Part shown: one piece after another, positions 1 to 64,000 of the stretch | Position numbering within the stretch: the stretch's first letter is position 1 | How the letters are laid out: each line of letters opens with the position of its first letter | Origin: Klebsiella sp. RHBSTW-00484 | Lineage (GTDB): Bacteria; Pseudomonadota; Gammaproteobacteria; Enterobacterales; Enterobacteriaceae | Direction of reading: 5' to 3' | Length of the DNA: 64,000 bases | NCBI RefSeq assembly: GCF_013705725.1 | Contig: NZ_CP055481.1 | Coordinates: forward strand, 5,952,001-6,016,000 | Translations under genes and position numbers: made by a program | Notes under the pieces: generated by a model | The model's database searches: none | The model's input: only the letters and a program-made list of their open reading frames with translations | Told to the model about the DNA's origin: nothing

Positions 1-3000
1 TCTGCGCCTGCCGCGCTTCATGGCTAATCGCGAACGGTTTAACGCCATAGCTGAGCGGGCTCATAAAGATTTCATCCGAGTTCGGATCGCGGATGAACTG
101 CACGTTGATGTAGCCGTTGCCCTCCATCTCTTCCGGTACGCGAATGGTTTGTACCGAGCTGGTGGTATCGGTATGGAACCACGTCCACTGGTACACCTTA
201 TCGCGCTCAATGGTGATGATACCGCTGCCGGTATACGGCGCGTTGACGGCGACTTCAATCTCTTCGCCCGGTTTATACGTGCCTTTGTTCAACGTCAGCT
301 TCAATTCGGCATCGCGATCCAGAGAGCGCGAGATGTTGGCGTTGCCCGCCACCGTATAGACCACGCGGTTCAGCACGTTATCTTTGCCGTCTTTTATCTC
401 CAGCACAAACGTCCCGGGCTTATCCGTCGCCAGACGGAAATCGCTCCCCTGTGCGTCAATCACCAGCGGCGCACTGGAAACAGGGACTTCTTTAAGCTTC
501 GACTGATACTTATAAACCCCTGAACTCTGCTTCGTCAGCACCGACAGGTACTTCTGCTCGAGCAGATCGACTTTCAGGCCGGGGAGGGCCATTTTTTTCA
601 GCAGCGGGTCGATGGCTATCAGATTCAGGTGGCGTTCCGCATCCTTGTTGATGTAGTCAAGATCGCCATCCGCCTTCACACCTACCAACCAATCGTGCGG
701 AGAGACCATCACCCGCGCCGCCGCCGTCACCGAGCGTCCACCGCCCGCTTCAAAGGCTTCGGAAATCAGCTGTAGCTGGTAAGTGGCATCGTCGTAACCG
801 TTAAGCTCCAGCGCGATATCCGCTTTACCGTTGTCGTCAGTGGTTCGCTCTTCCAACTGCGTCTCGAAGTCATCATTGCTACGGCGATTTTCATAGAACT
901 GATAGTCATTGAACTGGCTGAAGCGCGGGTAAACCGGGCGCAGCGTCAAATTCGACGTCACACGCCGTCCCTGAGCTGGCGTACCGAACAGGTTCTGCAC
1001 ATCAATATTCGCTTTCAGATCTCCAGGCTTCACCCACCCCAGTTGACGTTCCGGCGACAGCTTGAGCGCCACTTTCAGACGGTCTGGCTCGAACTCTTTG
1101 ACCCGCACCGTGGTATCACCTAACAGGCGCTTATCGTCCTCATTTTTCCCCAGCAAATAGAGATATACCGTCCAGTCGCCGGTTGGCGAGTTTTCCGACG
1201 TGGTGTAATTCAGCTCGCTAAAGCCGGAAGCATCCAGCGTTAGCGGGATGGTCGCCATTAATGTATCGCGCGGATCGCGGATTTCCGCCTGCACCGGAAT
1301 ACCGGCAACCTGGGTTTTCCAGTCGGTGGTGCGGGTGATAAGCCCAATGTTAAACCGCTCGCCGGGGCGATAAACGCCGCGGTCGGAGAACAGGTAGCTG
1401 TCGAGCGTACGCGGATCGCGCGGCGTATACTCGCCCTCTACATCAAAACGGGAGAAACTCAGCTGACGGTCGCTATTATCATCAGTCGGCAGGAAGGAGA
1501 CATCGCCCTCTTTTTCGACCAGAAACATCACTGGCGTCCGCTCGGCGCTGAAATCATCCAGCGATGGGAACACCACGTGACCATCCGCTTCAGTCGTTCG
1601 GCTAAACAGCGTCGTGCCGTTTCTCGCCACCACGGAGACTTTCGCCCCGCTGACCGGCGTGCCATCATGAATCGACTGCACGAAAACGTCCCGCGAACGA
1701 TCGACCGAACGCTTCGCCATGATGCCCAAATCGGTGACGACGACAAACCGGGAGTCCATCACCCGGGCCTGTTCTTCGTCGTAATCACGCTCCTCTTCTT
1801 CAGCCCACTCTTCTCTTTTCTGTTCGGCCTGCGGATCCCAGCGCCTTAAGTTCAGCAGAAAAATACCGCGCCGGGACTGACCGTTATTGGTCAGATAACG
1901 CCCCAGGTCCACGCCCTGGTACTGAAGCGCACCCGTGTTATCGTTTTTGAGCGGCATCTGGTAATGGAAGCGTTCGGTAAAATATTCGTCATTCACCCGC
2001 CAGTTCACGAACTCCGTTGAGGTAAAGTCGGACGATTTAAATGAGACGATGTGCTGCAACTGGCTCGGAATGACGCGCTTGATGTCCATTTGCAGGCCCG
2101 GTACGTTACGCGCCGCCACGGTGATGCGCTTATCGCCCTTCATCGACAGCAGCGCTCCTTCCGAAGTAAAACGCAGCGCCTGGGGGTAATCTGGCACGGT
2201 GACAATATGGTAATCATCGGCGCGCAGGCGGAACCCGCCGACTGAGCGGAGGCCAGCGGCCACTTTCACCAACAGGAGACGACCAGCGGGAATATCTTTG
2301 TAGGTGAAGCTGAAGCCCGCCTGGTTCTCTTCATCGTTATCGCTCATCGTGATGGGCAGTAGGGAAGCGTGCGCCAGCACCTCTTCATCAATATCACTCA
2401 GGCTCCAGGCATAAATGCTCTGCTCATCTTCACTCTCCCGCACTTTAGGATCCAGCGCGTGCTGCGGCAGCACCCAGGCGGTCACGTTTTTATTTAGCGC
2501 TTTTTCATTCACCGCATCGCTGGTAGTAATAATCAGCGTGCGCATACCGTCGCTGCCGTCCGCTTCCACCAGTTGGCTATCCACGTCATTCACGCTCAGG
2601 CTATACAGGCCGGGAATGTCCTGGCTGCGCATTTTCTCTTCCGCCGTCGCGTTGGCCGTCAGCGTTGATTTCACGCCTTTTTTCACCGACAGTGCGACGC
2701 GATCGTTGTTATCCGGCAGCGTTAGCTGTGCTGAATGCACCCACGCCTGAAGCTTTTTCTCGTCATAAACCACATTAAACTTCAGAGGACGGTTGGACGA
2801 CATCGTGCTCAGCGAAAGACGTTGTTCAAAACTTTGCGCATCCACTGGCGCATTAAACCGAACGGTGAAAATCGCGCTCTTCTTCAACGGTGTTTGCGGA
2901 TCCTGATAAAACTCCGTACCCGTTATGCGCAAATCGAACGGTTCGGTCGTGAAGCGGTATTCGTTGCGCGCAAGGGAAACCTGCGGTGCGAGGATCTGTT

Positions 3001-3562
3001 TGGCATCCAGAGTTAACTTGAACTCTTCCCCCATCGGCAGCGTTTTACTGGCGGTAAAGACCAGCGTGCGATCGTCCTGCCATTTCCATTCGCCAGGTGC
3101 CGCAGGCGCTAGCGTTACCCCTGTGCTGATGGTCTTGCCGCTCAGCTCAACCGGCGCCGCGGAGCGCGAAAACGACAGCACCAGCGTCTGCGGTTCCGCA
3201 CTATTGATATCAGGCGCTTTCGGCTCCCGCAGGCGCACATTCGCCTGCTGCACAATCAGCGGCGCCGGCTCAATCGGCTGCGGGCGATTCAAATACCAGT
3301 GCCAGCCGTAATAACCGCCGCCTGCCGTCGCCAGCACAGCAACCAGTACCGTCGCCACTATTTTTGGATGACTATCGACGCCGTTTTCCGCCCAACGCAG
3401 TGCGCGCTTTATGGCCGGTACCCAGGGCGGCATTCGCCAGCTAATCCGGCCAACTAACGGAGCGATAATCACCCCAAGAAGGCGCAATAAGGCGGATATA
3501 AGCCAGCCAATAGCACGTAATAAGGCAAAGGGGGAGCGGAACAAAAAGCGTAAGACGTCCAT
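1..3562 (-). CDS. Alpha-2-macroglobulin-like (MG2 domain) protein, inner-membrane anchored, C-terminus outside window
   Basis: The frame is open from an ATG at 3562 to the left edge, about 1187 codons with no stop, so this is the N-terminal part of a very large protein. The first ~65 residues are basic and hydrophobic. A clear membrane segment follows at about residues 67-87 (VATVLVAVLATAGGGYYGW), then a long beta-rich extracytoplasmic region. The motif FSDRGVYRPGERF, typical of the MG2/MG3 region of bacterial alpha-2-macroglobulins, lies near residue 720. The family acts as periplasmic protease traps or envelope quality-control factors. The diagnostic thioester CxEQ would lie beyond the edge, so its presence is unknown. 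It is not the lipoprotein YfhM, since there is no lipobox and the sequence differs. The start is supported by GAGGA about 11 nt upstream. E. coli has fadBA beside fre, so this is accessory. Confidence 0.8.
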   Translation of the reverse strand, partial: MDVLRFLFRSPFALLRAIGWLISALLRLLGVIIAPLVGRISWRMPPWVPAIKRALRWAENGVDSHPKIVATVLVAVLATAGGGYYGWHWYLNRPQPIEPAPLIVQQANVRLREPKAPDINSAEPQTLVLSFSRSAAPVELSGKTISTGVTLAPAAPGEWKWQDDRTLVFTASKTLPMGEEFKLTLDAKQILAPQVSLARNEYRFTTEPFDLRITGTEFYQDPQTPLKKSAIFTVRFNAPVDAQSFEQRLSLSTMSSNRPLKFNVVYDEKKLQAWVHSAQLTLPDNNDRVALSVKKGVKSTLTANATAEEKMRSQDIPGLYSLSVNDVDSQLVEADGSDGMRTLIITTSDAVNEKALNKNVTAWVLPQHALDPKVRESEDEQSIYAWSLSDIDEEVLAHASLLPITMSDNDEENQAGFSFTYKDIPAGRLLLVKVAAGLRSVGGFRLRADDYHIVTVPDYPQALRFTSEGALLSMKGDKRITVAARNVPGLQMDIKRVIPSQLQHIVSFKSSDFTSTEFVNWRVNDEYFTERFHYQMPLKNDNTGALQYQGVDLGRYLTNNGQSRRGIFLLNLRRWDPQAEQKREEWAEEEERDYDEEQARVMDSRFVVVTDLGIMAKRSVDRSRDVFVQSIHDGTPVSGAKVSVVARNGTTLFSRTTEADGHVVFPSLDDFSAERTPVMFLVEKEGDVSFLPTDDNSDRQLSFSRFDVEGEYTPRDPRTLDSYLFSDRGVYRPGERFNIGLITRTTDWKTQVAGIPVQAEIRDPRDTLMATIPLTLDASGFSELNYTTSENSPTGDWTVYLYLLGKNEDDKRLLGDTTVRVKEFEPDRLKVALKLSPERQLGWVKPGDLKANIDVQNLFGTPAQGRRVTSNLTLRPVYPRFSQFNDYQFYENRRSNDDFETQLEERTTDDNGKADIALELNGYDDATYQLQLISEAFEAGGGRSVTAAARVMVSPHDWLVGVKADGDLDYINKDAERHLNLIAIDPLLKKMALPGLKVDLLEQKYLSVLTKQSSGVYKYQSKLKEVPVSSAPLVIDAQGSDFRLATDKPGTFVLEIKDGKDNVLNRVVYTVAGNANISRSLDRDAELKLTLNKGTYKPGEEIEVAVNAPYTGSGIITIERDKVYQWTWFHTDTTSSVQTIRVPEEMEGNGYINVQFIRDPNSDEIFMSPLSYGVKPFAISHEARQAQ

Positions 3563-3815
3563 ATCGCGGTGATCCTCAAAAGCTGCCAGTCAGCAATGGT
3601 CATATTCTAATCAGGACCATAATAACCTGCTACTGGTATGTACAGTGGTCACTCAACTATCAGAAAACACCATAATACGGTGGCGATAGTCGAGATTAAA
3701 ACGGGCCGGGATGATAGAAGCAGAAGAAGTGAGATTCACTTCATTTGAGGTGAGTTTTCTATTTCTTGCATTAAGGTATTATCGAGTCGACTCCCAACTA
3801 TCTTAAGGACAAGTT

Positions 3816-4136
3816 ATGAAAACACTTATTGGTCTTTTTATTTTCGCCACCTTTTCCGCCCCGGTCCTTGCCGATGAACAAGACAACGCGAAAGCATGCT
3901 TCACCTGGGGTATAAATAAAATGGCGCAAAACCCTGAAGGCCAGCAGCAGTTGAAGCAATTAACGTTGGTGATGTCCGATATCAATACCGAACGTTACGA
4001 CGAGAATATCGGCAGCCAGCATATCGCCACGCAGCTAACCGCGCCACTGGAAAAGGACGGGAACGCCGCCGGGCAAATGCTCTGTTTGCTTGAAAATGAG
4101 CAACCGCTCTACGTTTACTTTAACGATTATCAATAA
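3816..4136 (+). CDS. Small periplasmic protein of unknown function
   Basis: This encodes 106 residues with a good ribosome site (AAGGAC) before the ATG. It has a textbook signal peptide (MKTLIGLFIFATFSAPVLA, cleavage before DEQDN). The mature part is about 87 residues with two cysteines (ACFTWG and MLCLLE) that could form a disulfide in the periplasm. I do not recognise the family. It is divergent from the alpha-2-macroglobulin-like gene on its left and convergent with the DUF1287 gene on its right. All three products are predicted to be exported or envelope-attached, which suggests, but does not show, a shared envelope role. Confidence 0.7.
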   Translation: MKTLIGLFIFATFSAPVLADEQDNAKACFTWGINKMAQNPEGQQQLKQLTLVMSDINTERYDENIGSQHIATQLTAPLEKDGNAAGQMLCLLENEQPLYVYFNDYQ

Positions 4137-4165
4137 AGACACGCGTACGATACGAGGGGCAGTTT

Positions 4166-4795
4166 TTATGACTGAAAATAGCGGTAATGACCCGTTATAC
4201 GCCAGCTAAATAACACATCTTCCGCCTGTGTTCCCGCCCCTATATTATGAATAATCAGCGGCGTGCCTCCTTGCGTATATCGATCCGCAACAACGCCAAT
4301 ATGCGCCAGGCCATTATCCAGCCGCCAGGAAACGATATCACCAGGATGGTAATCGCCAGGCTGCCGGGTAATGGGTAACGCTTTGCCGTGACGGGAAAAC
4401 CAGGTTTCGAGATTTGGCACCCGCCGATGGTCAATATTGGCATCCGGACGGGTTAGCTTCCAGTTTTGCGGATATGCACGAAAATTCGCCCGCATATCTT
4501 CATGCACCTTCTGCTGAAGATCGACCTGCTGACTGCGCAGTGCCCGAATCACTACATCCGAACAAACTCCCTGCTCCAACGGAACATCCCCGCCAGGATA
4601 AGCCAGCCGGACATAAGCCGGATTGTAGAATCGCGTTTTGCCAATTTGCTGCTCCGCGCCCAGGGCCACGGCCAGATTAGACCGAGACGGAACCGACCGC
4701 GGCGTCACAACGCTTTGCGTATTTACCTGCATGGCAGGTGGAAACAAGCTGTATCCTGCAACAATCAGGCCGATAAAAATAGTGACCAGTTTCAT
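4166..4795 (-). CDS. DUF1287 domain protein, exported or membrane-anchored
   Basis: This encodes 209 residues starting at the ATG at 4795, preceded by AAGGA. A hydrophobic N-terminus (residues 3-22) acts as a signal or anchor. The body matches what I know of DUF1287: IGKTRFYNPAYVRLAYPGGD, then GVCSDVVIRA with Cys78, NIDHRRVPNLETWF, GDIVSW, GLAHIGVVAD with His165, and a closing HNIGAG/ITGHYRYF block. The Cys/His pattern is like NlpC/P60 papain-fold peptidases or amidases, so a cell-wall or amide-hydrolysing activity is plausible but unproven. It lies 34 bp from fre on the same strand and may be cotranscribed with it. It is accessory relative to E. coli. Confidence 0.8.
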   Translation of the reverse strand: MKLVTIFIGLIVAGYSLFPPAMQVNTQSVVTPRSVPSRSNLAVALGAEQQIGKTRFYNPAYVRLAYPGGDVPLEQGVCSDVVIRALRSQQVDLQQKVHEDMRANFRAYPQNWKLTRPDANIDHRRVPNLETWFSRHGKALPITRQPGDYHPGDIVSWRLDNGLAHIGVVADRYTQGGTPLIIHNIGAGTQAEDVLFSWRITGHYRYFQS

Positions 4796-4829
4796 TGTTC
4801 ATCCTTGAACAACAGATACTTCAGGTGAG

Positions 4830-5531
4830 TTAAATAAACGCGAAGGCATCGCCAAACAGGCGATCTTCGCGCGCGCCGCGTTCGTTGCAGAACAGGTCGC
4901 GGGCAATCTTCGCCATCTCAAAGCGGCCAGCAATATAGATATCATGCTCGGCAAGCGTTCCGTAATCCTGTAAAACCGCCGTAAGTACGGTTCCGGTACG
5001 ACCACGCCACTCTTCTTCAGGTTGTTCAACAACAGGCTCAACGCGTAAACCAGGATGTCTCACGCTTAACGCTTCAAGCTCGGATAAGTCATAGAGATGC
5101 TTGGCTTCACGCCCGCCCCAGTAGATAGCGATATCGCGGTTCGGATTGCGCGCCAGCGCAGTGAGCAGAATGGAACGCACGTAGGAGAAGCCCGTTCCCC
5201 CGGCGATCAGAATCAGCGGACGATCCTCATCATCGCGTAGCCAGGCTTCGCCATGCGGGATATCGACCTCGATTTCACGTTCTTTCAAAATGCGATCCAT
5301 CACCGCCATCGCATACAAGTTGAGTTCAGATGCGCCGATATGCAGCTCAATAAACTCGTGTTCCGATGGCGTAGAGGCCATGGAGAACGGACGCTTGTCG
5401 CGCTCGTCCATCACGACCATCAGATACTGACCAGCACGGAAGGAAAACGCCGCTTCCGGCACTAATCGAACGCGATACACGGTATCGGTAATCGCCTCCA
5501 CCGAGGTCACTTTACAGCTTAAGGTTGTCAT
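4830..5531 (-). CDS. fre: NAD(P)H-flavin reductase
   Basis: The 233 residues equal the length of E. coli Fre. The enzyme reduces free riboflavin, FMN and FAD with NAD(P)H in the cytosol, supplying reduced flavin for iron reduction, ribonucleotide reductase activation and, next door, the UbiD/UbiX step. Sequence signs are the flavin-binding RPFSMAST near residue 46 and the nucleotide-binding [11 protein letters not shown] near residue 110, in a ferredoxin-NADP reductase fold. It lies downstream of ubiD on the same strand, as in E. coli. Beyond it, the expected fadA is replaced by a DUF1287 gene. Confidence 0.97.
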
Positions 5532-5586
5532 GCGTCCCCTCTATCGGGTCTATTGTGCAAAACAGCGGCGTTAGCCCCGCTTACTG

Positions 5587-7056
5587 TTATTTGAAGATGG
5601 CCAGTTCATCCCAGATGGCGTCGATACGTGCCGTCACCTCGGGATCTTTCTTAATGGGACGACCCCACTCGCGCTGGGTCTCACCAGGCCATTTATTTGT
5701 GGCATCCAGCCCCATTTTTGAACCCAAACCGGAAACCGGTGAGGCAAAGTCCAGGTAATCAATTGGCGTGTTTTCTACCAATACCGTATCACGCGCCGGG
5801 TCCATTCGGGTAGTAATCGCCCAAATCACGTCATTCCAGTCGCGCGCGTTAACATCGTCATCGCAGACAATCACGAACTTGGTGTACATGAACTGCCGCA
5901 GGAACGACCAGACGCCCATCATCACGCGCTTAGCGTGACCAGCGTACTGTTTCTTCATGGTGACCACCGCCAGGCGATAGGAACACCCTTCCGGCGGCAG
6001 GTAAAAATCGACAATTTCAGGAAACTGCTTTTGCAGAATCGGCACGAAGACTTCGTTCAGCGCGACGCCCAATACCGCAGGTTCATCCGGCGGGCGTCCG
6101 GTGTAGGTGGAGTGATAAATCGCATCTTCCCGCTGGGTGATATGTGTGACGGTAAACACCGGGAAGCTATCCACTTCATTGTAGTAGCCAGTGTGATCGC
6201 CATATGGCCCTTCGGGCGCCAGTTCCCCGGGTTCGATATAACCTTCCAGCACGATCTCCGCGCTGGCCGGCACTTCCAGGTCGTTAGAAACGCACTTCAC
6301 GACTTCAGTTTTTGTTCCGCGCAGCAAGCCCGCAAACGCATACTCAGAAAGGGTATCCGGAACCGGTGTCACCGCACCGAGAATGGTCGCCGGATCGGCA
6401 CCCAGCGCCACGGAGACCGGGAAACGTTCGCCAGGATGCTCTGCGCACCACTCCTGGAAATCCAGCGCGCCGCCGCGATGGGACAACCAGCGCATAATCA
6501 GCTTGTTCTTGCCAATCAGCTGCTGGCGATAGATGCCCAGATTTTGCCGCTCTTTATGCGGACCGCGAGTGACCGTGAGCCCCCAGGTGATAAGCGGTGC
6601 GGCATCTTCCGGCCAGCAGGTCATGATCGGGATTCGGGTCAGGTCTACATCATCGCCCTGGATAATTTTCTGCTGACATGGCGCGCCGCGCAGGCGCTTA
6701 GTCGGCATGTTCAGTACCTGTTTGAACTGCGGCAACTTATCGAACAGATCGCGAAAGCCTTTTGGCGGTTCCGGCTCTTTCAGGAAAGCCAGAAGTTTAC
6801 CCACTTCCCGTAACGAACTGACGTCCTCCTGCCCCATCCCCAGCGCAACGCGCTTTGGCGTGCCAAACAGGTTGCACAACACCGGCATGGAGTAGCCTTT
6901 CGGGTTTTCAAACAGCAGGGCTGGGCCGCCAGCACGCAAAGTGCGATCGGCAATTTCGGTAATTTCCAGGTGAGGATCGACCGGCAGGGAGATCCGTTTC
7001 AATTCCCCCTGCTGCTCCAGTAATGTCAGAAAATCGCGTAGATCGTGGTATTTCAT
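5587..7056 (-). CDS. ubiD: 4-hydroxy-3-polyprenylbenzoate decarboxylase
   Basis: The 489 residues compare with 497 in E. coli. UbiD removes the carboxyl group from 3-octaprenyl-4-hydroxybenzoate in ubiquinone synthesis, using prenylated FMN made by UbiX. The N-terminus [22 protein letters not shown] and blocks such as [13 protein letters not shown] and [17 protein letters not shown] are characteristic. The chosen ATG lacks a strong ribosome site but matches the second methionine of the E. coli protein, and no better upstream start exists. It is divergent from rfaH, with a 178-bp shared promoter region, and followed by fre. Confidence 0.97.
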
Positions 7057-7233
7057 GGAGTTGTTATTGACCTCTATACAGGCGGCTGATTATACGGCGT
7101 TCATCAGGGCGATGCTGTATTTTTGTTAAATTAGCGTGAAAGAACGCTGAAATTTCGTTTTCATCCGCAATGATTTCGCGATCGCATCGGGCTTTTGTTA
7201 TGCTTGCTGCCAGTAGCTGTGGAAAGAGTCATT

Positions 7234-7722
7234 ATGCAAGCCTGGTATTTACTTTATTGCAAACGTGGGCAGCTTGAACGCGCCCAGGAACATCTCGAAC
7301 GGCAGGCCGTCAATTGCCTGATGCCAACGATCGAACTGGAAAAAATTGTCCGCGGTAAACGCACGACGGTCAGCGAACCCCTGTTCCCAAACTATCTGTT
7401 TATCGAGTTTGATCCAGAAATTATTCATACCACCACCATCAACGCGACTCGCGGTGTGAACAGCTTTGTGCGTTTTGGCGCACTGCCCGCTATCGTGCCG
7501 TCCGCCGTCATTCATCAGCTCTCCATCTACAAGCCGGAAGGCATTACCGATCCGGAAACGCCTCATGAAGGCGATAACGTGCTGATTACTGATGGTGCCT
7601 TTGAAGGTCTACAGGCAATCTTTACCGAACCGGACGGAGAAGCCCGTTCTATGCTACTGCTAAATCTGCTTAACAAGCAGGTATTGCAGAGCGTCAAAAA
7701 TACGGACTTTTATAAAATCTGA
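7234..7722 (+). CDS. rfaH: Transcription antiterminator RfaH
   Basis: This encodes 162 residues from the ATG at 7234 ([13 protein letters not shown]), exactly the E. coli length. An upstream in-frame start at 7195 is rejected because it only adds non-homologous residues. RfaH is a NusG paralogue with an N-terminal NGN domain that binds RNA polymerase and a C-terminal domain that switches fold. It is recruited at ops sites to relieve polarity in long LPS, capsule and secretion operons. I found no ops site to link it to in this window. It is convergent with tatD, with only 8 bp between the stops. Confidence 0.97.
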
Positions 7723-7730
7723 CGACGCGC

Positions 7731-8513
7731 TTAAAAGCGCACGCCAAAGAGTCTTCTGACGTTAGCATCGGTGACTTCTTCCAGCCACTTCGCGTCTTCC
7801 CCACGCCACCCTGCGATACTCGCCAAAATATGCGGCAAATAAGCAGGTTCATTCCGGCGGGAAGACGGTTTCGGGCGCATATCGCGCGGCAGTAGATAAG
7901 GCGCATCGGTCTCAACCAGCAGACGGTCGACCGGAATATCAACCAGCAACTCTCGCAGTTCCATCCCTCGACGCTCATCGCACACCCAGCCGGTGATACC
8001 AATGGATAAACCTCTATCCACACATTCACGCATCTCTTCGCGCGTACCGGTAAAGCAATGCACCACTGCCCCCGGGAGCTTATCGAGCCAAGGCGTCAGC
8101 AGGGCCAGGAAACGCTCGTGCGCATCGCGGCAGTGCAAAAACACCGGCATCGACAGCTCCGCAGCCAGCGCCAGTTGAGCACTAAACGCCGCTTCCTGCT
8201 CCTGCGGCGTAGAAAAGTTACGGTTAAAATCCAGTCCGCATTCACCAATCGCGACGACTTCCTGCTCGCGGGCCAACGCAAAGACTGCCGCCGCGACGGA
8301 TTCCGTCCAGGTGCTACTGTCGTGTGGATGAACCCCGGCGGTTGACCAGCAGCCAGAGTAGCGGCGCGCCATCTGCTGCGCCTGCGCGCTTTCATGCAGG
8401 TTCGTTCCCGTCAGCAGCATGCCAGTGACTCCTGCCGCCTGCGCGCGGGAAACAACCTCATCGCGATCGCGAGAAAACTGCGAGCTGGTCAGATTTACGC
8501 CAATATCAAACAT
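7731..8513 (-). CDS. tatD: 3'-5' exonuclease / DNase TatD
   Basis: This encodes 260 residues from the ATG giving [13 protein letters not shown]; four upstream in-frame codons (MGVV) are excluded by comparison with E. coli TatD. It is a metal-dependent TIM-barrel nuclease. Visible ligand motifs are [33 protein letters not shown] and the C-terminal VETDAPYL. It lies downstream of tatC on the same strand but is not a component of the Tat translocon. Confidence 0.96.
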
Positions 8514-8555
8514 CACTACTCCCATATGACAACCGCCCTTGCGGGCGGCTGGTAT

Positions 8556-9329
8556 TTATTCTTCTTTGCCCTGCGCCTCTTCGGCGGCGGCATCTTCATC
8601 ACGCGTCATGCGCTTGCCTGTATAGAATCGCGCGAAGAAAACCCCGACTTCGAATAGACAGTACATCGGGATCGCCAATAGCGTTTGCGAGAAGACATCC
8701 GGCGGTGTCAGCAACATCCCAACGACGAATGCGCCAACCAGCACGTAGGGCCTTTTCTTACGCAGATCGTCCGGGGTTGTTACCCCCATCCAGCACAGCA
8801 ACACGATGGCCACCGGCACTTCGAACGAGACGCCAAAAGCGATAAATAACGCCATGACAAAATCGAGATAACTGCGGATATCGGTTGAAACCTGTACCCC
8901 TTCCGGCGCGGCGTGCGTCAGGAAGCCAAACGCCAGCGGGAACACAACGAAGTAAGCAAAAGCCATACCGATGTAAAACAGCAGCGTGCTGGAGACCAGC
9001 AGCGGCATCACCAACCGACGTTCATGCTTATACAGCGCAGGCGCCACAAAGGCCCAGACCTGGTACAAAATGACCGGCACCGACAAAATGATCGACACCA
9101 TAAAGGTCAGCTTGATCGGCGTGAAGAAAGGCGAGGCCACGTCCGTGGCGATCATCGTTGCGCCGACCGGCATCTGCCGAATAAGCGGCGCAGAAACCAA
9201 CTGATAGATATCGTTGGCGAAATAAACCAACGCCAGGAAAATCACCAGAATCGCGAGAATGCTGTTGATCAAGCGTTTACGCAGCTCAATCAGATGCGTA
9301 ATTAGCGGTTGTGTATCGTCTACGCCCAT
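8556..9329 (-). CDS. tatC: Sec-independent translocase subunit TatC
   Basis: The 257 residues include six hydrophobic membrane segments. TatC is the inner-membrane receptor that recognises twin-arginine signal peptides together with TatB. The N-terminus [20 protein letters not shown] carries the conserved cytoplasmic LIELRKR segment, and further on there are [10 protein letters not shown] and [14 protein letters not shown]. The short acidic tail ([15 protein letters not shown]) resembles that of E. coli. The start lies 2 bp after the tatB stop, in a tight tatABC operon. Confidence 0.97.
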
Positions 9330-9331
9330 GT

Positions 9332-9868
9332 TTACTGTTTATCACTCGATGCGGGGGAGGAATCGGAAGCTGTCACGGCGACTTTCTCTTTCGCAGACGG
9401 AAGTTCTACCTGCGAAACAAGGGGTTCTTCAGCAACGCTTTCAGGGACGTGCTCTGGCGCGCTGGCCTGATGTTCAGCCGTCGCTGGCGTGATGTCTTTG
9501 CGCTGCTCTTCACTACCCTGCACTACCGGGTTATGAATCGTGTTGGCTTCGTCGCTGGCTTTTTCAGGATCGTTGGCGGTGTAGGAGCGCTTCATGGATT
9601 CAGCCGCTTCGCGTAGTTCGTCCATCGATGCCTTTAGCTCAGGGGTCAGATTATCCAGGCTGGCCTTTTCCACTTTCTTCAGGCTTTCCTGGAACTCCTG
9701 CAGCTTTAATTCCTGGGTTATTTCATTTTGCACGGTAGCCGCCAGAGACCGCAACGTGCGGATCCAACTGACTACCGTTTTTACCGCGACAGGCAGTCGC
9801 TGTGGCCCCAAGACGATGAGGCCAATCACGAACACCAGCAGTAGTTCACTAAAACCGATATCGAACAC
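9332..9868 (-). CDS. tatB: Sec-independent translocase subunit TatB
   Basis: The 178 residues are slightly more than the 171 of E. coli. It has one N-terminal membrane helix ([26 protein letters not shown]) with the signature Glu in the helix and the LGPQRLP hinge. An amphipathic helix and a long, charged, low-complexity tail follow. TatB partners TatC in signal-peptide binding. It sits between tatA and tatC with gaps of 2-3 bp. Confidence 0.96.
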
Positions 9869-9871
9869 GAA

Positions 9872-10123
9872 TTACACCTGCTCTTTGTCGTGGCGTTTGG
9901 TCTCGTCTTTCTTTGCTTCATCCGGTTTTTCAGCGAGGGTTTTCGCCGCAAAATCGGCATCAGGCGCGGATTTCTCCGGTTTATCTTCGTCGCTCATGGC
10001 CTTTTTAAAGCCTTTGATCGACGCGCCTAAATCCGAACCGAGCGAGCTCAGCTTTTTTGTCCCGAAAAGCAGAACCACGATGACGACAACAATGAGTAAC
10101 TGCCAAATACTGATACCACCCAT
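9872..10123 (-). CDS. tatA: Sec-independent translocase subunit TatA
   Basis: This encodes 83 residues starting [21 protein letters not shown]. The ATG two codons upstream (10129) is less likely because the AGGGG ribosome site is properly spaced only for the second ATG, and E. coli TatA begins MGGIS. TatA forms the pore or patch component: one membrane helix, the FGTKKL hinge, an amphipathic helix ([16 protein letters not shown]) and a short charged tail. It is first in the tatABC operon. An ERIC element lies upstream, between ubiB and tatA. Confidence 0.96.
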
Positions 10124-10172
10124 ACACATTCCCCTATGCCAGATGATGAATTATTAGGACGCATTATATACA

Positions 10173-10360
10173 GTCATACTTCAAGTTGCATATGCGTTGG
10201 CTGCGGATTACTCGGCACATCCATGTGCCTCGCCCTGACGGGCCGTCGCAAGCAACGTTCAAATCCGCTCCCGGCAGATTTGTCGTTTACCCGAATCACT
10301 TACCACAGTAAGCTCATCGGGATGCGCTCACTTGCCGCCTTTCTGAAACTTGAATTATTT
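10173..10360. repeat. ERIC element, long form, between ubiB and tatA
   Basis: The outer ends (catacttcaagttgca at the left, gaaacttgaattattt at the right) are inverted copies. Core pieces GCGTTGGCTGCG and AGTAAGCTCATCGGGATG match the ERIC consensus. An extra stretch of about 60-70 bp sits inside, making it longer than the classical ~127-bp element. If transcribed within ubiB-tatA readthrough it would fold into a long hairpin. Confidence 0.8.
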
Positions 10361-10399
10361 ATGTATGCATATTATGCGCAGTGATAAAGGCGACTGCCG

Positions 10400-12040
10400 T
10401 CAGTTCGTCTTTCGCCAGCCGATAAGCCAGGTTACGACGCCAGCGGCCATCAGCCAGCCGGGCATCATGCCCCATTCCGGGCGGTGGATGAATAACAGCG
10501 TACCACTCAGCAGTAAAACCGCACCTATACCAAACAAGTAACGAGACTGCCCCTGGCGCACATGCCGCACCCGGATGTCACGCACGATGGTATCGACGCT
10601 ATTCTGCAACTGCTTGCTTTGTTGCAAGCTTTGGTACACCAGCTCAGGTATTTCCGGCATTCTCTCAATCCAGAACGGCGCTTTTTCTTTAAACGCGCGC
10701 ACCAGCGCCGGAATGCCAACCTGATCCTTAATCCACGACTCCAGGAACGGTTTCGCCGTTTTCCACAAGTCTAACTGAGGATAGAGCTGACGGCCTACCC
10801 CTTCTACGTAAAGTAATGTTTTCTGCAACAGAACCAGCTGCGGCTGCACTTCCATATTGAAGCGTCGCGCGGTGTTAAACAGGTTCAGCAGCACATGACC
10901 AAAGGAGATCTCCGCCAGCGGCTTTTCAAAAATAGGCTCGCAGACGGTGCGAATGGCAAACTCAAACTCTTCAACGTTGGTATCCGCAGGTACCCAGCCA
11001 GAATCAACGTGCAGCTCCGCAACTTTGCGATAATCACGGTTAAAGAAGGCGATGAAGTTTTCCGCCAGGTAGCGCTTATCCTCTTTGTTCAGCGAGCCGA
11101 CAATACCGCAGTCGATACCGATGTACTGCGGGTCCTCCGGGTGTTCATAGCTGACAAAAATATTGCCCGGATGCATATCAGCATGGAAGAAGCTGTCGCG
11201 GAAGACCTGGGTGAAAAAGACCTGCACGCCGCGCTCGGCCAGCAGCTTCATGTTGGTATTTTGCGCTTCCAGAGCAACGACATCGGAAACCGGAATGCCG
11301 TAAATCCGCTCCATCACCATCATGCCTTCGCTGCAGTAGTCTGAATAAACCTCAGGGACATAGAGCATTGGGCTGTCTTCAAAGTTGCGGCGCAATTGAA
11401 TGGCGTTGGCCGATTCACGCAGCAGGTTGAGTTCATCCAGCAGCGTTTTCTCGTATTCGCGAACTACTTCCTGCGGGCGCAGACGACGACCGTCCGGCAG
11501 CAGACGCGGTACCCAGCGCGCGAGGCGATAGATGAGTTTCATATCCGCTTTGATAACCGGCACAATATCCGGGCGGATCACCTTGATGACCACCTCTTTG
11601 CCATTCTCTTTCAGGCGCGCAGTGTGTACCTGGGCGATAGAGGCAGAAGCCAGCGGCTCGATGGAGAAATCGTCAAACCAGGCCTCCACCGGCAGGCCGC
11701 CCATCGCTTGCTCAATTTGCTTTTTGGCCTGCAGGCCGTCAAACGGCGCGACGCGATCCTGCAACATAGCAAGCTGATCGGCGATTTGCGGCGGAAACAG
11801 GTCGCGACGAGTTGAGAGCATCTGACCAAACTTAATCCACACCGGTCCCAGCTCCTGCAACGCCAGACGCAAGCGCTCGCCGAGAGGTTTTTCTTTGTGG
11901 CGGTTTGGCATCCAGAACAGCATACGTCGCCAGATTCGCAGCGGCAGCGTGATGCGCATTTTGGGGATGAGCTCATCAAGCCCGTAGCTCAAAAAGGTGC
12001 GGATGATGAAATACAGGCGCCGTAGTTCTCCTGGCGTCAT
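10400..12040 (-). CDS. ubiB: Ubiquinone biosynthesis protein kinase-like ATPase UbiB
   Basis: This encodes 546 residues, identical in length to E. coli UbiB. It is a member of the ABC1/ADCK/UbiB atypical kinase family, required for coenzyme Q synthesis and lipid handling at the inner membrane. Visible motifs are KFGQMLSTR near residue 90 (the KxGQ loop of the family), the catalytic-type [12 protein letters not shown] and GIDCGIVG, and two closely spaced hydrophobic helices at the C-terminus. Its ATG overlaps the ubiJ stop by 4 nt (ATGA), indicating translational coupling in the ubiE-ubiJ-ubiB operon. Confidence 0.97.
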
Positions 12041-12642
12041 TTGCCCTCCAGCGTTTCCAGCCGTTTTTCCAGCGCGGCCAGGGCTCGTTCCACAGCAGCG
12101 GTTTCCTCAACAAACCAGGCCAGCTCCAGCGGTCCCGGTGCCAGACGCCACTCTTCGGTGATCGCCTCCGCGACATAACGCTGCTGGCGCTGAGCGCCCT
12201 GTAAAAGAAAGCGAGTGCCGCCGCGTAATACTTTACTGAAGCCTTCCGCAACGATATCGCCAGTATACGGGGCCAATAGTTCAGCCGGGTCGAATTCAGC
12301 CAGATCGCACAGGGTGACGGTATTTTGTACCACCTGCAAATCCCCCTGCACTTCGAGATCGCCGCTGCGAATCAGCGCCGTCAGCTGCTGGCGGTTACGT
12401 AATTGCGGGAGCACGCTGAGGCGGGTAATCACGGTACAATCGGCTTCGCCTTCCCATGCGCCCAGCACGTCTACCTGACGCTCGCTAAAAACCAGCACCA
12501 CGGGTGCGGAAAGTTCTTGCAACTCGACGCGCAGCACTTTCCCCAGCAGCCGCTGCCGGGCAGGTTTAAGCGCCTGGTCGCGCCAGAGGAAAGTATTCAG
12601 GACCGTCTCAATACCGGCGGAAACCAGTGATTTGAAAGGCAT
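12037..12642 (-). CDS. ubiJ: Ubiquinone biosynthesis accessory factor UbiJ
   Basis: This encodes 201 residues from [16 protein letters not shown], the E. coli length; an upstream in-frame start at 12684 is excluded because it overlaps ubiE and adds unrelated residues. UbiJ has an N-terminal SCP2-type lipid-binding domain and a C-terminal helix ([18 protein letters not shown]) resembling a coiled coil that pairs with UbiK. It is part of the soluble Ubi complex that holds hydrophobic quinone intermediates. It lies between ubiE and ubiB. In E. coli the 3' half of this gene region also yields the small RNA EsrE; I did not try to prove one here. Confidence 0.95.
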
Positions 12643-12655
12643 AGCGTCCCTCCTG

Positions 12656-13411
12656 TCAGAACTTGTAACCGCGGTGCAGCGCAACGATACCGGCCGTCAG
12701 GTTGTAGTAGTCGACGCTTTCAAAACCTGCGTCCTGCATCATGCCTTTCAGGGTGTCCTGATCGGGGTGCATTCGAATAGATTCAGCAAGATAGCGATAG
12801 CTTTCGGCATCTTTTGCAACCAGCTCGCCCACGCGCGGCAAGATATGGAAGGAATAGGCATCGTAGGCTTTGCTCAGCGGCTCCATTATTGGCTTCGAGA
12901 ACTCCAGTACCAGCAGGCGACCGCCCGGTTTGAGCACGCGATACATAGAGCGCAGCGCTTTTTCTTTATCGGTGACATTACGCAGGCCGAAAGAGATAGT
13001 GATGCAGTCAAAGGTGTTATCTGCAAAAGGTAGCGCTTCAGCGTTAGCCTGGACATATTCCACATTACCGATAATGCCGATATTACGCAGCTTTTCGCGG
13101 CCCATCTTCAGCATAGAATCATTGATATCCGCCAGCATCACGCGGCCGGTTTCGCCCACCAGACGGGAGAATTTCGCCGTCAGGTCGCCGGTACCGCCGG
13201 CCAGATCCAGCACGGTCTGCCCACGACGGACGCCGCTGCAATCGATGGTGAAACGCTTCCACAAACGATGAATACCGAACGACATTAAATCGTTCATCAC
13301 ATCATATTTTGCAGCTACAGAATGAAATACATGCGCCACCATGTCAGCTTTCTGTTCTTTGGCGACAGTCTGAAAGCCAAAATGCGTCGTTTCTTGTGAA
13401 TCCTCAACCAT
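12656..13411 (-). CDS. ubiE: Bifunctional demethylmenaquinone / 2-methoxy-6-polyprenyl-1,4-benzoquinol methyltransferase
   Basis: This encodes 251 residues from [20 protein letters not shown], equal to E. coli UbiE. The reading frame stays open upstream to 13588, but that part overlaps the rmuC end and has no family homology. UbiE uses S-adenosylmethionine to C-methylate quinone precursors for both ubiquinone and menaquinone. SAM-binding motif [12 protein letters not shown] and the post-motif [10 protein letters not shown] are clear. It is first gene of ubiE-ubiJ-ubiB. Confidence 0.97.
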
Positions 13412-13481
13412 CTCAATGCCTGCTTGCTTATCAAGAAAATGTTTGTCGAGTGTAACAGGTTTAGCGCGCTTCCCATACGCT

Positions 13482-14930
13482 TCAACGCGGCTGAGAGCGG
13501 CCATCGTATACTGCAGCTGCCGCGGAATCTGATGAAAAATCGTTATCTTCCGGTGGGTTGTCTTCGTCCTCAAGACGGTATTCATCATCCTGCGCTGTGG
13601 CCTGTTCGACTAAGTCAGGATTAATCCCACGTTTGACCTCCACGCCCAGTCCGCGGAATGATTCCGCCTGAACGAGCAGATTACCGCGCCCGGAAGCGAG
13701 CTTTTTCATCGCCTGACGGTAGTTATCCTGCGCTTTATCGAGACTCTGCCCAATGGCGGACATATCGTCGACAAACAGGCGCATTTTGTCATACAGGCGC
13801 CCCGCTCTTTCGGCAATTTTCTGCGCGTTACGGCTCTGATGCTCATAGCGCCACAGGTTAGCGATGGTACGCAGCGCGACCAGCAGCGTAGTCGGACTAA
13901 CCAGCATAATGTTGTTCTTCAGCGCTTCGCTAATCAGCTCCGGCTGACGGTCAATCGCCAGCAGGAAGGCGGGTTCAACGGGGATAAACATCAGAACGTA
14001 GTCGAGCGATCGCAGCCCCGGCAGCTGTTGATAATCCTTGCGACCCAGCAGACGCATATGATTGCGGACGGAAGCAATATGCTCCTGTAGTGCGGTCTCG
14101 CGGGTGTAATCATCATCGGCATTAAAGTAGCGTTCATAGGCGACCAGTGTCATCTTGGCATCAATAACCACATCTTTGCCCTGCGGAAGACGCACGATCA
14201 CATCCGGCTGCATCCGTGAGCGGTTGTCGGTTTCGATGCTCACCTGCGTTTGATATTCGTGGCCCTCCCGCAGCCCGGAAGCTTCCAGCACGCGGGTCAA
14301 TACCACTTCCCCCCAGTTGCCCTGAGTTTTGTTATCGCCCTTCAGCGCGCGCGTCAGGTTTAGCGCTTCCTGCGCCATTTGCGCATTGAGCTGCTGAAGA
14401 TTACGGATTTCATGGGCCAGAGTGTGACGCTCCCGCGCCTCCTGACCGAAACTCTCCTGAACCTGACGACGAAAACCATCCAGTTGCTCGCGTAACGGCG
14501 TCAGCAGGCCGTGCAGGCTCTGGCGATTCTGCTCATCCACCCGTCGGTTGCTGTGCTCGAATATTCGGTTTGCCAGATTCTCGAACTGCTCGCTAAGGCG
14601 CTGCTCGCTGTTGACCATCTGGCGAATTTTATCTTCCGCATGCAGTTGCGTGGATTCAAGGCGGGTAGTCACCTCACGGAGATCGGCCTCCAGCGAGGTG
14701 TTGATATCACGCAGGCTGCGCAGTTCGTTATTGAGCAGCTCGCACTCTTCGCGCCAGTGGGACTCCTGCACCAGTTGTTGGCGGGCAGCGCTCAGCTCAA
14801 TATCCAGCTCGCGACGCTCTTCGATGAGGTCGGCTCGGATTTGGTCGGCGCGCGCTTTGGTCGCCAGCCAGCCCACAATCAGCCCAGCGGCCAGCGCCAC
14901 AACGGCACTAATAATAATCGAGATATCCAC
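13482..14930 (-). CDS. rmuC: DNA recombination limiting protein RmuC
   Basis: This encodes about 482 residues. The most likely start is the GTG at 14930, preceded by AGGGGG, where the product aligns with E. coli ([14 protein letters not shown]); another GTG at 14951 is in frame. It has an N-terminal membrane anchor, a long coiled coil (about residues 30-180), then the conserved nuclease-like domain ([43 protein letters not shown]). RmuC limits inversions at short inverted repeats. In E. coli the upstream neighbour is udp; here a sugar-acid cluster is inserted between them. Confidence 0.95.
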
Positions 14931-15151
14931 AACGCCCCCTGCGGCAACCACTTACGGCACAAAATAGAATTGTGCTGTACAAACGTCCAGTTTAAAAGGA
15001 ATTTTCTGCGAGCTTCCACGCAAAGTCATGTTCACATCATCAAATCCCACATATCGGGACGACATCTTATAAATCGGGAATTTGTGCGTTTAATCACCGT
15101 TATCGCTCTTGAGGTAAGACAGAGTAACCACAAAATAAGAGGGCTTAATGG

Positions 15152-15901
15152 ATGCTAAAAGAGACGCAGCACATTGCAGGAGCACAGACATTACTCCGTG
15201 GATTAGCGGTGATTGATGCCGTGGCAATGGGGCACAGAGACTTAAAATCCATCAGCGAATTCACCGCCACGCCCAGGAGCACGGCGCATCGTCTGGCTTC
15301 CGCACTCGTGGAACAGCGCTATCTGCGCTATGCCGCAAATGTCGGCTATGACCTCGGCCCTCGGCTAATTGAACTGGGCGCGCGAGCCCTGGATACCATC
15401 TCACTACCGGCACTGGCTCGCCCATGGTTACAAAAGCTCGCCGATAGCACCAAAGACACCGTGCATCTGGGCGTGCGCGAAGGTGATGAAGTGCTGTATC
15501 TGGAGAAAATTAACAGTCAGCGGGGACTGGAAATGCGTTCCCGTCCAGGCCACCGGATGCCGCTGGCGCTAACCGGAATCGGCAAGGCCTTGTTGATCAA
15601 TGATTCTGAGGATGACCTGCGGGATCTCTTTCTTCGCCAGGGCACAGAGCACTCTCTGCAGCGCTTTCTGACCTGTATGCAGCGTTACGCCCATGGCGGT
15701 TACGCGTTCGACCTGGAAGAAAACGAACCGACCATTCGCTGCGTAGCGGCTCCAATCTTTGATGCCCACAATCAGCTCATCGCCGCCATATCCGTCGCCA
15801 GCACCGCGACCTATATGTCACGGGATCGAATGGATGCCCTGATTCCGCTGGTCCGTTCCCATGCAGGCCATATTTCGGCGGAGCTTGGCTGGGCGGGTTA
15901 A
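15152..15901 (+). CDS. IclR-family transcriptional regulator of the adjacent sugar-acid cluster
   Basis: The 249 residues comprise an N-terminal winged helix (residues 10-70, with the recognition-helix region TPRSTAHRLASALVEQRYL) and a C-terminal IclR ligand-binding domain (from about residue 75, with VHLGVREGDEVLYLEK, RPGHRMPLALTGIGKALL and the closing AAISVASTATYMS). It starts 37 bp before dgoK on the same strand. It probably controls the kinase-aldolase-transporter cluster in response to a sugar-acid intermediate, as IclR members such as KdgR and GlcR-like proteins do. The 221 bp before it carry no site I can name. Confidence 0.88.
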   Translation: MLKETQHIAGAQTLLRGLAVIDAVAMGHRDLKSISEFTATPRSTAHRLASALVEQRYLRYAANVGYDLGPRLIELGARALDTISLPALARPWLQKLADSTKDTVHLGVREGDEVLYLEKINSQRGLEMRSRPGHRMPLALTGIGKALLINDSEDDLRDLFLRQGTEHSLQRFLTCMQRYAHGGYAFDLEENEPTIRCVAAPIFDAHNQLIAAISVASTATYMSRDRMDALIPLVRSHAGHISAELGWAG

Positions 15902-15938
15902 CCGACTCGCCACTTTTAACAAGGAGGTAAGAATAATC

Positions 15939-16910
15939 ATGGATAACCACACGCGTTTATTAGCACTGGACTGGGGAACGACATCGCTGCGCGCCTGGCG
16001 CCTTGGCGATGACGGCCAGCAGCTTGAGTCCAGAGATCTTCCCTACGGGATCATGAAGTTACCCGCCAACAAAGGGGGGAGACTCGCGGCGTTCCAGGAG
16101 GTCTTTCTCGCGGCCTGCGGCGACTGGCTACAGACCACCGGCTGCCGGGAAGTTATCGCTTGCGGGATGGTTGGCAGCGCCCAGGGCTGGAAAGAAGCCG
16201 CTTATTTACCGTGTCCAACGGGCCTGACTGACCTTGCTAAACAGCTCTGTTCACTGGAGGTATCGCCTGCAATACGCCTTTCAATCATTCCGGGTCTGGC
16301 GGTTAATGGTGACGATCCGGAAGTGATGCGCGGTGAAGAAACGCAAGTTTTCGGCATCCTGTGCAGCCAGAGTGAAGATAGCGGCGAAATGATTATCGGC
16401 ATGCCGGGAACGCATTCCAAATGGGCGCTGGCGCAGCATAACCACGTGCTGGGGTTCCGCACATTTATGACCGGCGAACTCTTCGATGTCCTGAAAAATC
16501 ACTCCATTCTTGGCGCCACAATGCAGCCCTCGCCAGAAACAGACTGGCAGGTATTTGATGATGGCGTCGCGACAGCTATCCGCCAAAAAGAAGCAGGGCT
16601 GCTTTCCACGCTCTTCTCGACGCGCACCAAACTGCTGGCCGGACAAATCTCAAGCCAACAGCAGTCTGACTATCTTTCCGGACTGGTTATCGGCCATGAG
16701 CTTGTTGGCTTGCGCCAGACGCTACTGGCTGATGAGGAACGACGCCTGAACACGCCGATCGTACTGACCGGCAACCCAACCCTGTGCGAACGCTATCAGC
16801 GAGCCTTTCGTCAGACGATAGCGGATCGCCCAATTCAGTTTATCGCTCAGGCCACCGTGGCTGGCCTGTGGCAAATCGCTTTACGCGCCAGGCTTATCCA
16901 CGGCGCATAA
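15939..16910 (+). CDS. dgoK: 2-dehydro-3-deoxygalactonokinase
   Basis: This encodes 323 residues from the ATG at 15939, which follows a perfect AAGGAGGT ribosome site; a longer in-frame start at 15861 inside the regulator is rejected. The DgoK family phosphorylates 2-dehydro-3-deoxy-D-galactonate with ATP. The ATPase-like start LLALDWGTTSLRAWRL and the conserved GMPGTHSKWA and FMTGELFDVL blocks identify it. It is somewhat longer than E. coli DgoK (292). It is followed after 13 bp by the aldolase that takes its product. No galactonate dehydratase (dgoD) is present nearby. Confidence 0.93.
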   Translation: MDNHTRLLALDWGTTSLRAWRLGDDGQQLESRDLPYGIMKLPANKGGRLAAFQEVFLAACGDWLQTTGCREVIACGMVGSAQGWKEAAYLPCPTGLTDLAKQLCSLEVSPAIRLSIIPGLAVNGDDPEVMRGEETQVFGILCSQSEDSGEMIIGMPGTHSKWALAQHNHVLGFRTFMTGELFDVLKNHSILGATMQPSPETDWQVFDDGVATAIRQKEAGLLSTLFSTRTKLLAGQISSQQQSDYLSGLVIGHELVGLRQTLLADEERRLNTPIVLTGNPTLCERYQRAFRQTIADRPIQFIAQATVAGLWQIALRARLIHGA

Positions 16911-16923
16911 CGGAGAGACACAG

Positions 16924-17550
16924 ATGGATTTGACCGATTGCATTAAAGAACATGGGCTTATCGCCATTCTGCGCGGAATCCAAACCGCGGAAGCGGAAGA
17001 GGCAGGCCTCGCGCTGTATGAAGAAGGTTTTCGTCTTATTGAAGTTCCGCTCAACTCCCCAACGCCCTATGACAGCATTCAACTGTTACGCCAAACGCTG
17101 CCGGAAGATTGCGTGATTGGTGCCGGAACGGTGATGACCTTCCGGCAGGTCGAGCGGGTAAAACAAGCCGGGGGACAGCTGATTGTGATGCCCCATAGCG
17201 ACTGTGCGGTAATCGCCGCCGCTAAAAACGCAGGTCTGCTTTGCACCCCTGGAGCCGCTACGTTGACGGAGGCCTTTGCCGCTATAGAACACGGTGCGGA
17301 TGCGGTCAAAGTGTTCCCGGCCGAGCAGATAACACCCGCGGTGATTAAAGCCTGGAGAGCCGTCGTACCGCCCCACATTCCCCTTCTCCCGGTTGGCGGC
17401 ATCACGCCGGAAAAAATGCAGGATTACCTCAGCGCAGGCGCGGATGGATTTGGTCTGGGCGGAGCGCTTTATAAGCCAGGCGACAGCGTAAAAGAGGTTC
17501 GTCAGGCCGCCAGGGGGTTTATCTCTGCCTGGCAACAACGCGTACGTTAA
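16924..17550 (+). CDS. dgoA: 2-dehydro-3-deoxy-6-phosphogalactonate aldolase
   Basis: This encodes 208 residues, a class I aldolase of the KDPG/KDPGal family. It splits KDPGal to pyruvate and glyceraldehyde-3-phosphate in the cytosol. The Schiff-base lysine is Lys129 (DAVKVFPAE), the general acid/base is Glu40 (IEVPLNSP), and the phosphate-binding glycine loop is PVGGITPEKM. The AGCTCTPGAATLTEA-like segment is present as LLCTPGAATLTEA. It is in an operon with dgoK. An ERIC element separates it from the transporter genes. Confidence 0.93.
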   Translation: MDLTDCIKEHGLIAILRGIQTAEAEEAGLALYEEGFRLIEVPLNSPTPYDSIQLLRQTLPEDCVIGAGTVMTFRQVERVKQAGGQLIVMPHSDCAVIAAAKNAGLLCTPGAATLTEAFAAIEHGADAVKVFPAEQITPAVIKAWRAVVPPHIPLLPVGGITPEKMQDYLSAGADGFGLGGALYKPGDSVKEVRQAARGFISAWQQRVR

Positions 17551-17571
17551 ATGTACCGATATATAAGCCCT

Positions 17572-17752
17572 AAATAATTCGAGTTGCAGGACAAGGCACT
17601 TGTGCCTTGAACAGCGCTTGCGCTGGCCCCGAAGGGGCGAGGCCATAGGCCGAGTAACGCGGCAAGAGAGTGAGTCTCCAGGAGCTTACTGAAGTAAGTG
17701 ACTGGGGTGAGTGAACGCAGCCAACGCACAAGCAACTTGAAGTATGACGGGA
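17572..17752. repeat. ERIC element, long form, between dgoA and the transporter genes
   Basis: It starts AATTCGAGTTGCAGG and ends CAACTTGAAGTATGACGGG (inverted ends). The core CCAGGAGCTTACTGAAG and AAGTAAGTGACTGGGGTGAG are the classic ERIC primer regions. A ~70-bp internal addition contains GGCACTTGTGCC and GCCCCGAAGGGGC mini-hairpins. It sits inside the presumed operon, so it could alter mRNA processing between enzyme and transporter genes. Confidence 0.9.
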
Positions 17753-17774
17753 TAAACAATGATAAGGGATTACT

Positions 17775-18749
17775 ATGATTAGACATCTTACCAGGCCATT
17801 ACAATGCCTCTCTGCAGTACTCGTGGCCGGAACGCTGCTAAGCACATTACCTGCGCAAGCGGCTAAATATCCGACCAAACAAATCGATCTTGTGGTGCCT
17901 TATTCCGCCGGTGGCGGTACCGACCTGGTCGCCCGCGCCTTCGCCGACGCCGCAAAAACACATTTGCCCGTCAGCATCGGGGTCATTAACAAACCCGGTG
18001 GCAGCGGTGCTATCGGCTTTACCGAAATCGCCACGGCCCGACCAAATGGTTATAAGATCGGACTTGGTACCGTCGAATTGACCACCCTCCCCAGCCTTGG
18101 AATGGTCAGTTTCAAAACCGACAGTTTTAAACCTATCGCTCGTCTGAACGCGGACCCTGCTGCTATCACCGTCAGCGCCGATGCGCCGTGGAATACCCTT
18201 GATGAATTCCTTAAATGGGCCAAAGAAAACCCCGGAAAAGTACGCATTGGCAACTCCGGTACCGGTGCTATCTGGCACCTGGCCGCAGCGGCTCTGGAAG
18301 ACAAAGCGGGCGTGAAGTTTACCCACGTTCCTTACGATGGCGCTGCGCCTGCAGTGACCGGCCTGTTGGGCAATCATATCGAGGCAGTTGCCGTTAGCCC
18401 TGGGGAAGTCATCAACCATGTTAATGGCGGCAAGCTGAAAATACTGGCGATCATGGCGGATGAACGCATGAAGAGCATTCCTGATGTTCCCACGCTAAAA
18501 GAGCAAGGTATCGATCTCTCCATCGGTACCTGGCGTGGCCTGATCGTACCGAAAAACACCCCGCAGGATATCGTGGATACGTTGTCTGTTGCCGCCAAAG
18601 CCACGGCTGAAGAACCTGCTTTCCAGGATGCCCTGAATAAACTCAACCTGAACTATGCCTGGCTTGAGGGTGCCGCTTTCCAGCAGCAGATTAACGAGCA
18701 GCAGGCTTATTTTGCCGAGCTGTTGAGCAAACTCGGTCTGAAAAAATAA
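17775..18749 (+). CDS. Tripartite tricarboxylate transporter (TTT), periplasmic binding protein TctC-type
   Basis: The 324 residues have a signal peptide ending LPAQA-AKYP. The mature start KYPTKQIDLVVPYSAGGGTDLVARAFA is the hallmark of the Bug/TctC receptor family, in which the GGGTD loop binds a carboxylate through bridging water. The rest (NKPGGSGAIGFTEIATARPNGY, VPYDGAAPAVTGLLG) also fits. It delivers ligand to the TctA/TctB membrane complex encoded just downstream. The ligand is probably a sugar acid, given dgoK/dgoA, though the family name refers to citrate. Confidence 0.93.
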   Translation: MIRHLTRPLQCLSAVLVAGTLLSTLPAQAAKYPTKQIDLVVPYSAGGGTDLVARAFADAAKTHLPVSIGVINKPGGSGAIGFTEIATARPNGYKIGLGTVELTTLPSLGMVSFKTDSFKPIARLNADPAAITVSADAPWNTLDEFLKWAKENPGKVRIGNSGTGAIWHLAAAALEDKAGVKFTHVPYDGAAPAVTGLLGNHIEAVAVSPGEVINHVNGGKLKILAIMADERMKSIPDVPTLKEQGIDLSIGTWRGLIVPKNTPQDIVDTLSVAAKATAEEPAFQDALNKLNLNYAWLEGAAFQQQINEQQAYFAELLSKLGLKK

Positions 18750-18764
18750 CGGGCAGGTACGGTT

Positions 18765-19265
18765 ATGTCGATAAAAGCTGAATCACCCTCTTTAACCGTA
18801 CCGCATCGCCGTCTCTCCCCGGTCGTGATGAGCGTGGGAGTTTTACTGTGCGTGATTGCGTGCGCGGTCATCGTGACTGCGCACAATTTCCCGGCTACGG
18901 CGATCGAGACAGATATTGGCGCTGGCGCCTTTCCCCGGTTTTATGCAGGCGCGCTCATAGTGCTGGCAGGCCTGTTAGTGGCAAGCGACTGGCTAACAAA
19001 CCGCGCCGCCGATGTTCACCACGAACCCTCCCACTGTGGCCGCGTTGCGGCAGGAGTCGGTATCGTCGCGGGATACATCGTACTGTTGAGCTTCGTGGGA
19101 TACCTGATTTCAACGCCGTTTTTCTTAACCGCGCTGATGATAATCATGAACCGCAGACGGCCATGGCTGACGTTGACGCTCGCCATCGCTATCACCCTGA
19201 TTCTGTGGCTGCTGTTTTCTATGGCGCTGCAGGTACCGCTGCCTGTGGGTTCTTTATTCGAATAA
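18765..19265 (+). CDS. TTT transporter small membrane subunit, TctB-type
   Basis: This encodes 166 residues with four predicted membrane helices (about residues 22-42, 55-75, 88-115, 120-150). It contains the TctB-like segment TDIGAGAFPRFYAGALIVLAGLL. It works with the large TctA subunit in H+- or Na+-coupled uptake. It lies 15 bp after the binding-protein gene and 12 bp before tctA, so it is cotranscribed. Confidence 0.88.
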   Translation: MSIKAESPSLTVPHRRLSPVVMSVGVLLCVIACAVIVTAHNFPATAIETDIGAGAFPRFYAGALIVLAGLLVASDWLTNRAADVHHEPSHCGRVAAGVGIVAGYIVLLSFVGYLISTPFFLTALMIIMNRRRPWLTLTLAIAITLILWLLFSMALQVPLPVGSLFE

Positions 19266-19277
19266 CCGGAGCCTGAA

Positions 19278-20777
19278 ATGTTTAGTAGCGATCTGTTATT
19301 ACAAGGCTTCACGCATTTACTCTCCAACCCAATGGCGCTGGTGCTGGCGTCATTCGGCGTGATGTTGGGGATTATGATTGGCGCATTACCCGGCCTGACT
19401 GCAACCATGGGGGTGGCGATTTTGCTGCCCTTCACGTACGGAATGGACCCTGTGTCAGGGTTATTAATGATATGCGGCGTCTTTTTCGGCGGCGTTTACG
19501 GCGGCTCGATAACCGCCATATTGTTAAAAATCCCCGGCACGCCTGCTGCTGCTGCAACGGCGATTGATGGTTATGAACTGACCCGACAAGGTAAAGCCGG
19601 GATGGCGCTAAGCGCAGCGACGTTCTCGTCCTTCGGCGGCGGACTGTTGAGCATCATCGTACTGATATTTTTGGCTCCTATTCTCGCCGGATGGGCATTA
19701 AAGTTCAGCGCCTCCGAGTCCTTCGCCCTGGCCATATTTGGCCTGAGCATTATCGCCAGCATCTCCGGAAAATCGCTGATAAAGGGGCTAATTTCCGGCA
19801 TCGGCGGTTTGCTTATTGCCACGATTGGCCTTGACCCGATGGGCGGTTTTCCGCGCTTCACCGGCGGTTTTGTCGAACTGATGAATGTGCCCTTTATCCC
19901 GGTGATGATTGGCCTGTTCGCCGCCTCCGAAGCGTTTAAGACGCTGGAAAAGGACGATGCGGTTCGCCATGGCGCAAAAGTGGTTATCGGCAGCCTTCTG
20001 CTTCCCTGGAAGGTTATGCGGCGACTGCTGGTGACGATTCTCCACTCTGCCGGATTGGGCATTTTCATTGGCATGATCCCTGGAGCCGGAGCCGATATTG
20101 CCGCTTTCGTTGCCTACAACGAAACCAAGCGGTTTAGCAAAACGCCGGAAAACTTCGGCAAGGGTGAAATTACCGCCGTCTCCTCCTGTGAAGCAGGTGC
20201 TAACGGCTGTACCGGCGGCGCGCTGCTGCCGATGCTGACGCTTGGGATTCCGGGGGATGCGGTTACCGCCATTATGCTGGGCGCGCTGACGTTACAAGGT
20301 ATGCAGCCGGGGCCGCTGATGTTCACTGAGCACGGCGACATGGTGTACACGTTGTTTATCGGCATGATCTTTTGCTACTTCATGCTGCTGATTTTGGGTC
20401 TTCTGTCCCTGAAGGTGGTCAGTAATGTGGTCAAAATCCCAACCCATATTCTGACGCCGCTAATCCTCGCGCTTTGCGTCGTCGGCACCTATGCGCTGAA
20501 CAATAGCCTGTTTGATGTCGGAATTATGCTGATCGCCGGGATCGTGGGTTATTTTATGCAAAAAGGAGGCTATCCGGCGTCACCGGTGGTTCTGGCGTTG
20601 ATTATGGGGCCGATGGCGGAAAGCAACCTGCGTCGCGCGCTGTCACTCTCTGGCGGAAGCTGGGATTTTCTCTATAGTCGCCCGATCACGCTGGCGCTGC
20701 TGACGCTCGCGGCAGTTACCTTGCTCACTCCGGTGATACGGGGGCTATGGGCATTTCGTAAGAATTTACGGGCATAA
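19278..20777 (+). CDS. TTT transporter large membrane subunit, TctA-type
   Basis: This encodes 499 residues, 11-12 membrane helices, with the TctA signatures GALPGLTATMGVAILLPFTYGM and YGGSITAILLKIPGTPAAAATAIDG in the first half, and their partial repeat IPGAGADIAAFVAYNETKRFSK and LTLGIPGDAVTAIMLGAL in the second. This is the transporting subunit of the secondary TTT system. It is last gene of the rmuC-udp insertion and is followed by two hairpins. Confidence 0.94.
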   Translation: MFSSDLLLQGFTHLLSNPMALVLASFGVMLGIMIGALPGLTATMGVAILLPFTYGMDPVSGLLMICGVFFGGVYGGSITAILLKIPGTPAAAATAIDGYELTRQGKAGMALSAATFSSFGGGLLSIIVLIFLAPILAGWALKFSASESFALAIFGLSIIASISGKSLIKGLISGIGGLLIATIGLDPMGGFPRFTGGFVELMNVPFIPVMIGLFAASEAFKTLEKDDAVRHGAKVVIGSLLLPWKVMRRLLVTILHSAGLGIFIGMIPGAGADIAAFVAYNETKRFSKTPENFGKGEITAVSSCEAGANGCTGGALLPMLTLGIPGDAVTAIMLGALTLQGMQPGPLMFTEHGDMVYTLFIGMIFCYFMLLILGLLSLKVVSNVVKIPTHILTPLILALCVVGTYALNNSLFDVGIMLIAGIVGYFMQKGGYPASPVVLALIMGPMAESNLRRALSLSGGSWDFLYSRPITLALLTLAAVTLLTPVIRGLWAFRKNLRA

Positions 20778-20786
20778 GCATGATGG

Positions 20787-20848
20787 TTCTCCCGGAATTT
20801 AAGCCGGGAGAAAACTGTGGCCCCGGTAAAATAGCCGGGGCTTTTTTA
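20787..20848 (+). terminator. Two consecutive hairpins ending the transporter operon
   Basis: Stem TTCTCCCGG/CCGGGAGAA (20787-20812) is followed by GCCCCGG/CCGGGGC (20820-20841) with a run of six T. The second is a standard rho-independent terminator for the + strand, and it directly abuts the udp stop from the other side. Confidence 0.88.
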
Positions 20849-21610
20849 TTACAGCAGGCGGCGCGCTGCTTCCACGACGATTTTCACCGCATGGCTTTCG
20901 GTTTGCTTCATGGTTTCCGCGTTTGGAATTTCCTGCTGGGTACGGTTGACGATAACCCCGGCAACCATCCCGGCACGCAGGCCCTGGCTGGCGCACATGG
21001 TCAGCAGAGTGGCGGATTCCATTTCATAGTTCATCACGCCCATCGACTGCCACTCTTCCATCGAACCTTTAAAGCGGCTCACCACGCGGCCGGAGAAGGT
21101 GTCGTAACGCTCCTGGCCCGGATAGAAGGTGTCGGAAGAGGCAGTGACGCCGACATGAGTGGTCGCACCGATGGATTTCGCCGCTTCAACCAGCGCGGTA
21201 GTACATTCGAAATCGGCTACCGCAGGGAATTCCATTGGCGCGAAGTGCAGGCTTGCACCGTCGAGACGAACGGAAGCGGTGGTCACCAGAACGTCGCCCA
21301 CATTAATGTGCGGCTGAATAGCGCCGGTGGTGCCAATGCGCAGGAAGGTACGGATACCCAATTGGGCCAGTTCTTCCACGGCAATAGAGGTAGATGGGCC
21401 GCCGATACCGGTAGAGCAGACAATCACTGCTTTACCATCCAGTTCAGCACGCCAGGTGGTGAATTCGCGATGAGATGCCAGTTTGACCGGCTTATCCATC
21501 AGCGCGGCGATCTTTTCCACACGCTCCGGATCGCCAGGGACGATAGCCAGCGTAGCCCCTTGTAAATCGTTCTTGGTGAGGCCGAGATGAAAAACATCAG
21601 ACTTAGACAT
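20849..21610 (-). CDS. udp: Uridine phosphorylase
   Basis: This encodes 253 residues from [19 protein letters not shown], the E. coli length; an upstream in-frame start at 21649 adds unrelated residues and is rejected. It catalyses phosphorolysis of uridine to uracil and ribose-1-phosphate. The motifs [26 protein letters not shown] and the [11 protein letters not shown] segment are those of the nucleoside phosphorylase family. The promoter region keeps two CRP-type sites. Confidence 0.97.
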
Positions 21611-21682
21611 AAAAAACTCCTCTGTGGGTCGAATTATCAGCAGAAGCAAAACGGTACTTTACAGAAGCTGCTGAGACTATTT

Positions 21683-21698
21683 TGTGACACCAATCACC
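21683..21698. promoter_or_regulatory. CRP site, promoter-proximal, of udp
   Basis: TGTGA-CACCAA-TCACC fits the TGTGA-N6-TCACA consensus. Its centre is 52 bp from the second site at 21735. This spacing equals that of the two CRP sites (about -41.5 and -93.5) that flank the CytR site at E. coli udp, as I recall that promoter. Confidence 0.75.
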
Positions 21699-21734
21699 AT
21701 GAATGAAATTCATTGCAATAAATTGCCATTGAAT

Positions 21735-21750
21735 GGTGATTCAAATCACA
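21735..21750. promoter_or_regulatory. CRP site, promoter-distal, of udp
   Basis: GGTGA-TTCAAA-TCACA is one mismatch from the consensus. It is paired with the site at 21683-21698. A CytR-binding region would lie between them. Confidence 0.7.
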
Positions 21751-21831
21751 TTAATAAGTTAATCTGGAGAGTACTGAACAAAAGATAGCCTGTTTCGGGC
21801 ACTGTGGTTTGTTAACGTCCGGTCTATAACC

Positions 21832-22015
<184 letters not shown>

Positions 22016-22070
22016 AAAACGTCTATAGTTATCGATGCGCTAATACATTAATAAGGGTACGGAGAATACC

Positions 22071-22883
22071 ATGACCACAACTAAGCAACCCGGCTTTGCA
22101 CCTGCAGCCACGCCGCATGCCTCTACTGCCGTTCACACGTCAGATGAAAATATCATCTCCGGGGAGACATCAATCCCTTCTCAGGGAGATAACATGCCAG
22201 CCTTCCATGCCCGTCCGGGCAACATCGACGGTCCGCTACCGGTCGTCATCGTTGTACAGGAAATTTTCGGCGTGCATGAACATATCCGCGATATTTGCCG
22301 CCGTCTGGCGCAGGAAGGGTATCTGGCTATCGCACCAGAGCTGTACTTCCGCCAGGGCGATCCCAATGATTACAACGATATTCCTTCTTTATTTCAGGGG
22401 TTGGTCAAAAAGGTGCCGGATTCTCAGGTACTGGCTGACCTCGATCACGTCGCCAGCTGGGCTTCCCGCCACGGTGGCGATGCCCATCGTCTGCTTATTA
22501 CCGGTTTCTGCTGGGGCGGTCGCATCACCTGGCTGTACGCCGCACATAACCCGCAGCTAAAAGCCGCCGTTGCCTGGTACGGCAAGCTGGTCGGTGAGAA
22601 AACATTAAACTCACCGAAACATCCGGTGGACATTGCCGTTGATCTGAACGCCCCGGTTTTAGGACTTTACGGCGCGAAAGATGACAGCATCCCGCAGGAT
22701 ACGATTGAAACCATGCGTCAGGCGCTGCGGGCCGCCAACGCTACGGCAGAAATCGTGGTTTACCCGCAGGCCGACCACGCCTTTAACGCCGACTATCGTG
22801 CCAGCTATCATGAAGAGTCGGCGAAGGACGGCTGGCAGCGAATGCTGGCATGGTTTGCGCAATATGGCGGGAAGCGAGGTTAA
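22071..22883 (+). CDS. ysgA: Dienelactone hydrolase family protein YsgA
   Basis: This encodes 270 residues, an alpha/beta hydrolase of the carboxymethylenebutenolidase type. The nucleophile is Cys in GFCWGGR (around residue 147), the acid/His pair is seen in GAKDDSIP and DHAFNADY. The N-terminus TTKQPGFAPAATPHAST...SIPSQGDNMPAFHARP matches E. coli YsgA, which lies between udp and metE in E. coli. Here the interval up to metE is filled with about 30 kb of accessory DNA. The substrate is unknown. Confidence 0.92.
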   Translation: MTTTKQPGFAPAATPHASTAVHTSDENIISGETSIPSQGDNMPAFHARPGNIDGPLPVVIVVQEIFGVHEHIRDICRRLAQEGYLAIAPELYFRQGDPNDYNDIPSLFQGLVKKVPDSQVLADLDHVASWASRHGGDAHRLLITGFCWGGRITWLYAAHNPQLKAAVAWYGKLVGEKTLNSPKHPVDIAVDLNAPVLGLYGAKDDSIPQDTIETMRQALRAANATAEIVVYPQADHAFNADYRASYHEESAKDGWQRMLAWFAQYGGKRG

Positions 22884-22896
22884 CCCCGCAACAGAC

Positions 22897-23002
22897 TCAC
22901 AGCCGTCTGCGGTCCGGTAGCCCGGACAGATGCGCAGCATCGCCTCCGGGAAATGCGCTGGATCTGATGCTTTGGCATTGCTTCTTCCCGGTTCGCGCTG
23001 CG
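22897..23002. repeat. REP/BIME palindrome, left part, interrupted by an IS element
   Basis: The sequence GTAGCCCGGACAGATGCGC and GCCTCCGGGAA is typical of REP units. The last part (TCCCGGTTCGCGCTGCG) should pair with CTTAACCGGGCTACGG, which lies beyond the IS at 24301, so the palindrome was split by the insertion. Confidence 0.85.
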
Positions 23003-24295
23003 GTATGAACCGGAAACATGGGTAACACTTTAGACCGGATACATGGGTAACAGTTATAACTGACATAGAAGAGGAGACTCACTATGCCCTGGACTGAGAC
23101 CCGACCTATGCAACGTCTTGATTTTATCCGTGCCTGCCATGCAGGTACGGGCTCCTTCTCTGCTCTTTGCCGTCTTTTCGGCATCAGCCGAAAAACTGGC
23201 TATAAATGGCTTGAACGTTTTGACCCTTCTGACCTCTCATCTCTCTCTGACCGCTCACGCGCTCCCCACTCCCACTCCCGGACTGTTCCTGATGATATCG
23301 TCGGGCATCTGACTGCCCTGCGTCAAAAACACCCTGACTGGGGGCCTAAAAAACTGCGGATGTGGTTGCTCAATCACCATGTCGATTTTACCGTACCTGC
23401 TGCCAGCACTATCGGCGATATCCTCAAGCGTGAAGGCCTGGTCCCGGATAAAAAGAGAAAACGCAGAACACCGGGTAATCGCCAGCCCCTGACCCTCATC
23501 ACTGAGAACAATCAGGTCTGGAGCGCTGATTTTAAAGGCAAGTTCAGGTTGCTGAGCAGAGAGTACTGCCATCCCTTCACTCTGACCGACAATCACAGCC
23601 GATATCTGCTGAGCTGCCGTGGAACATTCCGGGAGAGTGAATCCTTTGTCAGAGAGTGCCTGACTGATGCGTTCCTGGAATATGGCCTGCCGGAAGTCCT
23701 CAGAACTGATAACGGTCAACCCTTTGCGGGAACAGGTATAGCCGGATTAAGCCGTCTTGCCGTCTGGCTAATCAAGCTGGGCATCAGACCGGAACGTATC
23801 AGAAAGGGTCATCCGGAAGAAAATGGCCGCCATGAGCGAATGCATCGCTCCCTGAAAAGTGCGGTGAAATATGGCAACACCTTCATGACGATGGCAGAAC
23901 AACAGCGGTGGTTCAGTGACTACCGGGAAGAGTTTAACCACGAGAGGCCGCATGAAGCCCTGGCAGGCGCAACGCCCGGAACGGTGTGGCAACCGTCGGG
24001 CCGACAATGGGATGGCAGTGTTCCGGAATATGTGTATCCGGCAGGAGGCACGGTCTACAGGGTGAAATCGAGGGGAACACTTTATATGGGTAAAAAGGGG
24101 GCGGTGTTCCTGAGTGAAGCGCTGACTGACGAGTACATTATGCTGAAAGAACAAGATGATGGCCTGGAAGCCATCATCTTTAATGGAATAACGCTTGCGT
24201 ACTATGACCAAAAAAACCAGAGTGTGCTCCGGATAGACTAAAAAGTGTTACCTATGTTCCCGGTCTGATCTGTCACCTATGTATCCGGTCATACA
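23003..24295 (+). mobile_element. IS481-family-like insertion sequence, 1293 bp
   Basis: Imperfect terminal inverted repeats of about 47 bp: the left end GTATGAACCGGAAACATGGG and the right end (reversed) TGTATGACCGGATACATAGG. Each contains two copies of an ACCGGxxACATxGGTxACA motif. It is flanked by a direct repeat CTGCG (22998-23002 and 24296-24300). Removing the element plus one copy restores an intact REP palindrome, which fixes the ends. It carries one intact transposase gene. Confidence 0.85.
23084..24241 (+). CDS. IS481-family-like DDE transposase
   Basis: The 385 residues comprise an N-terminal helix-turn-helix (FSALCRLFGISRKTGYKWLERF, near residues 22-45), a linker, and an integrase (rve) catalytic core with the DDE triad: first Asp in VWSADFKGKF, second in LRTDNGQPF, and Glu in GHPEENGRHERMHRSLK. 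There is no frameshift, so it is probably active. The start has a GAGGAG ribosome site. It is the only gene in the element. Confidence 0.92.
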   Translation: MPWTETRPMQRLDFIRACHAGTGSFSALCRLFGISRKTGYKWLERFDPSDLSSLSDRSRAPHSHSRTVPDDIVGHLTALRQKHPDWGPKKLRMWLLNHHVDFTVPAASTIGDILKREGLVPDKKRKRRTPGNRQPLTLITENNQVWSADFKGKFRLLSREYCHPFTLTDNHSRYLLSCRGTFRESESFVRECLTDAFLEYGLPEVLRTDNGQPFAGTGIAGLSRLAVWLIKLGIRPERIRKGHPEENGRHERMHRSLKSAVKYGNTFMTMAEQQRWFSDYREEFNHERPHEALAGATPGTVWQPSGRQWDGSVPEYVYPAGGTVYRVKSRGTLYMGKKGAVFLSEALTDEYIMLKEQDDGLEAIIFNGITLAYYDQKNQSVLRID

Positions 24296-24386
24296 CTGCG
24301 CTTAACCGGGCTACGGGTTCACCGACGCCTGCGGGCGAGTAGCCCGGACAGGCGTGTCAAGCGCCGCCTCCGGGAAAATATACCAG
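24296..24386. repeat. REP/BIME palindrome, right part after the IS
   Basis: It begins with the 5-bp duplication CTGCG and continues CTTAACCGGGCTACGG, followed by a second REP unit with GTAGCCCGGACAGGCGTGTC and GCGCCGCCTCCGGGAA. It lies just downstream of the 24409 gene on its strand and may serve as a terminator. Confidence 0.8.
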
Positions 24387-24408
24387 GCCTGATACATCAA
24401 TGAAGGGA

Positions 24409-25080
24409 TTAAGCATAAATATGGCGGGCGATCAGCGCCGCCAGCGTCCCATCCTGCTGCCACCGTCTCACCAACTCTTCCATCTGCTGATAATAGTGCG
24501 GGGCCGCGCGCGGCACGCAGATTGCCTGCTGAATCTGGCTATAGCTATCGGGTAGCACACGAACGCTATCTTGCCCCTGGGCGGCGGCTTCCAGCAGTTG
24601 ACGAATATTCGCCATCATATCCCCCTCACCCTCCATGAAAGCACTGAGCGCCTGCTGAGTCGTGGGATATTCGCAAAGTCGGGCATGTTTTAAGGTGCGG
24701 ATCAATGGCAATGAATAGGCAGAACCCCTTCCGACGTTAATCGTCACGCCTCCACGGTCCATCTCATGAACCGAATGTACCTCGCTATCGCGACGCACCA
24801 GAACAGTACAGTCGATAGTGAGATAGGGCGAGGTAAAACGCAGCTCGTTCTCACGCGCCGGATCCACCGCCAGAAAAGCAATATCCCATTGATTATTTAC
24901 GGCATCATCAACGATGCGCTTTGCCGCAGGATAAGGTTCCAACAGCTCCGTCTGCTGGCAGGAGTGCGCAATTTTTCGCGCCAGATCGACCGTCAGCCCG
25001 CTCAGCTCACCGTCGGCTGACTGCTCTGCCAGCAAAGCATTGCCTAAATTAATTGCAAAACGTAAAGCTGATGATGGCAT
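24409..25080 (-). CDS. Solute-binding protein fold (SBP_bac_3 type) without signal peptide
   Basis: This encodes 223 residues. It starts MPSSALRFAINLGNALLA and shows the amino-acid-binding-protein layout: GELSGLTVDLARKIA, the YPAAKRIVDDAVNNQWDIAFLAVDPARENELRFTSPY block, and the second lobe with NVGRGSAYSLPLIRTL. No signal sequence or lipobox precedes it, and the 59 bp up to the regulator gene leave no room for one. It therefore probably stays in the cytoplasm, as a sensor or as an enzyme on the same fold (compare PheC-type dehydratases). No ABC permease or ATPase genes are near. It is downstream of, and probably cotranscribed with, the GntR gene. Confidence 0.75.
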   Translation of the reverse strand: MPSSALRFAINLGNALLAEQSADGELSGLTVDLARKIAHSCQQTELLEPYPAAKRIVDDAVNNQWDIAFLAVDPARENELRFTSPYLTIDCTVLVRRDSEVHSVHEMDRGGVTINVGRGSAYSLPLIRTLKHARLCEYPTTQQALSAFMEGEGDMMANIRQLLEAAAQGQDSVRVLPDSYSQIQQAICVPRAAPHYYQQMEELVRRWQQDGTLAALIARHIYA

Positions 25081-25139
25081 GGCTCGCTCCTTATCGGGTC
25101 GACTTAGAAAGCCGGACAGTTAAGGTGGTTGTTTAATCT

Positions 25140-25865
25140 CTATTTATCCCGATAGGTGCTGTACTGGAATTCATATTCTTCACGATACCAGGTTTCGCCC
25201 CACAGGATCAGTTTGTCATCGCCTGCCAGGCAAGTATGTTGACGCACCATCACCGGTCGGCTGCGTTTAATATCCAGAAATTTTGCCACTTCTTGCCCCG
25301 GCAACGCGACGCGAACCTGGTTATGAATGGTATGAATAATAATGCCCAGCTGTTGCTCAAATAGCGTCTGTAACGCCAGCGTTTCCAGCGAGGCGACGGC
25401 AATATTGGCCGCTATTTCGGCATCAAGATAGCGAATTTCGACCGCCAGCGGCTTCCCGTCGATAAGGCGTAAACGAACCAGACGGTATATTTTCGCACCG
25501 GCATTAAGCCGTAAATTTGCCAGTAAAGCCGGTGTTGACGGGACTTCGCCAAAGAAGAAAACCTGGTACTGAATAGAAAGATTACTTTCCTGCAAATCTT
25601 TCTCGAAAAAGCCAAGCTCTTGCTTTCTGACGCGCGTCACAATCGGCACAGTTTTGACAAACGTTCCTTTGCCGCGCACGCGCTCAATAAGCCCTTCGCT
25701 TAGTAAACCGTGCATCGCATGAACCACGGTGGCGCGAGTGGTGGAAAATTGTTGGGCCAGTTCATTCTCGGACGGCAGCTTATGACCAGGTGGATAATCC
25801 CCCCGCTTAATGCCGTTGCGAAGTTGTTCCTGGATCTGCACATAGATCGGTAAAACGTGAGCCAT
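25140..25865 (-). CDS. GntR/HutC-family regulator, likely controller of the citrate-lyase cluster
   Basis: This encodes 241 residues with an N-terminal winged helix (residues 8-72, PPGHKLPSENELAQQFSTTRATVVHAMHGL) and a C-terminal UTRA ligand-binding domain (IYRLVRLRLIDGKPLAVEIRYLD, ending GETWYREEYEFQYS). It is divergent from the 26011-40722 cluster. The 145-bp intergenic region holds two identical 14-bp elements, good operator candidates for autoregulation and cluster control. Confidence 0.9.
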   Translation of the reverse strand: MAHVLPIYVQIQEQLRNGIKRGDYPPGHKLPSENELAQQFSTTRATVVHAMHGLLSEGLIERVRGKGTFVKTVPIVTRVRKQELGFFEKDLQESNLSIQYQVFFFGEVPSTPALLANLRLNAGAKIYRLVRLRLIDGKPLAVEIRYLDAEIAANIAVASLETLALQTLFEQQLGIIIHTIHNQVRVALPGQEVAKFLDIKRSRPVMVRQHTCLAGDDKLILWGETWYREEYEFQYSTYRDK

Positions 25866-25888
25866 GTAGAAGTATCTCTATTTGCCAG

Positions 25889-25921
25889 GTTGTATAGTCA
25901 ACTCAAAGTTGTATAGTCAAC
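25889..25921. promoter_or_regulatory. Twin operator candidate: two copies of GTTGTATAGTCAAC
   Basis: The exact 14-mer GTTGTATAGTCAAC occurs at 25889-25902 and 25908-25921, with 19 bp from start to start. Each copy has inverted ends (GTTG...CAAC) and a central TATAG, like HutC-type GntR operators. They lie between the divergent regulator gene and amidohydrolase gene. A perfect small hairpin GGCTCT-CTAC-AGAGCC follows at 25947-25962 in the leader. Confidence 0.7.
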
Positions 25922-26010
25922 TACGCAACTTAAAGGTGGACATTCAGGCTCTCTACAGAGCCAGCAACAGCCATTTTATCGTTATCTCACTGAAAAAGGA
26001 TAAAATTTAG

Positions 26011-26805
26011 ATGCATTTTGATACTCATGCTCATGTTTTTACCACCGGTTTACCGCTGGCAGAGCATTGCCGCTATGTACCGGAGTACGATGCAGCACCA
26101 GCGCAATATCTTGCGCAACTGGATAAGCACCATATCGATAAAGCGATTCTGATCCAGCCCAGTTTTCTGGGTACCGATAATAGCTATATGCTGGACGCGA
26201 TTCGCCAGTCGCCGGACCGTTTTTACGGCGTTGCGGTCATCGACCCTGATACGTCACTTAGCGAGATGGAAGCGTTAAAACAGCAGGGTATTATCGGTGT
26301 ACGCTTGAATCTTATTGGCCAGGATCTTCCTGACTTAACAACATCGGTCTGGCAGCAGCATCTGCGTAATATAAAAGCGCTTGGCTGGCATATTGAACTT
26401 CATCGCCCAGTGGCGGATTTAGTCCCCCTACTTGGCGTACTGCTCGCCGCCGACGTAAAAATTGTGATCGACCACTTTGCTTTACCTGCTGAAAAAGAAA
26501 AAGATCCAGGATTTATTTATCTTCTCAAGCAAGCGGAAACCGGTAAAATATGGGTAAAAGTCTCCGCCAGCTACCGAAATGGCAGTGAACAAAAGCCAAC
26601 AGATAATACAAAGATGCTAGTTCCATTACTGTTAAAACACTTTGGCCCTGAACGGTTAATGTGGGGCAGTGATTGGCCGCATACGCGCTACGAAGACAGC
26701 ATGACCTATACGAAAGCAATAGATGAAATATATAACTGGGAATTAACAAATACTCAACGCGATAATATTTTTTGCCAAAGCGTTATAGAACTCATTAATA
26801 GTTGA
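26011..26805 (+). CDS. Amidohydrolase-fold hydrolase of the LigI / COG3618 type, probable lactonase
   Basis: This encodes 264 residues, a compact TIM barrel. Predicted active-site residues are the HxH pair His6/His8 (FDTHAHVF), His131 (HIELHRP), His155 (IDHFALP) and Asp221 with His224 (WGSDWPH). Arg98 and Asn100 in GVRLNLIG resemble the carboxylate-holding site of 2-pyrone-4,6-dicarboxylate hydrolase. Family members open lactones of carboxylated rings (LigI, sulfomuconolactonase, sugar lactonases) and differ in substrate. It is the first gene of the cluster, directly under the twin operators, with ribosome site AAGGAT. The substrate is unknown; a polycarboxylate lactone is inferred from the downstream genes. 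Its AT content is higher than that of citD-oadB. Confidence 0.8.
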   Translation: MHFDTHAHVFTTGLPLAEHCRYVPEYDAAPAQYLAQLDKHHIDKAILIQPSFLGTDNSYMLDAIRQSPDRFYGVAVIDPDTSLSEMEALKQQGIIGVRLNLIGQDLPDLTTSVWQQHLRNIKALGWHIELHRPVADLVPLLGVLLAADVKIVIDHFALPAEKEKDPGFIYLLKQAETGKIWVKVSASYRNGSEQKPTDNTKMLVPLLLKHFGPERLMWGSDWPHTRYEDSMTYTKAIDEIYNWELTNTQRDNIFCQSVIELINS

Positions 26806-26963
26806 GTATTAACCCAAAAACAATACAGCATATATCATTACAATAATATATATTTTGGCAAGGGTTGAACTCCCATTCACAAAATATATGAATAAAAACC
26901 GATATCAAAACCGTTATTTTCGGTTGCTGCCCCATTTCCGATAACACGGTAAAAGGACTTATC

Positions 26964-28265
26964 ATGAACATCAGCATGATAGTAATACTCTCTATTGTGA
27001 TCTCTATTGCGTTAGGTTACCGCACAAAAATAAACACCGGTTTATTCGCAATTGTATTCGCGTACCTTATAGGTTGTTTCCTGCTGGATATGAAGGCCGG
27101 GGAAGTGATCAAAACATGGCCGATCAGTATTTTCTTTGTTATTTTTGCCGTTTCACTTTTTTATAACTTCGCTTTAATTAACGGTACATTAGAAAAGCTG
27201 GCCATGCATTTGCTCTACTTATGCCGCCACTTTCCTAAATTCTTGCCGCTGGTCATTTACTTCGCCGCCACCTTTGTGGCGAGCCTGGGGGCGGGTTTCT
27301 TCACCGTTCTCGCTTTCTTCGCACCGTTAACGCTGCTGCTGTGCCGTAAAACGGGAATGAATAAACTGGTCGCCGCCGTCGCCGTCAACTATGGCGCCCT
27401 GGGCGGTGCTAATTTTATGACCAGCGCCAGCGGCGTCGTATTTCGTGGGCTTATCGATAGCGCGGGCTACAGCGCAAGCTCCTTTATCTACGTTTCAACT
27501 ATTTTCCTGGTTTCCTTCCTCTTACCAATCGTCGTTATTCTGTTGTTAATCTTCCTGACTAACCGTGGCAATAATGCCGTTACTGGCGCATTGCAGGTTG
27601 AAAAACCGGATGCGTTCGATAGCACACAGAAGTTAAATCTGCTGCTTATCTTCGCGATGCTGCTGGTGGTTCTGGCGTTCCCGGTGATGCATCTCATCAT
27701 GCCAGAATCCGCTAACATCAAATTTATCAACGCTCGAGTGGACGTTGGCCTGGTCTCAATTGTGTTCGCCGTTATCTCTCTGTTCCTCAAGCTTGGCGAT
27801 GAGAAAAAAGCCATTGCCCTGGTGCCATGGAATACGCTGATCATGATCTGCGGCGTCGGGATGCTGATTCAGGTCGCCATTAAAGCGGGCACCATTGATA
27901 TGCTGGCGAGCTGGGTGGGTTCAAGCCTGCCTGCGGCCATCGTTCCCTTCGCGCTGGCAATTATCGGCGGCATGATGTCGTTCTTCAGCAGCACCCTCGG
28001 CGTCGTCTGTCCGGCCCTGTTCCCGATCATTCCGTCAATTGCAGCCTCTACTGGTATTAACGCCCTGGTGCTGTTCACCGCCACGGTTATTGGCGCACAG
28101 GCTACGGCAATATCCCCGTTCTCTTCCGGCGGTAGCCTGCTTCTCGGCTCCTGCTCTGAAGATAAAGAACGTAATGAACTGTTCCCTACCCTGCTGTTTA
28201 AGGCGGTGCCGATGTGCGTGTTCTTCGCACTATTAAGCGTCGCCATCATGATGATGTTTTTTTAA
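26964..28265 (+). CDS. MatC-type di/tricarboxylate carrier
   Basis: The 433 residues form about 12 membrane segments. The sequence resembles the dicarboxylate carrier MatC family (SLC13/ion-transporter superfamily): N-terminal re-entrant domain YRTKINTGLFAIVFAYLIG, helices with FVASLGAGFFTVLAFFAPLTLLLC and NYGALGGANFMTSASGVVFRG, and a C-terminal ATVIGAQATAISPFSSGGSLLLGSC. It is placed where citrate clusters usually carry CitS or CitT. As inference, it brings in the substrate of the pathway, possibly with Na+ supplied by the OadGAB pump. A 158-bp AT-rich gap separates it from the amidohydrolase gene. Confidence 0.78.
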   Translation: MNISMIVILSIVISIALGYRTKINTGLFAIVFAYLIGCFLLDMKAGEVIKTWPISIFFVIFAVSLFYNFALINGTLEKLAMHLLYLCRHFPKFLPLVIYFAATFVASLGAGFFTVLAFFAPLTLLLCRKTGMNKLVAAVAVNYGALGGANFMTSASGVVFRGLIDSAGYSASSFIYVSTIFLVSFLLPIVVILLLIFLTNRGNNAVTGALQVEKPDAFDSTQKLNLLLIFAMLLVVLAFPVMHLIMPESANIKFINARVDVGLVSIVFAVISLFLKLGDEKKAIALVPWNTLIMICGVGMLIQVAIKAGTIDMLASWVGSSLPAAIVPFALAIIGGMMSFFSSTLGVVCPALFPIIPSIAASTGINALVLFTATVIGAQATAISPFSSGGSLLLGSCSEDKERNELFPTLLFKAVPMCVFFALLSVAIMMMFF

Positions 28266-28287
28266 TTAAGGCAAAAGAGGGTCGATA

Positions 28288-29346
28288 ATGAATGCCACCA
28301 CAATAATGAGCAGAGTGAACAGCAAGAACGCTGCCAAAATAGCCGAAGTGGCTTGTTTTCTTCAGGCTAATAATCTGGATATCGACCCTCACGTTACCGA
28401 TTTCGTAGTACTTCGCCAGCAGGGGAATATCGTCGCCTGCGGCGGGGTAGATGGCGAAATAATTAAATGCGTCGCTATTTCCCCGCAGCTCCGCGGCCAG
28501 GGCGTATTGCTCAAACTAGTCACCGAACTGATTAATATCGCCATAGAGGGCGGCAATAGCACATTATTCGTTTATACCCGCAGCCATAACGAGCATCTAT
28601 TTCGCCATTGCGGTTTCACCACGTTGGTGTCTATTCCTGACTGCATGGTGTTAATGGAAAATAGCGGCTCGCACCTGACACGTTATTTACAACAGCTGGC
28701 GCAATGGCGTAAGCCTGGCAAGCGTATTGCCGCCATCGTGATGAACGCCAATCCCTTTACCAATGGGCATCTGCATCTTATTCGCTATGCCGCGACGCAT
28801 TTTGACTGGCTACATCTGTTTCTGGTCAACGAAGATGCCGCCCAGTTTCCGTTCGCCGACCGGCTTGCGCTGGTGCGTGACGCGACGCAGGGTATCACGA
28901 AACTGACGGTACATCCCGGCTCGCAATATATGATTTCGCGCGCCACTTTTCCGGCCTACTTCCTGAAAGAGCAGGCGCTGGTTGAACGCTGCTACACGCA
29001 AATCGATATCACGCTTTTTCGTCAATATATCGCCCCGGTATTGGGTATCACGCACCGCATCGTCGGGAACGAACCTTTCTGCCCAATCACCGCGCGCTAT
29101 AACCAGGACATGCGCCATTGGTTAAGCACGCCAGAGCTCCCCTTCGCGCCGGTCGAGCTCGTTGAGATTTCGCGGCTGCAATGGCAAGGCACGCCCGTTT
29201 CCGCATCCCGGGTTCGCCGCCTGCTACAGCAGAATCGTTTAACTGAGGTCGCCCCGCTGGTACCTGACGCCACCCTACGTTATCTGAAACGCCAGCAGAA
29301 CACTGCCCTGGCGAACACGACCAAGACCCCCACAGGAGCATTATGA
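28288..29346 (+). CDS. citC: [Citrate (pro-3S)-lyase] ligase
   Basis: The 352 residues have an N-terminal GNAT-like acetyltransferase-fold domain ([17 protein letters not shown], residues 65-80) and a C-terminal nucleotidyltransferase domain with the HxGH-like AP motif [15 protein letters not shown] near residue 155. CitC acetylates the thiol of the CitD prosthetic group with acetate and ATP, switching citrate lyase on. The ATGA overlap with citD (29343) shows coupling. Confidence 0.95.
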
Positions 29347-29636
29347 AACAGATAGTCCCCGCCGTTGCCGGGACTCTGGAGTCCAGCGATGTGATGATTC
29401 GCATCGAACCGTTGACCCCGGAGCAACCGCCGGAAATTGAAATATCCAGCTCGGTTCAGAAGCAGTTTGGCGATGCCATTCGCGCCACCCTGGCTGCGGT
29501 ACTGCAACAACATGCGATTCGCGGCGTCGCCGTGATCGTTGATGACAAAGGCGCGCTGGACTGCGTGCTGCGTGCACGGCTGGAAACCGCGCTGATGCGT
29601 GCGGGCGCGCTGACGCTGTGTTGGGGGGAAAAATAA
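29343..29636 (+). CDS. citD: Citrate lyase acyl carrier protein (gamma subunit)
   Basis: This encodes 97 residues. The serine carrying the 2'-(5''-phosphoribosyl)-3'-dephospho-CoA group is Ser14 in [13 protein letters not shown]. It shuttles acetyl and citryl groups between the alpha and beta subunits. Overlaps: 4 nt with citC, 1 nt (TAATG) with citE. Confidence 0.96.
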
Positions 29637-30532
29637 TGACGCCAGAACGTAAAAACCGCCTGCGCCGCAGCATGTTGTTCGTCCCCGGTGCCAATGCCGC
29701 CATGCTGAGCAACGCCTTTATTTATCCTGCCGACGCGCTGATGTTTGACCTTGAAGACGCCGTGGCCGTGCGTGAGAAAGACGCTGCCCGCCGCCTGGTT
29801 TACCACGCGTTGCAGCACCCGTTGTACCGCGATATCGAGACCATTGTTCGCGTTAACGCTCTGGATTCGCAGTGGGGTATCGATGACCTGGAGGCCGTAG
29901 TGCGCGCCGGGGTCGATATCGTCCGTCTGCCGAAAACCGACACCGCAGATGATGTTATTGCGATGGAAAAAGAGATTGCCCGCATCGAACAGGAGTGCGG
30001 ACGCAAGCCCGGCAGCACCGGGATGCTGGCGGCGATTGAATCGGCAAAAGGCATTCTGCAGGCTCCAGCCATCGCCCTGGCTTCGCCGCGCTTAATCGGC
30101 ATCGCGCTGGGCGCGGAAGATTACGTGCGCGATATCCGTACCGAACGCTCCGCTGACGGCATCGAGCTGCTGTTTGCCCGCTGCACCATCCTGCAAGCAG
30201 CGCGGGCGGCGGGCATTCAGGCTTTCGATACCGTCTACAGCGACGCCAACAACGAAGAGGGCTTCCTGCACGAAGCGGCGCACATCAAACAGCTCGGCTT
30301 TGACGGCAAATCGCTGGTCAACCCGCGACAAATCACCCTACTGCATAACCTCTACGCCCCGACGCAAAAAGATGTCGATCACGCACGGCGCGTAGTTGAA
30401 GCCGCAGAAGCCGCAGAACGCGAAGGCCTGGGGGTCGTCTCTCTGAACGGCAAGATGATCGACAGTCCGATTATCGCGCGCGCCCACCTGGTGCTGTCCC
30501 GCGCTGAACTTTCCGGCGTCCGTGAGGAGTAA
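29636..30532 (+). CDS. citE: Citrate lyase beta subunit (citryl-ACP lyase)
   Basis: This encodes 298 residues from [24 protein letters not shown]. It cleaves citryl-ACP to oxaloacetate and acetyl-ACP. The HpcH/CitE aldolase-like barrel shows [38 protein letters not shown] (Arg), [15 protein letters not shown] (Glu metal ligand) and [11 protein letters not shown] (Asp metal ligand). An in-frame earlier ATG at 29618 lies inside citD and is unlikely. Confidence 0.96.
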
Positions 30533-30539
30533 AACCGCC

Positions 30540-32033
30540 ATGAATCATACTCAAGACTTATCCCAGATCATCGGTGAACTGACGCCATTTGCCGACACCG
30601 ACAAGCAAACCCAGCGCCAGCAGCGTCGGGCTAAAACCTGCGCTTCGCTGGAAGAGGCCGTGCGCCGCTGCGGGCTGCGCGACGGCATGACTATCTCTTT
30701 CCACCACGCCTTTCGCGGCGGCGACTTGACGCTAAACCTGGTGATGGAGCAGCTGGCGGCAATGGGCTTTAAAAACCTCACTCTGGCCTCCAGCTCCCTG
30801 AGCGCCTGCCACGCGCCATTAGTCGGCCATATCCGTAACGGCGTGGTCAGCCAGATTTACACTTCCGGGCTGCGCGGCCCGCTGGCGGAAGAGATTTCCC
30901 GTGGACTGATGGCGAACCCGGTGCAAATTCACTCCCACGGCGGTCGCGCCCATCTGGTGAAAAGCGGTGAGCTGAACATTGATGTCGCCTTCCTCGGCGT
31001 CCCGGCCTGCGATGATATGGGCAATGCCAACGGCTATACCGGTAGCGCCACCTGCGGTTCACTCGGCTACGCGATGGTCGATGCACAGCACGCGAACCAG
31101 GTCATACTGCTGACGGAAGATATCCTGCCCTACCCGCACCATCCGGCCAGTATCAGACAGGATCAGGTCGACCTGGTCGTACAGGTAGAGTGCGTTGGCG
31201 ATGCGGAAAAAATTGGTGCCGATGCGACCCGCATGACCTCCAACCCGCGCGAGCTGCAAATTGCACAGAACGCCGCGCAGGTCATTGAGGCTTCAGGTTA
31301 TTTCCGCGAAGGCTTCTCGCTGCAAACCGGTACCGGCGGCGCGGCTCTGGCGGTAACCCGCTTCCTCGGCGAGAAAATGCGCCGCAAAAATATCCGTGCC
31401 GATTTCGCCCTCGGCGGTATTACCGCCACCATCGTTGGCCTGCACGAAGAGGGCTACATCCGTCGCCTGCTTGACGTACAGGGGTTTGATAGCGTCGCCG
31501 CGCGCTCGCTGGCGCGTAATCCAAACCATATCGAAATCAGCGCCAACGAATACGCCAACTTCAGCTCCAAAGGCGCGTCGGTCAACAAACTGGACGTGGT
31601 GGTGCTGAGCGCGCTGGAAATCGACACCGGCTTTAACGTCAACGTGCTGACCGGCTCGGACGGCGTGCTGCGCGGCGCATCAGGCGGGCACTGCGATACC
31701 GCCGTCGGCTCGGCGCTGTCGATTATCGTCGCTCCGCTGGTTCGCGGGCGCATTCCGACCGTTGTCGATAAGGTACTAACCCGCATCACCCCCGGCTCCA
31801 GCGTTGATGTGCTGGTAACCGACCACGGCGTGGCGGTCAACCCGGCGCGACCTGAACTGGAACAGCGTCTCCAGGCGGCAGGACTAAAAACCGTTACCGT
31901 GGAATGGCTCTGTGACCGCGCACGCCAGCTGACGGACGAACCGCAGCCGATCGCCTTCACCGATAAACCCATCGCCATCGTGCGCTATCGGGACGGCTCG
32001 GTTATCGACGTCGTTTATCAGGTCCGCGATTAA
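30540..32033 (+). CDS. citF: Citrate lyase alpha subunit (citrate:acetyl-ACP transferase)
   Basis: This encodes 497 residues from [17 protein letters not shown] after a GAGGAG ribosome site. It swaps the acetyl group on CitD for citrate, giving citryl-ACP. The two-part CoA-transferase-like fold is recognisable ([54 protein letters not shown]). It ends in TAATGA, overlapping the start of citG. Confidence 0.96.
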
Positions 32034-32950
32034 TGACGCGCCCGATGCCTCTCGAATCCTGGGGCGCGCCCGTCGCACGTCAGGAAAAGCTGCCGCAGGC
32101 TTACCTCAGCCGCTATTACGCCAGGCTCGCCTGCCGGGCGATGCAGACGGAAGCCCGGCTAACGCCGAAGCCCGGTCTGGTTGATGGCCGCAATACTGGT
32201 GCCCATCAGGATATGGCGCTGCCTGATTTTCTGCGCAGCGCTAACGCCATCGCCAACGATCTCCCCCTGTTTGTCGAGGAGGGGATCGCCAGCGCGACGC
32301 TTGATACCAACGGCGTTCTGGCTCGCCTGAAGCCCATCGGGCTACGCTGCGAAACGGCAATGCTGCACGCCACGGGAGGCGTCAACACCCATAAAGGCGC
32401 CATCTTCACGCTCGGGCTGTTTTGCGCGGCGCTGGGGCGTCACGAGGCTTTGGGGCAATCGCTCGCGCCCGCCGCGCTGGCCGCCACCGTGAGCAAATTT
32501 TGCCACGGTATTGTCGAGCGCGAACTGGTTGAGCTTCACGGCCTGACGCCGCTGACCGCCGGACAGCGGCTGTTTATCACCCTCGGCTTAACCGGCGCAC
32601 GCGGTGAGGCACAGGCAGGATACCCGCTGGTTATCGATCACGCCCTGCCCCGCTATCGTCAGCTGCGCCGCGAAGGGCTAAGCGAGGAGTTGGCGCTGCT
32701 CAATACCCTGCTGCTGATCATGTCGCGCAACGACGATACCTGCGTCGCGTCGCGTGGCGGGAGCAAGGGGCTGCGCTGGCTACAGTATCAGGCGCAGCAG
32801 TTGCTCAACGTCGGCGGGATCCGCTCGCCCGAGAACCTCTCTCTGTTGCAGCAGCTCGATGACCTCTGTATTTCTCGCAACCTTAGCCCAGGCGGCAGCG
32901 CTGATTTACTCATCCTGACCTGGTTTTTATCTCATTTTACTCAAGAATAA
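32033..32950 (+). CDS. citG: Triphosphoribosyl-dephospho-CoA synthase
   Basis: This encodes 305 residues. CitG makes 2'-(5''-triphosphoribosyl)-3'-dephospho-CoA, the precursor of the citrate lyase cofactor. Motifs are [73 protein letters not shown] and [15 protein letters not shown]. The partner transferase CitX is not in this window, so attachment of the group must rely on a gene elsewhere. Translationally coupled to citF. Confidence 0.94.
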
Positions 32951-32961
32951 GGATTATCACT

Positions 32962-35559
32962 GTGCTGGAAGAATACCGTAAGCACGTCGCTGAGCGTGCA
33001 GCCGAAGGGATTGTTGCAAAACCCTTAGATGCAACCCAAATGGCCGGCCTGGTTGAGCTGCTGAAGAATCCGCCTGCTGGCGAAGAAGAATTCCTGTTAG
33101 ATCTGTTAATTAACCGCGTACCGCCGGGCGTCGACGAAGCCGCCTATGTTAAAGCCGGATTCCTTGCCGCAATCGCCAAAGGCGAAGCGACTTCCCCGCT
33201 GGTGACCCCTGAAAAAGCCATCGAACTGCTGGGCACCATGCAGGGCGGTTACAACATTCATCCGCTGATTGATGCGCTGGACGACGCAAAACTTGCGCCG
33301 ATTGCCGCGAAAGCACTGTCCCATACCCTGCTGATGTTCGATAACTTCTACGACGTAGAAGAGAAAGCCAAAGCAGGCAATGAATATGCCAGACAGGTGA
33401 TGCAATCCTGGGCTGACGCCGAGTGGTTCCTGAACCGTCCGCAGCTGGCTGACAAAATCACCGTCACCGTTTTTAAAGTCACCGGCGAAACCAATACCGA
33501 TGACCTGTCTCCGGCCCCTGATGCCTGGTCCCGCCCGGATATCCCGCTGCATGCGCAGGCGATGCTGAAAAACGCCCGTGAAGGAATCGACCCGGATCAG
33601 CCTGGCGTTGTTGGCCCGATCAAACAGATCGAAGCGTTGCAGCAGAAAGGTTTCCCGCTGGCCTACGTTGGCGATGTGGTGGGGACCGGTTCATCACGTA
33701 AATCGGCCACTAACTCGGTGCTGTGGTTTATGGGCGATGACATCCCGAACGTGCCGAACAAGCGCGGCGGCGGTCTTTGCCTCGGGGGTAAAATTGCCCC
33801 TATCTTCTTCAACACCATGGAAGATGCGGGCGCGCTGCCGATTGAAGTGGACGTCAACAAACTGAACATGGGTGACGTGATTGACGTTTATCCGTTCAAA
33901 GGTGAAGTGCGCAACCACGAAACCAACGAACTGCTGGCTAACTTCGAACTGAAAACCGACGTGCTGGTCGACGAAGTGCGTGCCGGTGGCCGTATTCCGC
34001 TGATTATCGGTCGCGGCCTGACCACCAAAGCGCGTGAAGCGCTGGGTCTGCCGCACAGCGACGTTTTTCGTCAGGCGAAAGACGTGGCGGAAAGTAACCG
34101 TGGTTACTCCCTGGCGCAGAAAATGGTGGGTCGCGCCTGCGGCGTGGCCGGTATTCGTCCGGGTGCTTACTGCGAGCCGAAGATGACTTCCGTCGGCTCT
34201 CAGGACACCACCGGTCCAATGACCCGTGATGAACTGAAAGACCTGGCGTGCCTGGGCTTCTCATCTGACCTGGTGATGCAGTCCTTCTGCCACACGGCGG
34301 CGTATCCGAAGCCGGTTGACGTCACCACACACCATACGCTGCCGGACTTCATTATGAACCGTGGCGGCGTATCGCTGCGTCCGGGCGATGGCGTTATCCA
34401 CTCCTGGCTGAACCGTATGCTGCTGCCGGATACCGTGGGTACCGGCGGTGACTCCCATACCCGTTTCCCGATTGGCATTTCCTTCCCGGCGGGCTCCGGT
34501 CTGGTGGCGTTTGCTGCCGCGACCGGCGTGATGCCGCTGGATATGCCGGAATCCGTTTTAGTTCGTTTCAAAGGCAAGATGCAGCCGGGTATCACCCTGC
34601 GCGATCTGGTGCATGCGATCCCGCTGTATGCGATTCGCCAGGGCCTGCTGACCGTTGAGAAGAAAGGCAAGAAAAACATCTTCTCCGGCCGCATTCTCGA
34701 AATCGAAGGTCTGCCGGATCTGAAAGTCGAGCAGGCGTTTGAACTGACCGATGCTTCCGCCGAACGTTCTGCTGCCGGTTGTACCATCAAACTGAACAAA
34801 GAGCCGATCGTTGAGTACCTGACCTCCAACATCGTGCTGCTGAAGTGGATGATCGCGGAAGGCTACGGCGATCGCCGTACCCTGGAACGTCGCGTGCAGG
34901 GCATGGAAAAATGGCTGGCGGAACCTGAATTACTGGAAGGTGATGCAGATGCTGAATATGCGGCAGTGATCGACATCGATCTGGCTGATATTAAAGAGCC
35001 CATCCTGTGCGCGCCGAACGATCCGGACGATGCGCGTCTGCTGTCTGACGTGCAGGGCGAGAAGATTGACGAAGTGTTTATCGGTTCCTGCATGACCAAC
35101 ATCGGCCACTTCCGTGCTGCCGGTAAGCTGCTGGACAGCCACAAAGGGCAGCTGCCAACCCGCCTGTGGGTGGCGCCGCCAACCCGTATGGACGCAGCGC
35201 AGCTGACCGAAGAAGGCTACTACAGCGTGTTTGGTAAGAGCGGTGCGCGTATTGAAATCCCGGGTTGTTCCCTGTGTATGGGTAACCAGGCGCGCGTAGC
35301 GGACGGTGCGACGGTGGTTTCGACCTCAACCCGTAACTTCCCGAACCGTTTAGGTACCGGTGCAAACGTCTTCCTGGCTTCTGCGGAGCTGGCGGCAGTC
35401 GCGGCGCTTATCGGTAAGCTGCCGACGCCGGACGAGTACCAGACCTGGGTGGCGCAGGTAGAGAAGACGGCGGCAGACACCTACCGCTATCTGAACTTCG
35501 ATCAGCTGGGTCAGTACACGGAAAAAGCAAATAACACCCTTTTCCAGATAACTCTTTAA
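32962..35559 (+). CDS. acnB: Aconitate hydratase B, extra copy within the citrate-lyase cluster
   Basis: The 865 residues are exactly the E. coli AcnB length and, by my reading, nearly identical over long stretches. Layout: N-terminal HEAT-like domain (1-160), swivelling domain 4 (about 170-370, with [16 protein letters not shown]), then the catalytic [4Fe-4S] domains with cluster cysteines in [18 protein letters not shown] and [14 protein letters not shown]. It interconverts citrate, cis-aconitate and isocitrate. The GTG start follows a weak AAGGAT site, 11 bp after citG. A housekeeping acnB normally lies next to lpd elsewhere, so this is probably a second copy recruited to the pathway; the strong identity suggests recent duplication or transfer. 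Confidence 0.95.
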
Positions 35560-35690
35560 TTCTGTATCTGCGCGGCAGCGCCGGCGGAAGAGTGGGCAAT
35601 GGTCATCACCTGCGAGGGTGAAGGGAAATCCAAAATGCCAACGACTGTTCTCCCTCTGACGCGACGCTGCTGCGCATCCAGGAAAATACA

Positions 35691-35942
35691 ATGACTGATA
35701 ACGCACTGTTACTAAAAGAAGGCTTCACCCTGATGTGTCTCGGGATGGGATTCGTGCTGGCGTTTCTGTTCCTGCTGATTTTCGCCATCCAGGGCATGTC
35801 CGTCGCCGTCAACCGCTTCTTCCCTGAACCGGCCCCGGCGCCCGGAGCGGCACCCGCTGCCGCCGCGCCCGCTGACGACTTCACCCGCTTAAAGCCGGTG
35901 ATTGCCGCCGCTATCCACCACCATCGCCGCCTTAACCCTTAA
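35691..35942 (+). CDS. oadG: Oxaloacetate decarboxylase gamma subunit
   Basis: This encodes 83 residues. One membrane helix (residues 10-35, [26 protein letters not shown]) is followed by a Pro/Ala-rich linker and a His-containing tail ([11 protein letters not shown]) that can bind zinc. It assembles OadA with OadB. The 131 bp between acnB and oadG contain no gene I can support. Confidence 0.93.
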
Positions 35943-35957
35943 TTCACGGAGCATTCC

Positions 35958-37721
35958 ATGACCGTTGCCATTACCGATGTCGTCCTGCGCGACGCCCACC
36001 AGTCCCTTTTCGCCACCCGCCTGCGTCTTGACGATATGCTGCCCATCGCCGCTCAGCTCGATGACGTCGGCTACGGCTCCCTCGAATGCTGGGGCGGCGC
36101 CACCTATGACGCCTGCATCCGCTTTCTCGGCGAAGACCCGTGGGTCCGCCTGCGCGAGCTTAAAAAAGCCATGCCGAAGACCCCGCTGCAGATGCTGCTG
36201 CGCGGCCAGAACCTGCTTGGCTACCGCCACTACGCCGATGACGTGGTGGAGCGCTTTGTTGAGCGTGCCGTCAAAAACGGCATGGACGTGTTCCGCGTCT
36301 TCGATGCCATGAACGACCCGCGCAATATGAAAGCGGCCCTCCAGGCGGTACGCAGCCACGGCGCGCACGCCCAGGGCACGCTCTCGTATACCACCAGCCC
36401 GGCGCACACCCTGCAGACCTGGCTGGACCTGACTGAACAGCTGCTGGAAACCGGCGTCGATTCCATCGCCATCAAGGATATGTCCGGCATCCTGACCCCG
36501 TCTGCCGCTTTCGAGCTGGTCAGCGAAATCAAAAAGCGCCACGACGTGCGCCTGCACCTGCACTGCCACGCCACCACCGGGATGGCGGAAATGGCCCTGC
36601 TGAAGGCTATCGAAGCGGGCGTTGACGGCGTGGATACCGCGATTTCCTCGATGAGCGCCACCTACGGCCACCCGGCCACCGAGGCGCTGGTCGCCACCCT
36701 TGCCGGGACAAAATACGACACCGGGCTGGATATCCTCAAGCTGGAGAGCATTGCCGCGTATTTCCGCGAGGTGCGCAAAAAATACCACGCCTTTGAAGGC
36801 CAGCTGAAGGGCTACGACAGCCGCATTCTGGTGGCCCAGGTGCCGGGCGGGATGCTCACCAACCTCGAAAGCCAGCTGAAGCAGCAGAACGCCGCCGACA
36901 AACTCGACCTGGTACTGGCGGAAATCCCCCGCGTGCGCGAGGACCTCGGCTTTATTCCGCTGGTGACCCCGACCTCGCAGATTGTCGGCACCCAGGCGGT
37001 GCTTAACGTCCTGACCGGCGAGCGTTACAAAACCATCGCTAAAGAAACGGCGGGCATTCTGAAAGGCGAGTACGGCCACACCCCGGTGCCGGTGAATGCC
37101 GCATTGCAGGCCCGCGTGCTGGAAGGGGCTGCCCCGGTGACCTGCCGCCCGGCGGATTTACTCAAGCCGGAGCTGGCGCAACTGGAAGCCGACGTGAAGC
37201 GCCAGGCGCAGGAGAAGGGCATTACGCTTGCGGAAAACGCCATCGACGACGTGCTGACCGTGGCGTTGTTCCCGCAAATCGGCCTCAAATTCCTCGAGAA
37301 CCGTAACAACCCGGCAGCCTTTGAGCCGGTACCACAGGCAGAAACCGCGCAGCCTGCTGCTCCGGTAAAAGCCGCCGCCTCCGGCGTCTATACCGTCGAA
37401 GTCGAAGGTAAAGCCTTTGTGGTGAAGGTCAGCGACGGCGGCGATATCAGCCAGTTGACGGCAGCCGTTCCAGCCTCCGCGCCAGCAGCTGCGGCTCCGG
37501 CAGGCGCAGGCACCCCGGTGACCGCCCCGCTGGCGGGCACCATCTGGAAGGTGATTGCCGGCGAAGGCCAGACGGTCGCCGAAGGCGACGTGCTGCTGAT
37601 TCTGGAAGCCATGAAGATGGAAACCGAAATCCGCGCCGCGCAGGCCGGGACCGTGCGCGGTATCGCGGTGAAGTCCGGGGACGCGGTCTCTGTCGGCGAC
37701 ACCCTGATGACCCTGGCGTAA
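35958..37721 (+). CDS. oadA: Oxaloacetate decarboxylase alpha subunit (biotin-carrying carboxyltransferase)
   Basis: This encodes 587 residues. The N-terminal carboxyltransferase TIM barrel starts [19 protein letters not shown], with the HLHCHATTG metal site and [13 protein letters not shown] Pro/Ala-rich hinge follows near residues 455-520, then a C-terminal biotinyl domain with the target lysine in EAMKMETEI. It moves carboxyl from oxaloacetate to biotin, releasing pyruvate. It lies 15 bp from both oadG and oadB. Confidence 0.97.
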
Positions 37722-37736
37722 GGAAAAGGAACGGAA

Positions 37737-39038
37737 ATGGAAAGTCTGAACGCCCTGATTCAGGGCATGGGCCTGATGCACCTCGGCATCGGCCAGGCCA
37801 TCATGCTGCTGGTGAGCCTGCTGCTGCTGTGGCTGGCGATTGCGAAGAAGTTCGAGCCGTTACTGCTGCTGCCGATTGGCTTCGGCGGCCTGCTGTCGAA
37901 TATCCCGGAAGCCGGGCTGGCGCTGACCGCGCTGGAGAGCCTGCTGGCGCACCACGACGCCGGGCAGCTGGCGGTGATTGCCGCGAAGCTCAACTGCCTG
38001 CCGGACGTGCATGCCATCAAGGAAGCCCTGGCGCTGGCGCTGCCGTCGGTACAGAGCCAGATGGAAGACCTGGCGGTGGATATGGGCTACTCGTCCGGGG
38101 TGCTGGCGATTTTCTATAAGGTCGCCATCGGCTCGGGCATCGCCCCGCTGGTGATTTTTATGGGCGTCGGGGCGATGACCGACTTCGGTCCGCTGCTGGC
38201 CAACCCGCGCACCCTGCTGCTGGGGGCAGCGGCGCAGTTCGGTATCTTCGCCACGGTCCTCGGGGCACTGACGCTGAACTACTTCGGCCTGATTTCCTTC
38301 ACCCTGCCGCAGGCGGCGGCGATAGGCATCATCGGCGGGGCGGACGGCCCGACGGCGATTTACCTGTCGGGCAAGCTGGCGCCGGAGCTGCTGGGGGCCA
38401 TCGCGGTAGCGGCGTACTCGTATATGGCGCTGGTGCCGTTAATCCAGCCGCCGATTATGAAGGCGCTGACCAGCGAGAAAGAGCGGAAAATCCGCATGGT
38501 GCAGCTGCGCACGGTGAGTAAGCGGGAAAAAATCCTCTTCCCGGCGGTGCTGTTGCTGCTGGTGGCGCTGCTGCTGCCGGACGCGGCCCCGCTGCTGGGG
38601 ATGTTCTGCTTCGGCAACCTGATGCGCGAAAGCGGCGTGGTGGAGCGTCTGAGCGACACGGTGCAGAACGGGCTGATTAATATCGTGACCATTTTCCTGG
38701 GATTATCCGTGGGCGCGAAGCTGGTGGCAGACAAGTTCCTGCAGCCGCAGACGCTGGGCATTCTGGTGCTGGGGGTGATTGCCTTTGGTATCGGGACGGC
38801 GGCCGGCGTGCTGATGGCGAAGCTACTGAACCTGTTCAGTGAAAACAAAATCAACCCGCTGATTGGTTCCGCCGGGGTCTCGGCGGTGCCGATGGCAGCA
38901 AGGGTGTCGAACAAGGTGGGCCTGGAGTCAGACCCGCAGAACTTCCTGCTGATGCACGCGATGGGCCCGAACGTGGCCGGAGTGATTGGCTCGGCGATTG
39001 CCGCCGGGGTGATGCTCAAATATATCGTATCGCTGTAA
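37737..39038 (+). CDS. oadB: Oxaloacetate decarboxylase beta subunit (sodium pump)
   Basis: The 433 residues match Klebsiella OadB in length. It is the membrane subunit that decarboxylates carboxybiotin and exports Na+. Conserved parts are [54 protein letters not shown] (with the key Asp), and [21 protein letters not shown]. The Na+ gradient could drive substrate uptake by the cluster's carrier. A REP cluster follows immediately. Confidence 0.97.
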
Positions 39039-39047
39039 CACCGCGTT

Positions 39048-39222
39048 ATTCCCGGAGGCGGCGCATTGCGCCTGTCCGGGCTACAGATTCACGGCCGTCT
39101 GCGGGTTGGTAGCCCGGACAAGGCGCGTCAGGCGCCGCCTCCGGGAAACAGCAGGCAACATGGCTCCCGCTTTCTCCCGGCTTGCGCTGCGCTGAGCCGG
39201 GCTACGGGTTCACATCCGTCTG
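39048..39222. repeat. REP/BIME cluster between oadB and the CitG-like gene
   Basis: Inverted units face each other: TTCCCGGAGGCGGCGCATTG...TGTCCGGGCTAC (39050-39083) and GTAGCCCGGACAAGGCGCGT...CCGCCTCCGGGAA (39109-39147). A third unit with CCCGGCTTGCGCTGCGCTGA and GCCGGGCTACGG follows. Together they can form large hairpins that may stabilise upstream mRNA or attenuate the last two genes. Confidence 0.88.
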
Positions 39223-39253
39223 CAAGCCGGGAATACCCTACAAGGAGAAAGAG

Positions 39254-39877
39254 ATGTCTGAAACAGCAATGCCTGAATATACCGCCGCCCGGATAAGCAG
39301 AACCACGCTGGCCGGCTATCTTCATCAGTCACTGGAACTGGCCAGCAAACTGGCCTCCGGTCTAAAAATACTCCAGCTACCGGTGAGCGACACCCGCCGG
39401 GCCGCAACGGTGCTGACGGAGCCGGTCTACGCCGCCGCCGGGTTGCGTCTTGCCCGCCAACAGCCTCTGGCGCAGAACCCGCTCTGCGACGACGTATTGT
39501 GGCGCTTTCGCCAGGCTCCCGGCCTGACGGCTGACCTACCAGATCTGGTTGAGACCGTACGCAGCGTAGCGCTGCCGGTCTGGTCACGCCTGCACCGCGA
39601 CGGACACGGCGACGATATCGCCATTCGCCAGACGTTGCTGCACATCCTCGCCTGGCGAAGCGATTCCCCATGGCTACAGGATCAGGCGCAGCGAATACTC
39701 TGGCAGGGAGGCGTGTTGGGTGAAAAAGGAGAGGCCGTGTTAACATCCCTCGACGATGAAGCCGCCCTCCGATGCATCGTGTTCCGCGGGCTGAGTGAAC
39801 TACTGACCACCACCGGTTTTTTAGTCCACTTCCCGGCGGGACCTCTGTTTTGTGATGAAAATACTGAGAGTTATTAA
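39254..39877 (+). CDS. Unrecognised protein; C-terminal half looks like a degenerate CitG
   Basis: This encodes 207 residues from an ATG after AAGGAGAAAGAG. By eye its second half follows the CitG of this cluster: DLVETVRSVALPVWSRLHRDGHGDDIAIRQTLLHIL against Cit[35 protein letters not shown]. Then a DQAQRILWQGGVL block matches [12 protein letters not shown], and a C-terminal LDDEAALR...LL...FLVHF matches LDDLCISR...LL...FLSHF. The CitG motifs GGVNTHKGA and [10 protein letters not shown] are absent, so CitG catalysis is not expected. It is not CitX. It is coupled to the FAH gene by a TAATG overlap. This similarity is inference; an unrelated family is possible. Confidence 0.5.
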   Translation: MSETAMPEYTAARISRTTLAGYLHQSLELASKLASGLKILQLPVSDTRRAATVLTEPVYAAAGLRLARQQPLAQNPLCDDVLWRFRQAPGLTADLPDLVETVRSVALPVWSRLHRDGHGDDIAIRQTLLHILAWRSDSPWLQDQAQRILWQGGVLGEKGEAVLTSLDDEAALRCIVFRGLSELLTTTGFLVHFPAGPLFCDENTESY

Positions 39878-40722
39878 TGAAGTTAATCAGTTTTTGCGTA
39901 AGCAATATCCCCCGCTATGGTCTGCTGCGGGAGGGCGGCGTTGTCGATTTAACCCGACATTTTCTGCAATATCCGTCGCTGAAGTCTTTTCTGGCGGCCA
40001 TGGACAACATTCCGGCAGAAATGCTGTCGCATATGGCGATCGACTACGCCCTCGATGAGATCGAATTTTTGCCGCTGATCCCCGACCCGCAAAAGATCCT
40101 CTGCGTCGGGATGAACTACCAGGCCAAACGACTGGAGTTTGACGAACAGGATCCCGACCCGACGCTGTTTATCCGCTTTCCGGATTCCCAGTGCGGGCAT
40201 CTGGGCGACATCATTAAACCGGCCGCCAGCCACGAGTTTGATTATGAAGGTGAACTGGCGCTAGTGATCGGTAAACGCGGGCGCAATATTCCCGCGGAGC
40301 GGGCGCTGGAGCACGTTGCCGGGTACAGCTGCTATATGGACGGCTCGGCCCGCGACTGGCAGCACGCCTGGTTTACCGCCGGAAAAAACTGGCCATCGAC
40401 CGGCGGCTTCGGCCCCTGGCTGGTGACGCGGGATGAAATCGCCGACCCTAACGCACTAGCGATCAAAACCCGGCTCAACGGCATGGAAGTACAGAACGAC
40501 AATACCGCCAGCATGATCCACAGCGTTCCGGAGCTGATTGCCTATATCAGCACCTTCTGCGTTCTGACGCCGGGTGACGTTATCCTGACCGGCTCACCGG
40601 GCGGCGTGGGGAAAAAACGCACCCCACCGCTGTTCCTGCAGGATGGCGATACGATTGAAGTGGAAATTGAAAATATCGGCTGCCTGCGTAACCGCATCGT
40701 TGACGAGGTGCCGGAAGCGTAA
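39877..40722 (+). CDS. Fumarylacetoacetate hydrolase (FAH) family protein
   Basis: This encodes 281 residues. The FAH-fold domain begins near residue 70 (KILCVGMNYQAKRLEF). Metal ligands are Glu124 and Glu126 in FDYEGELALVIGKRGR and Asp155 in CYMDGSARD. Lys170, TGSPGGVG and the closing IEVEIENIG complete the family pattern. Members act as acylpyruvases, oxaloacetate decarboxylases (FAHD1) or oxaloacetate tautomerases (FAHD2-like). In a cluster whose intermediate is oxaloacetate, tautomerase or decarboxylase activity is a fair guess, but not proved. It ends the cluster and is convergent with lacA. Confidence 0.85.
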   Translation: MKLISFCVSNIPRYGLLREGGVVDLTRHFLQYPSLKSFLAAMDNIPAEMLSHMAIDYALDEIEFLPLIPDPQKILCVGMNYQAKRLEFDEQDPDPTLFIRFPDSQCGHLGDIIKPAASHEFDYEGELALVIGKRGRNIPAERALEHVAGYSCYMDGSARDWQHAWFTAGKNWPSTGGFGPWLVTRDEIADPNALAIKTRLNGMEVQNDNTASMIHSVPELIAYISTFCVLTPGDVILTGSPGGVGKKRTPPLFLQDGDTIEVEIENIGCLRNRIVDEVPEA

Positions 40723-40755
40723 CGCTGGCCTCCGGCAACAAACACCACCACAGAG

Positions 40756-40781
40756 CCCCGGTCAGCGTCGTAAGACCGGGG
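40756..40781. terminator. Hairpin between the convergent FAH and lacA genes
   Basis: A perfect 8-bp stem CCCCGGTC/GACCGGGG with a 10-nt loop lies in the 82-bp gap between two convergent stop codons. There is no strong U-run on either side, so it may act bidirectionally or by another mechanism. Confidence 0.6.
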
Positions 40782-40804
40782 AAACTGACGGCATAATAGC
40801 GTCA

Positions 40805-41416
40805 TTATTCCTCTGAGCCGACGGTGTAGTTTTTATAATAAAATATTTTATCTCTTTCATTAATACTTCTGATCACCTTACAAGGAACACCGACGGCAAC
40901 GACATCCGGCGGGATATCTTTGGTGACAACGCTACCCGCGCCAATAACCGAATTGTCTCCAATCGTTATACCTGGATTGATAACTACATTGCTGCCAATC
41001 CATACGTTATTGCCGATGGTGACCGGAAAGGAGAACATCTCTCCGGCTTTTCTCAACTCGTGATGAACGGGATGCCCTGTGACAGAGATCGTCACATTTG
41101 GCGCAATTAAAACGTTATCGCCAATGGTGACCGTGTAATCGTCCACAATGGTAAAATTAAAGTTCGCGTAGAAATTATCGCCAATATGGATATTGGTTCC
41201 GTAAGAGAAATAAACCGGCGGTTCTACCCACACATGTTTTCCCACTTTTCCAAACATCTCACGAATCAGCTTATCTCTTTTTTCCACCTCTGATGGACGC
41301 GTGTGATTAAATTCGTACATGAGTTCTTTGCCACGTAATCTCTCTTCTGGCAGGCCCTCGCACATATCGGTAAACAGTTCTCCCGCTTTTATTTTATCTC
41401 TCATAGAAATGTTCAT
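40805..41416 (-). CDS. lacA: Galactoside O-acetyltransferase
   Basis: This encodes 203 residues from MNISMRDKIKAGELFTDMCEGLP, the E. coli LacA length. A longer in-frame start at 41449 overlaps the lacY stop (ATGA) and could be used by coupling. It is a left-handed beta-helix hexapeptide acetyltransferase (IGDNVLIAPNVTISVTGHPVHHE with catalytic His, IGNNVWIGSNVVINPGITIGD). It transfers acetyl from acetyl-CoA to galactosides. It is last gene of lacZYA. Confidence 0.96.
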   Translation of the reverse strand: MNISMRDKIKAGELFTDMCEGLPEERLRGKELMYEFNHTRPSEVEKRDKLIREMFGKVGKHVWVEPPVYFSYGTNIHIGDNFYANFNFTIVDDYTVTIGDNVLIAPNVTISVTGHPVHHELRKAGEMFSFPVTIGNNVWIGSNVVINPGITIGDNSVIGAGSVVTKDIPPDVVAVGVPCKVIRSINERDKIFYYKNYTVGSEE

Positions 41417-41445
41417 CGATGGCATTCCCTCTTTATTTTTTGTAT

Positions 41446-42699
41446 TCATGCCTGTTTATCCGATTGTGCGAAAGAGCGGGAAAAAGGTCCCGGCCCGCTA
41501 AGGGTAAATACAGAAATCAGCGTAAAGCTCAGCGCAATTATCCCTAACACCAGATAAGCCCCCTGGAAGCCAATACTCTCATACATATTCCCGGCCAGAA
41601 CGGACATAAAAATCATCGCTAACTGTTTGAAGAAGCAGAAACAGACCAGATAAATCGTGGCGGAGAAACGGACTTCAAACTGGCTGGTGATGTATTTGAA
41701 GCAGCCGACGATCAGGAACGGTATTTCAAACATATGCAGCGTTTTGAGGATCACAACCTCCAGTGCGGAGGAGGCGAAAGACGAGCCGATAATCCTTACC
41801 GACATGATCGCGCCTGCCAGCAGCAAAGCGTTCTTTCCACCAATACGATTCACAATCAGCGGCGCAAAGAACATGATGCTGGCATTCAGTAACTCACCCA
41901 TGGTGGTGACGTAGCCGAATACGCGGGTACCTTGTTCACCGGTAGCAAAAAAAGAGGTGAAGAAGTTAGCAAACTGCTGGTCAAACACGTCGTAAGTACA
42001 GGAGACGCCGACCACGTACAACGAGAGGAACCAGAGTTTAGGCTGTTTAAATAACTCCAGCGCCAGCTTCAGGCTGAAAGCTGAGTTGTTGGCCCCCACC
42101 GCATCGGCGACCTTCGCGGAAGAAGGCGCATCTGTTTTTGAAAAGAACAGCAGCAAGGCCAGAATAACGGCGCAACCGGAACCCAGCCAGAAGACAAACT
42201 GGTTATTGATGGTGAACATAATTCCGGCAATCGAGGCGCATAGCGCCCAGCCTACACAACCAAACATGCGGGCGCGGCCAAATTCAAAGTTGCTCCGGCG
42301 GCTGGCTTTTTCAATATAGGCTTCAATCGCCGGTGCGCCGGCATTGTAAATAAAGCCAAGGTAGATCCCACCAACAATCGACCCCAGTAAAATATTTACC
42401 TGTAATAAGGGACCAAAAACGTAAATAAAGAACGGGGCGAACATCACCAGCATCCCGGTGATGATCCACAGCAGATGTTTTCGCAAGCCAAGCTTATCGG
42501 ATAGCAAACCGAAGGCTGGCTGGAACAGAAGCGAAAATAGTGAAATACAGGCGAAAATGATCCCCGTATCTCCTTTGCTTATATGGTTTACATCGTGTAA
42601 CCAGATAGGAAAGAAGGGGAAATAAGCACCCATGATAAAAAAGTAGAAGAAGAAGAAAAAGCCGAACATCCAAAAGTTAGTATTTTTTAAATAGTACAT
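41446..42699 (-). CDS. lacY: Lactose permease
   Basis: This encodes 417 residues, equal to E. coli LacY, with 12 membrane helices. All key residues fall at the same numbers: Glu126, Arg144, Asp237/Asp240 region, Glu269, Arg302, Lys319, His322 and Glu325. It couples galactoside uptake to H+ in the inner membrane. It follows lacZ after 51 bp. Confidence 0.97.
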
Positions 42700-42750
42700 A
42701 TGGACTTCCTTACCCTGATTACGGGCAGGCGTGAACCTGCCCGAGTGTTT

Positions 42751-45846
<3,096 letters not shown>

Positions 45847-45851
45847 TTAGA

Positions 45852-45872
45852 AATTGTTATCCGCTCACAATT
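45852..45872. promoter_or_regulatory. Primary lac operator O1
   Basis: On the minus strand it reads AATTGTGAGCGGATAACAAT (+T), the E. coli O1 sequence. It overlaps the inferred transcription start (45872) and lies between the promoter and the lacZ ribosome site. Confidence 0.97.
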
Positions 45873-45878
45873 TAAATC

Positions 45879-45908
45879 AAAATAGAGGTATAACGTTATT
45901 TCTGTAAA
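45879..45908 (-). promoter_or_regulatory. lacZYA promoter
   Basis: -35 TTTACA (45908-45903), an 18-bp spacer, -10 TATTTT, then 6 bp to the A of AATTGTGAG. The -35 box, the 18-bp spacer and the distance to O1 are the same as in the E. coli lac promoter, whose -10 is TATGTT. Confidence 0.88.
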
Positions 45909-45925
45909 GGATGAGATGAGCAATG

Positions 45926-45941
45926 AGTGAACTCACTCACA
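45926..45941. promoter_or_regulatory. CRP site of the lac promoter
   Basis: On the minus strand TGTGA-GTGAGT-TCACT. Its centre at 45933.5 is 61.5 bp upstream of the inferred start at 45872, exactly the class I position used in E. coli. Confidence 0.9.
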
Positions 45942-45942
45942 C

Positions 45943-45963
45943 AATTTTACCCGTTCATATTTT
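45943..45963. promoter_or_regulatory. Degenerate lac operator O3 candidate
   Basis: Minus strand AAAATATGAACGGGTAAAAT (+T) keeps part of the O3 pattern (TGA..CG..A..AATT), is centred 91 bp from O1 and contains the lacI stop codon, as O3 does in E. coli. Strength is uncertain because many positions differ. Confidence 0.5.
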
Positions 45964-47037
45964 GGGCGATAGCTGGGAAATCTGACGTGCGAGCTGGATG
46001 AGTGAATCGGCGAGGGCCTCAGGGGAGGTCGTGTGGTTGTTGGGAGGCCGAACGGTTTTACGTTGAATCAATGACACGGGCAGTAGCTGGTTGTTAGTCG
46101 CGGGTTCTCCGCCAGAGAGTTGCAGCAGTTTGTCTACACTCGTTTTGCCGAGCAGCGAAAAATCCTGCCTGATGGTCGTCAGCGGTGGGATATAGCAGGC
46201 GCTATCCTCAGTATCGTCATAACCAATAACGGAAATGTCGCTCGCCACGCGTAGACCAAATTCGCTAATCGCCCGCATCGCGCCCAGCGCCATCTGATCG
46301 TTAGCCACCAGTATGGCGGAGGGGATCGTCCCGTCATTAAGCATTTGCTGAGTTTGCTGAAAACCGGACATCGCGCTCCAGTCGCCTTCTGTTTCAGCAA
46401 CCAGCTGTAGCTGATAGTGCGCCAGATATTTATGCCAGCCTGCGAGTCTCAGCCGCGCGGAAACCGAAGAATGCGGCCCGGCCAGTAGCGCAATGCGCTG
46501 ATGCCCATGCTCTACCAGATGTTCAACACCCAGACGCGCGCCGTCATCGTGAGAAAAAATAATGCTGTTAATGGGGGACTGGTCGGAAACGTCGAGAAAG
46601 AGTACCGGCACGTTGCCGCAGCTTGCCGCCACCGCAATAGCGTCGTTTTCATCGAGCGGATAGTTAACGATCAAACCGGTTACCCGTTGCGTCAGCAGGT
46701 TATGTACCGCCGCTTTGCAGGCTTCAACACCGTTGCGCTCCACCATGGCAATCACGACGCTGGCGCCTGATCTGTCGGCGCGAGATTTGATGGCCGCGAC
46801 AATCTGTGACGGCGCGTGCAGCGCAAGGTTGGCAGTCGCTACGCCAATAAGCGGCGTCTGTTTTCCCGCCAGCTGCTGCGCAACGCGATTGGGAATGTAA
46901 TTCAGCTCCGCCATCGCGGCTTCAACTTTTTCACGGGTTTTAGCGGAAACATGGTCAGCCTGATTCACCACACGGGAAACGGTCTGATAGGAGACCCCCG
47001 CGTGATCTGCGACATCGTATAGCGTTACCTGTTTCAC
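45955..47037 (-). CDS. lacI: Lactose operon repressor
   Basis: This encodes 360 residues from the GTG at 47037 (VKQVTLYDVADHAGVSYQTVSRVVNQ), the same length and start codon as E. coli, with AGGGTG six nt upstream. An in-frame ATG at 47043 is an alternative. HTH residues YQTVSRV are the E. coli ones, hinge helix PNRVAQQLAGKQ, the periplasmic-binding-protein-like core (SGFQQTQQMLNDG, VANDQMALGAMR, GYDDTEDSACYIPPLT), and a C-terminal leucine-heptad tail for tetramers (ALADSLIQLARQISQL). Confidence 0.97.
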   Translation of the reverse strand: MKQVTLYDVADHAGVSYQTVSRVVNQADHVSAKTREKVEAAMAELNYIPNRVAQQLAGKQTPLIGVATANLALHAPSQIVAAIKSRADRSGASVVIAMVERNGVEACKAAVHNLLTQRVTGLIVNYPLDENDAIAVAASCGNVPVLFLDVSDQSPINSIIFSHDDGARLGVEHLVEHGHQRIALLAGPHSSVSARLRLAGWHKYLAHYQLQLVAETEGDWSAMSGFQQTQQMLNDGTIPSAILVANDQMALGAMRAISEFGLRVASDISVIGYDDTEDSACYIPPLTTIRQDFSLLGKTSVDKLLQLSGGEPATNNQLLPVSLIQRKTVRPPNNHTTSPEALADSLIQLARQISQLSPKI

Positions 47038-47072
47038 ATTCATCACCCTGATTTTACAGTTGTCTGCACGCT

Positions 47073-47101
47073 ATGATGCCATACTCCACCAGGCTTTCAC
47101 T
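47073..47101 (-). promoter_or_regulatory. lacI promoter
   Basis: The minus strand has GTATGGCATCATAGCGTGC, nearly the E. coli lacI -10 region (GTATGGCATGATAGCGCCC). With -10 CATCAT a 17-bp spacer leads to AGTGAA at the -35 position. This is a weak promoter, as expected for lacI. Confidence 0.65.
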
Positions 47102-47160
47102 ATGTCGCTGGCGAGTGAATTGCATGGTACATAGGGGTTTCTATAGACCCTCTGGCAACC

Positions 47161-48462
47161 TCAATGCTGCGCTCCGCAGCATTTTTTATATTTACGCCCG
47201 CTGCCGCACGGACAAGGGTCGTTGCGGGTAGCCGATTTCGGCTGCTGCTGCGCCTCTTTCGCCAGCCACTGCATAATCGCCGGAAGCGGATAGCCATTGT
47301 CCAGAAGCTGCCGCCAGACGTTCATATAAGGCGTCACGTGCTTGAAAAAGTGCTTATAGCCCGCGCACAGATAGTTGTGGCCAGGACGCCCGCTCGGCGA
47401 AACGGCAAAACGGTGCTTCGGGCAGCCGCCATGGCAAACAAAGCGAAACTCGCAGCTGCGGCAATCCGCCGTCAGCGTCTCTTTTTTGGCCTGACCAAAG
47501 GCGATGGCCTGTTCGCTATTGTTTAACTCCCGAATACTCTGCTGGTGAATATTACCCAGCTTATGCTCCGGGTAAACAAAGTGATCGCAGTTATACAGAT
47601 CGCCGTTCGATTCCAACGCGAAAGCATGTCCGCAGGTTTGGGAATGCACGCACAGCACCGGCGGCTGGCCGGTCCACGCCGCTAACGCAACGTCAAACAT
47701 CTGCACGTAGACGCTATCGACGTCGCGTCGCACCCAGATATCGAAAATTTGGTTCAGGAATTCACCGAACTGCCAGGAGGGCACCGTCCAGGGCGCAAGC
47801 CGCGCCGCGCTTTCTCCCGGCAGCACCAGCTGCAGCGGCGACGAGGCGTCGCTGCTCATGCGCTCGACCAGCGGAATAAACTGCATATAGCGTGAGCCCG
47901 CCGCCAGCAGGAAGTCATAAACCTCGCGGGCGTGATCGACGTTATGCTTGCCGACCACCGTCAGGGTGTTGAACTCGACGTTATGCGCCTTCAGCAGCGC
48001 CATTGCCGCAACGACCTTATCGTGAGTTCCCTTTCCGGCGCGGTTGACGCGGTACTGGTTATGCAGATGCGCAGGGCCGTCTATCGACAATCCCACCAGA
48101 AAACGCTGCTCGGCAAAAAATTGCGCCCACTCATCGTCCACCAGCACGCCGTTGGTTTGCAGGGCATGATCGATCTTTTTGCCGTTGGCGTATTTACCAC
48201 AAAGCTCAACGACGCGGCGAAAGAACGGCAGCCCCATCATCGTCGGCTCACCGCCTTGCCAGGCAAAGGTCACCGCATCGCCAGACTGGGCCTCGATATG
48301 CTGGCGAATATAGTTTTCCAGCGTCTCGTCGGACATGCGCCAGTTTTTATTGCGTTCTGGATAAAGCGCTTCCTTTTCCAGATAAAAGCAGTAGGTACAA
48401 TCGATGTTACACACCGAGCCGCTCGGTTTTGCCATCACGTGGCAGCTATTAATCATACTCAT
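47161..48462 (-). CDS. Anaerobic sulfatase-maturating enzyme (radical SAM) with C-terminal SEC-C motif
   Basis: This encodes 433 residues from MSMINSCHVMAKPSGSVCNIDCTYC; a longer frame to 48591 runs into an ERIC element and is rejected. The radical SAM cluster motif is CNIDCTYC (CxxxCxxC), followed by GGEPTMMGLPFF and the proposed proton-accepting Asp in GLSIDGPAHLHN. Auxiliary cluster cysteines (SPASM) lie in QTCGHAFALESNGDLYNCDHFVYP and CRSCEFRFVCHGGCPKHRF. The tail NDPCPCGSGRKYKKCCG is a SEC-C zinc motif. It converts the active-site Cys of sulfatases to formylglycine, here surely that of the sulfatase at 49388-51133, whose active site is of the Cys type. Confidence 0.92.
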   Translation of the reverse strand: MSMINSCHVMAKPSGSVCNIDCTYCFYLEKEALYPERNKNWRMSDETLENYIRQHIEAQSGDAVTFAWQGGEPTMMGLPFFRRVVELCGKYANGKKIDHALQTNGVLVDDEWAQFFAEQRFLVGLSIDGPAHLHNQYRVNRAGKGTHDKVVAAMALLKAHNVEFNTLTVVGKHNVDHAREVYDFLLAAGSRYMQFIPLVERMSSDASSPLQLVLPGESAARLAPWTVPSWQFGEFLNQIFDIWVRRDVDSVYVQMFDVALAAWTGQPPVLCVHSQTCGHAFALESNGDLYNCDHFVYPEHKLGNIHQQSIRELNNSEQAIAFGQAKKETLTADCRSCEFRFVCHGGCPKHRFAVSPSGRPGHNYLCAGYKHFFKHVTPYMNVWRQLLDNGYPLPAIMQWLAKEAQQQPKSATRNDPCPCGSGRKYKKCCGAQH

Positions 48463-48498
48463 TTTCCCTGATTCGATGGCCCAGTATACTCTATGGAT

Positions 48499-48614
48499 TT
48501 CGAGTTGCAGGAAGACGGCAAATGAGCGAATCCCCGGGAGCGTACATAAGTACGTGACTGGGGTGAGCGAGTGCAGCCAACGCACATGCAACTTGAAAGA
48601 CGACGAGTATAAAC
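48499..48614. repeat. ERIC element, short form, between the GntR and maturase genes
   Basis: It begins TTCGAGTTGCAGGAAGACGGC and ends CATGCAACTTGAAAGACGACG. The core GCGAATCCCCGGGAGCGTAC and AAGTACGTGACTGGGGTGAGCG is close to the ERIC consensus. It has about the classical 120 bp without the internal addition seen in other copies here. Confidence 0.88.
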
Positions 48615-48621
48615 TCTGCCA

Positions 48622-49344
48622 TTAGCTATTCTCCACAACGTACTGATAGCAGCTGGCGATATGGCGGGCGATGGTGTATTCCACCAGCTCTCCGCGATCG
48701 TTAAAGCCCTGACGGGTCTTCACCAGCAGCGGCTCCCCTGCGGCAACCTGCAAAATATCGCAGTCCTGCGCGGTGGGCAGTTCGGCGGTAATCGTATCTT
48801 TATAGCCTTCGATGTTCTCGCCGCGCAGCTCCAGCGCGCTGTACAACCCTTCTTTAAACGCTTCTAACGTCAATTCGCCCAGACGCGGCGTTAGCCAGAT
48901 GTAGTTTACCTGCGCGGGGAGTTCGTTTTGCCGATAAATCGTGCGGGTGAGACGCTGAATTTTCTGCTCCGCCGGGAGAGCGAACGCCTGCGCCACATCC
49001 GGCGGCGGCAAAAGATGTTCCAGTATCAGATTATGTCGCGAAATAGAGTGCTGCTGCTGGCCGTCGACCAGCCGGATACGGGTCTTTACTCCCTGTTTCT
49101 CGGAGGTGCTGATGACCATCGTGCCGATACCGGCCTGGCGTTTTACCAGCCCTTTGGCAGCCAGTTCAGCCAGCGCGCGCCGCGCCGTAATACGGCTGAC
49201 GCCAAAAAGCTCTTCAAACTCGGCTTCGGTAGGCAGGACATCATTCTTCTTGTAGGCCCCACTTCTCAGTTTCTCGAGCAGAATGTCGTAAAGCTGAGCG
49301 TATAAAGGCTTCGCACCGCGAGAATAGTCCAGTTCTTCTTTCAT
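48622..49344 (-). CDS. GntR/HutC-family regulator of the PTS-sulfatase module
   Basis: The 240 residues have a winged helix (residues 10-75, NDVLPTEAEFEELFGVSRITARRALAELAAKGLV) and a C-terminal UTRA domain (LTRTIYRQNELPAQVNYIWLTP, ending EYTIARHIASCYQYVVEN). It lies 43 bp after the sulfatase gene on the same strand, with a hairpin CCCCGGC-CGCA-GCCGGGG in the gap (49363-49380). It likely binds the palindromes upstream of the PTS gene and senses a phosphosugar. Confidence 0.9.
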   Translation of the reverse strand: MKEELDYSRGAKPLYAQLYDILLEKLRSGAYKKNDVLPTEAEFEELFGVSRITARRALAELAAKGLVKRQAGIGTMVISTSEKQGVKTRIRLVDGQQQHSISRHNLILEHLLPPPDVAQAFALPAEQKIQRLTRTIYRQNELPAQVNYIWLTPRLGELTLEAFKEGLYSALELRGENIEGYKDTITAELPTAQDCDILQVAAGEPLLVKTRQGFNDRGELVEYTIARHIASCYQYVVENS

Positions 49345-49387
49345 TAACTTCGCACTCCTGTTCCCCGGCCGCAGCCGGGGCTACCCC

Positions 49388-51133
49388 TTAATCAAGTCGC
49401 ATTTCTAGCGCCATCTTATAGTACACGCTCTGATGCTGCTCCTCTGGAACATCGTTCTGCACGAAAGCCCACAAATTTTCCCGATCCCATGTTGGCTGGC
49501 AGGATGACTGAAGCTTCTCTGCGAGCGCATGCTGACCGCTACCTTCCAAATGCTGCAGCAGCGCAAACAGGCCGTAGCGCACCTGCGGCGCAAAGGCGGC
49601 CAGCTCCGGCAGCAGATGCGGATCCAGCCCCAGCAGCGGACTTTGCGCATCATCCAGGCCATAGCGCGCGTACAGCTCAGCGGGCGCATCGTTTTCCTGC
49701 ATCATGCGAATCATCTGCTCCACTAGCCGCCGCGCGACCTGTTCATCACGGCACTGGGTTTGTTGCGTTGGATCGGCCTCTAAATCATACAGACGATGAC
49801 CAAAGCGATCGGCACCGCGGGTCATCACCGACTCGGCGGGGATTTTCATCACCGGGCAGCCTTTGGTAAAGCTAAATGGCGGATGCAGCGTCATCTCCCG
49901 CAGCTCCTGCGGCGTAAAACGGCGATTAATGCGCGTCGGCATCAGCGTGTATTCGTACAGGCCATCGATGCCTTGTTCAATGGGCGAGCGCATATAAACA
50001 TAGCGACCATCGGTAATATTGATATGGCAGCCGTGATAGCCAAACAGGGCATAGTCACGCACTGGCGTATCGTCGCACAGCGCGGGAAGCAGCGACACGC
50101 CCTGCATATCCGCCGGTTTATCCAGACCAAAGCAGTCCAGCAGCGTCGCCGGAATATCAATTGTTTGCGCCAGCGCCTGACGGGATTCGCCCGCACCGCC
50201 GTGCTGCGGGTGCCAGATAAATAAAGGAATATTCGCCACTTCGTTATACAGCGGCATGATATTTTTTCCCCACCACTCGTGCTCACCGAGCAGAAAACCG
50301 TGGTCGGTATTGACGATCAGCATCGTATCACGCCACAGGTCGTAGCGATCCATATGGTCCAGCACCTTGCCAACATACGCATCGACCATGGTCAGTAGTG
50401 CCATATAATACTTCTGGATCATGCTCTTGCGTTCGGCGCTTTCGGTAACAAAGTAGTACGGCGGCCAGCCGTCAAACTGCGAAGGATCGTCAATGCCGTA
50501 CATCTTCAGGTACTTTTCCGGCACGAAAAACGGCTCATGCGGATCGAAACACTCCAGTTGTAAAAACCAGTTATCGCTGGCGTGGTTGGTATCAATAAAC
50601 TCCAGCCCTTTGCCGATCGTCCGCGCCAGATGATGGTCTTCTTCGTTGTGCATAAACTGCACGTTGATCTGATGCTGTACCCGGCTGGCGATCTTCCGCT
50701 GCTTGATCTCCTCCGGCTCGCCGGATTCGTAGCGATATTCTGGCTTATCAACGACGCCTTTCCAGGCGTCGCCTTCCTGACCACGCACAAATTCGTAGGT
50801 GCTGTAGCGCGAATGATAGGTCGCCCCGCCGTCGCGCCAGTAGTGCTTGTGGTCCGTCACCAGATGAGTGTGAATACCGTTTTTCTTCAGCAGCTCCGGA
50901 ACCGAATCATCGAACGGCTCGATCGGCGACCAGCCGCGGTGTAAAAAATTATAGCGTCCGGTATGCAGTTCCCGGCGGGCGGGCATACAGGGCATGCTGC
51001 CGACGTAGCCGTTATCGAAACGGACCGTGCGTTCCTTCAGACGCTGAAAATTCGGCGTAATCGCCCGATCGCTGCCGTAGGCCGACAGCAGGCGCTTATT
51101 CAGCGAATCAAACATCAACATAATCGCTTTCAT
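49388..51133 (-). CDS. Cytoplasmic Cys-type sulfatase
   Basis: This encodes 581 residues of the alkaline phosphatase-like sulfatase superfamily. The formylglycine site is Cys49 in MPCMPARRELHTGR (CxPxR), the metal-binding start is Asp9 in MLMFDSLN, and further ligands lie in VNTDHGFLLGEHEWWGK. There is no signal peptide or membrane segment, so it works in the cytoplasm. It is 22 bp downstream of the PTS gene, which points to a sulfated sugar phosphate as substrate. The exact sugar is unknown; the sequence does not resemble the exported arylsulfatase AtsA in its N-terminus. Confidence 0.9.
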   Translation of the reverse strand: MKAIMLMFDSLNKRLLSAYGSDRAITPNFQRLKERTVRFDNGYVGSMPCMPARRELHTGRYNFLHRGWSPIEPFDDSVPELLKKNGIHTHLVTDHKHYWRDGGATYHSRYSTYEFVRGQEGDAWKGVVDKPEYRYESGEPEEIKQRKIASRVQHQINVQFMHNEEDHHLARTIGKGLEFIDTNHASDNWFLQLECFDPHEPFFVPEKYLKMYGIDDPSQFDGWPPYYFVTESAERKSMIQKYYMALLTMVDAYVGKVLDHMDRYDLWRDTMLIVNTDHGFLLGEHEWWGKNIMPLYNEVANIPLFIWHPQHGGAGESRQALAQTIDIPATLLDCFGLDKPADMQGVSLLPALCDDTPVRDYALFGYHGCHINITDGRYVYMRSPIEQGIDGLYEYTLMPTRINRRFTPQELREMTLHPPFSFTKGCPVMKIPAESVMTRGADRFGHRLYDLEADPTQQTQCRDEQVARRLVEQMIRMMQENDAPAELYARYGLDDAQSPLLGLDPHLLPELAAFAPQVRYGLFALLQHLEGSGQHALAEKLQSSCQPTWDRENLWAFVQNDVPEEQHQSVYYKMALEMRLD

Positions 51134-51155
51134 GCTTTACTCCTTAATCCTTCCT

Positions 51156-52571
51156 TCACGCCGTTTCTTTATCGTAACCGCGCATTTTGCCAACGATGTA
51201 AGTCAGTACAAAAGCCGCGGCGCAGCCGACCAGCCAGGAAATGATGTACTGCAAATATTTACCGTCAGCGATGAGCGGCAGCGCGGATAGCCCGGCTGCG
51301 CCAACGCCGTTGGTCGAGACGCCCAGCAGCACCACCATCATTCCGCCAAAACCGGCACCGATAGAACCGGTAATAAAGGCGAATCCGGCCGGAATATTGA
51401 CGCCGAAAATGGTGGGTTCGCCTACTGCCAGAATGGAGGTTGGGATTGCGCCTCTGGCGATTTTTTTCATCACCGGGTCGCGGGTCAGCAGCAGTACCGC
51501 CGTCGCCGCGCCGACCATTCCGGCGTTGGACATGATCTGGATGGCGAACAGCGGCGCGTGGCCGGTGGCGTTAATCATCTCAAGATGGATTGGAAACAGG
51601 CCGTGGTGCAGGCCGAGCGAAATCAGGAACGGAAACAGCGCCGAGAGCACAAAGCCCGCTGCGATGCCGCCGGTAGAAAGCAGGCCGTTCAGCCCGTGCA
51701 GAATACCGTTAGAAACCACGCCCGCCACGGGCATAATTACCAGCAGCAGCGCCGCCGCCATCACCACCAGCACGATAGTCGGCGTCACCACCACATCCAC
51801 AATATCCGGCACAAAGCGCCGGACCTGTTTTTCCAGCAGGCACATCAGCCATGCGCAAAGAATGACGCCAATCAGCCCGCCCTGCCCCGGGATCAGCCCC
51901 AGCGCGGTAATCTGCGGCACAATAGTGATCGCCCCCAGCAGGCCGCCCATCACCGCGTTGCCGTCAAACTCCTTCGCCGCCGTCACCCCGGTATAGATGG
52001 CGAGAAAACCGAACAGCGCCTTCGAGACGATATCGAGAAACTGGCTCACGCCCAGCATGTGCCGTTGGTCGAGTACTACTTGAGTCGGCGACAAGTCCCC
52101 CAGCGCCGCGACGTGATGCGCCAGCGCCCAGGAAGCAGCGGAGTTGACCAGCACGTTGTTAATACCCATCAGGATACCGGCCGCAATCAGCGACGGTAGA
52201 ATTGGTACAAAGATATTGGCGATATGCTTGAGGATAACTTTGGTACGGGTTTGCTTTTTCGCTTTCTCCCGCGCCAGTTTTGCTTTTTGCTCTACGCTGC
52301 TGAGCGGCGCATCACCCGCAGGCTGGTCTTTCAGCAGCGCGTTAATCACATTCGCAACTTTGGTCGATTTCCCCGGCCCGACGATCACCTGCAAGGTATC
52401 GTCCTCCACCACGCCGAGCACGCCGTCGATACTTTTAAGTGCGGCGATATCCACCTGTGATTGCTCAGCGATGGTCATTCGGACGCGGGTCATACAGTTG
52501 GTGACATGCAGCAAATTCGACAGGCCACCGCAGTGCTTCACAATCGCATTTCCCACCTGGTTGTAGTCCAT
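51156..52571 (-). CDS. PTS sugar transporter EIIBC, glucose-superfamily (sucrose/trehalose/MurNAc-like)
   Basis: The 471 residues have an N-terminal IIB domain with phosphorylated Cys26 (VTNCMTRVRMTI) and VGPGKSTKVANVI, then about ten membrane helices of IIC (KHIANIFVPILPSLIAAGILMGINNVL, GLHHGLFPIHLEMIN, VGEPTIFGVNIPAGFAF). There is no IIA domain, so, as for MurP and TreB, EIIA-Glc (Crr) would donate phosphate. It is first gene of the operon EIIBC-sulfatase-GntR-maturase. The ribosome site is AAGGAACC. Confidence 0.92.
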   Translation of the reverse strand: MDYNQVGNAIVKHCGGLSNLLHVTNCMTRVRMTIAEQSQVDIAALKSIDGVLGVVEDDTLQVIVGPGKSTKVANVINALLKDQPAGDAPLSSVEQKAKLAREKAKKQTRTKVILKHIANIFVPILPSLIAAGILMGINNVLVNSAASWALAHHVAALGDLSPTQVVLDQRHMLGVSQFLDIVSKALFGFLAIYTGVTAAKEFDGNAVMGGLLGAITIVPQITALGLIPGQGGLIGVILCAWLMCLLEKQVRRFVPDIVDVVVTPTIVLVVMAAALLLVIMPVAGVVSNGILHGLNGLLSTGGIAAGFVLSALFPFLISLGLHHGLFPIHLEMINATGHAPLFAIQIMSNAGMVGAATAVLLLTRDPVMKKIARGAIPTSILAVGEPTIFGVNIPAGFAFITGSIGAGFGGMMVVLLGVSTNGVGAAGLSALPLIADGKYLQYIISWLVGCAAAFVLTYIVGKMRGYDKETA

Positions 52572-52601
52572 ACAGAGGTTCCTTTATTCTTTTGGTGGTG
52601 A

Positions 52602-52646
52602 TTGTTATAACAATATAATGTTATCATATTTGTGAGGGCGATCATA
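52602..52646. promoter_or_regulatory. Operator palindromes and CRP-like site upstream of the PTS-sulfatase operon
   Basis: A perfect palindrome TTGTTATAACAA (52602-52613) overlaps ATAACA-ATATAA-TGTTAT (52607-52624), good operator candidates for the GntR regulator. TGTGA-GGGCGA-TCATA (52631-52646) fits a CRP site. On the minus strand TATAAC within the palindrome could be the -10 of a CRP-dependent promoter about 41 bp from the CRP centre. Confidence 0.6.
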
Positions 52647-52689
52647 AAGGCGAATTAACGATCGTTTTTGGCGGGTGGTAGCTGGCCGG

Positions 52690-52990
52690 ACTACTGTTCA
52701 CAGCCGTCTGCGGGCCGGTCGCCCGGAAAGATGTGCAGCATCACCTTTGGGAAATGCGCCGGACCTGATGCATCGGCGTGGCTTCATCCCGGGGGCGGCG
52801 CTCAACGCGCCTTGCCCGGGCTACAGGTCCGTGCGTTCTGCGGGTTTGGTAGCCCGGAAAGATGTGCAGCATCGCCTCCGGGAAATACGCCGGACCTGAT
52901 GCATCGGCGTGACTTCATCCCGGGGGCGTCGCTCGACGCGCCTTGCCCGGGCTACAGGTCCGTGCGTTCTGCGGGTTTGGTAGCCGGGTA
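52690..52990. repeat. Tandem REP/BIME repeat, two 131-bp units plus a partial third
   Basis: The segment with GGAAAGATGTGCAGCATC, CGGACCTGATGCATCGGCGT and CCTTGCCCGGGCTACAGGTC repeats with a period of 131 bp (markers at 52731 and 52862), and a third unit starts with CTGCGGGTTTGGTAGCCGGG. Each unit holds inverted REP arms (TAGCCCGGAAAGATG... and ...GCCCGGGCTA). It fills the gap between metE and the PTS promoter and probably terminates metE transcripts. Confidence 0.88.
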
Positions 52991-52998
52991 ATTCTACA

Positions 52999-55260
52999 TT
53001 ACCCCTGACGCAGGTTCTGCGCGGCTTTGACCATGTTAGCCAGCGCGGCACGGGTTTCCGGCCAGCCGCGGGTTTTCAGGCCGCAGTCCGGGTTCACCCA
53101 CAGGCGCTCTGCTGGGATACGCTGCTCCGCTTTCTTCAGCAGGGCTTCAATCCACTCCACGCTTGGGACGTTCGGCGAGTGAATATCGTAGACGCCCGGC
53201 CCGATTTCGTTCGGATAGTCGAACTCTTCAAACGACTCCAGCAGCTCCATGTCGGAACGCGAGGTCTCGATGGTAATGACGTCGGCATCCAGCGCGGCAA
53301 TGGAATCCATAATGTCGTTAAACTCGCAATAACACATATGGGTGTGGATCTGGGTGTCATCCTGCGCCACGGCGGCGTTAATGCGGAACGCTTCGACGCC
53401 CCACGCCAGGTAAGCATCCCAGTCGCTGCGCTTCAGCGGCAGACCTTCGCGCAGCGCCGGTTCGTCAATCTGAATAATACCGATCCCAGCGGCTTCCAGG
53501 TCTGCTACCTCATCCCGCAGCGCCAGCGCAATCTGCTTCGCGATGGTTTCACGGGTCACGTCTTCGCGCGGGAATGACCAGCAAAGAATGGTCACCGGAC
53601 CGGTCAGCATTCCTTTTACCGGTTTGTCGGTCAGCGACTGGGCGTATTTCGCCCACTCGACGGTGATCGCTTCCGGGCGGCTAACATCGCCGATCACTAC
53701 TGGCGGTTTAACGCAGCGGGAGCCGTAGCTCTGCACCCAGCCGTTCTGAGTGAAGATAAAACCGTCCAGGTGTTCACCGAAATATTCCACCATGTCGTTA
53801 CGCTCGGCTTCACCGTGCACCAGCACGTCCAGCCCCAGGCGCTCCTGCTCCACAATCGCCTGCTTGATGTGCTCTGCTATGCCGGTACGATAGTTATTCG
53901 CATCGAGATTGCCCTTTTTGAAGTCCAGACGCAGGCCGCGAATTTCCGTGGTTTGCGGGAAAGAACCGATAGTGGTGGTCGGCCAGGCCGGGAGCTTAAA
54001 GCGCGCCCGCTGCGCTTCGGCACGCACCTCATAGGCGCTCGCGCGCTGGCTGTCCTCGGCGGTAATCACCGCCAGGCGTTTTTCGACCGCCGCGTTATGC
54101 ACGCGAGTCGAGTGGCGACGGGCCTGGATCGGCGCGCTCCATTCGGTAATTGCGGCAGTATCACCGCTGTTCAGGGCATCACGCAGCAGCGCCAGCTCGG
54201 CGCATTTTTGCAAAGCGAAGGCAAACCAGCTCTTCACTTCCGCATCCAGACGAGTTTCCACGCTCAGGTCGATCGGGCTGTGCAGCAGGGAACAAGAAGA
54301 AGCCACCCACAGATCGCGTTTACCGACGATGTCTTTAATCTGCGCGTATTTCTCGGTGAGATCGGCGCGCCAGACGTTGCGACCGTTGATCAGCCCCGCA
54401 GAGAGCAGCCAGCCGACAGGCAGACGTTGGTGCAGCTCTGCTACATCATCTTTACCGTGAACAAAATCAACGTGCAGACCCTGTACCGGCAGCGCGGTAA
54501 TGGTATCAAGGTTCGCCGTAATGCCTTCAAAATAGGTGGTCAGCAGCAGCTTAACCTGGCCGCTAAGCGCCTCATAAGCCGGTTGGAAGGCCGCCAGCCA
54601 CTCCTGCGGCAGCTCGAGCACCAGCGCTGGTTCATCAATCTGTACCCACTCAATGCCGCGTTTTGCCAGCTCAGTCAGCACCTGCTGATAGACCGGCAGA
54701 ATATCGTTCAGCAAGCTCAGGCGGTCGAACTGCTCGCCTTTCACCTTACCGAGCCACAGGTAAGTGACCGGCCCCAGCAGAACGGGTTTGACCTTGTGGC
54801 CCAGCGCCAACGCTTCGTCCACTTCATCCAGCAGCTGAGTCCAGGTCAGTTTGAACTGCTGGCCCTTCACGAATTCCGGCACCATGTAGTGGTAGTTGGT
54901 GTTAAACCATTTGGTCATTTCCGCTGCGGCAGCCGGTTCACCGGTCGGTGCGCGACCTCGGCCAATGCGGAACAGGGTATCGATATCGACGGAGTCGTCT
55001 TTGTTCTGATGACGAGCCGGCACGTTGCCGAGCAGCAGGCTGGTGGTCAGAACATGGTCGTACCAGGCGAAATCACCCACCGGCAGCAGATCAACGCCTG
55101 CCTGCTTCTGCTGTTCCCAATGGCGAGCACGCAGCTCACGCCCAACCGCCAGCAGTTCTTCACGGCTGGTGTTGCCTGCCCAGTAGCTCTCTTGCGCTTT
55201 TTTCAGCTCGCGGCGCAGGCCAACGCGAGGGAAACCGAGGGTGTGGTTAATAATTGTCAT
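52999..55260 (-). CDS. metE: Cobalamin-independent methionine synthase
   Basis: This encodes 753 residues, the E. coli MetE length. It transfers the methyl group from methyltetrahydropteroyl-triglutamate to homocysteine. The two-barrel layout is intact: N-terminal [23 protein letters not shown]-terminal zinc site His/Cys/Glu/Cys in [26 protein letters not shown] and [13 protein letters not shown]. It is divergent from metR as in E. coli, but an ERIC element lies in the intergenic region. Beyond its 3' end the accessory block begins. Confidence 0.98.
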
Positions 55261-55283
55261 TTTTTGAGCCTCATAATTGTAAT

Positions 55284-55397
55284 CCGAAAGATTTCGGATT
55301 TAGGGAAGGCGGCAAACTTGCTCATCCCCAGGAGCTTACTGAAGTAAGTGACTGGGGTGAGGAAGTGCGGCCAACGCACCATAAATTCGAAAGATAA
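55284..55397. repeat. ERIC element inside the metE-metR intergenic region
   Basis: CCCCAGGAGCTTACTGAAG and AAGTAAGTGACTGGGGTGAG form the core; the ends (AATCCGAAAGATTTCGG at the left, AATTCGAAAGAT at the right) are related inversely. It starts 24 bp from the metE start codon, so it is transcribed in the metE 5' leader or separates metE from its MetR/MetJ sites. Confidence 0.88.
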
Positions 55398-55412
55398 AGG
55401 ATTTAGCCATCC

Positions 55413-55428
55413 AGATGTTTACACATCC
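55413..55428. promoter_or_regulatory. MetJ operator candidate (two met boxes)
   Basis: AGATGTTT-ACACATCC resembles two adjacent 8-bp met boxes (consensus AGACGTCT), each with several matches. Its position between metE and metR fits MetJ control of both genes in E. coli. Judged by eye only. Confidence 0.5.
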
Positions 55429-55479
55429 ATAATGTGAATGTACTGTATATTCCTCAAGCGCAAATTATTCATGCCGAAG

Positions 55480-55492
55480 TGAAGGACTTTCA
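55480..55492. promoter_or_regulatory. MetR binding-site candidate at the metR start
   Basis: TGAA-GGACT-TTCA fits the MetR consensus TGAA-N5-TTCA exactly and ends on the A of the metR ATG. A further imperfect site may lie in the AT-rich stretch at 55438-55470. Confidence 0.5.
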
Positions 55493-56445
55493 TGATCGAA
55501 ATTAAACACCTGAAAACGCTCCAGGCGTTGCGGAATAGCGGTTCTCTGGCAGGCGCGGCAGCGGCCCTGCACCAGACCCAATCCGCCTTGTCCCACCAGT
55601 TCAGCGATCTGGAACAGCGCCTTGGCTTTCGTCTATTTGTGCGTAAAAGCCAGCCGCTGCGCTTTACCCCACAGGGAGAGATTCTGCTACAGCTAGCCAA
55701 TCAGGTACTGCCGCAAATTAGCCGCGCCTTGCAGGATTGCAATGAGCCGCAGCAAACCCGTCTGCGTATCGCCATCGAATGCCATAGCTGTATTCAATGG
55801 CTCACCCCGGCTCTGGAGAATTTCCGCGCCCGCTGGCCGCATGTGGAAGTGGATTTTCAGTCCGGAGTCACCTTTGACCCGCAGCCAGGGTTGCAGCAGG
55901 GTGAGCTGGATCTTGTGATGACCTCTGATATTCTGCCGCGCAGCGGTCTGCACTATTCACCGATGTTTGATTTTGAAGTGCGTCTGGTGCTGGCGCCGGA
56001 TCATCCGCTGGCGGCAAAAACGCGGATTGCGCCTGAGGATTTAGCCACCGAGCTGCTGCTGATTTACCCGGTGCAGCGCGCGCGCCTGGATATCTGGCGT
56101 CACTTTTTACAACCAGCAGGGATCAGCCCGCAGCTGAAGAGCGTCGACAATACGTTGCTGTTAATTCAGATGGTGGCCGCACGGATGGGTATCGCTGCCC
56201 TGCCGCACTGGGTAGTAGAAAACTTTGAACGCCAGGGCCTGGTGGTGACCAAAACCCTGGGCGAGGGACTGTGGAGCCGGCTGTACGCCGCAGTGCGCGA
56301 TGGCGAGCAGCGGCAGCCGGCCACCGAGGCGTTTATTCGCTCAGCGCGGAACCACGCTTGCGACCACTTACCGTTTGTGAGGAGTGCGGAGCGACCCAAC
56401 GCCGATGGACCCACAGCGAGGCCAGGATCACCAGAGCTCCAATAA
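55492..56445 (+). CDS. metR: LysR-family activator of methionine synthesis
   Basis: This encodes 317 residues, as in E. coli. LysR helix-turn-helix in residues 1-60 ([43 protein letters not shown]), then the effector domain that binds homocysteine. It activates metE and metH. The last 113 bp overlap the convergent yigM gene. Confidence 0.96.
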
Positions 56446-57232
56446 TAAAGCTCGGCCAGCGGGGCTGCTCCTGCCAGATGGCAAGGTTCACCAGCAGCCC
56501 GGCGGGCACGTGCATATTGTTCATGATGCCGAGCGTACCAGCATCAACCTGGGTGGCACCGTAGTTCCACATAAAATAACCGATTCCCGACGCCGCCACG
56601 CCAAGAAAGACCAGAATGCCCCACTGTAGCGACGTTTCCGGCATTTTCTGCGCGTTACCCATCAGACTCCAGGCAACTACCGCCACCAGAAATGCCCCGA
56701 TATAGAACCAGGCGAAAGCGTTATGCTGTGGCATCGGGCGCGTTTCCATCAGGCGCTTATAGCCCACCATCCCGATAGCGAAGCTGATGTTGGAGAGCTG
56801 TACCAGGATCAGACCGGTCCAGAAATGGTTGGTCACCTGGTCATAGCGAATAATTCCTGCGCCAATAACCGCCAGCAGCGCGCTGCAGGCATAGCCCCAG
56901 CGCAGGCGACGTCGGCTCATGAGATCGTAGATTAGAGTAATATAGAGCGGCGTCAGAACGGTAAACAGCAGGAGCTCAGAGACCGTCAAATAGAGGTAGG
57001 CGTGGAAGCTCAACATATACATGATACCAAGCTGCATCGCGCCCACCAGCATATACAAGCCAATAGTTGTCAGGCTTTGTCCACGGGTACGCAGGAAGGG
57101 CAAAAACACCAGCGCCGCCAGGCCAACGCGCGCCAGCACCGCGAAATAGCTATCGACATGACCCGCCAGATATTCGCCGTACAGGCTAAAGGAAAAGGCC
57201 CACAGAATGGTGGTGATAATCAGTAGCGCCAC
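56333..57232 (-). CDS. yigM: Biotin transporter YigM (BioP), EamA/DMT family
   Basis: This encodes 299 residues with ten membrane helices in two EamA repeats ([24 protein letters not shown]; later [37 protein letters not shown]). E. coli YigM is a high-affinity biotin carrier. Here it is convergent with metR and their coding ends overlap by 113 bp on opposite strands. A strong inverted repeat sits upstream and could be a BirA operator. Confidence 0.92.
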
Positions 57233-57281
57233 AATGAATGTCTCATAGATTAAAGAACATTCATTGTAGCGAAGAGGTCAG

Positions 57282-57314
57282 TTGACAACTGCTCAATTAT
57301 AGAGCAGTTGTCAA
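57282..57314. promoter_or_regulatory. 13-bp inverted repeat upstream of yigM, possible BirA operator
   Basis: TTGACAACTGCTC-AATTATA-GAGCAGTTGTCAA is a perfect inverted repeat. On the minus strand TATAAT, a perfect -10, lies in its centre. The half-sites TTGACAACT/AGTTGTCAA, 15 bp apart, resemble E. coli bioO (TTGTAAACC/GGTTTACAA, 16 bp). A T-run after it on the + strand means an intrinsic terminator is the alternative reading. Confidence 0.5.
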
Positions 57315-57320
57315 TCTTTT

Positions 57321-58121
57321 TTAGTCGAGATACAGTTTACGCAGATAGTGCGGTACGGCGTCATCGGCGTTGCTGCCGATCACTTCCAGCTCAGGATGCA
57401 GGTCCTTCAGGCGCTGGTGCGCGTTAACCATAATGCAGCCCTTACCCGCCATCGACAGCATTTCCGCATCGTTCATGCCGTCGCCGAAGGCGATGCACTC
57501 TTTCAGGCTATAGCCGAGCATTTTCGCCACCGCTTCCAGCGCATGACCCTTCGATACGCCGCCTGCCATCACTTCCAGGCAGGTCACGGTAGAGAAACTC
57601 ACGTTTACGCGGTCACCCCAGCGCGCGTTGATCGCCTGCTCCAGCGGCAGTAGCTGCTCATGCTTATCACAGGTGAAAAAGACCTTGCTGATCCCCTCAG
57701 GGTCCAGCTCGCCCGGCTCATACAGCTTGTAGTTGAACACTGCCTCTTTGAAGAAACGCATCTCCTCAGGACGATGGCGGTTCATAAACCACTCATCTTC
57801 ACGGTAAACGTTGGTCACAATCGCCGGATCGTTGCGCATCATCTCAAACAGGTCGGTGGCGATATCGCGGTCAAGGTTGTGAGCAAAGATCTGATTCCCT
57901 TCGCTATCGTGCACTCGCGCACCATTGGAGGTGATCATGTAGGATTTAATGCCGAGATTATCGCGAATTTGCCCAACATCAATGTAATGGCGGCCGGTCG
58001 CGAACACAAAGTTGATACCGCGTGCGGTAAGCAGCTTCAGCGTCTCTTTAGCGTAGGGAGTTAAGCAGTGATCGGGGGAAAGCAGCGTGCCATCTAAGTC
58101 AGACGCAACAACCTGGTACAT
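57321..58121 (-). CDS. yigL: HAD-family sugar/pyridoxal phosphatase YigL
   Basis: This encodes 266 residues, Cof-type HAD hydrolase. Motif I DLDGTLLSPDH (nucleophile Asp9 or so), motif II FATGRHY, Lys in GVSKGHALEAVA, motif III/IV FGDGMNDAEMLSMAG. In E. coli YigL dephosphorylates accumulated phosphosugars in glucose-phosphate stress and pyridoxal phosphate. It follows pldB on the same strand after 43 bp. Confidence 0.95.
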   Translation of the reverse strand: MYQVVASDLDGTLLSPDHCLTPYAKETLKLLTARGINFVFATGRHYIDVGQIRDNLGIKSYMITSNGARVHDSEGNQIFAHNLDRDIATDLFEMMRNDPAIVTNVYREDEWFMNRHRPEEMRFFKEAVFNYKLYEPGELDPEGISKVFFTCDKHEQLLPLEQAINARWGDRVNVSFSTVTCLEVMAGGVSKGHALEAVAKMLGYSLKECIAFGDGMNDAEMLSMAGKGCIMVNAHQRLKDLHPELEVIGSNADDAVPHYLRKLYLD

Positions 58122-58164
58122 AAAAATTTTAACCTCTAAGCAGGGCGACTAGCGTTTCGCCAGA

Positions 58165-59157
58165 TTAATTATGTCGACGGAAAAAATCGACGATAGCATT
58201 CAGCGCGACTGAGCGCAGGGCGTCCTTTTCAAAAAGGATCTCATGGTATGCCCCTTCTATGACAAACGGCTTATTCCCTTCACAGGGATGACCGGCAGCG
58301 GCACGGAGTTCACAGTAGCGATCGTGCATACGGTTATCAACCACCCGCTCTTCTTCAGCCTGGAGCAACAAAGTTGGCGTGACGTCTTTTTCTACCCCAG
58401 CCAACACCTCTTCGCCCGCGAGGATCCCCTCACGCACCCAGTGGAACGTCGGCCCGCCGACCCGCAGCTGCGGGTCATCGGCATAAAAACGTAGGTTGCG
58501 ACGATAACGTTGACGGCTATGCGTCAGCACGTTGACCGCATAGGGCAACGCCCGCCAGCGGCCGGTACCGATGGCATACTCTTCGCGAATGCGCTGATGG
58601 CCCTCAGCCCAATCGAGAATATGGCGCACCATCCAGTCAGGAAAACGCATGACAATCCCGAACATCGGCGCGCAGAGCGCTATCGCGTCACAATGCTGCT
58701 GGTGACGCTGCAAAAATAGCGTCGCAATAGCTCCGCCCATCGAGTGAGCCAGTATATACCGTTTCCGCCAGTGCCCCGGAACCACTTCCTGTTGCCAGAA
58801 TGCGGCAAGATCATCAACGTAATCGCTGAAATTGACGACGTGTCCACGGTGGGTATCAGAAAGCATCCGTCCGGAACGACCCTGCCCGCGATGATCGATA
58901 ATCATCACATCAAAACCGCAATGGAAGAGATCGTAAGCCAGCTCGGCATACTTAACGTAGCTTTCAATGCGACCCGGACAGATAACAATCACCCGGTCAT
59001 TACTCTTGGCGCAGAAGCGAACAAAGCGCACCGGAACATTATCCACGCCCCTGAATTCCGCTTCTTCTCGCTGACGCCAGAAATCGGTCAGTGGCCCCAT
59101 GGTAAAGGCCGCGAACGCGTTTTCTCGTGTTTCCCAGTCCTTTTGCTGCAAAAACAT
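58165..59157 (-). CDS. pldB: Lysophospholipase L2
   Basis: The 330 residues compare with 340 in E. coli. It is an alpha/beta hydrolase with the nucleophile in ILAHSMGGAIATLF and the final His in IEGAYHEILFEKD. It cleaves lysophospholipids at the inner membrane. A preceding TGACGG context and the divergent rhtB promoter lie on its right. In E. coli pldB is followed by yigL, as here. Confidence 0.95.
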   Translation of the reverse strand: MFLQQKDWETRENAFAAFTMGPLTDFWRQREEAEFRGVDNVPVRFVRFCAKSNDRVIVICPGRIESYVKYAELAYDLFHCGFDVMIIDHRGQGRSGRMLSDTHRGHVVNFSDYVDDLAAFWQQEVVPGHWRKRYILAHSMGGAIATLFLQRHQQHCDAIALCAPMFGIVMRFPDWMVRHILDWAEGHQRIREEYAIGTGRWRALPYAVNVLTHSRQRYRRNLRFYADDPQLRVGGPTFHWVREGILAGEEVLAGVEKDVTPTLLLQAEEERVVDNRMHDRYCELRAAAGHPCEGNKPFVIEGAYHEILFEKDALRSVALNAIVDFFRRHN

Positions 59158-59266
59158 CGGGCTTACACCCCTGATAACCGCTGAAAATCGTTTTTTTATC
59201 GTGTATCACACAATGCTTACACAATAGCGTATTGTGGCATAAAAACAGACAATCAGGGAGTTTCTC

Positions 59267-59887
59267 ATGACGTTCGAGTGGTGGTGTGCCTATCTGCTGA
59301 CATCTATTATTCTCAGCCTGTCGCCGGGTTCCGGGGCGATTAATACCATGACCACCTCAATCAATCATGGCTATCGCGGGGCGGCGGCCTCGATTGCTGG
59401 TCTACAGACCGGGCTGGGCATTCATATCGTGCTGGTCGGCGTCGGTTTGGGCACGCTATTTTCCCGCTCGCTGTTAGCCTTTGAAATCCTCAAATGGGCA
59501 GGCGCAGCCTATCTTATCTGGCTCGGGATTCAGCAATGGCGGGCCGCGGGTTCAATCGATCTCAATACCCTTGCGAAAGTGCAGACTCGCGGAAAGCTCT
59601 TTAAACGCGCGGTGTTTGTTAACCTGACCAATCCGAAAAGCATCGTGTTTCTTGCCGCCCTATTCCCGCAGTTTATCGTGCCCAATCAGCCTCAGGTAAT
59701 GCAGTACCTCGTGCTCGGCACCACCACTATCGTGGTCGATATCATTGTGATGATTGGCTACGCGACGCTGGCCCAACGCATCGCGGCGTGGATTAAGGGG
59801 CCGAAACAGATGAAGGCGCTGAACAAGGTATTCGGCTCGCTGTTTATGCTGGTCGGGGCGCTGCTGGCTTCCGCCCGTCACGCCTGA
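59267..59887 (+). CDS. rhtB: Homoserine/homoserine lactone efflux protein
   Basis: This encodes 206 residues, LysE family, six membrane segments. The N-terminus [38 protein letters not shown] and the [19 protein letters not shown] motif are typical of RhtB. It exports homoserine and related lactones. In E. coli it is convergent with rhtC; here an Rpn-family gene lies between them. Confidence 0.95.
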
Positions 59888-60049
59888 TGAATGGAATCAC
59901 GCTCGCAATTTGAGGTTCACCTTGTGGACGCAGCAACGTCGTCACTCGAGGGCGCACGCAAAGAGAGAAGATAATTCTTTTGCGTACTGTCGACTCCGCA
60001 GCGCCAATGCCAGAATGCCGCCAGATGCTCTTATTCATGGACGAAAACA

Positions 60050-60958
60050 ATGGCGGAAGCGGCAACTCCACATGATGCGGTATTCAGAACCTTTCTCTCC
60101 CGCGTGGAAACCGCGCGGGACTTTATTGAGATCCACCTGCCGCCCTCGCTAATTCAGATTTGCAAACTGGATACACTGCGCCTGGAATCAGGGAGCTTTA
60201 TTGAAGACGACCTGCGGCCTTATTACAGCGATATACTCTATTCACTGGAGACCACCAGCGGTCAGGGCTACGTGCATGTCCTGATTGAACACCAAAGCTC
60301 GCCCGATAAACTGATGGCGTTTCGCTTGATGCGTTACGCCATCGCCGCCATGCAGAGGCATCTCGAGAATGGGCACAAGACGCTGCCGCTGGTGATCCCA
60401 ATTCTCTTTTATCAGGGGCGGCGAAGCCCCTACCCCTGGTCCCTGAACTGGCTGGAGAGCTTTGCCGATCCGGATACTGCACGCCAGCTATACGCCAACA
60501 CCTTTCCGCTGGTGGATATCACCGTTATCCCCGATGACGAAATCATGCAGCACCGCAGTATGGCGGCCCTGACGCTGGTGCAAAAGCATATTCGCCAACG
60601 CGATATGGCTGAGCTTCTGGACAAGCTCACCAGTCTGCTGATGCTCGAACAGATGAGCAGACAACAGATTACCGTACTGATAAAATATATGACCCAAGCG
60701 GGAGAAGAGCAGGACGTTCGACCGTTATTATATGAGCTGGCACAGCGGGTGCCGCAGCATGGAGAAGTACTGATGACTCTGGCAGAAAAGTGGCTCGAGG
60801 AAGGTATGCAGAAGGGCATCAAGGAAGGCATAAAAAACGGCAAGCGCGCCGCCTTTATGGAAGTCGCAAAAGCAATGCTCAACCGGGGCATCGATGATAC
60901 TGCGGTTATGGAAATGACCGGTCTCACACCTGACGATTTGCAGCAGCTCCGTCATTAA
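60050..60958 (+). CDS. Rpn-family recombination-promoting nuclease/putative transposase
   Basis: The 302 residues start with MAEAATPHDAVFRTFLSRVETARDFIEIHLP, the conserved N-terminus of the Rpn (YhgA-like) family. The PD-(D/E)XK nuclease core shows Asp61 in YYSDILYSL and Glu80-x-Gln82 in HVLIEHQSS, followed by YAIAAMQRHLE and VIPILFYQGRR. The tail EEGMQKGIKEGIKNGKRAAF and a small C-terminal helical domain are usual in the family. Its ribosome site is weak. The 162 bp before it contain no other gene. It is inserted between rhtB and rhtC. Confidence 0.9.
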   Translation: MAEAATPHDAVFRTFLSRVETARDFIEIHLPPSLIQICKLDTLRLESGSFIEDDLRPYYSDILYSLETTSGQGYVHVLIEHQSSPDKLMAFRLMRYAIAAMQRHLENGHKTLPLVIPILFYQGRRSPYPWSLNWLESFADPDTARQLYANTFPLVDITVIPDDEIMQHRSMAALTLVQKHIRQRDMAELLDKLTSLLMLEQMSRQQITVLIKYMTQAGEEQDVRPLLYELAQRVPQHGEVLMTLAEKWLEEGMQKGIKEGIKNGKRAAFMEVAKAMLNRGIDDTAVMEMTGLTPDDLQQLRH

Positions 60959-61000
60959 TACCCGGCCCACCCGTAAACCCCTGGACGGGCCGCAGAATAC

Positions 61001-61621
61001 TTAGCGCGAAAGAATCAGGTGAATGCCGAAACCGGCGAACAGCGTACCGGCGAAGCCGTCGATCCACTTCGCCATCCGCTGATAGCCGCGGCGCATCCCC
61101 GGTAGGGCAAACAGGCTGGCAACCACCGTAAACCAGGCCAGGGTCTCCAGTACGATCAGCAGAAAAATGCCCCAGCGCGCGCTGGCGGTAACGTCGTCGC
61201 CAACAAACAACGAGAACACAGAACCGAAGTAAATAATCGCTTTCGGGTTCGCCAGGTTGGTGAGTAGCCCCTTCAGGAAGCTCCGGCCGCTACGCGCCAG
61301 CTCAACCTGTGGCTCCGCCGCCGCTACGTCGCTTTTCTTCAGCGCGCCGCGCAGCATCTGGAAGCCCATCCAGCACAGATACAGCCCGCCGCCGACCATG
61401 ATAATGGTGTGCAGCCAGGCCATTTTCTCGATAATCAGGTTCAGGCCGAGCAGCGCTACGCCCGCCCACACCATCACGCCGCAGGTGATCCCCAGGACGC
61501 CCATCATCGCCTCTTTGCGGGAGCGGCTAACGGCGGTTTGTGAGACAAAGAAAAAATCCGGTCCCGGACTCATCAGCGCAATGATATGCACCAGCGCCAC
61601 GGTGAGGAAAAGCGTCAACAT
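61001..61621 (-). CDS. rhtC: Threonine efflux protein
   Basis: This encodes 206 residues, LysE family with six membrane segments (MLTLFLTVALVHIIALMSPGPDFFFVSQTAVSRSRKEA; later LTNLANPKAIIYFGSVFSLF). It exports threonine. It follows recQ on the same strand, as in E. coli. Confidence 0.95.
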   Translation of the reverse strand: MLTLFLTVALVHIIALMSPGPDFFFVSQTAVSRSRKEAMMGVLGITCGVMVWAGVALLGLNLIIEKMAWLHTIIMVGGGLYLCWMGFQMLRGALKKSDVAAAEPQVELARSGRSFLKGLLTNLANPKAIIYFGSVFSLFVGDDVTASARWGIFLLIVLETLAWFTVVASLFALPGMRRGYQRMAKWIDGFAGTLFAGFGIHLILSR

Positions 61622-61682
61622 GATTAACTCGCAGGAAAATAGTAAGGACGAAAACTATATTTGCACTTTTTCGTCTGGCTGA

Positions 61683-63509
<1,827 letters not shown>

Positions 63510-63530
63510 ATTGACCCCATATGCCTGAAA

Positions 63531-63558
63531 AGAAAACAGGCGCTATTTTCAGCGCCTG
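63531..63558 (-). terminator. Rho-independent terminator after pldA
   Basis: On the minus strand the stem CAGGCGCT/AGCGCCTG with a 6-nt loop is followed by TTTTCT, 18 nt past the pldA stop and before recQ. Confidence 0.8.
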
Positions 63559-63576
63559 AGAGCCAGAGTGCAACGA

Positions 63577-64000
63577 TTAAAACAGATCGTTGAGCATCAG
63601 CCCGACGCCGACGCGGGTCTGGTTAAAGTTATAATCGATGAGTGACTCACCATAACCGCTATAGACCTGAGTATAGACGCGCACATGTTTGGTGACCGGA
63701 TAACTCACCCCAAGCTCAGCACCACCGTATCCGGTATTCCAGTTATATTGCCCCTGGGCGCTAAGAATCGCGTCGCCAAGTTGATAACCCACTTTCAGGC
63801 GGTAATAGCCCATATATTTGGTGATATCCGGGTTATCGTCAGTGCTGCCAATCACGTACCAGGGCTTCACCTCCACCAGCCAGTTGCCGTTCTGCGCCAT
63901 CAAGCGGGTATAGAGACGATTCCAGCTGCGGGACGTGGGATCGGAGCGGCCGTTGGAGTCGTGGTTATAGCCCATTTCAACATCGCGCAATGTCCAGCCA
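63577..64000 (-). CDS. pldA: Outer membrane phospholipase A, C-terminal part (5' end outside window)
   Basis: The frame is open to the right edge and covers the last ~140 residues of OMPLA. The active-site His and Ser appear in GYNHDSNGRSDPTSRSWNRLY, with the supporting Asn in SWNRLY. Then alternating outer-membrane beta strands follow to the terminal aromatic Phe (GVGLMLNDLF). It hydrolyses outer-leaflet phospholipids when lipid asymmetry is lost. Confidence 0.96.
   Translation of the reverse strand, partial: GWTLRDVEMGYNHDSNGRSDPTSRSWNRLYTRLMAQNGNWLVEVKPWYVIGSTDDNPDITKYMGYYRLKVGYQLGDAILSAQGQYNWNTGYGGAELGVSYPVTKHVRVYTQVYSGYGESLIDYNFNQTRVGVGLMLNDLF

Follow-up and report, generated by a model that had tools for sequence, protein, structure and literature searches.

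The locus raises the question of which acid it serves to ferment: genes for citrate lyase and a Na+ oxaloacetate decarboxylase stand in one block with a second aconitase B gene and a LigI-type hydrolase. The original prediction had read this combination as a possible fermentation pathway for isocitrate, aconitate or a tricarboxylate lactone. Within the window, i.e., the whole stretch of 64,000 nucleotides that was analyzed, open reading frames and profile matches placed every gene named in that prediction where it had been located, open, intact and co-directional. To these are added a divergent GntR/UTRA gene, two promoter palindromes, a 207-aa ORF and the near-identity of the second acnB to its housekeeping copy, all of which had been omitted. 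The features are as follows.

25140..25865, minus strand: GntR/HutC-type (UTRA) regulator (Pfam GntR and UTRA), divergent from the operon
25889..25921, no strand: two palindromic sites (sequence matches), predicted GntR operators
26011..26805, plus strand: cog3618 (LigI-type) amidohydrolase (Pfam Amidohydro_2), proposed tricarboxylate-lactone hydrolase
26964..28265, plus strand: MatC carrier (Pfam MatC_N and CitMHS), proposed substrate importer
28288..29346, plus strand: citC, citrate lyase ligase (TIGR00124, 432 bits)
29343..29636, plus strand: citD, citrate lyase acyl carrier (gamma) subunit (PRK13253 and TIGR01608, above cut-off)
29636..30532, plus strand: citE, citrate lyase beta subunit (TIGR01588, 457 bits)
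30540..32033, plus strand: citF, citrate lyase alpha subunit (TIGR01584, 780 bits)
32033..32950, plus strand: citG, triphosphoribosyl-dephospho-CoA synthase (TIGR03125 above cut-off, PRK10096 below its own)
32962..35559, plus strand: acnB, second aconitase B gene (TIGR00117, 1674 bits)
35691..35942, plus strand: oadG, Na+ oxaloacetate decarboxylase gamma (PRK02919, above cut-off)
35958..37721, plus strand: oadA, Na+ oxaloacetate decarboxylase alpha (TIGR01108, 986 bits)
37737..39038, plus strand: oadB, Na+ oxaloacetate decarboxylase beta (PRK15475, 940 bits)
39254..39877, plus strand: 207-aa ORF, conserved in the block
39877..40722, plus strand: FAH-family protein (Pfam FAA_hydrolase), proposed oxaloacetate keto-enol tautomerase or decarboxylase helper

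CitC, CitD, CitE, CitF, AcnB, OadA, OadB and OadG each matched one or more NCBIfam models above the curated cut-off, and a motif check located the AMKM biotin motif of OadA at residue 551. No citX was present within the block; the genome has a single copy at another place (G000:C1:5157338-5157841, TIGR03124 above cut-off). The 207-aa ORF had no Pfam or NCBIfam match at E ≤ 0.001 and is 48% identical in Citrobacter amalonaticus across two thirds of its length.

Distribution and promoter of the block

The block occurs in three Klebsiella species and in C. amalonaticus. The full gene order is kept in a second Klebsiella species (G297) and in C. amalonaticus, so that the arrangement is not unique to one strain, while in Klebsiella spallanzanii acnB lies across the GntR gene, on the opposite side. 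The block is rare: of 295 genomes in the family, three had a MatC match at E ≤ 0.001, the third being a 34% relative, and the hydrolase was found in 3/20 genomes of the genus. An order-level draw of 394 genomes returned the hydrolase at E ≤ 1e-60 from its own genome only, with C. amalonaticus (G061) absent from the hits. Plasmid or E. coli carriage of the complete block was rejected: of the plasmid records (34) and E. coli genomes (5375) with a match, none covered 80% of it, and the 20 listed in each case matched acnB or oad only.

Between the regulator and the hydrolase gene lie two identical 14-bp palindromes, GTTGTATAGTCAAC, at 25889-25902 and 25908-25921. The whole genome holds only two matches to GTTGNNTAGTCAAC, both in the block promoter. 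Allowing up to two mismatches, the palindrome occurs twice in the window against 0.14 expected, a count reached in 2 of 100 shuffles. Palindromes stand at the equivalent place in all four genomes, C. amalonaticus having one exact copy, and the GntR gene is syntenic in G297, K. spallanzanii and C. amalonaticus. The palindromes are likely to be the operators of GntR.

A second aconitase beside citrate lyase

Elsewhere in the genome there is a separate and complete citrate cluster (dapB, citGFEDC, citS, oadGAB and a sensor kinase) that has no acnB. Since this ordinary citS cluster is present, the block is not needed for citrate, and citrate alone was rejected as its main substrate. Among the Enterobacteriaceae sampled, every extra full-length acnB (13/13) was found in or beside a citrate-lyase operon. 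Eight came from a set of 119 genomes, among the matches listed, where full-length acnB copies stand at the top, and five more from a further 20 genomes. Nine of the 13 lie outside operons of the window type; eight of these nine have a divergent LysR gene and PrpF, and seven an MFS carrier as well. Such LysR-PrpF-MFS heads have the tarR-tarA-tarB layout described for trans-aconitate uptake in the available part of that report (PMC11495376). Seven PrpF-type operons also encode FAH proteins 59-61% identical to that of the block. PrpF itself had no match in the genome that carries the window. With one G057 operon as query, no sister operon was found in E. coli, and with one G303 operon, plasmid matches covered at most 9%. 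The block citF forms a single clade with those of other hydrolase-type operons, a lineage separate from the eight-member PrpF clade, which indicates that the combination of acnB with citrate lyase arose more than once. The 13/13 linkage, the aconitate-isomerase-type sister operons and the separate citrate cluster give good support to the expectation of a fermentation block whose acid enters at isocitrate or aconitate.

The genome has two acnB copies, and that of the block is 99% identical in amino acids to the housekeeping copy, with 62 of 2598 nucleotides different. In two species the interior of the gene tracks the housekeeping gene and has been homogenized by gene conversion, while 17 sites, all at the gene ends and common to both species, group by locus. 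These shared diverged ends rule out a mere recent duplication and point to an older one, with conversion later. Because it has been homogenized with the housekeeping copy, the block acnB encodes an ordinary aconitase. Gene conversion with the canonical copy was also found for oadA. By these comparisons, acnB and oadGAB of a catabolic operon have evolved in concert with their copies elsewhere on the chromosome. Three independent captures of acnB by hydrolase-type operons, which we had considered, are made less probable by the citG-acnB-oadG position common to Klebsiella and C. amalonaticus; the position is clearly different only in K. spallanzanii, and conversion hides the earlier history of the window copy.

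The hydrolase and its carrier beyond the block

The closest folds to the AF2 model of the hydrolase are cog3618 enzymes, which places the predicted structure in that family. Compared with LigI (26-27% identity), H6, H8, Y22, S51, R98, H155, R189 and D221 of the hydrolase align with H31, H33, Y49, S77, R124, H180, R217 and D248. The hydrolase thus has the catalytic HxH, His and Asp of cog3618 amidohydrolases (H31, H33, H180 and D248 in LigI), and H6, H8, H155 and D221 are invariant in 22/22 aligned sequences, two rows being trimmed at the N-terminus. PDB 4d8l is LigI, the 2-pyrone-4,6-dicarboxylate lactonase, and the aligned residues are read with the roles that they have in LigI, where R130 is one of the substrate-binding arginines. 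This arginine of LigI proper is replaced by Q104 in the hydrolase and by lysine in most relatives. The members of cog3618 vary in substrate and include lactone isomerases besides hydrolases, so that hydrolysis by this protein is not certain.

A survey of 54 MatC loci, including L024 (with hydrolase) and L059, was made. The carrier adjoins a hydrolase of either of two families in 28 of the 54 loci. A cog3618 hydrolase is the neighbor in 22, of which 20 have no citrate lyase subunits, and DUF6282, a second amidohydrolase-fold protein, is paired with the same carrier in six, five of them in Bacillota; three of these six have an aconitase-family gene beside them. On a 65-kb mobilizable plasmid of Acinetobacter portensis, GntR, MatC and the hydrolase stand with no other catabolic gene adjacent. 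The presence of carrier and hydrolase without citrate lyase in aerobes fits one hydrolysis yielding a central metabolite; the pairs suggest some such product, and do not fix which. Nor does the hydrolase always accompany MatC: in Caballeronia and Paraburkholderia it comes after GntR and an MFS carrier, on an Agrobacterium plasmid it lies beside an amino-acid-type ABC transporter, and in Comamonas beside a TctC-type protein. Conversely, 26 of the 54 loci have neither hydrolase (24 of 29 Psychrobacter loci plus L014 and L016); most of the 24 carry tctCBA instead, and in these Psychrobacter loci an open-chain acid is the probable substrate of the carrier. Beside its block, K. spallanzanii has an extra operon encoding a PF10282 protein, a carrier, an aconitase, PrpF, a hydratase, an IDH-like protein and AcnB; the PF10282 protein that heads it belongs to a third lactonase family, unrelated to the cog3618 hydrolase.

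Several other readings of the block were weighed against this evidence. It may be that trans- (or cis-)aconitate is the acid fermented, with the cog3618 protein isomerizing or hydrating trans-aconitate in place of PrpF and having no lactonase activity; we regard this as unlikely. An accessory cluster for citrate, in which acnB would serve only to draw off citrate as isocitrate and 2-oxoglutarate for biosynthetic needs, with the hydrolase a passenger, would account for the full set of citrate fermentation enzymes and for the match of MatC to CitMHS. It is nonetheless improbable, given a genome already supplied with citS and a housekeeping acnB, a hydrolase that keeps company with the carrier mostly away from citrate lyase, and two samples in which no extra full-length acnB, among the matches listed, lay apart from citrate lyase. 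The chances are equally small for some other lactone or ester as the source of isocitrate or aconitate, for instance alloisocitrate lactone, an aconitate ester or an acyl-isocitrate from plants. The genomic logic for such a compound equals that for isocitrate lactone and cog3618 substrates do vary, but no other enzyme that could handle an alcohol or acyl leaving group lies next to the A. portensis module.

The nearest solved structures are labeled probable or putative 2-pyrone-4,6-dicarboxylate hydrolases, which would suit an enzyme opening this pyrone as LigI does in lignin degradation. These labels are themselves predictions, however, and while the fold and aligned active-site positions match LigI, R130 is not conserved and the gene context, with aconitase and citrate lyase as neighbors, is unrelated to lignin. 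The block has neither the partner hydratase nor the aldolase of the pyrone pathway, and we rejected this substrate for the absence of a PrpF-family tautomerase from the genome, leaving it a very slim chance indeed.

Proposed route and comparison with known systems

A lactone such as isocitrate lactone appears to fit best as the specific substrate. The original suggestion of a lactone thus holds in part: the cog3618 fold, the LigI-type residues, the aerobic carrier-hydrolase pairs and the lactonase-family gene of K. spallanzanii favor it, and the Psychrobacter loci without hydrolase speak against it. The linkage of acnB to citrate lyase, an ordinary aconitase and the aerobic pairs point to isocitrate lactone. 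On comparative genomics the substrate is probably this compound, 5-oxotetrahydrofuran-2,3-dicarboxylate, and on balance we favor an operon under GntR control that would allow anaerobic growth on it, probably on free isocitrate or aconitate too. The acid would be imported by MatC, and the hydrolase, judging from its fold, residues and genomic setting, would open the lactone to isocitrate. AcnB, an aconitase by sequence, would take isocitrate through cis-aconitate to citrate. CitDEF, firmly identified as citrate lyase and presumably activated by CitC, CitG and the CitX encoded elsewhere, would split citrate into acetate and oxaloacetate, and OadGAB, equally well identified, would convert oxaloacetate to pyruvate with Na+ pumping. 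The FAH protein may hold oxaloacetate in the keto form or aid its decarboxylation. Pyruvate would then be fermented to acetate, formate and CO2, as known for citrate. GntR would bind the two identical promoter sites and probably be released by the substrate.

As far as the available parts of the sources go, three known systems resemble the block. With the 13-kb citrate fermentation island of Klebsiella (PMC2735749) it shares citCDEFG, oadGAB and the chemistry downstream of citrate, and it has the same pairing of a citrate lyase operon with oadGAB; the island, however, has divergent operons with citS and the two-component citAB, where the block has MatC and GntR, and the main text of that paper mentions neither aconitase nor aconitate. 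Acidaminococcus fermentans ferments trans-aconitate via citrate, oxaloacetate and pyruvate in a Na+-dependent manner (PMC3035267). There too a non-citrate tricarboxylate is converted to citrate, with MatC-type carriers and aconitases among the genes listed, and the block likewise unites an aconitase, citrate lyase, oxaloacetate decarboxylase and a citrate/dicarboxylate-type carrier. In A. fermentans, by contrast, the genes are scattered, judging by locus tags, the entering acid is trans-aconitate, and the available account has no lactone hydrolase. TarRAB, for trans-aconitate assimilation in Bacillus velezensis (PMC11495376), is also a module of regulator, carrier and one enzyme feeding aconitase. 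It consists of LysR, PrpF and MFS, as in the sister operons, whereas the block has GntR, MatC and a LigI-type hydrolase in a genome devoid of the PrpF-family aconitate isomerase; citrate lyase, AcnB and fermentation are not mentioned in that paper. Fermentation via citrate is therefore already known from Acidaminococcus, while in the literature searched neither the hydrolase front end nor its coupling to acnB was found, nor was a gene for isocitrate lactone use or any mention of this lactone in connection with bacteria. A metabolomics study reported isocitric lactone from sugarcane leaves (PMC6129145, in the part available); sample work-up could generate it.

A fuller account, to which we give somewhat less than even odds, makes the hydrolase a true isocitrate lactonase, which with carrier and GntR would form a widespread, partly plasmid-borne catabolic module. 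Klebsiella and Citrobacter would have coupled this module to aconitase and citrate lyase and so come to ferment isocitrate lactone, some Bacillota would have swapped in DUF6282 for the hydrolase, and K. spallanzanii would have gained a further operon whose lactonase is of a third family. Functions are thereby proposed for DUF6282, for the FAH clade and for a subgroup of cog3618 whose solved structures (2ffi and 4i6k) are of uncertain function. If true, isocitrate lactone, which has been reported in plants, would gain genes for its use by bacteria, and the rule suggested for the Enterobacteriaceae is that a second aconitase beside citrate lyase signals that the tricarboxylate fermented is not citrate.

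The block and its recurrence in relatives

The block occupies window positions 25140-40722 (G000:C1) in the 6.9-Mb genome, flanked by a gene we call ysgA-like and the lac operon. The GntR/UTRA regulator gene runs leftward, and the hydrolase, MatC, citCDEFG, acnB, oadGAB, a 207-aa open reading frame and the FAH gene run rightward. The block AcnB retains SCMTN at 709 and GCSLCMGN at 768, which we take to be its iron-sulphur motifs, and OadA retains its AMKM biotin motif at 551. GC content is 45% for the hydrolase, 50% for MatC and GntR, 54% for citC, 57% for acnB and the FAH gene, and 59-64% for citDEFG and oadGAB, a contrast that agrees with a grafted front. The 207-aa frame (window 39254-39877) matches no family and is kept in the blocks of the window, G297 (a Klebsiella species) and C. 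amalonaticus, the three genomes with readable sequence there.

A close MatC homologue was found in 2 of 295 family genomes including the block's own, plus one 34% relative, and the hydrolase in 3 of 20 Klebsiella genomes. The entire order is present in G297. In C. amalonaticus S646 the order is GntR, hydrolase, MatC, citCDEF, citX, citG, acnB, oadGAB, open reading frame and FAH gene, with identities of 58% (hydrolase), 79% (MatC), 87% (acnB) and 68% (FAH); its block includes citX, whereas in the window's genome citX lies elsewhere. The K. spallanzanii SB6411 block lacks acnB between citG and oadG, and its contig stops within oadA; a different acnB (75%) lies beyond GntR, as the last gene of an extra operon. 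Immediately to the left of the block, genes presumably of tctCBA type, with matches in relatives only, and a family-3 solute-binding protein gene (window 17775-20777 and 24409-25080) are syntenic with G297 and K. spallanzanii. An IS481-like transposase gene (23084-24241), which separates ysgA from the gene for that solute-binding protein, is missing there in G297. Rfam matches in the window are Erse sRNA (12037-12288, minus strand, 154 bits) and a marginal AaHKsRNA22 (21845-21956, plus strand, 39.9 against a cut-off of 39.8).

The block is not the citrate cluster of its own genome. That second cluster comprises dapB-citGFEDC, divergent from citS-oadGAB-sensor kinase; citS clears its cut-off of 600 bits with a score of 713, acnB is absent, and CitF is 68-70% identical between the two. 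It corresponds to the 13-kb K. pneumoniae island (PMC2735749).

Gene conversion of acnB and oadGAB

In the block's own genome, 62 of 2598 bases distinguish block from housekeeping acnB; in G297 the number is 26, and between the block copies of these two genomes it is 134. Where the four copies divide two against two, 106 sites group by genome, every one within positions 155-2540; the other 17, confined to positions 5-18 or 2568-2594, group by locus, and no third grouping occurs. This pattern, together with similarity that ends at the gene boundaries, shows one older duplication, since homogenised with the housekeeping gene within each species. The block and citS-cluster copies of oadGAB follow a weaker form of it: 113 sites group by genome, 37 by locus and 1 otherwise, with the locus-type sites confined to the opening 250-base bin and the final two. 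In the block's own genome, however, the two copies are set apart by 200 of 3347 bases, nearly the distance between the block copies of the two species (214 of 3348); in G297 the figure is 56 of 3351. Conversion does not prove selection, since it requires only high similarity, but the exchange with the housekeeping copy marks the block AcnB as an ordinary aconitase.

Substrate, regulator and FAH protein

The original prediction was that the block may ferment isocitrate, aconitate or a lactone such as isocitrate lactone, the lactone route running through isocitrate, citrate and oxaloacetate to pyruvate. In aerobes, inspection of the loci listed found the carrier and hydrolase without a further common enzyme, so the hydrolase would be expected to yield a central metabolite. 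In the fermenters both genes stand beside aconitase and citrate lyase, which would place this product on the isocitrate-aconitate side. A lactonase yielding isocitrate would act on isocitrate lactone; isocitric lactone has been reported from sugarcane leaves (PMC6129145). The enzyme could also favour a related compound, or act as an isomerase or hydratase.

The extra operon of K. spallanzanii (L077:8696-19311 and L174:828-3295) also bears on the substrate. After a divergent LysR (53% identity to that of PrpF-type operons) come a PF10282 protein, a MatC-like carrier, a 645-aa aconitase, PrpF, a 754-aa hydratase that we call YbhJ-like, an isocitrate-dehydrogenase-like gene and acnB. The PF10282 beta-propeller lactonase-family protein (259 bits) has 6-phosphogluconolactonases as its closest curated models, under cut-off. 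With a lactonase-family gene of unrelated fold among its members, this tricarboxylate operon lends support to a lactone as part of the pathway. Among 29 Psychrobacter MatC loci (e.g. L029, L048), where MatC mostly lies behind a GntR-type gene and is mostly followed by tctCBA, 5 carry the hydrolase and 24 lack it, a pattern suggesting that the lactone branch was gained or lost.

Two identical 14-bp palindromes, the sole two matches in the genome, lie in the GntR-hydrolase gap. Their position is conserved across four genomes, with the second copy degenerate in C. amalonaticus. Their uniqueness and conserved placement point to a dedicated regulator with the palindromes as candidate sites. The block's FAH protein belongs to a set common to both operon types. 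In the stretch NYxxHxxE, which we take to be the usual FAH motif, Lys replaces the usual His in all 9 aligned sequences, so the reaction may differ. FAHD proteins catalyse oxaloacetate tautomerisation (PMC10825186), a role that would fit a pathway with heavy oxaloacetate flux.

Extra aconitases and probable trans-aconitate operons

A second full-length acnB occurs in 8 of 119 family genomes and 6 of 20 genus genomes including the block's own (13 distinct in total), and all 13 lie inside or directly adjoin citrate-lyase operons. Nine show another layout: divergent LysR - PrpF - (MFS) - (FAH) - citCDEF(X)G - (Ser_hydrolase) - acnB - (carrier).

Nine PrpF-type loci, Enterobacteriaceae: L116/L151, L117/L155, L118/L150, L119/L149, L120/L167, L121/L168, L152, L153, L154

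They span several genera, with LysR and PrpF in 8 of the 9 and MFS and FAH in 7; the G300 contig starts within its operon, and in the G002 operon both MFS and FAH are absent. Their back end is like that of the window operon, but the front end differs. Two members of the PrpF superfamily, TarA and TbrA, are aconitate isomerases; the B. velezensis trans-aconitate system consists of LysR-TarA-MFS (PMC11495376). By analogy the nine are probably trans-aconitate fermentation operons, which we infer rather than assert because NCBIfam labels one of their PrpF proteins 4-oxalomesaconate tautomerase. Fermentation of trans-aconitate via citrate, oxaloacetate and pyruvate is already established in A. fermentans (PMC3035267); our literature search, across listings and partial texts, found neither an acnB-citrate lyase operon nor an isocitrate lactonase described.

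Seven of the 35 PrpF-family matches listed for the Enterobacteriaceae (G042, G090, G125, G128, G134, G165, G179) carry one in-frame stop each, which may reflect frequent gene loss. A 129-residue fragment at G295:C1:693877-694263, 89% identical to the AcnB C-terminus, may be what remains of a cluster copy since lost.

In the midpoint-rooted CitF tree the four hydrolase-type operons form one clade (99/97) and eight PrpF-type members another, canonical CitF lying between the two. The combination of acnB with citrate lyase thus originated more than once.
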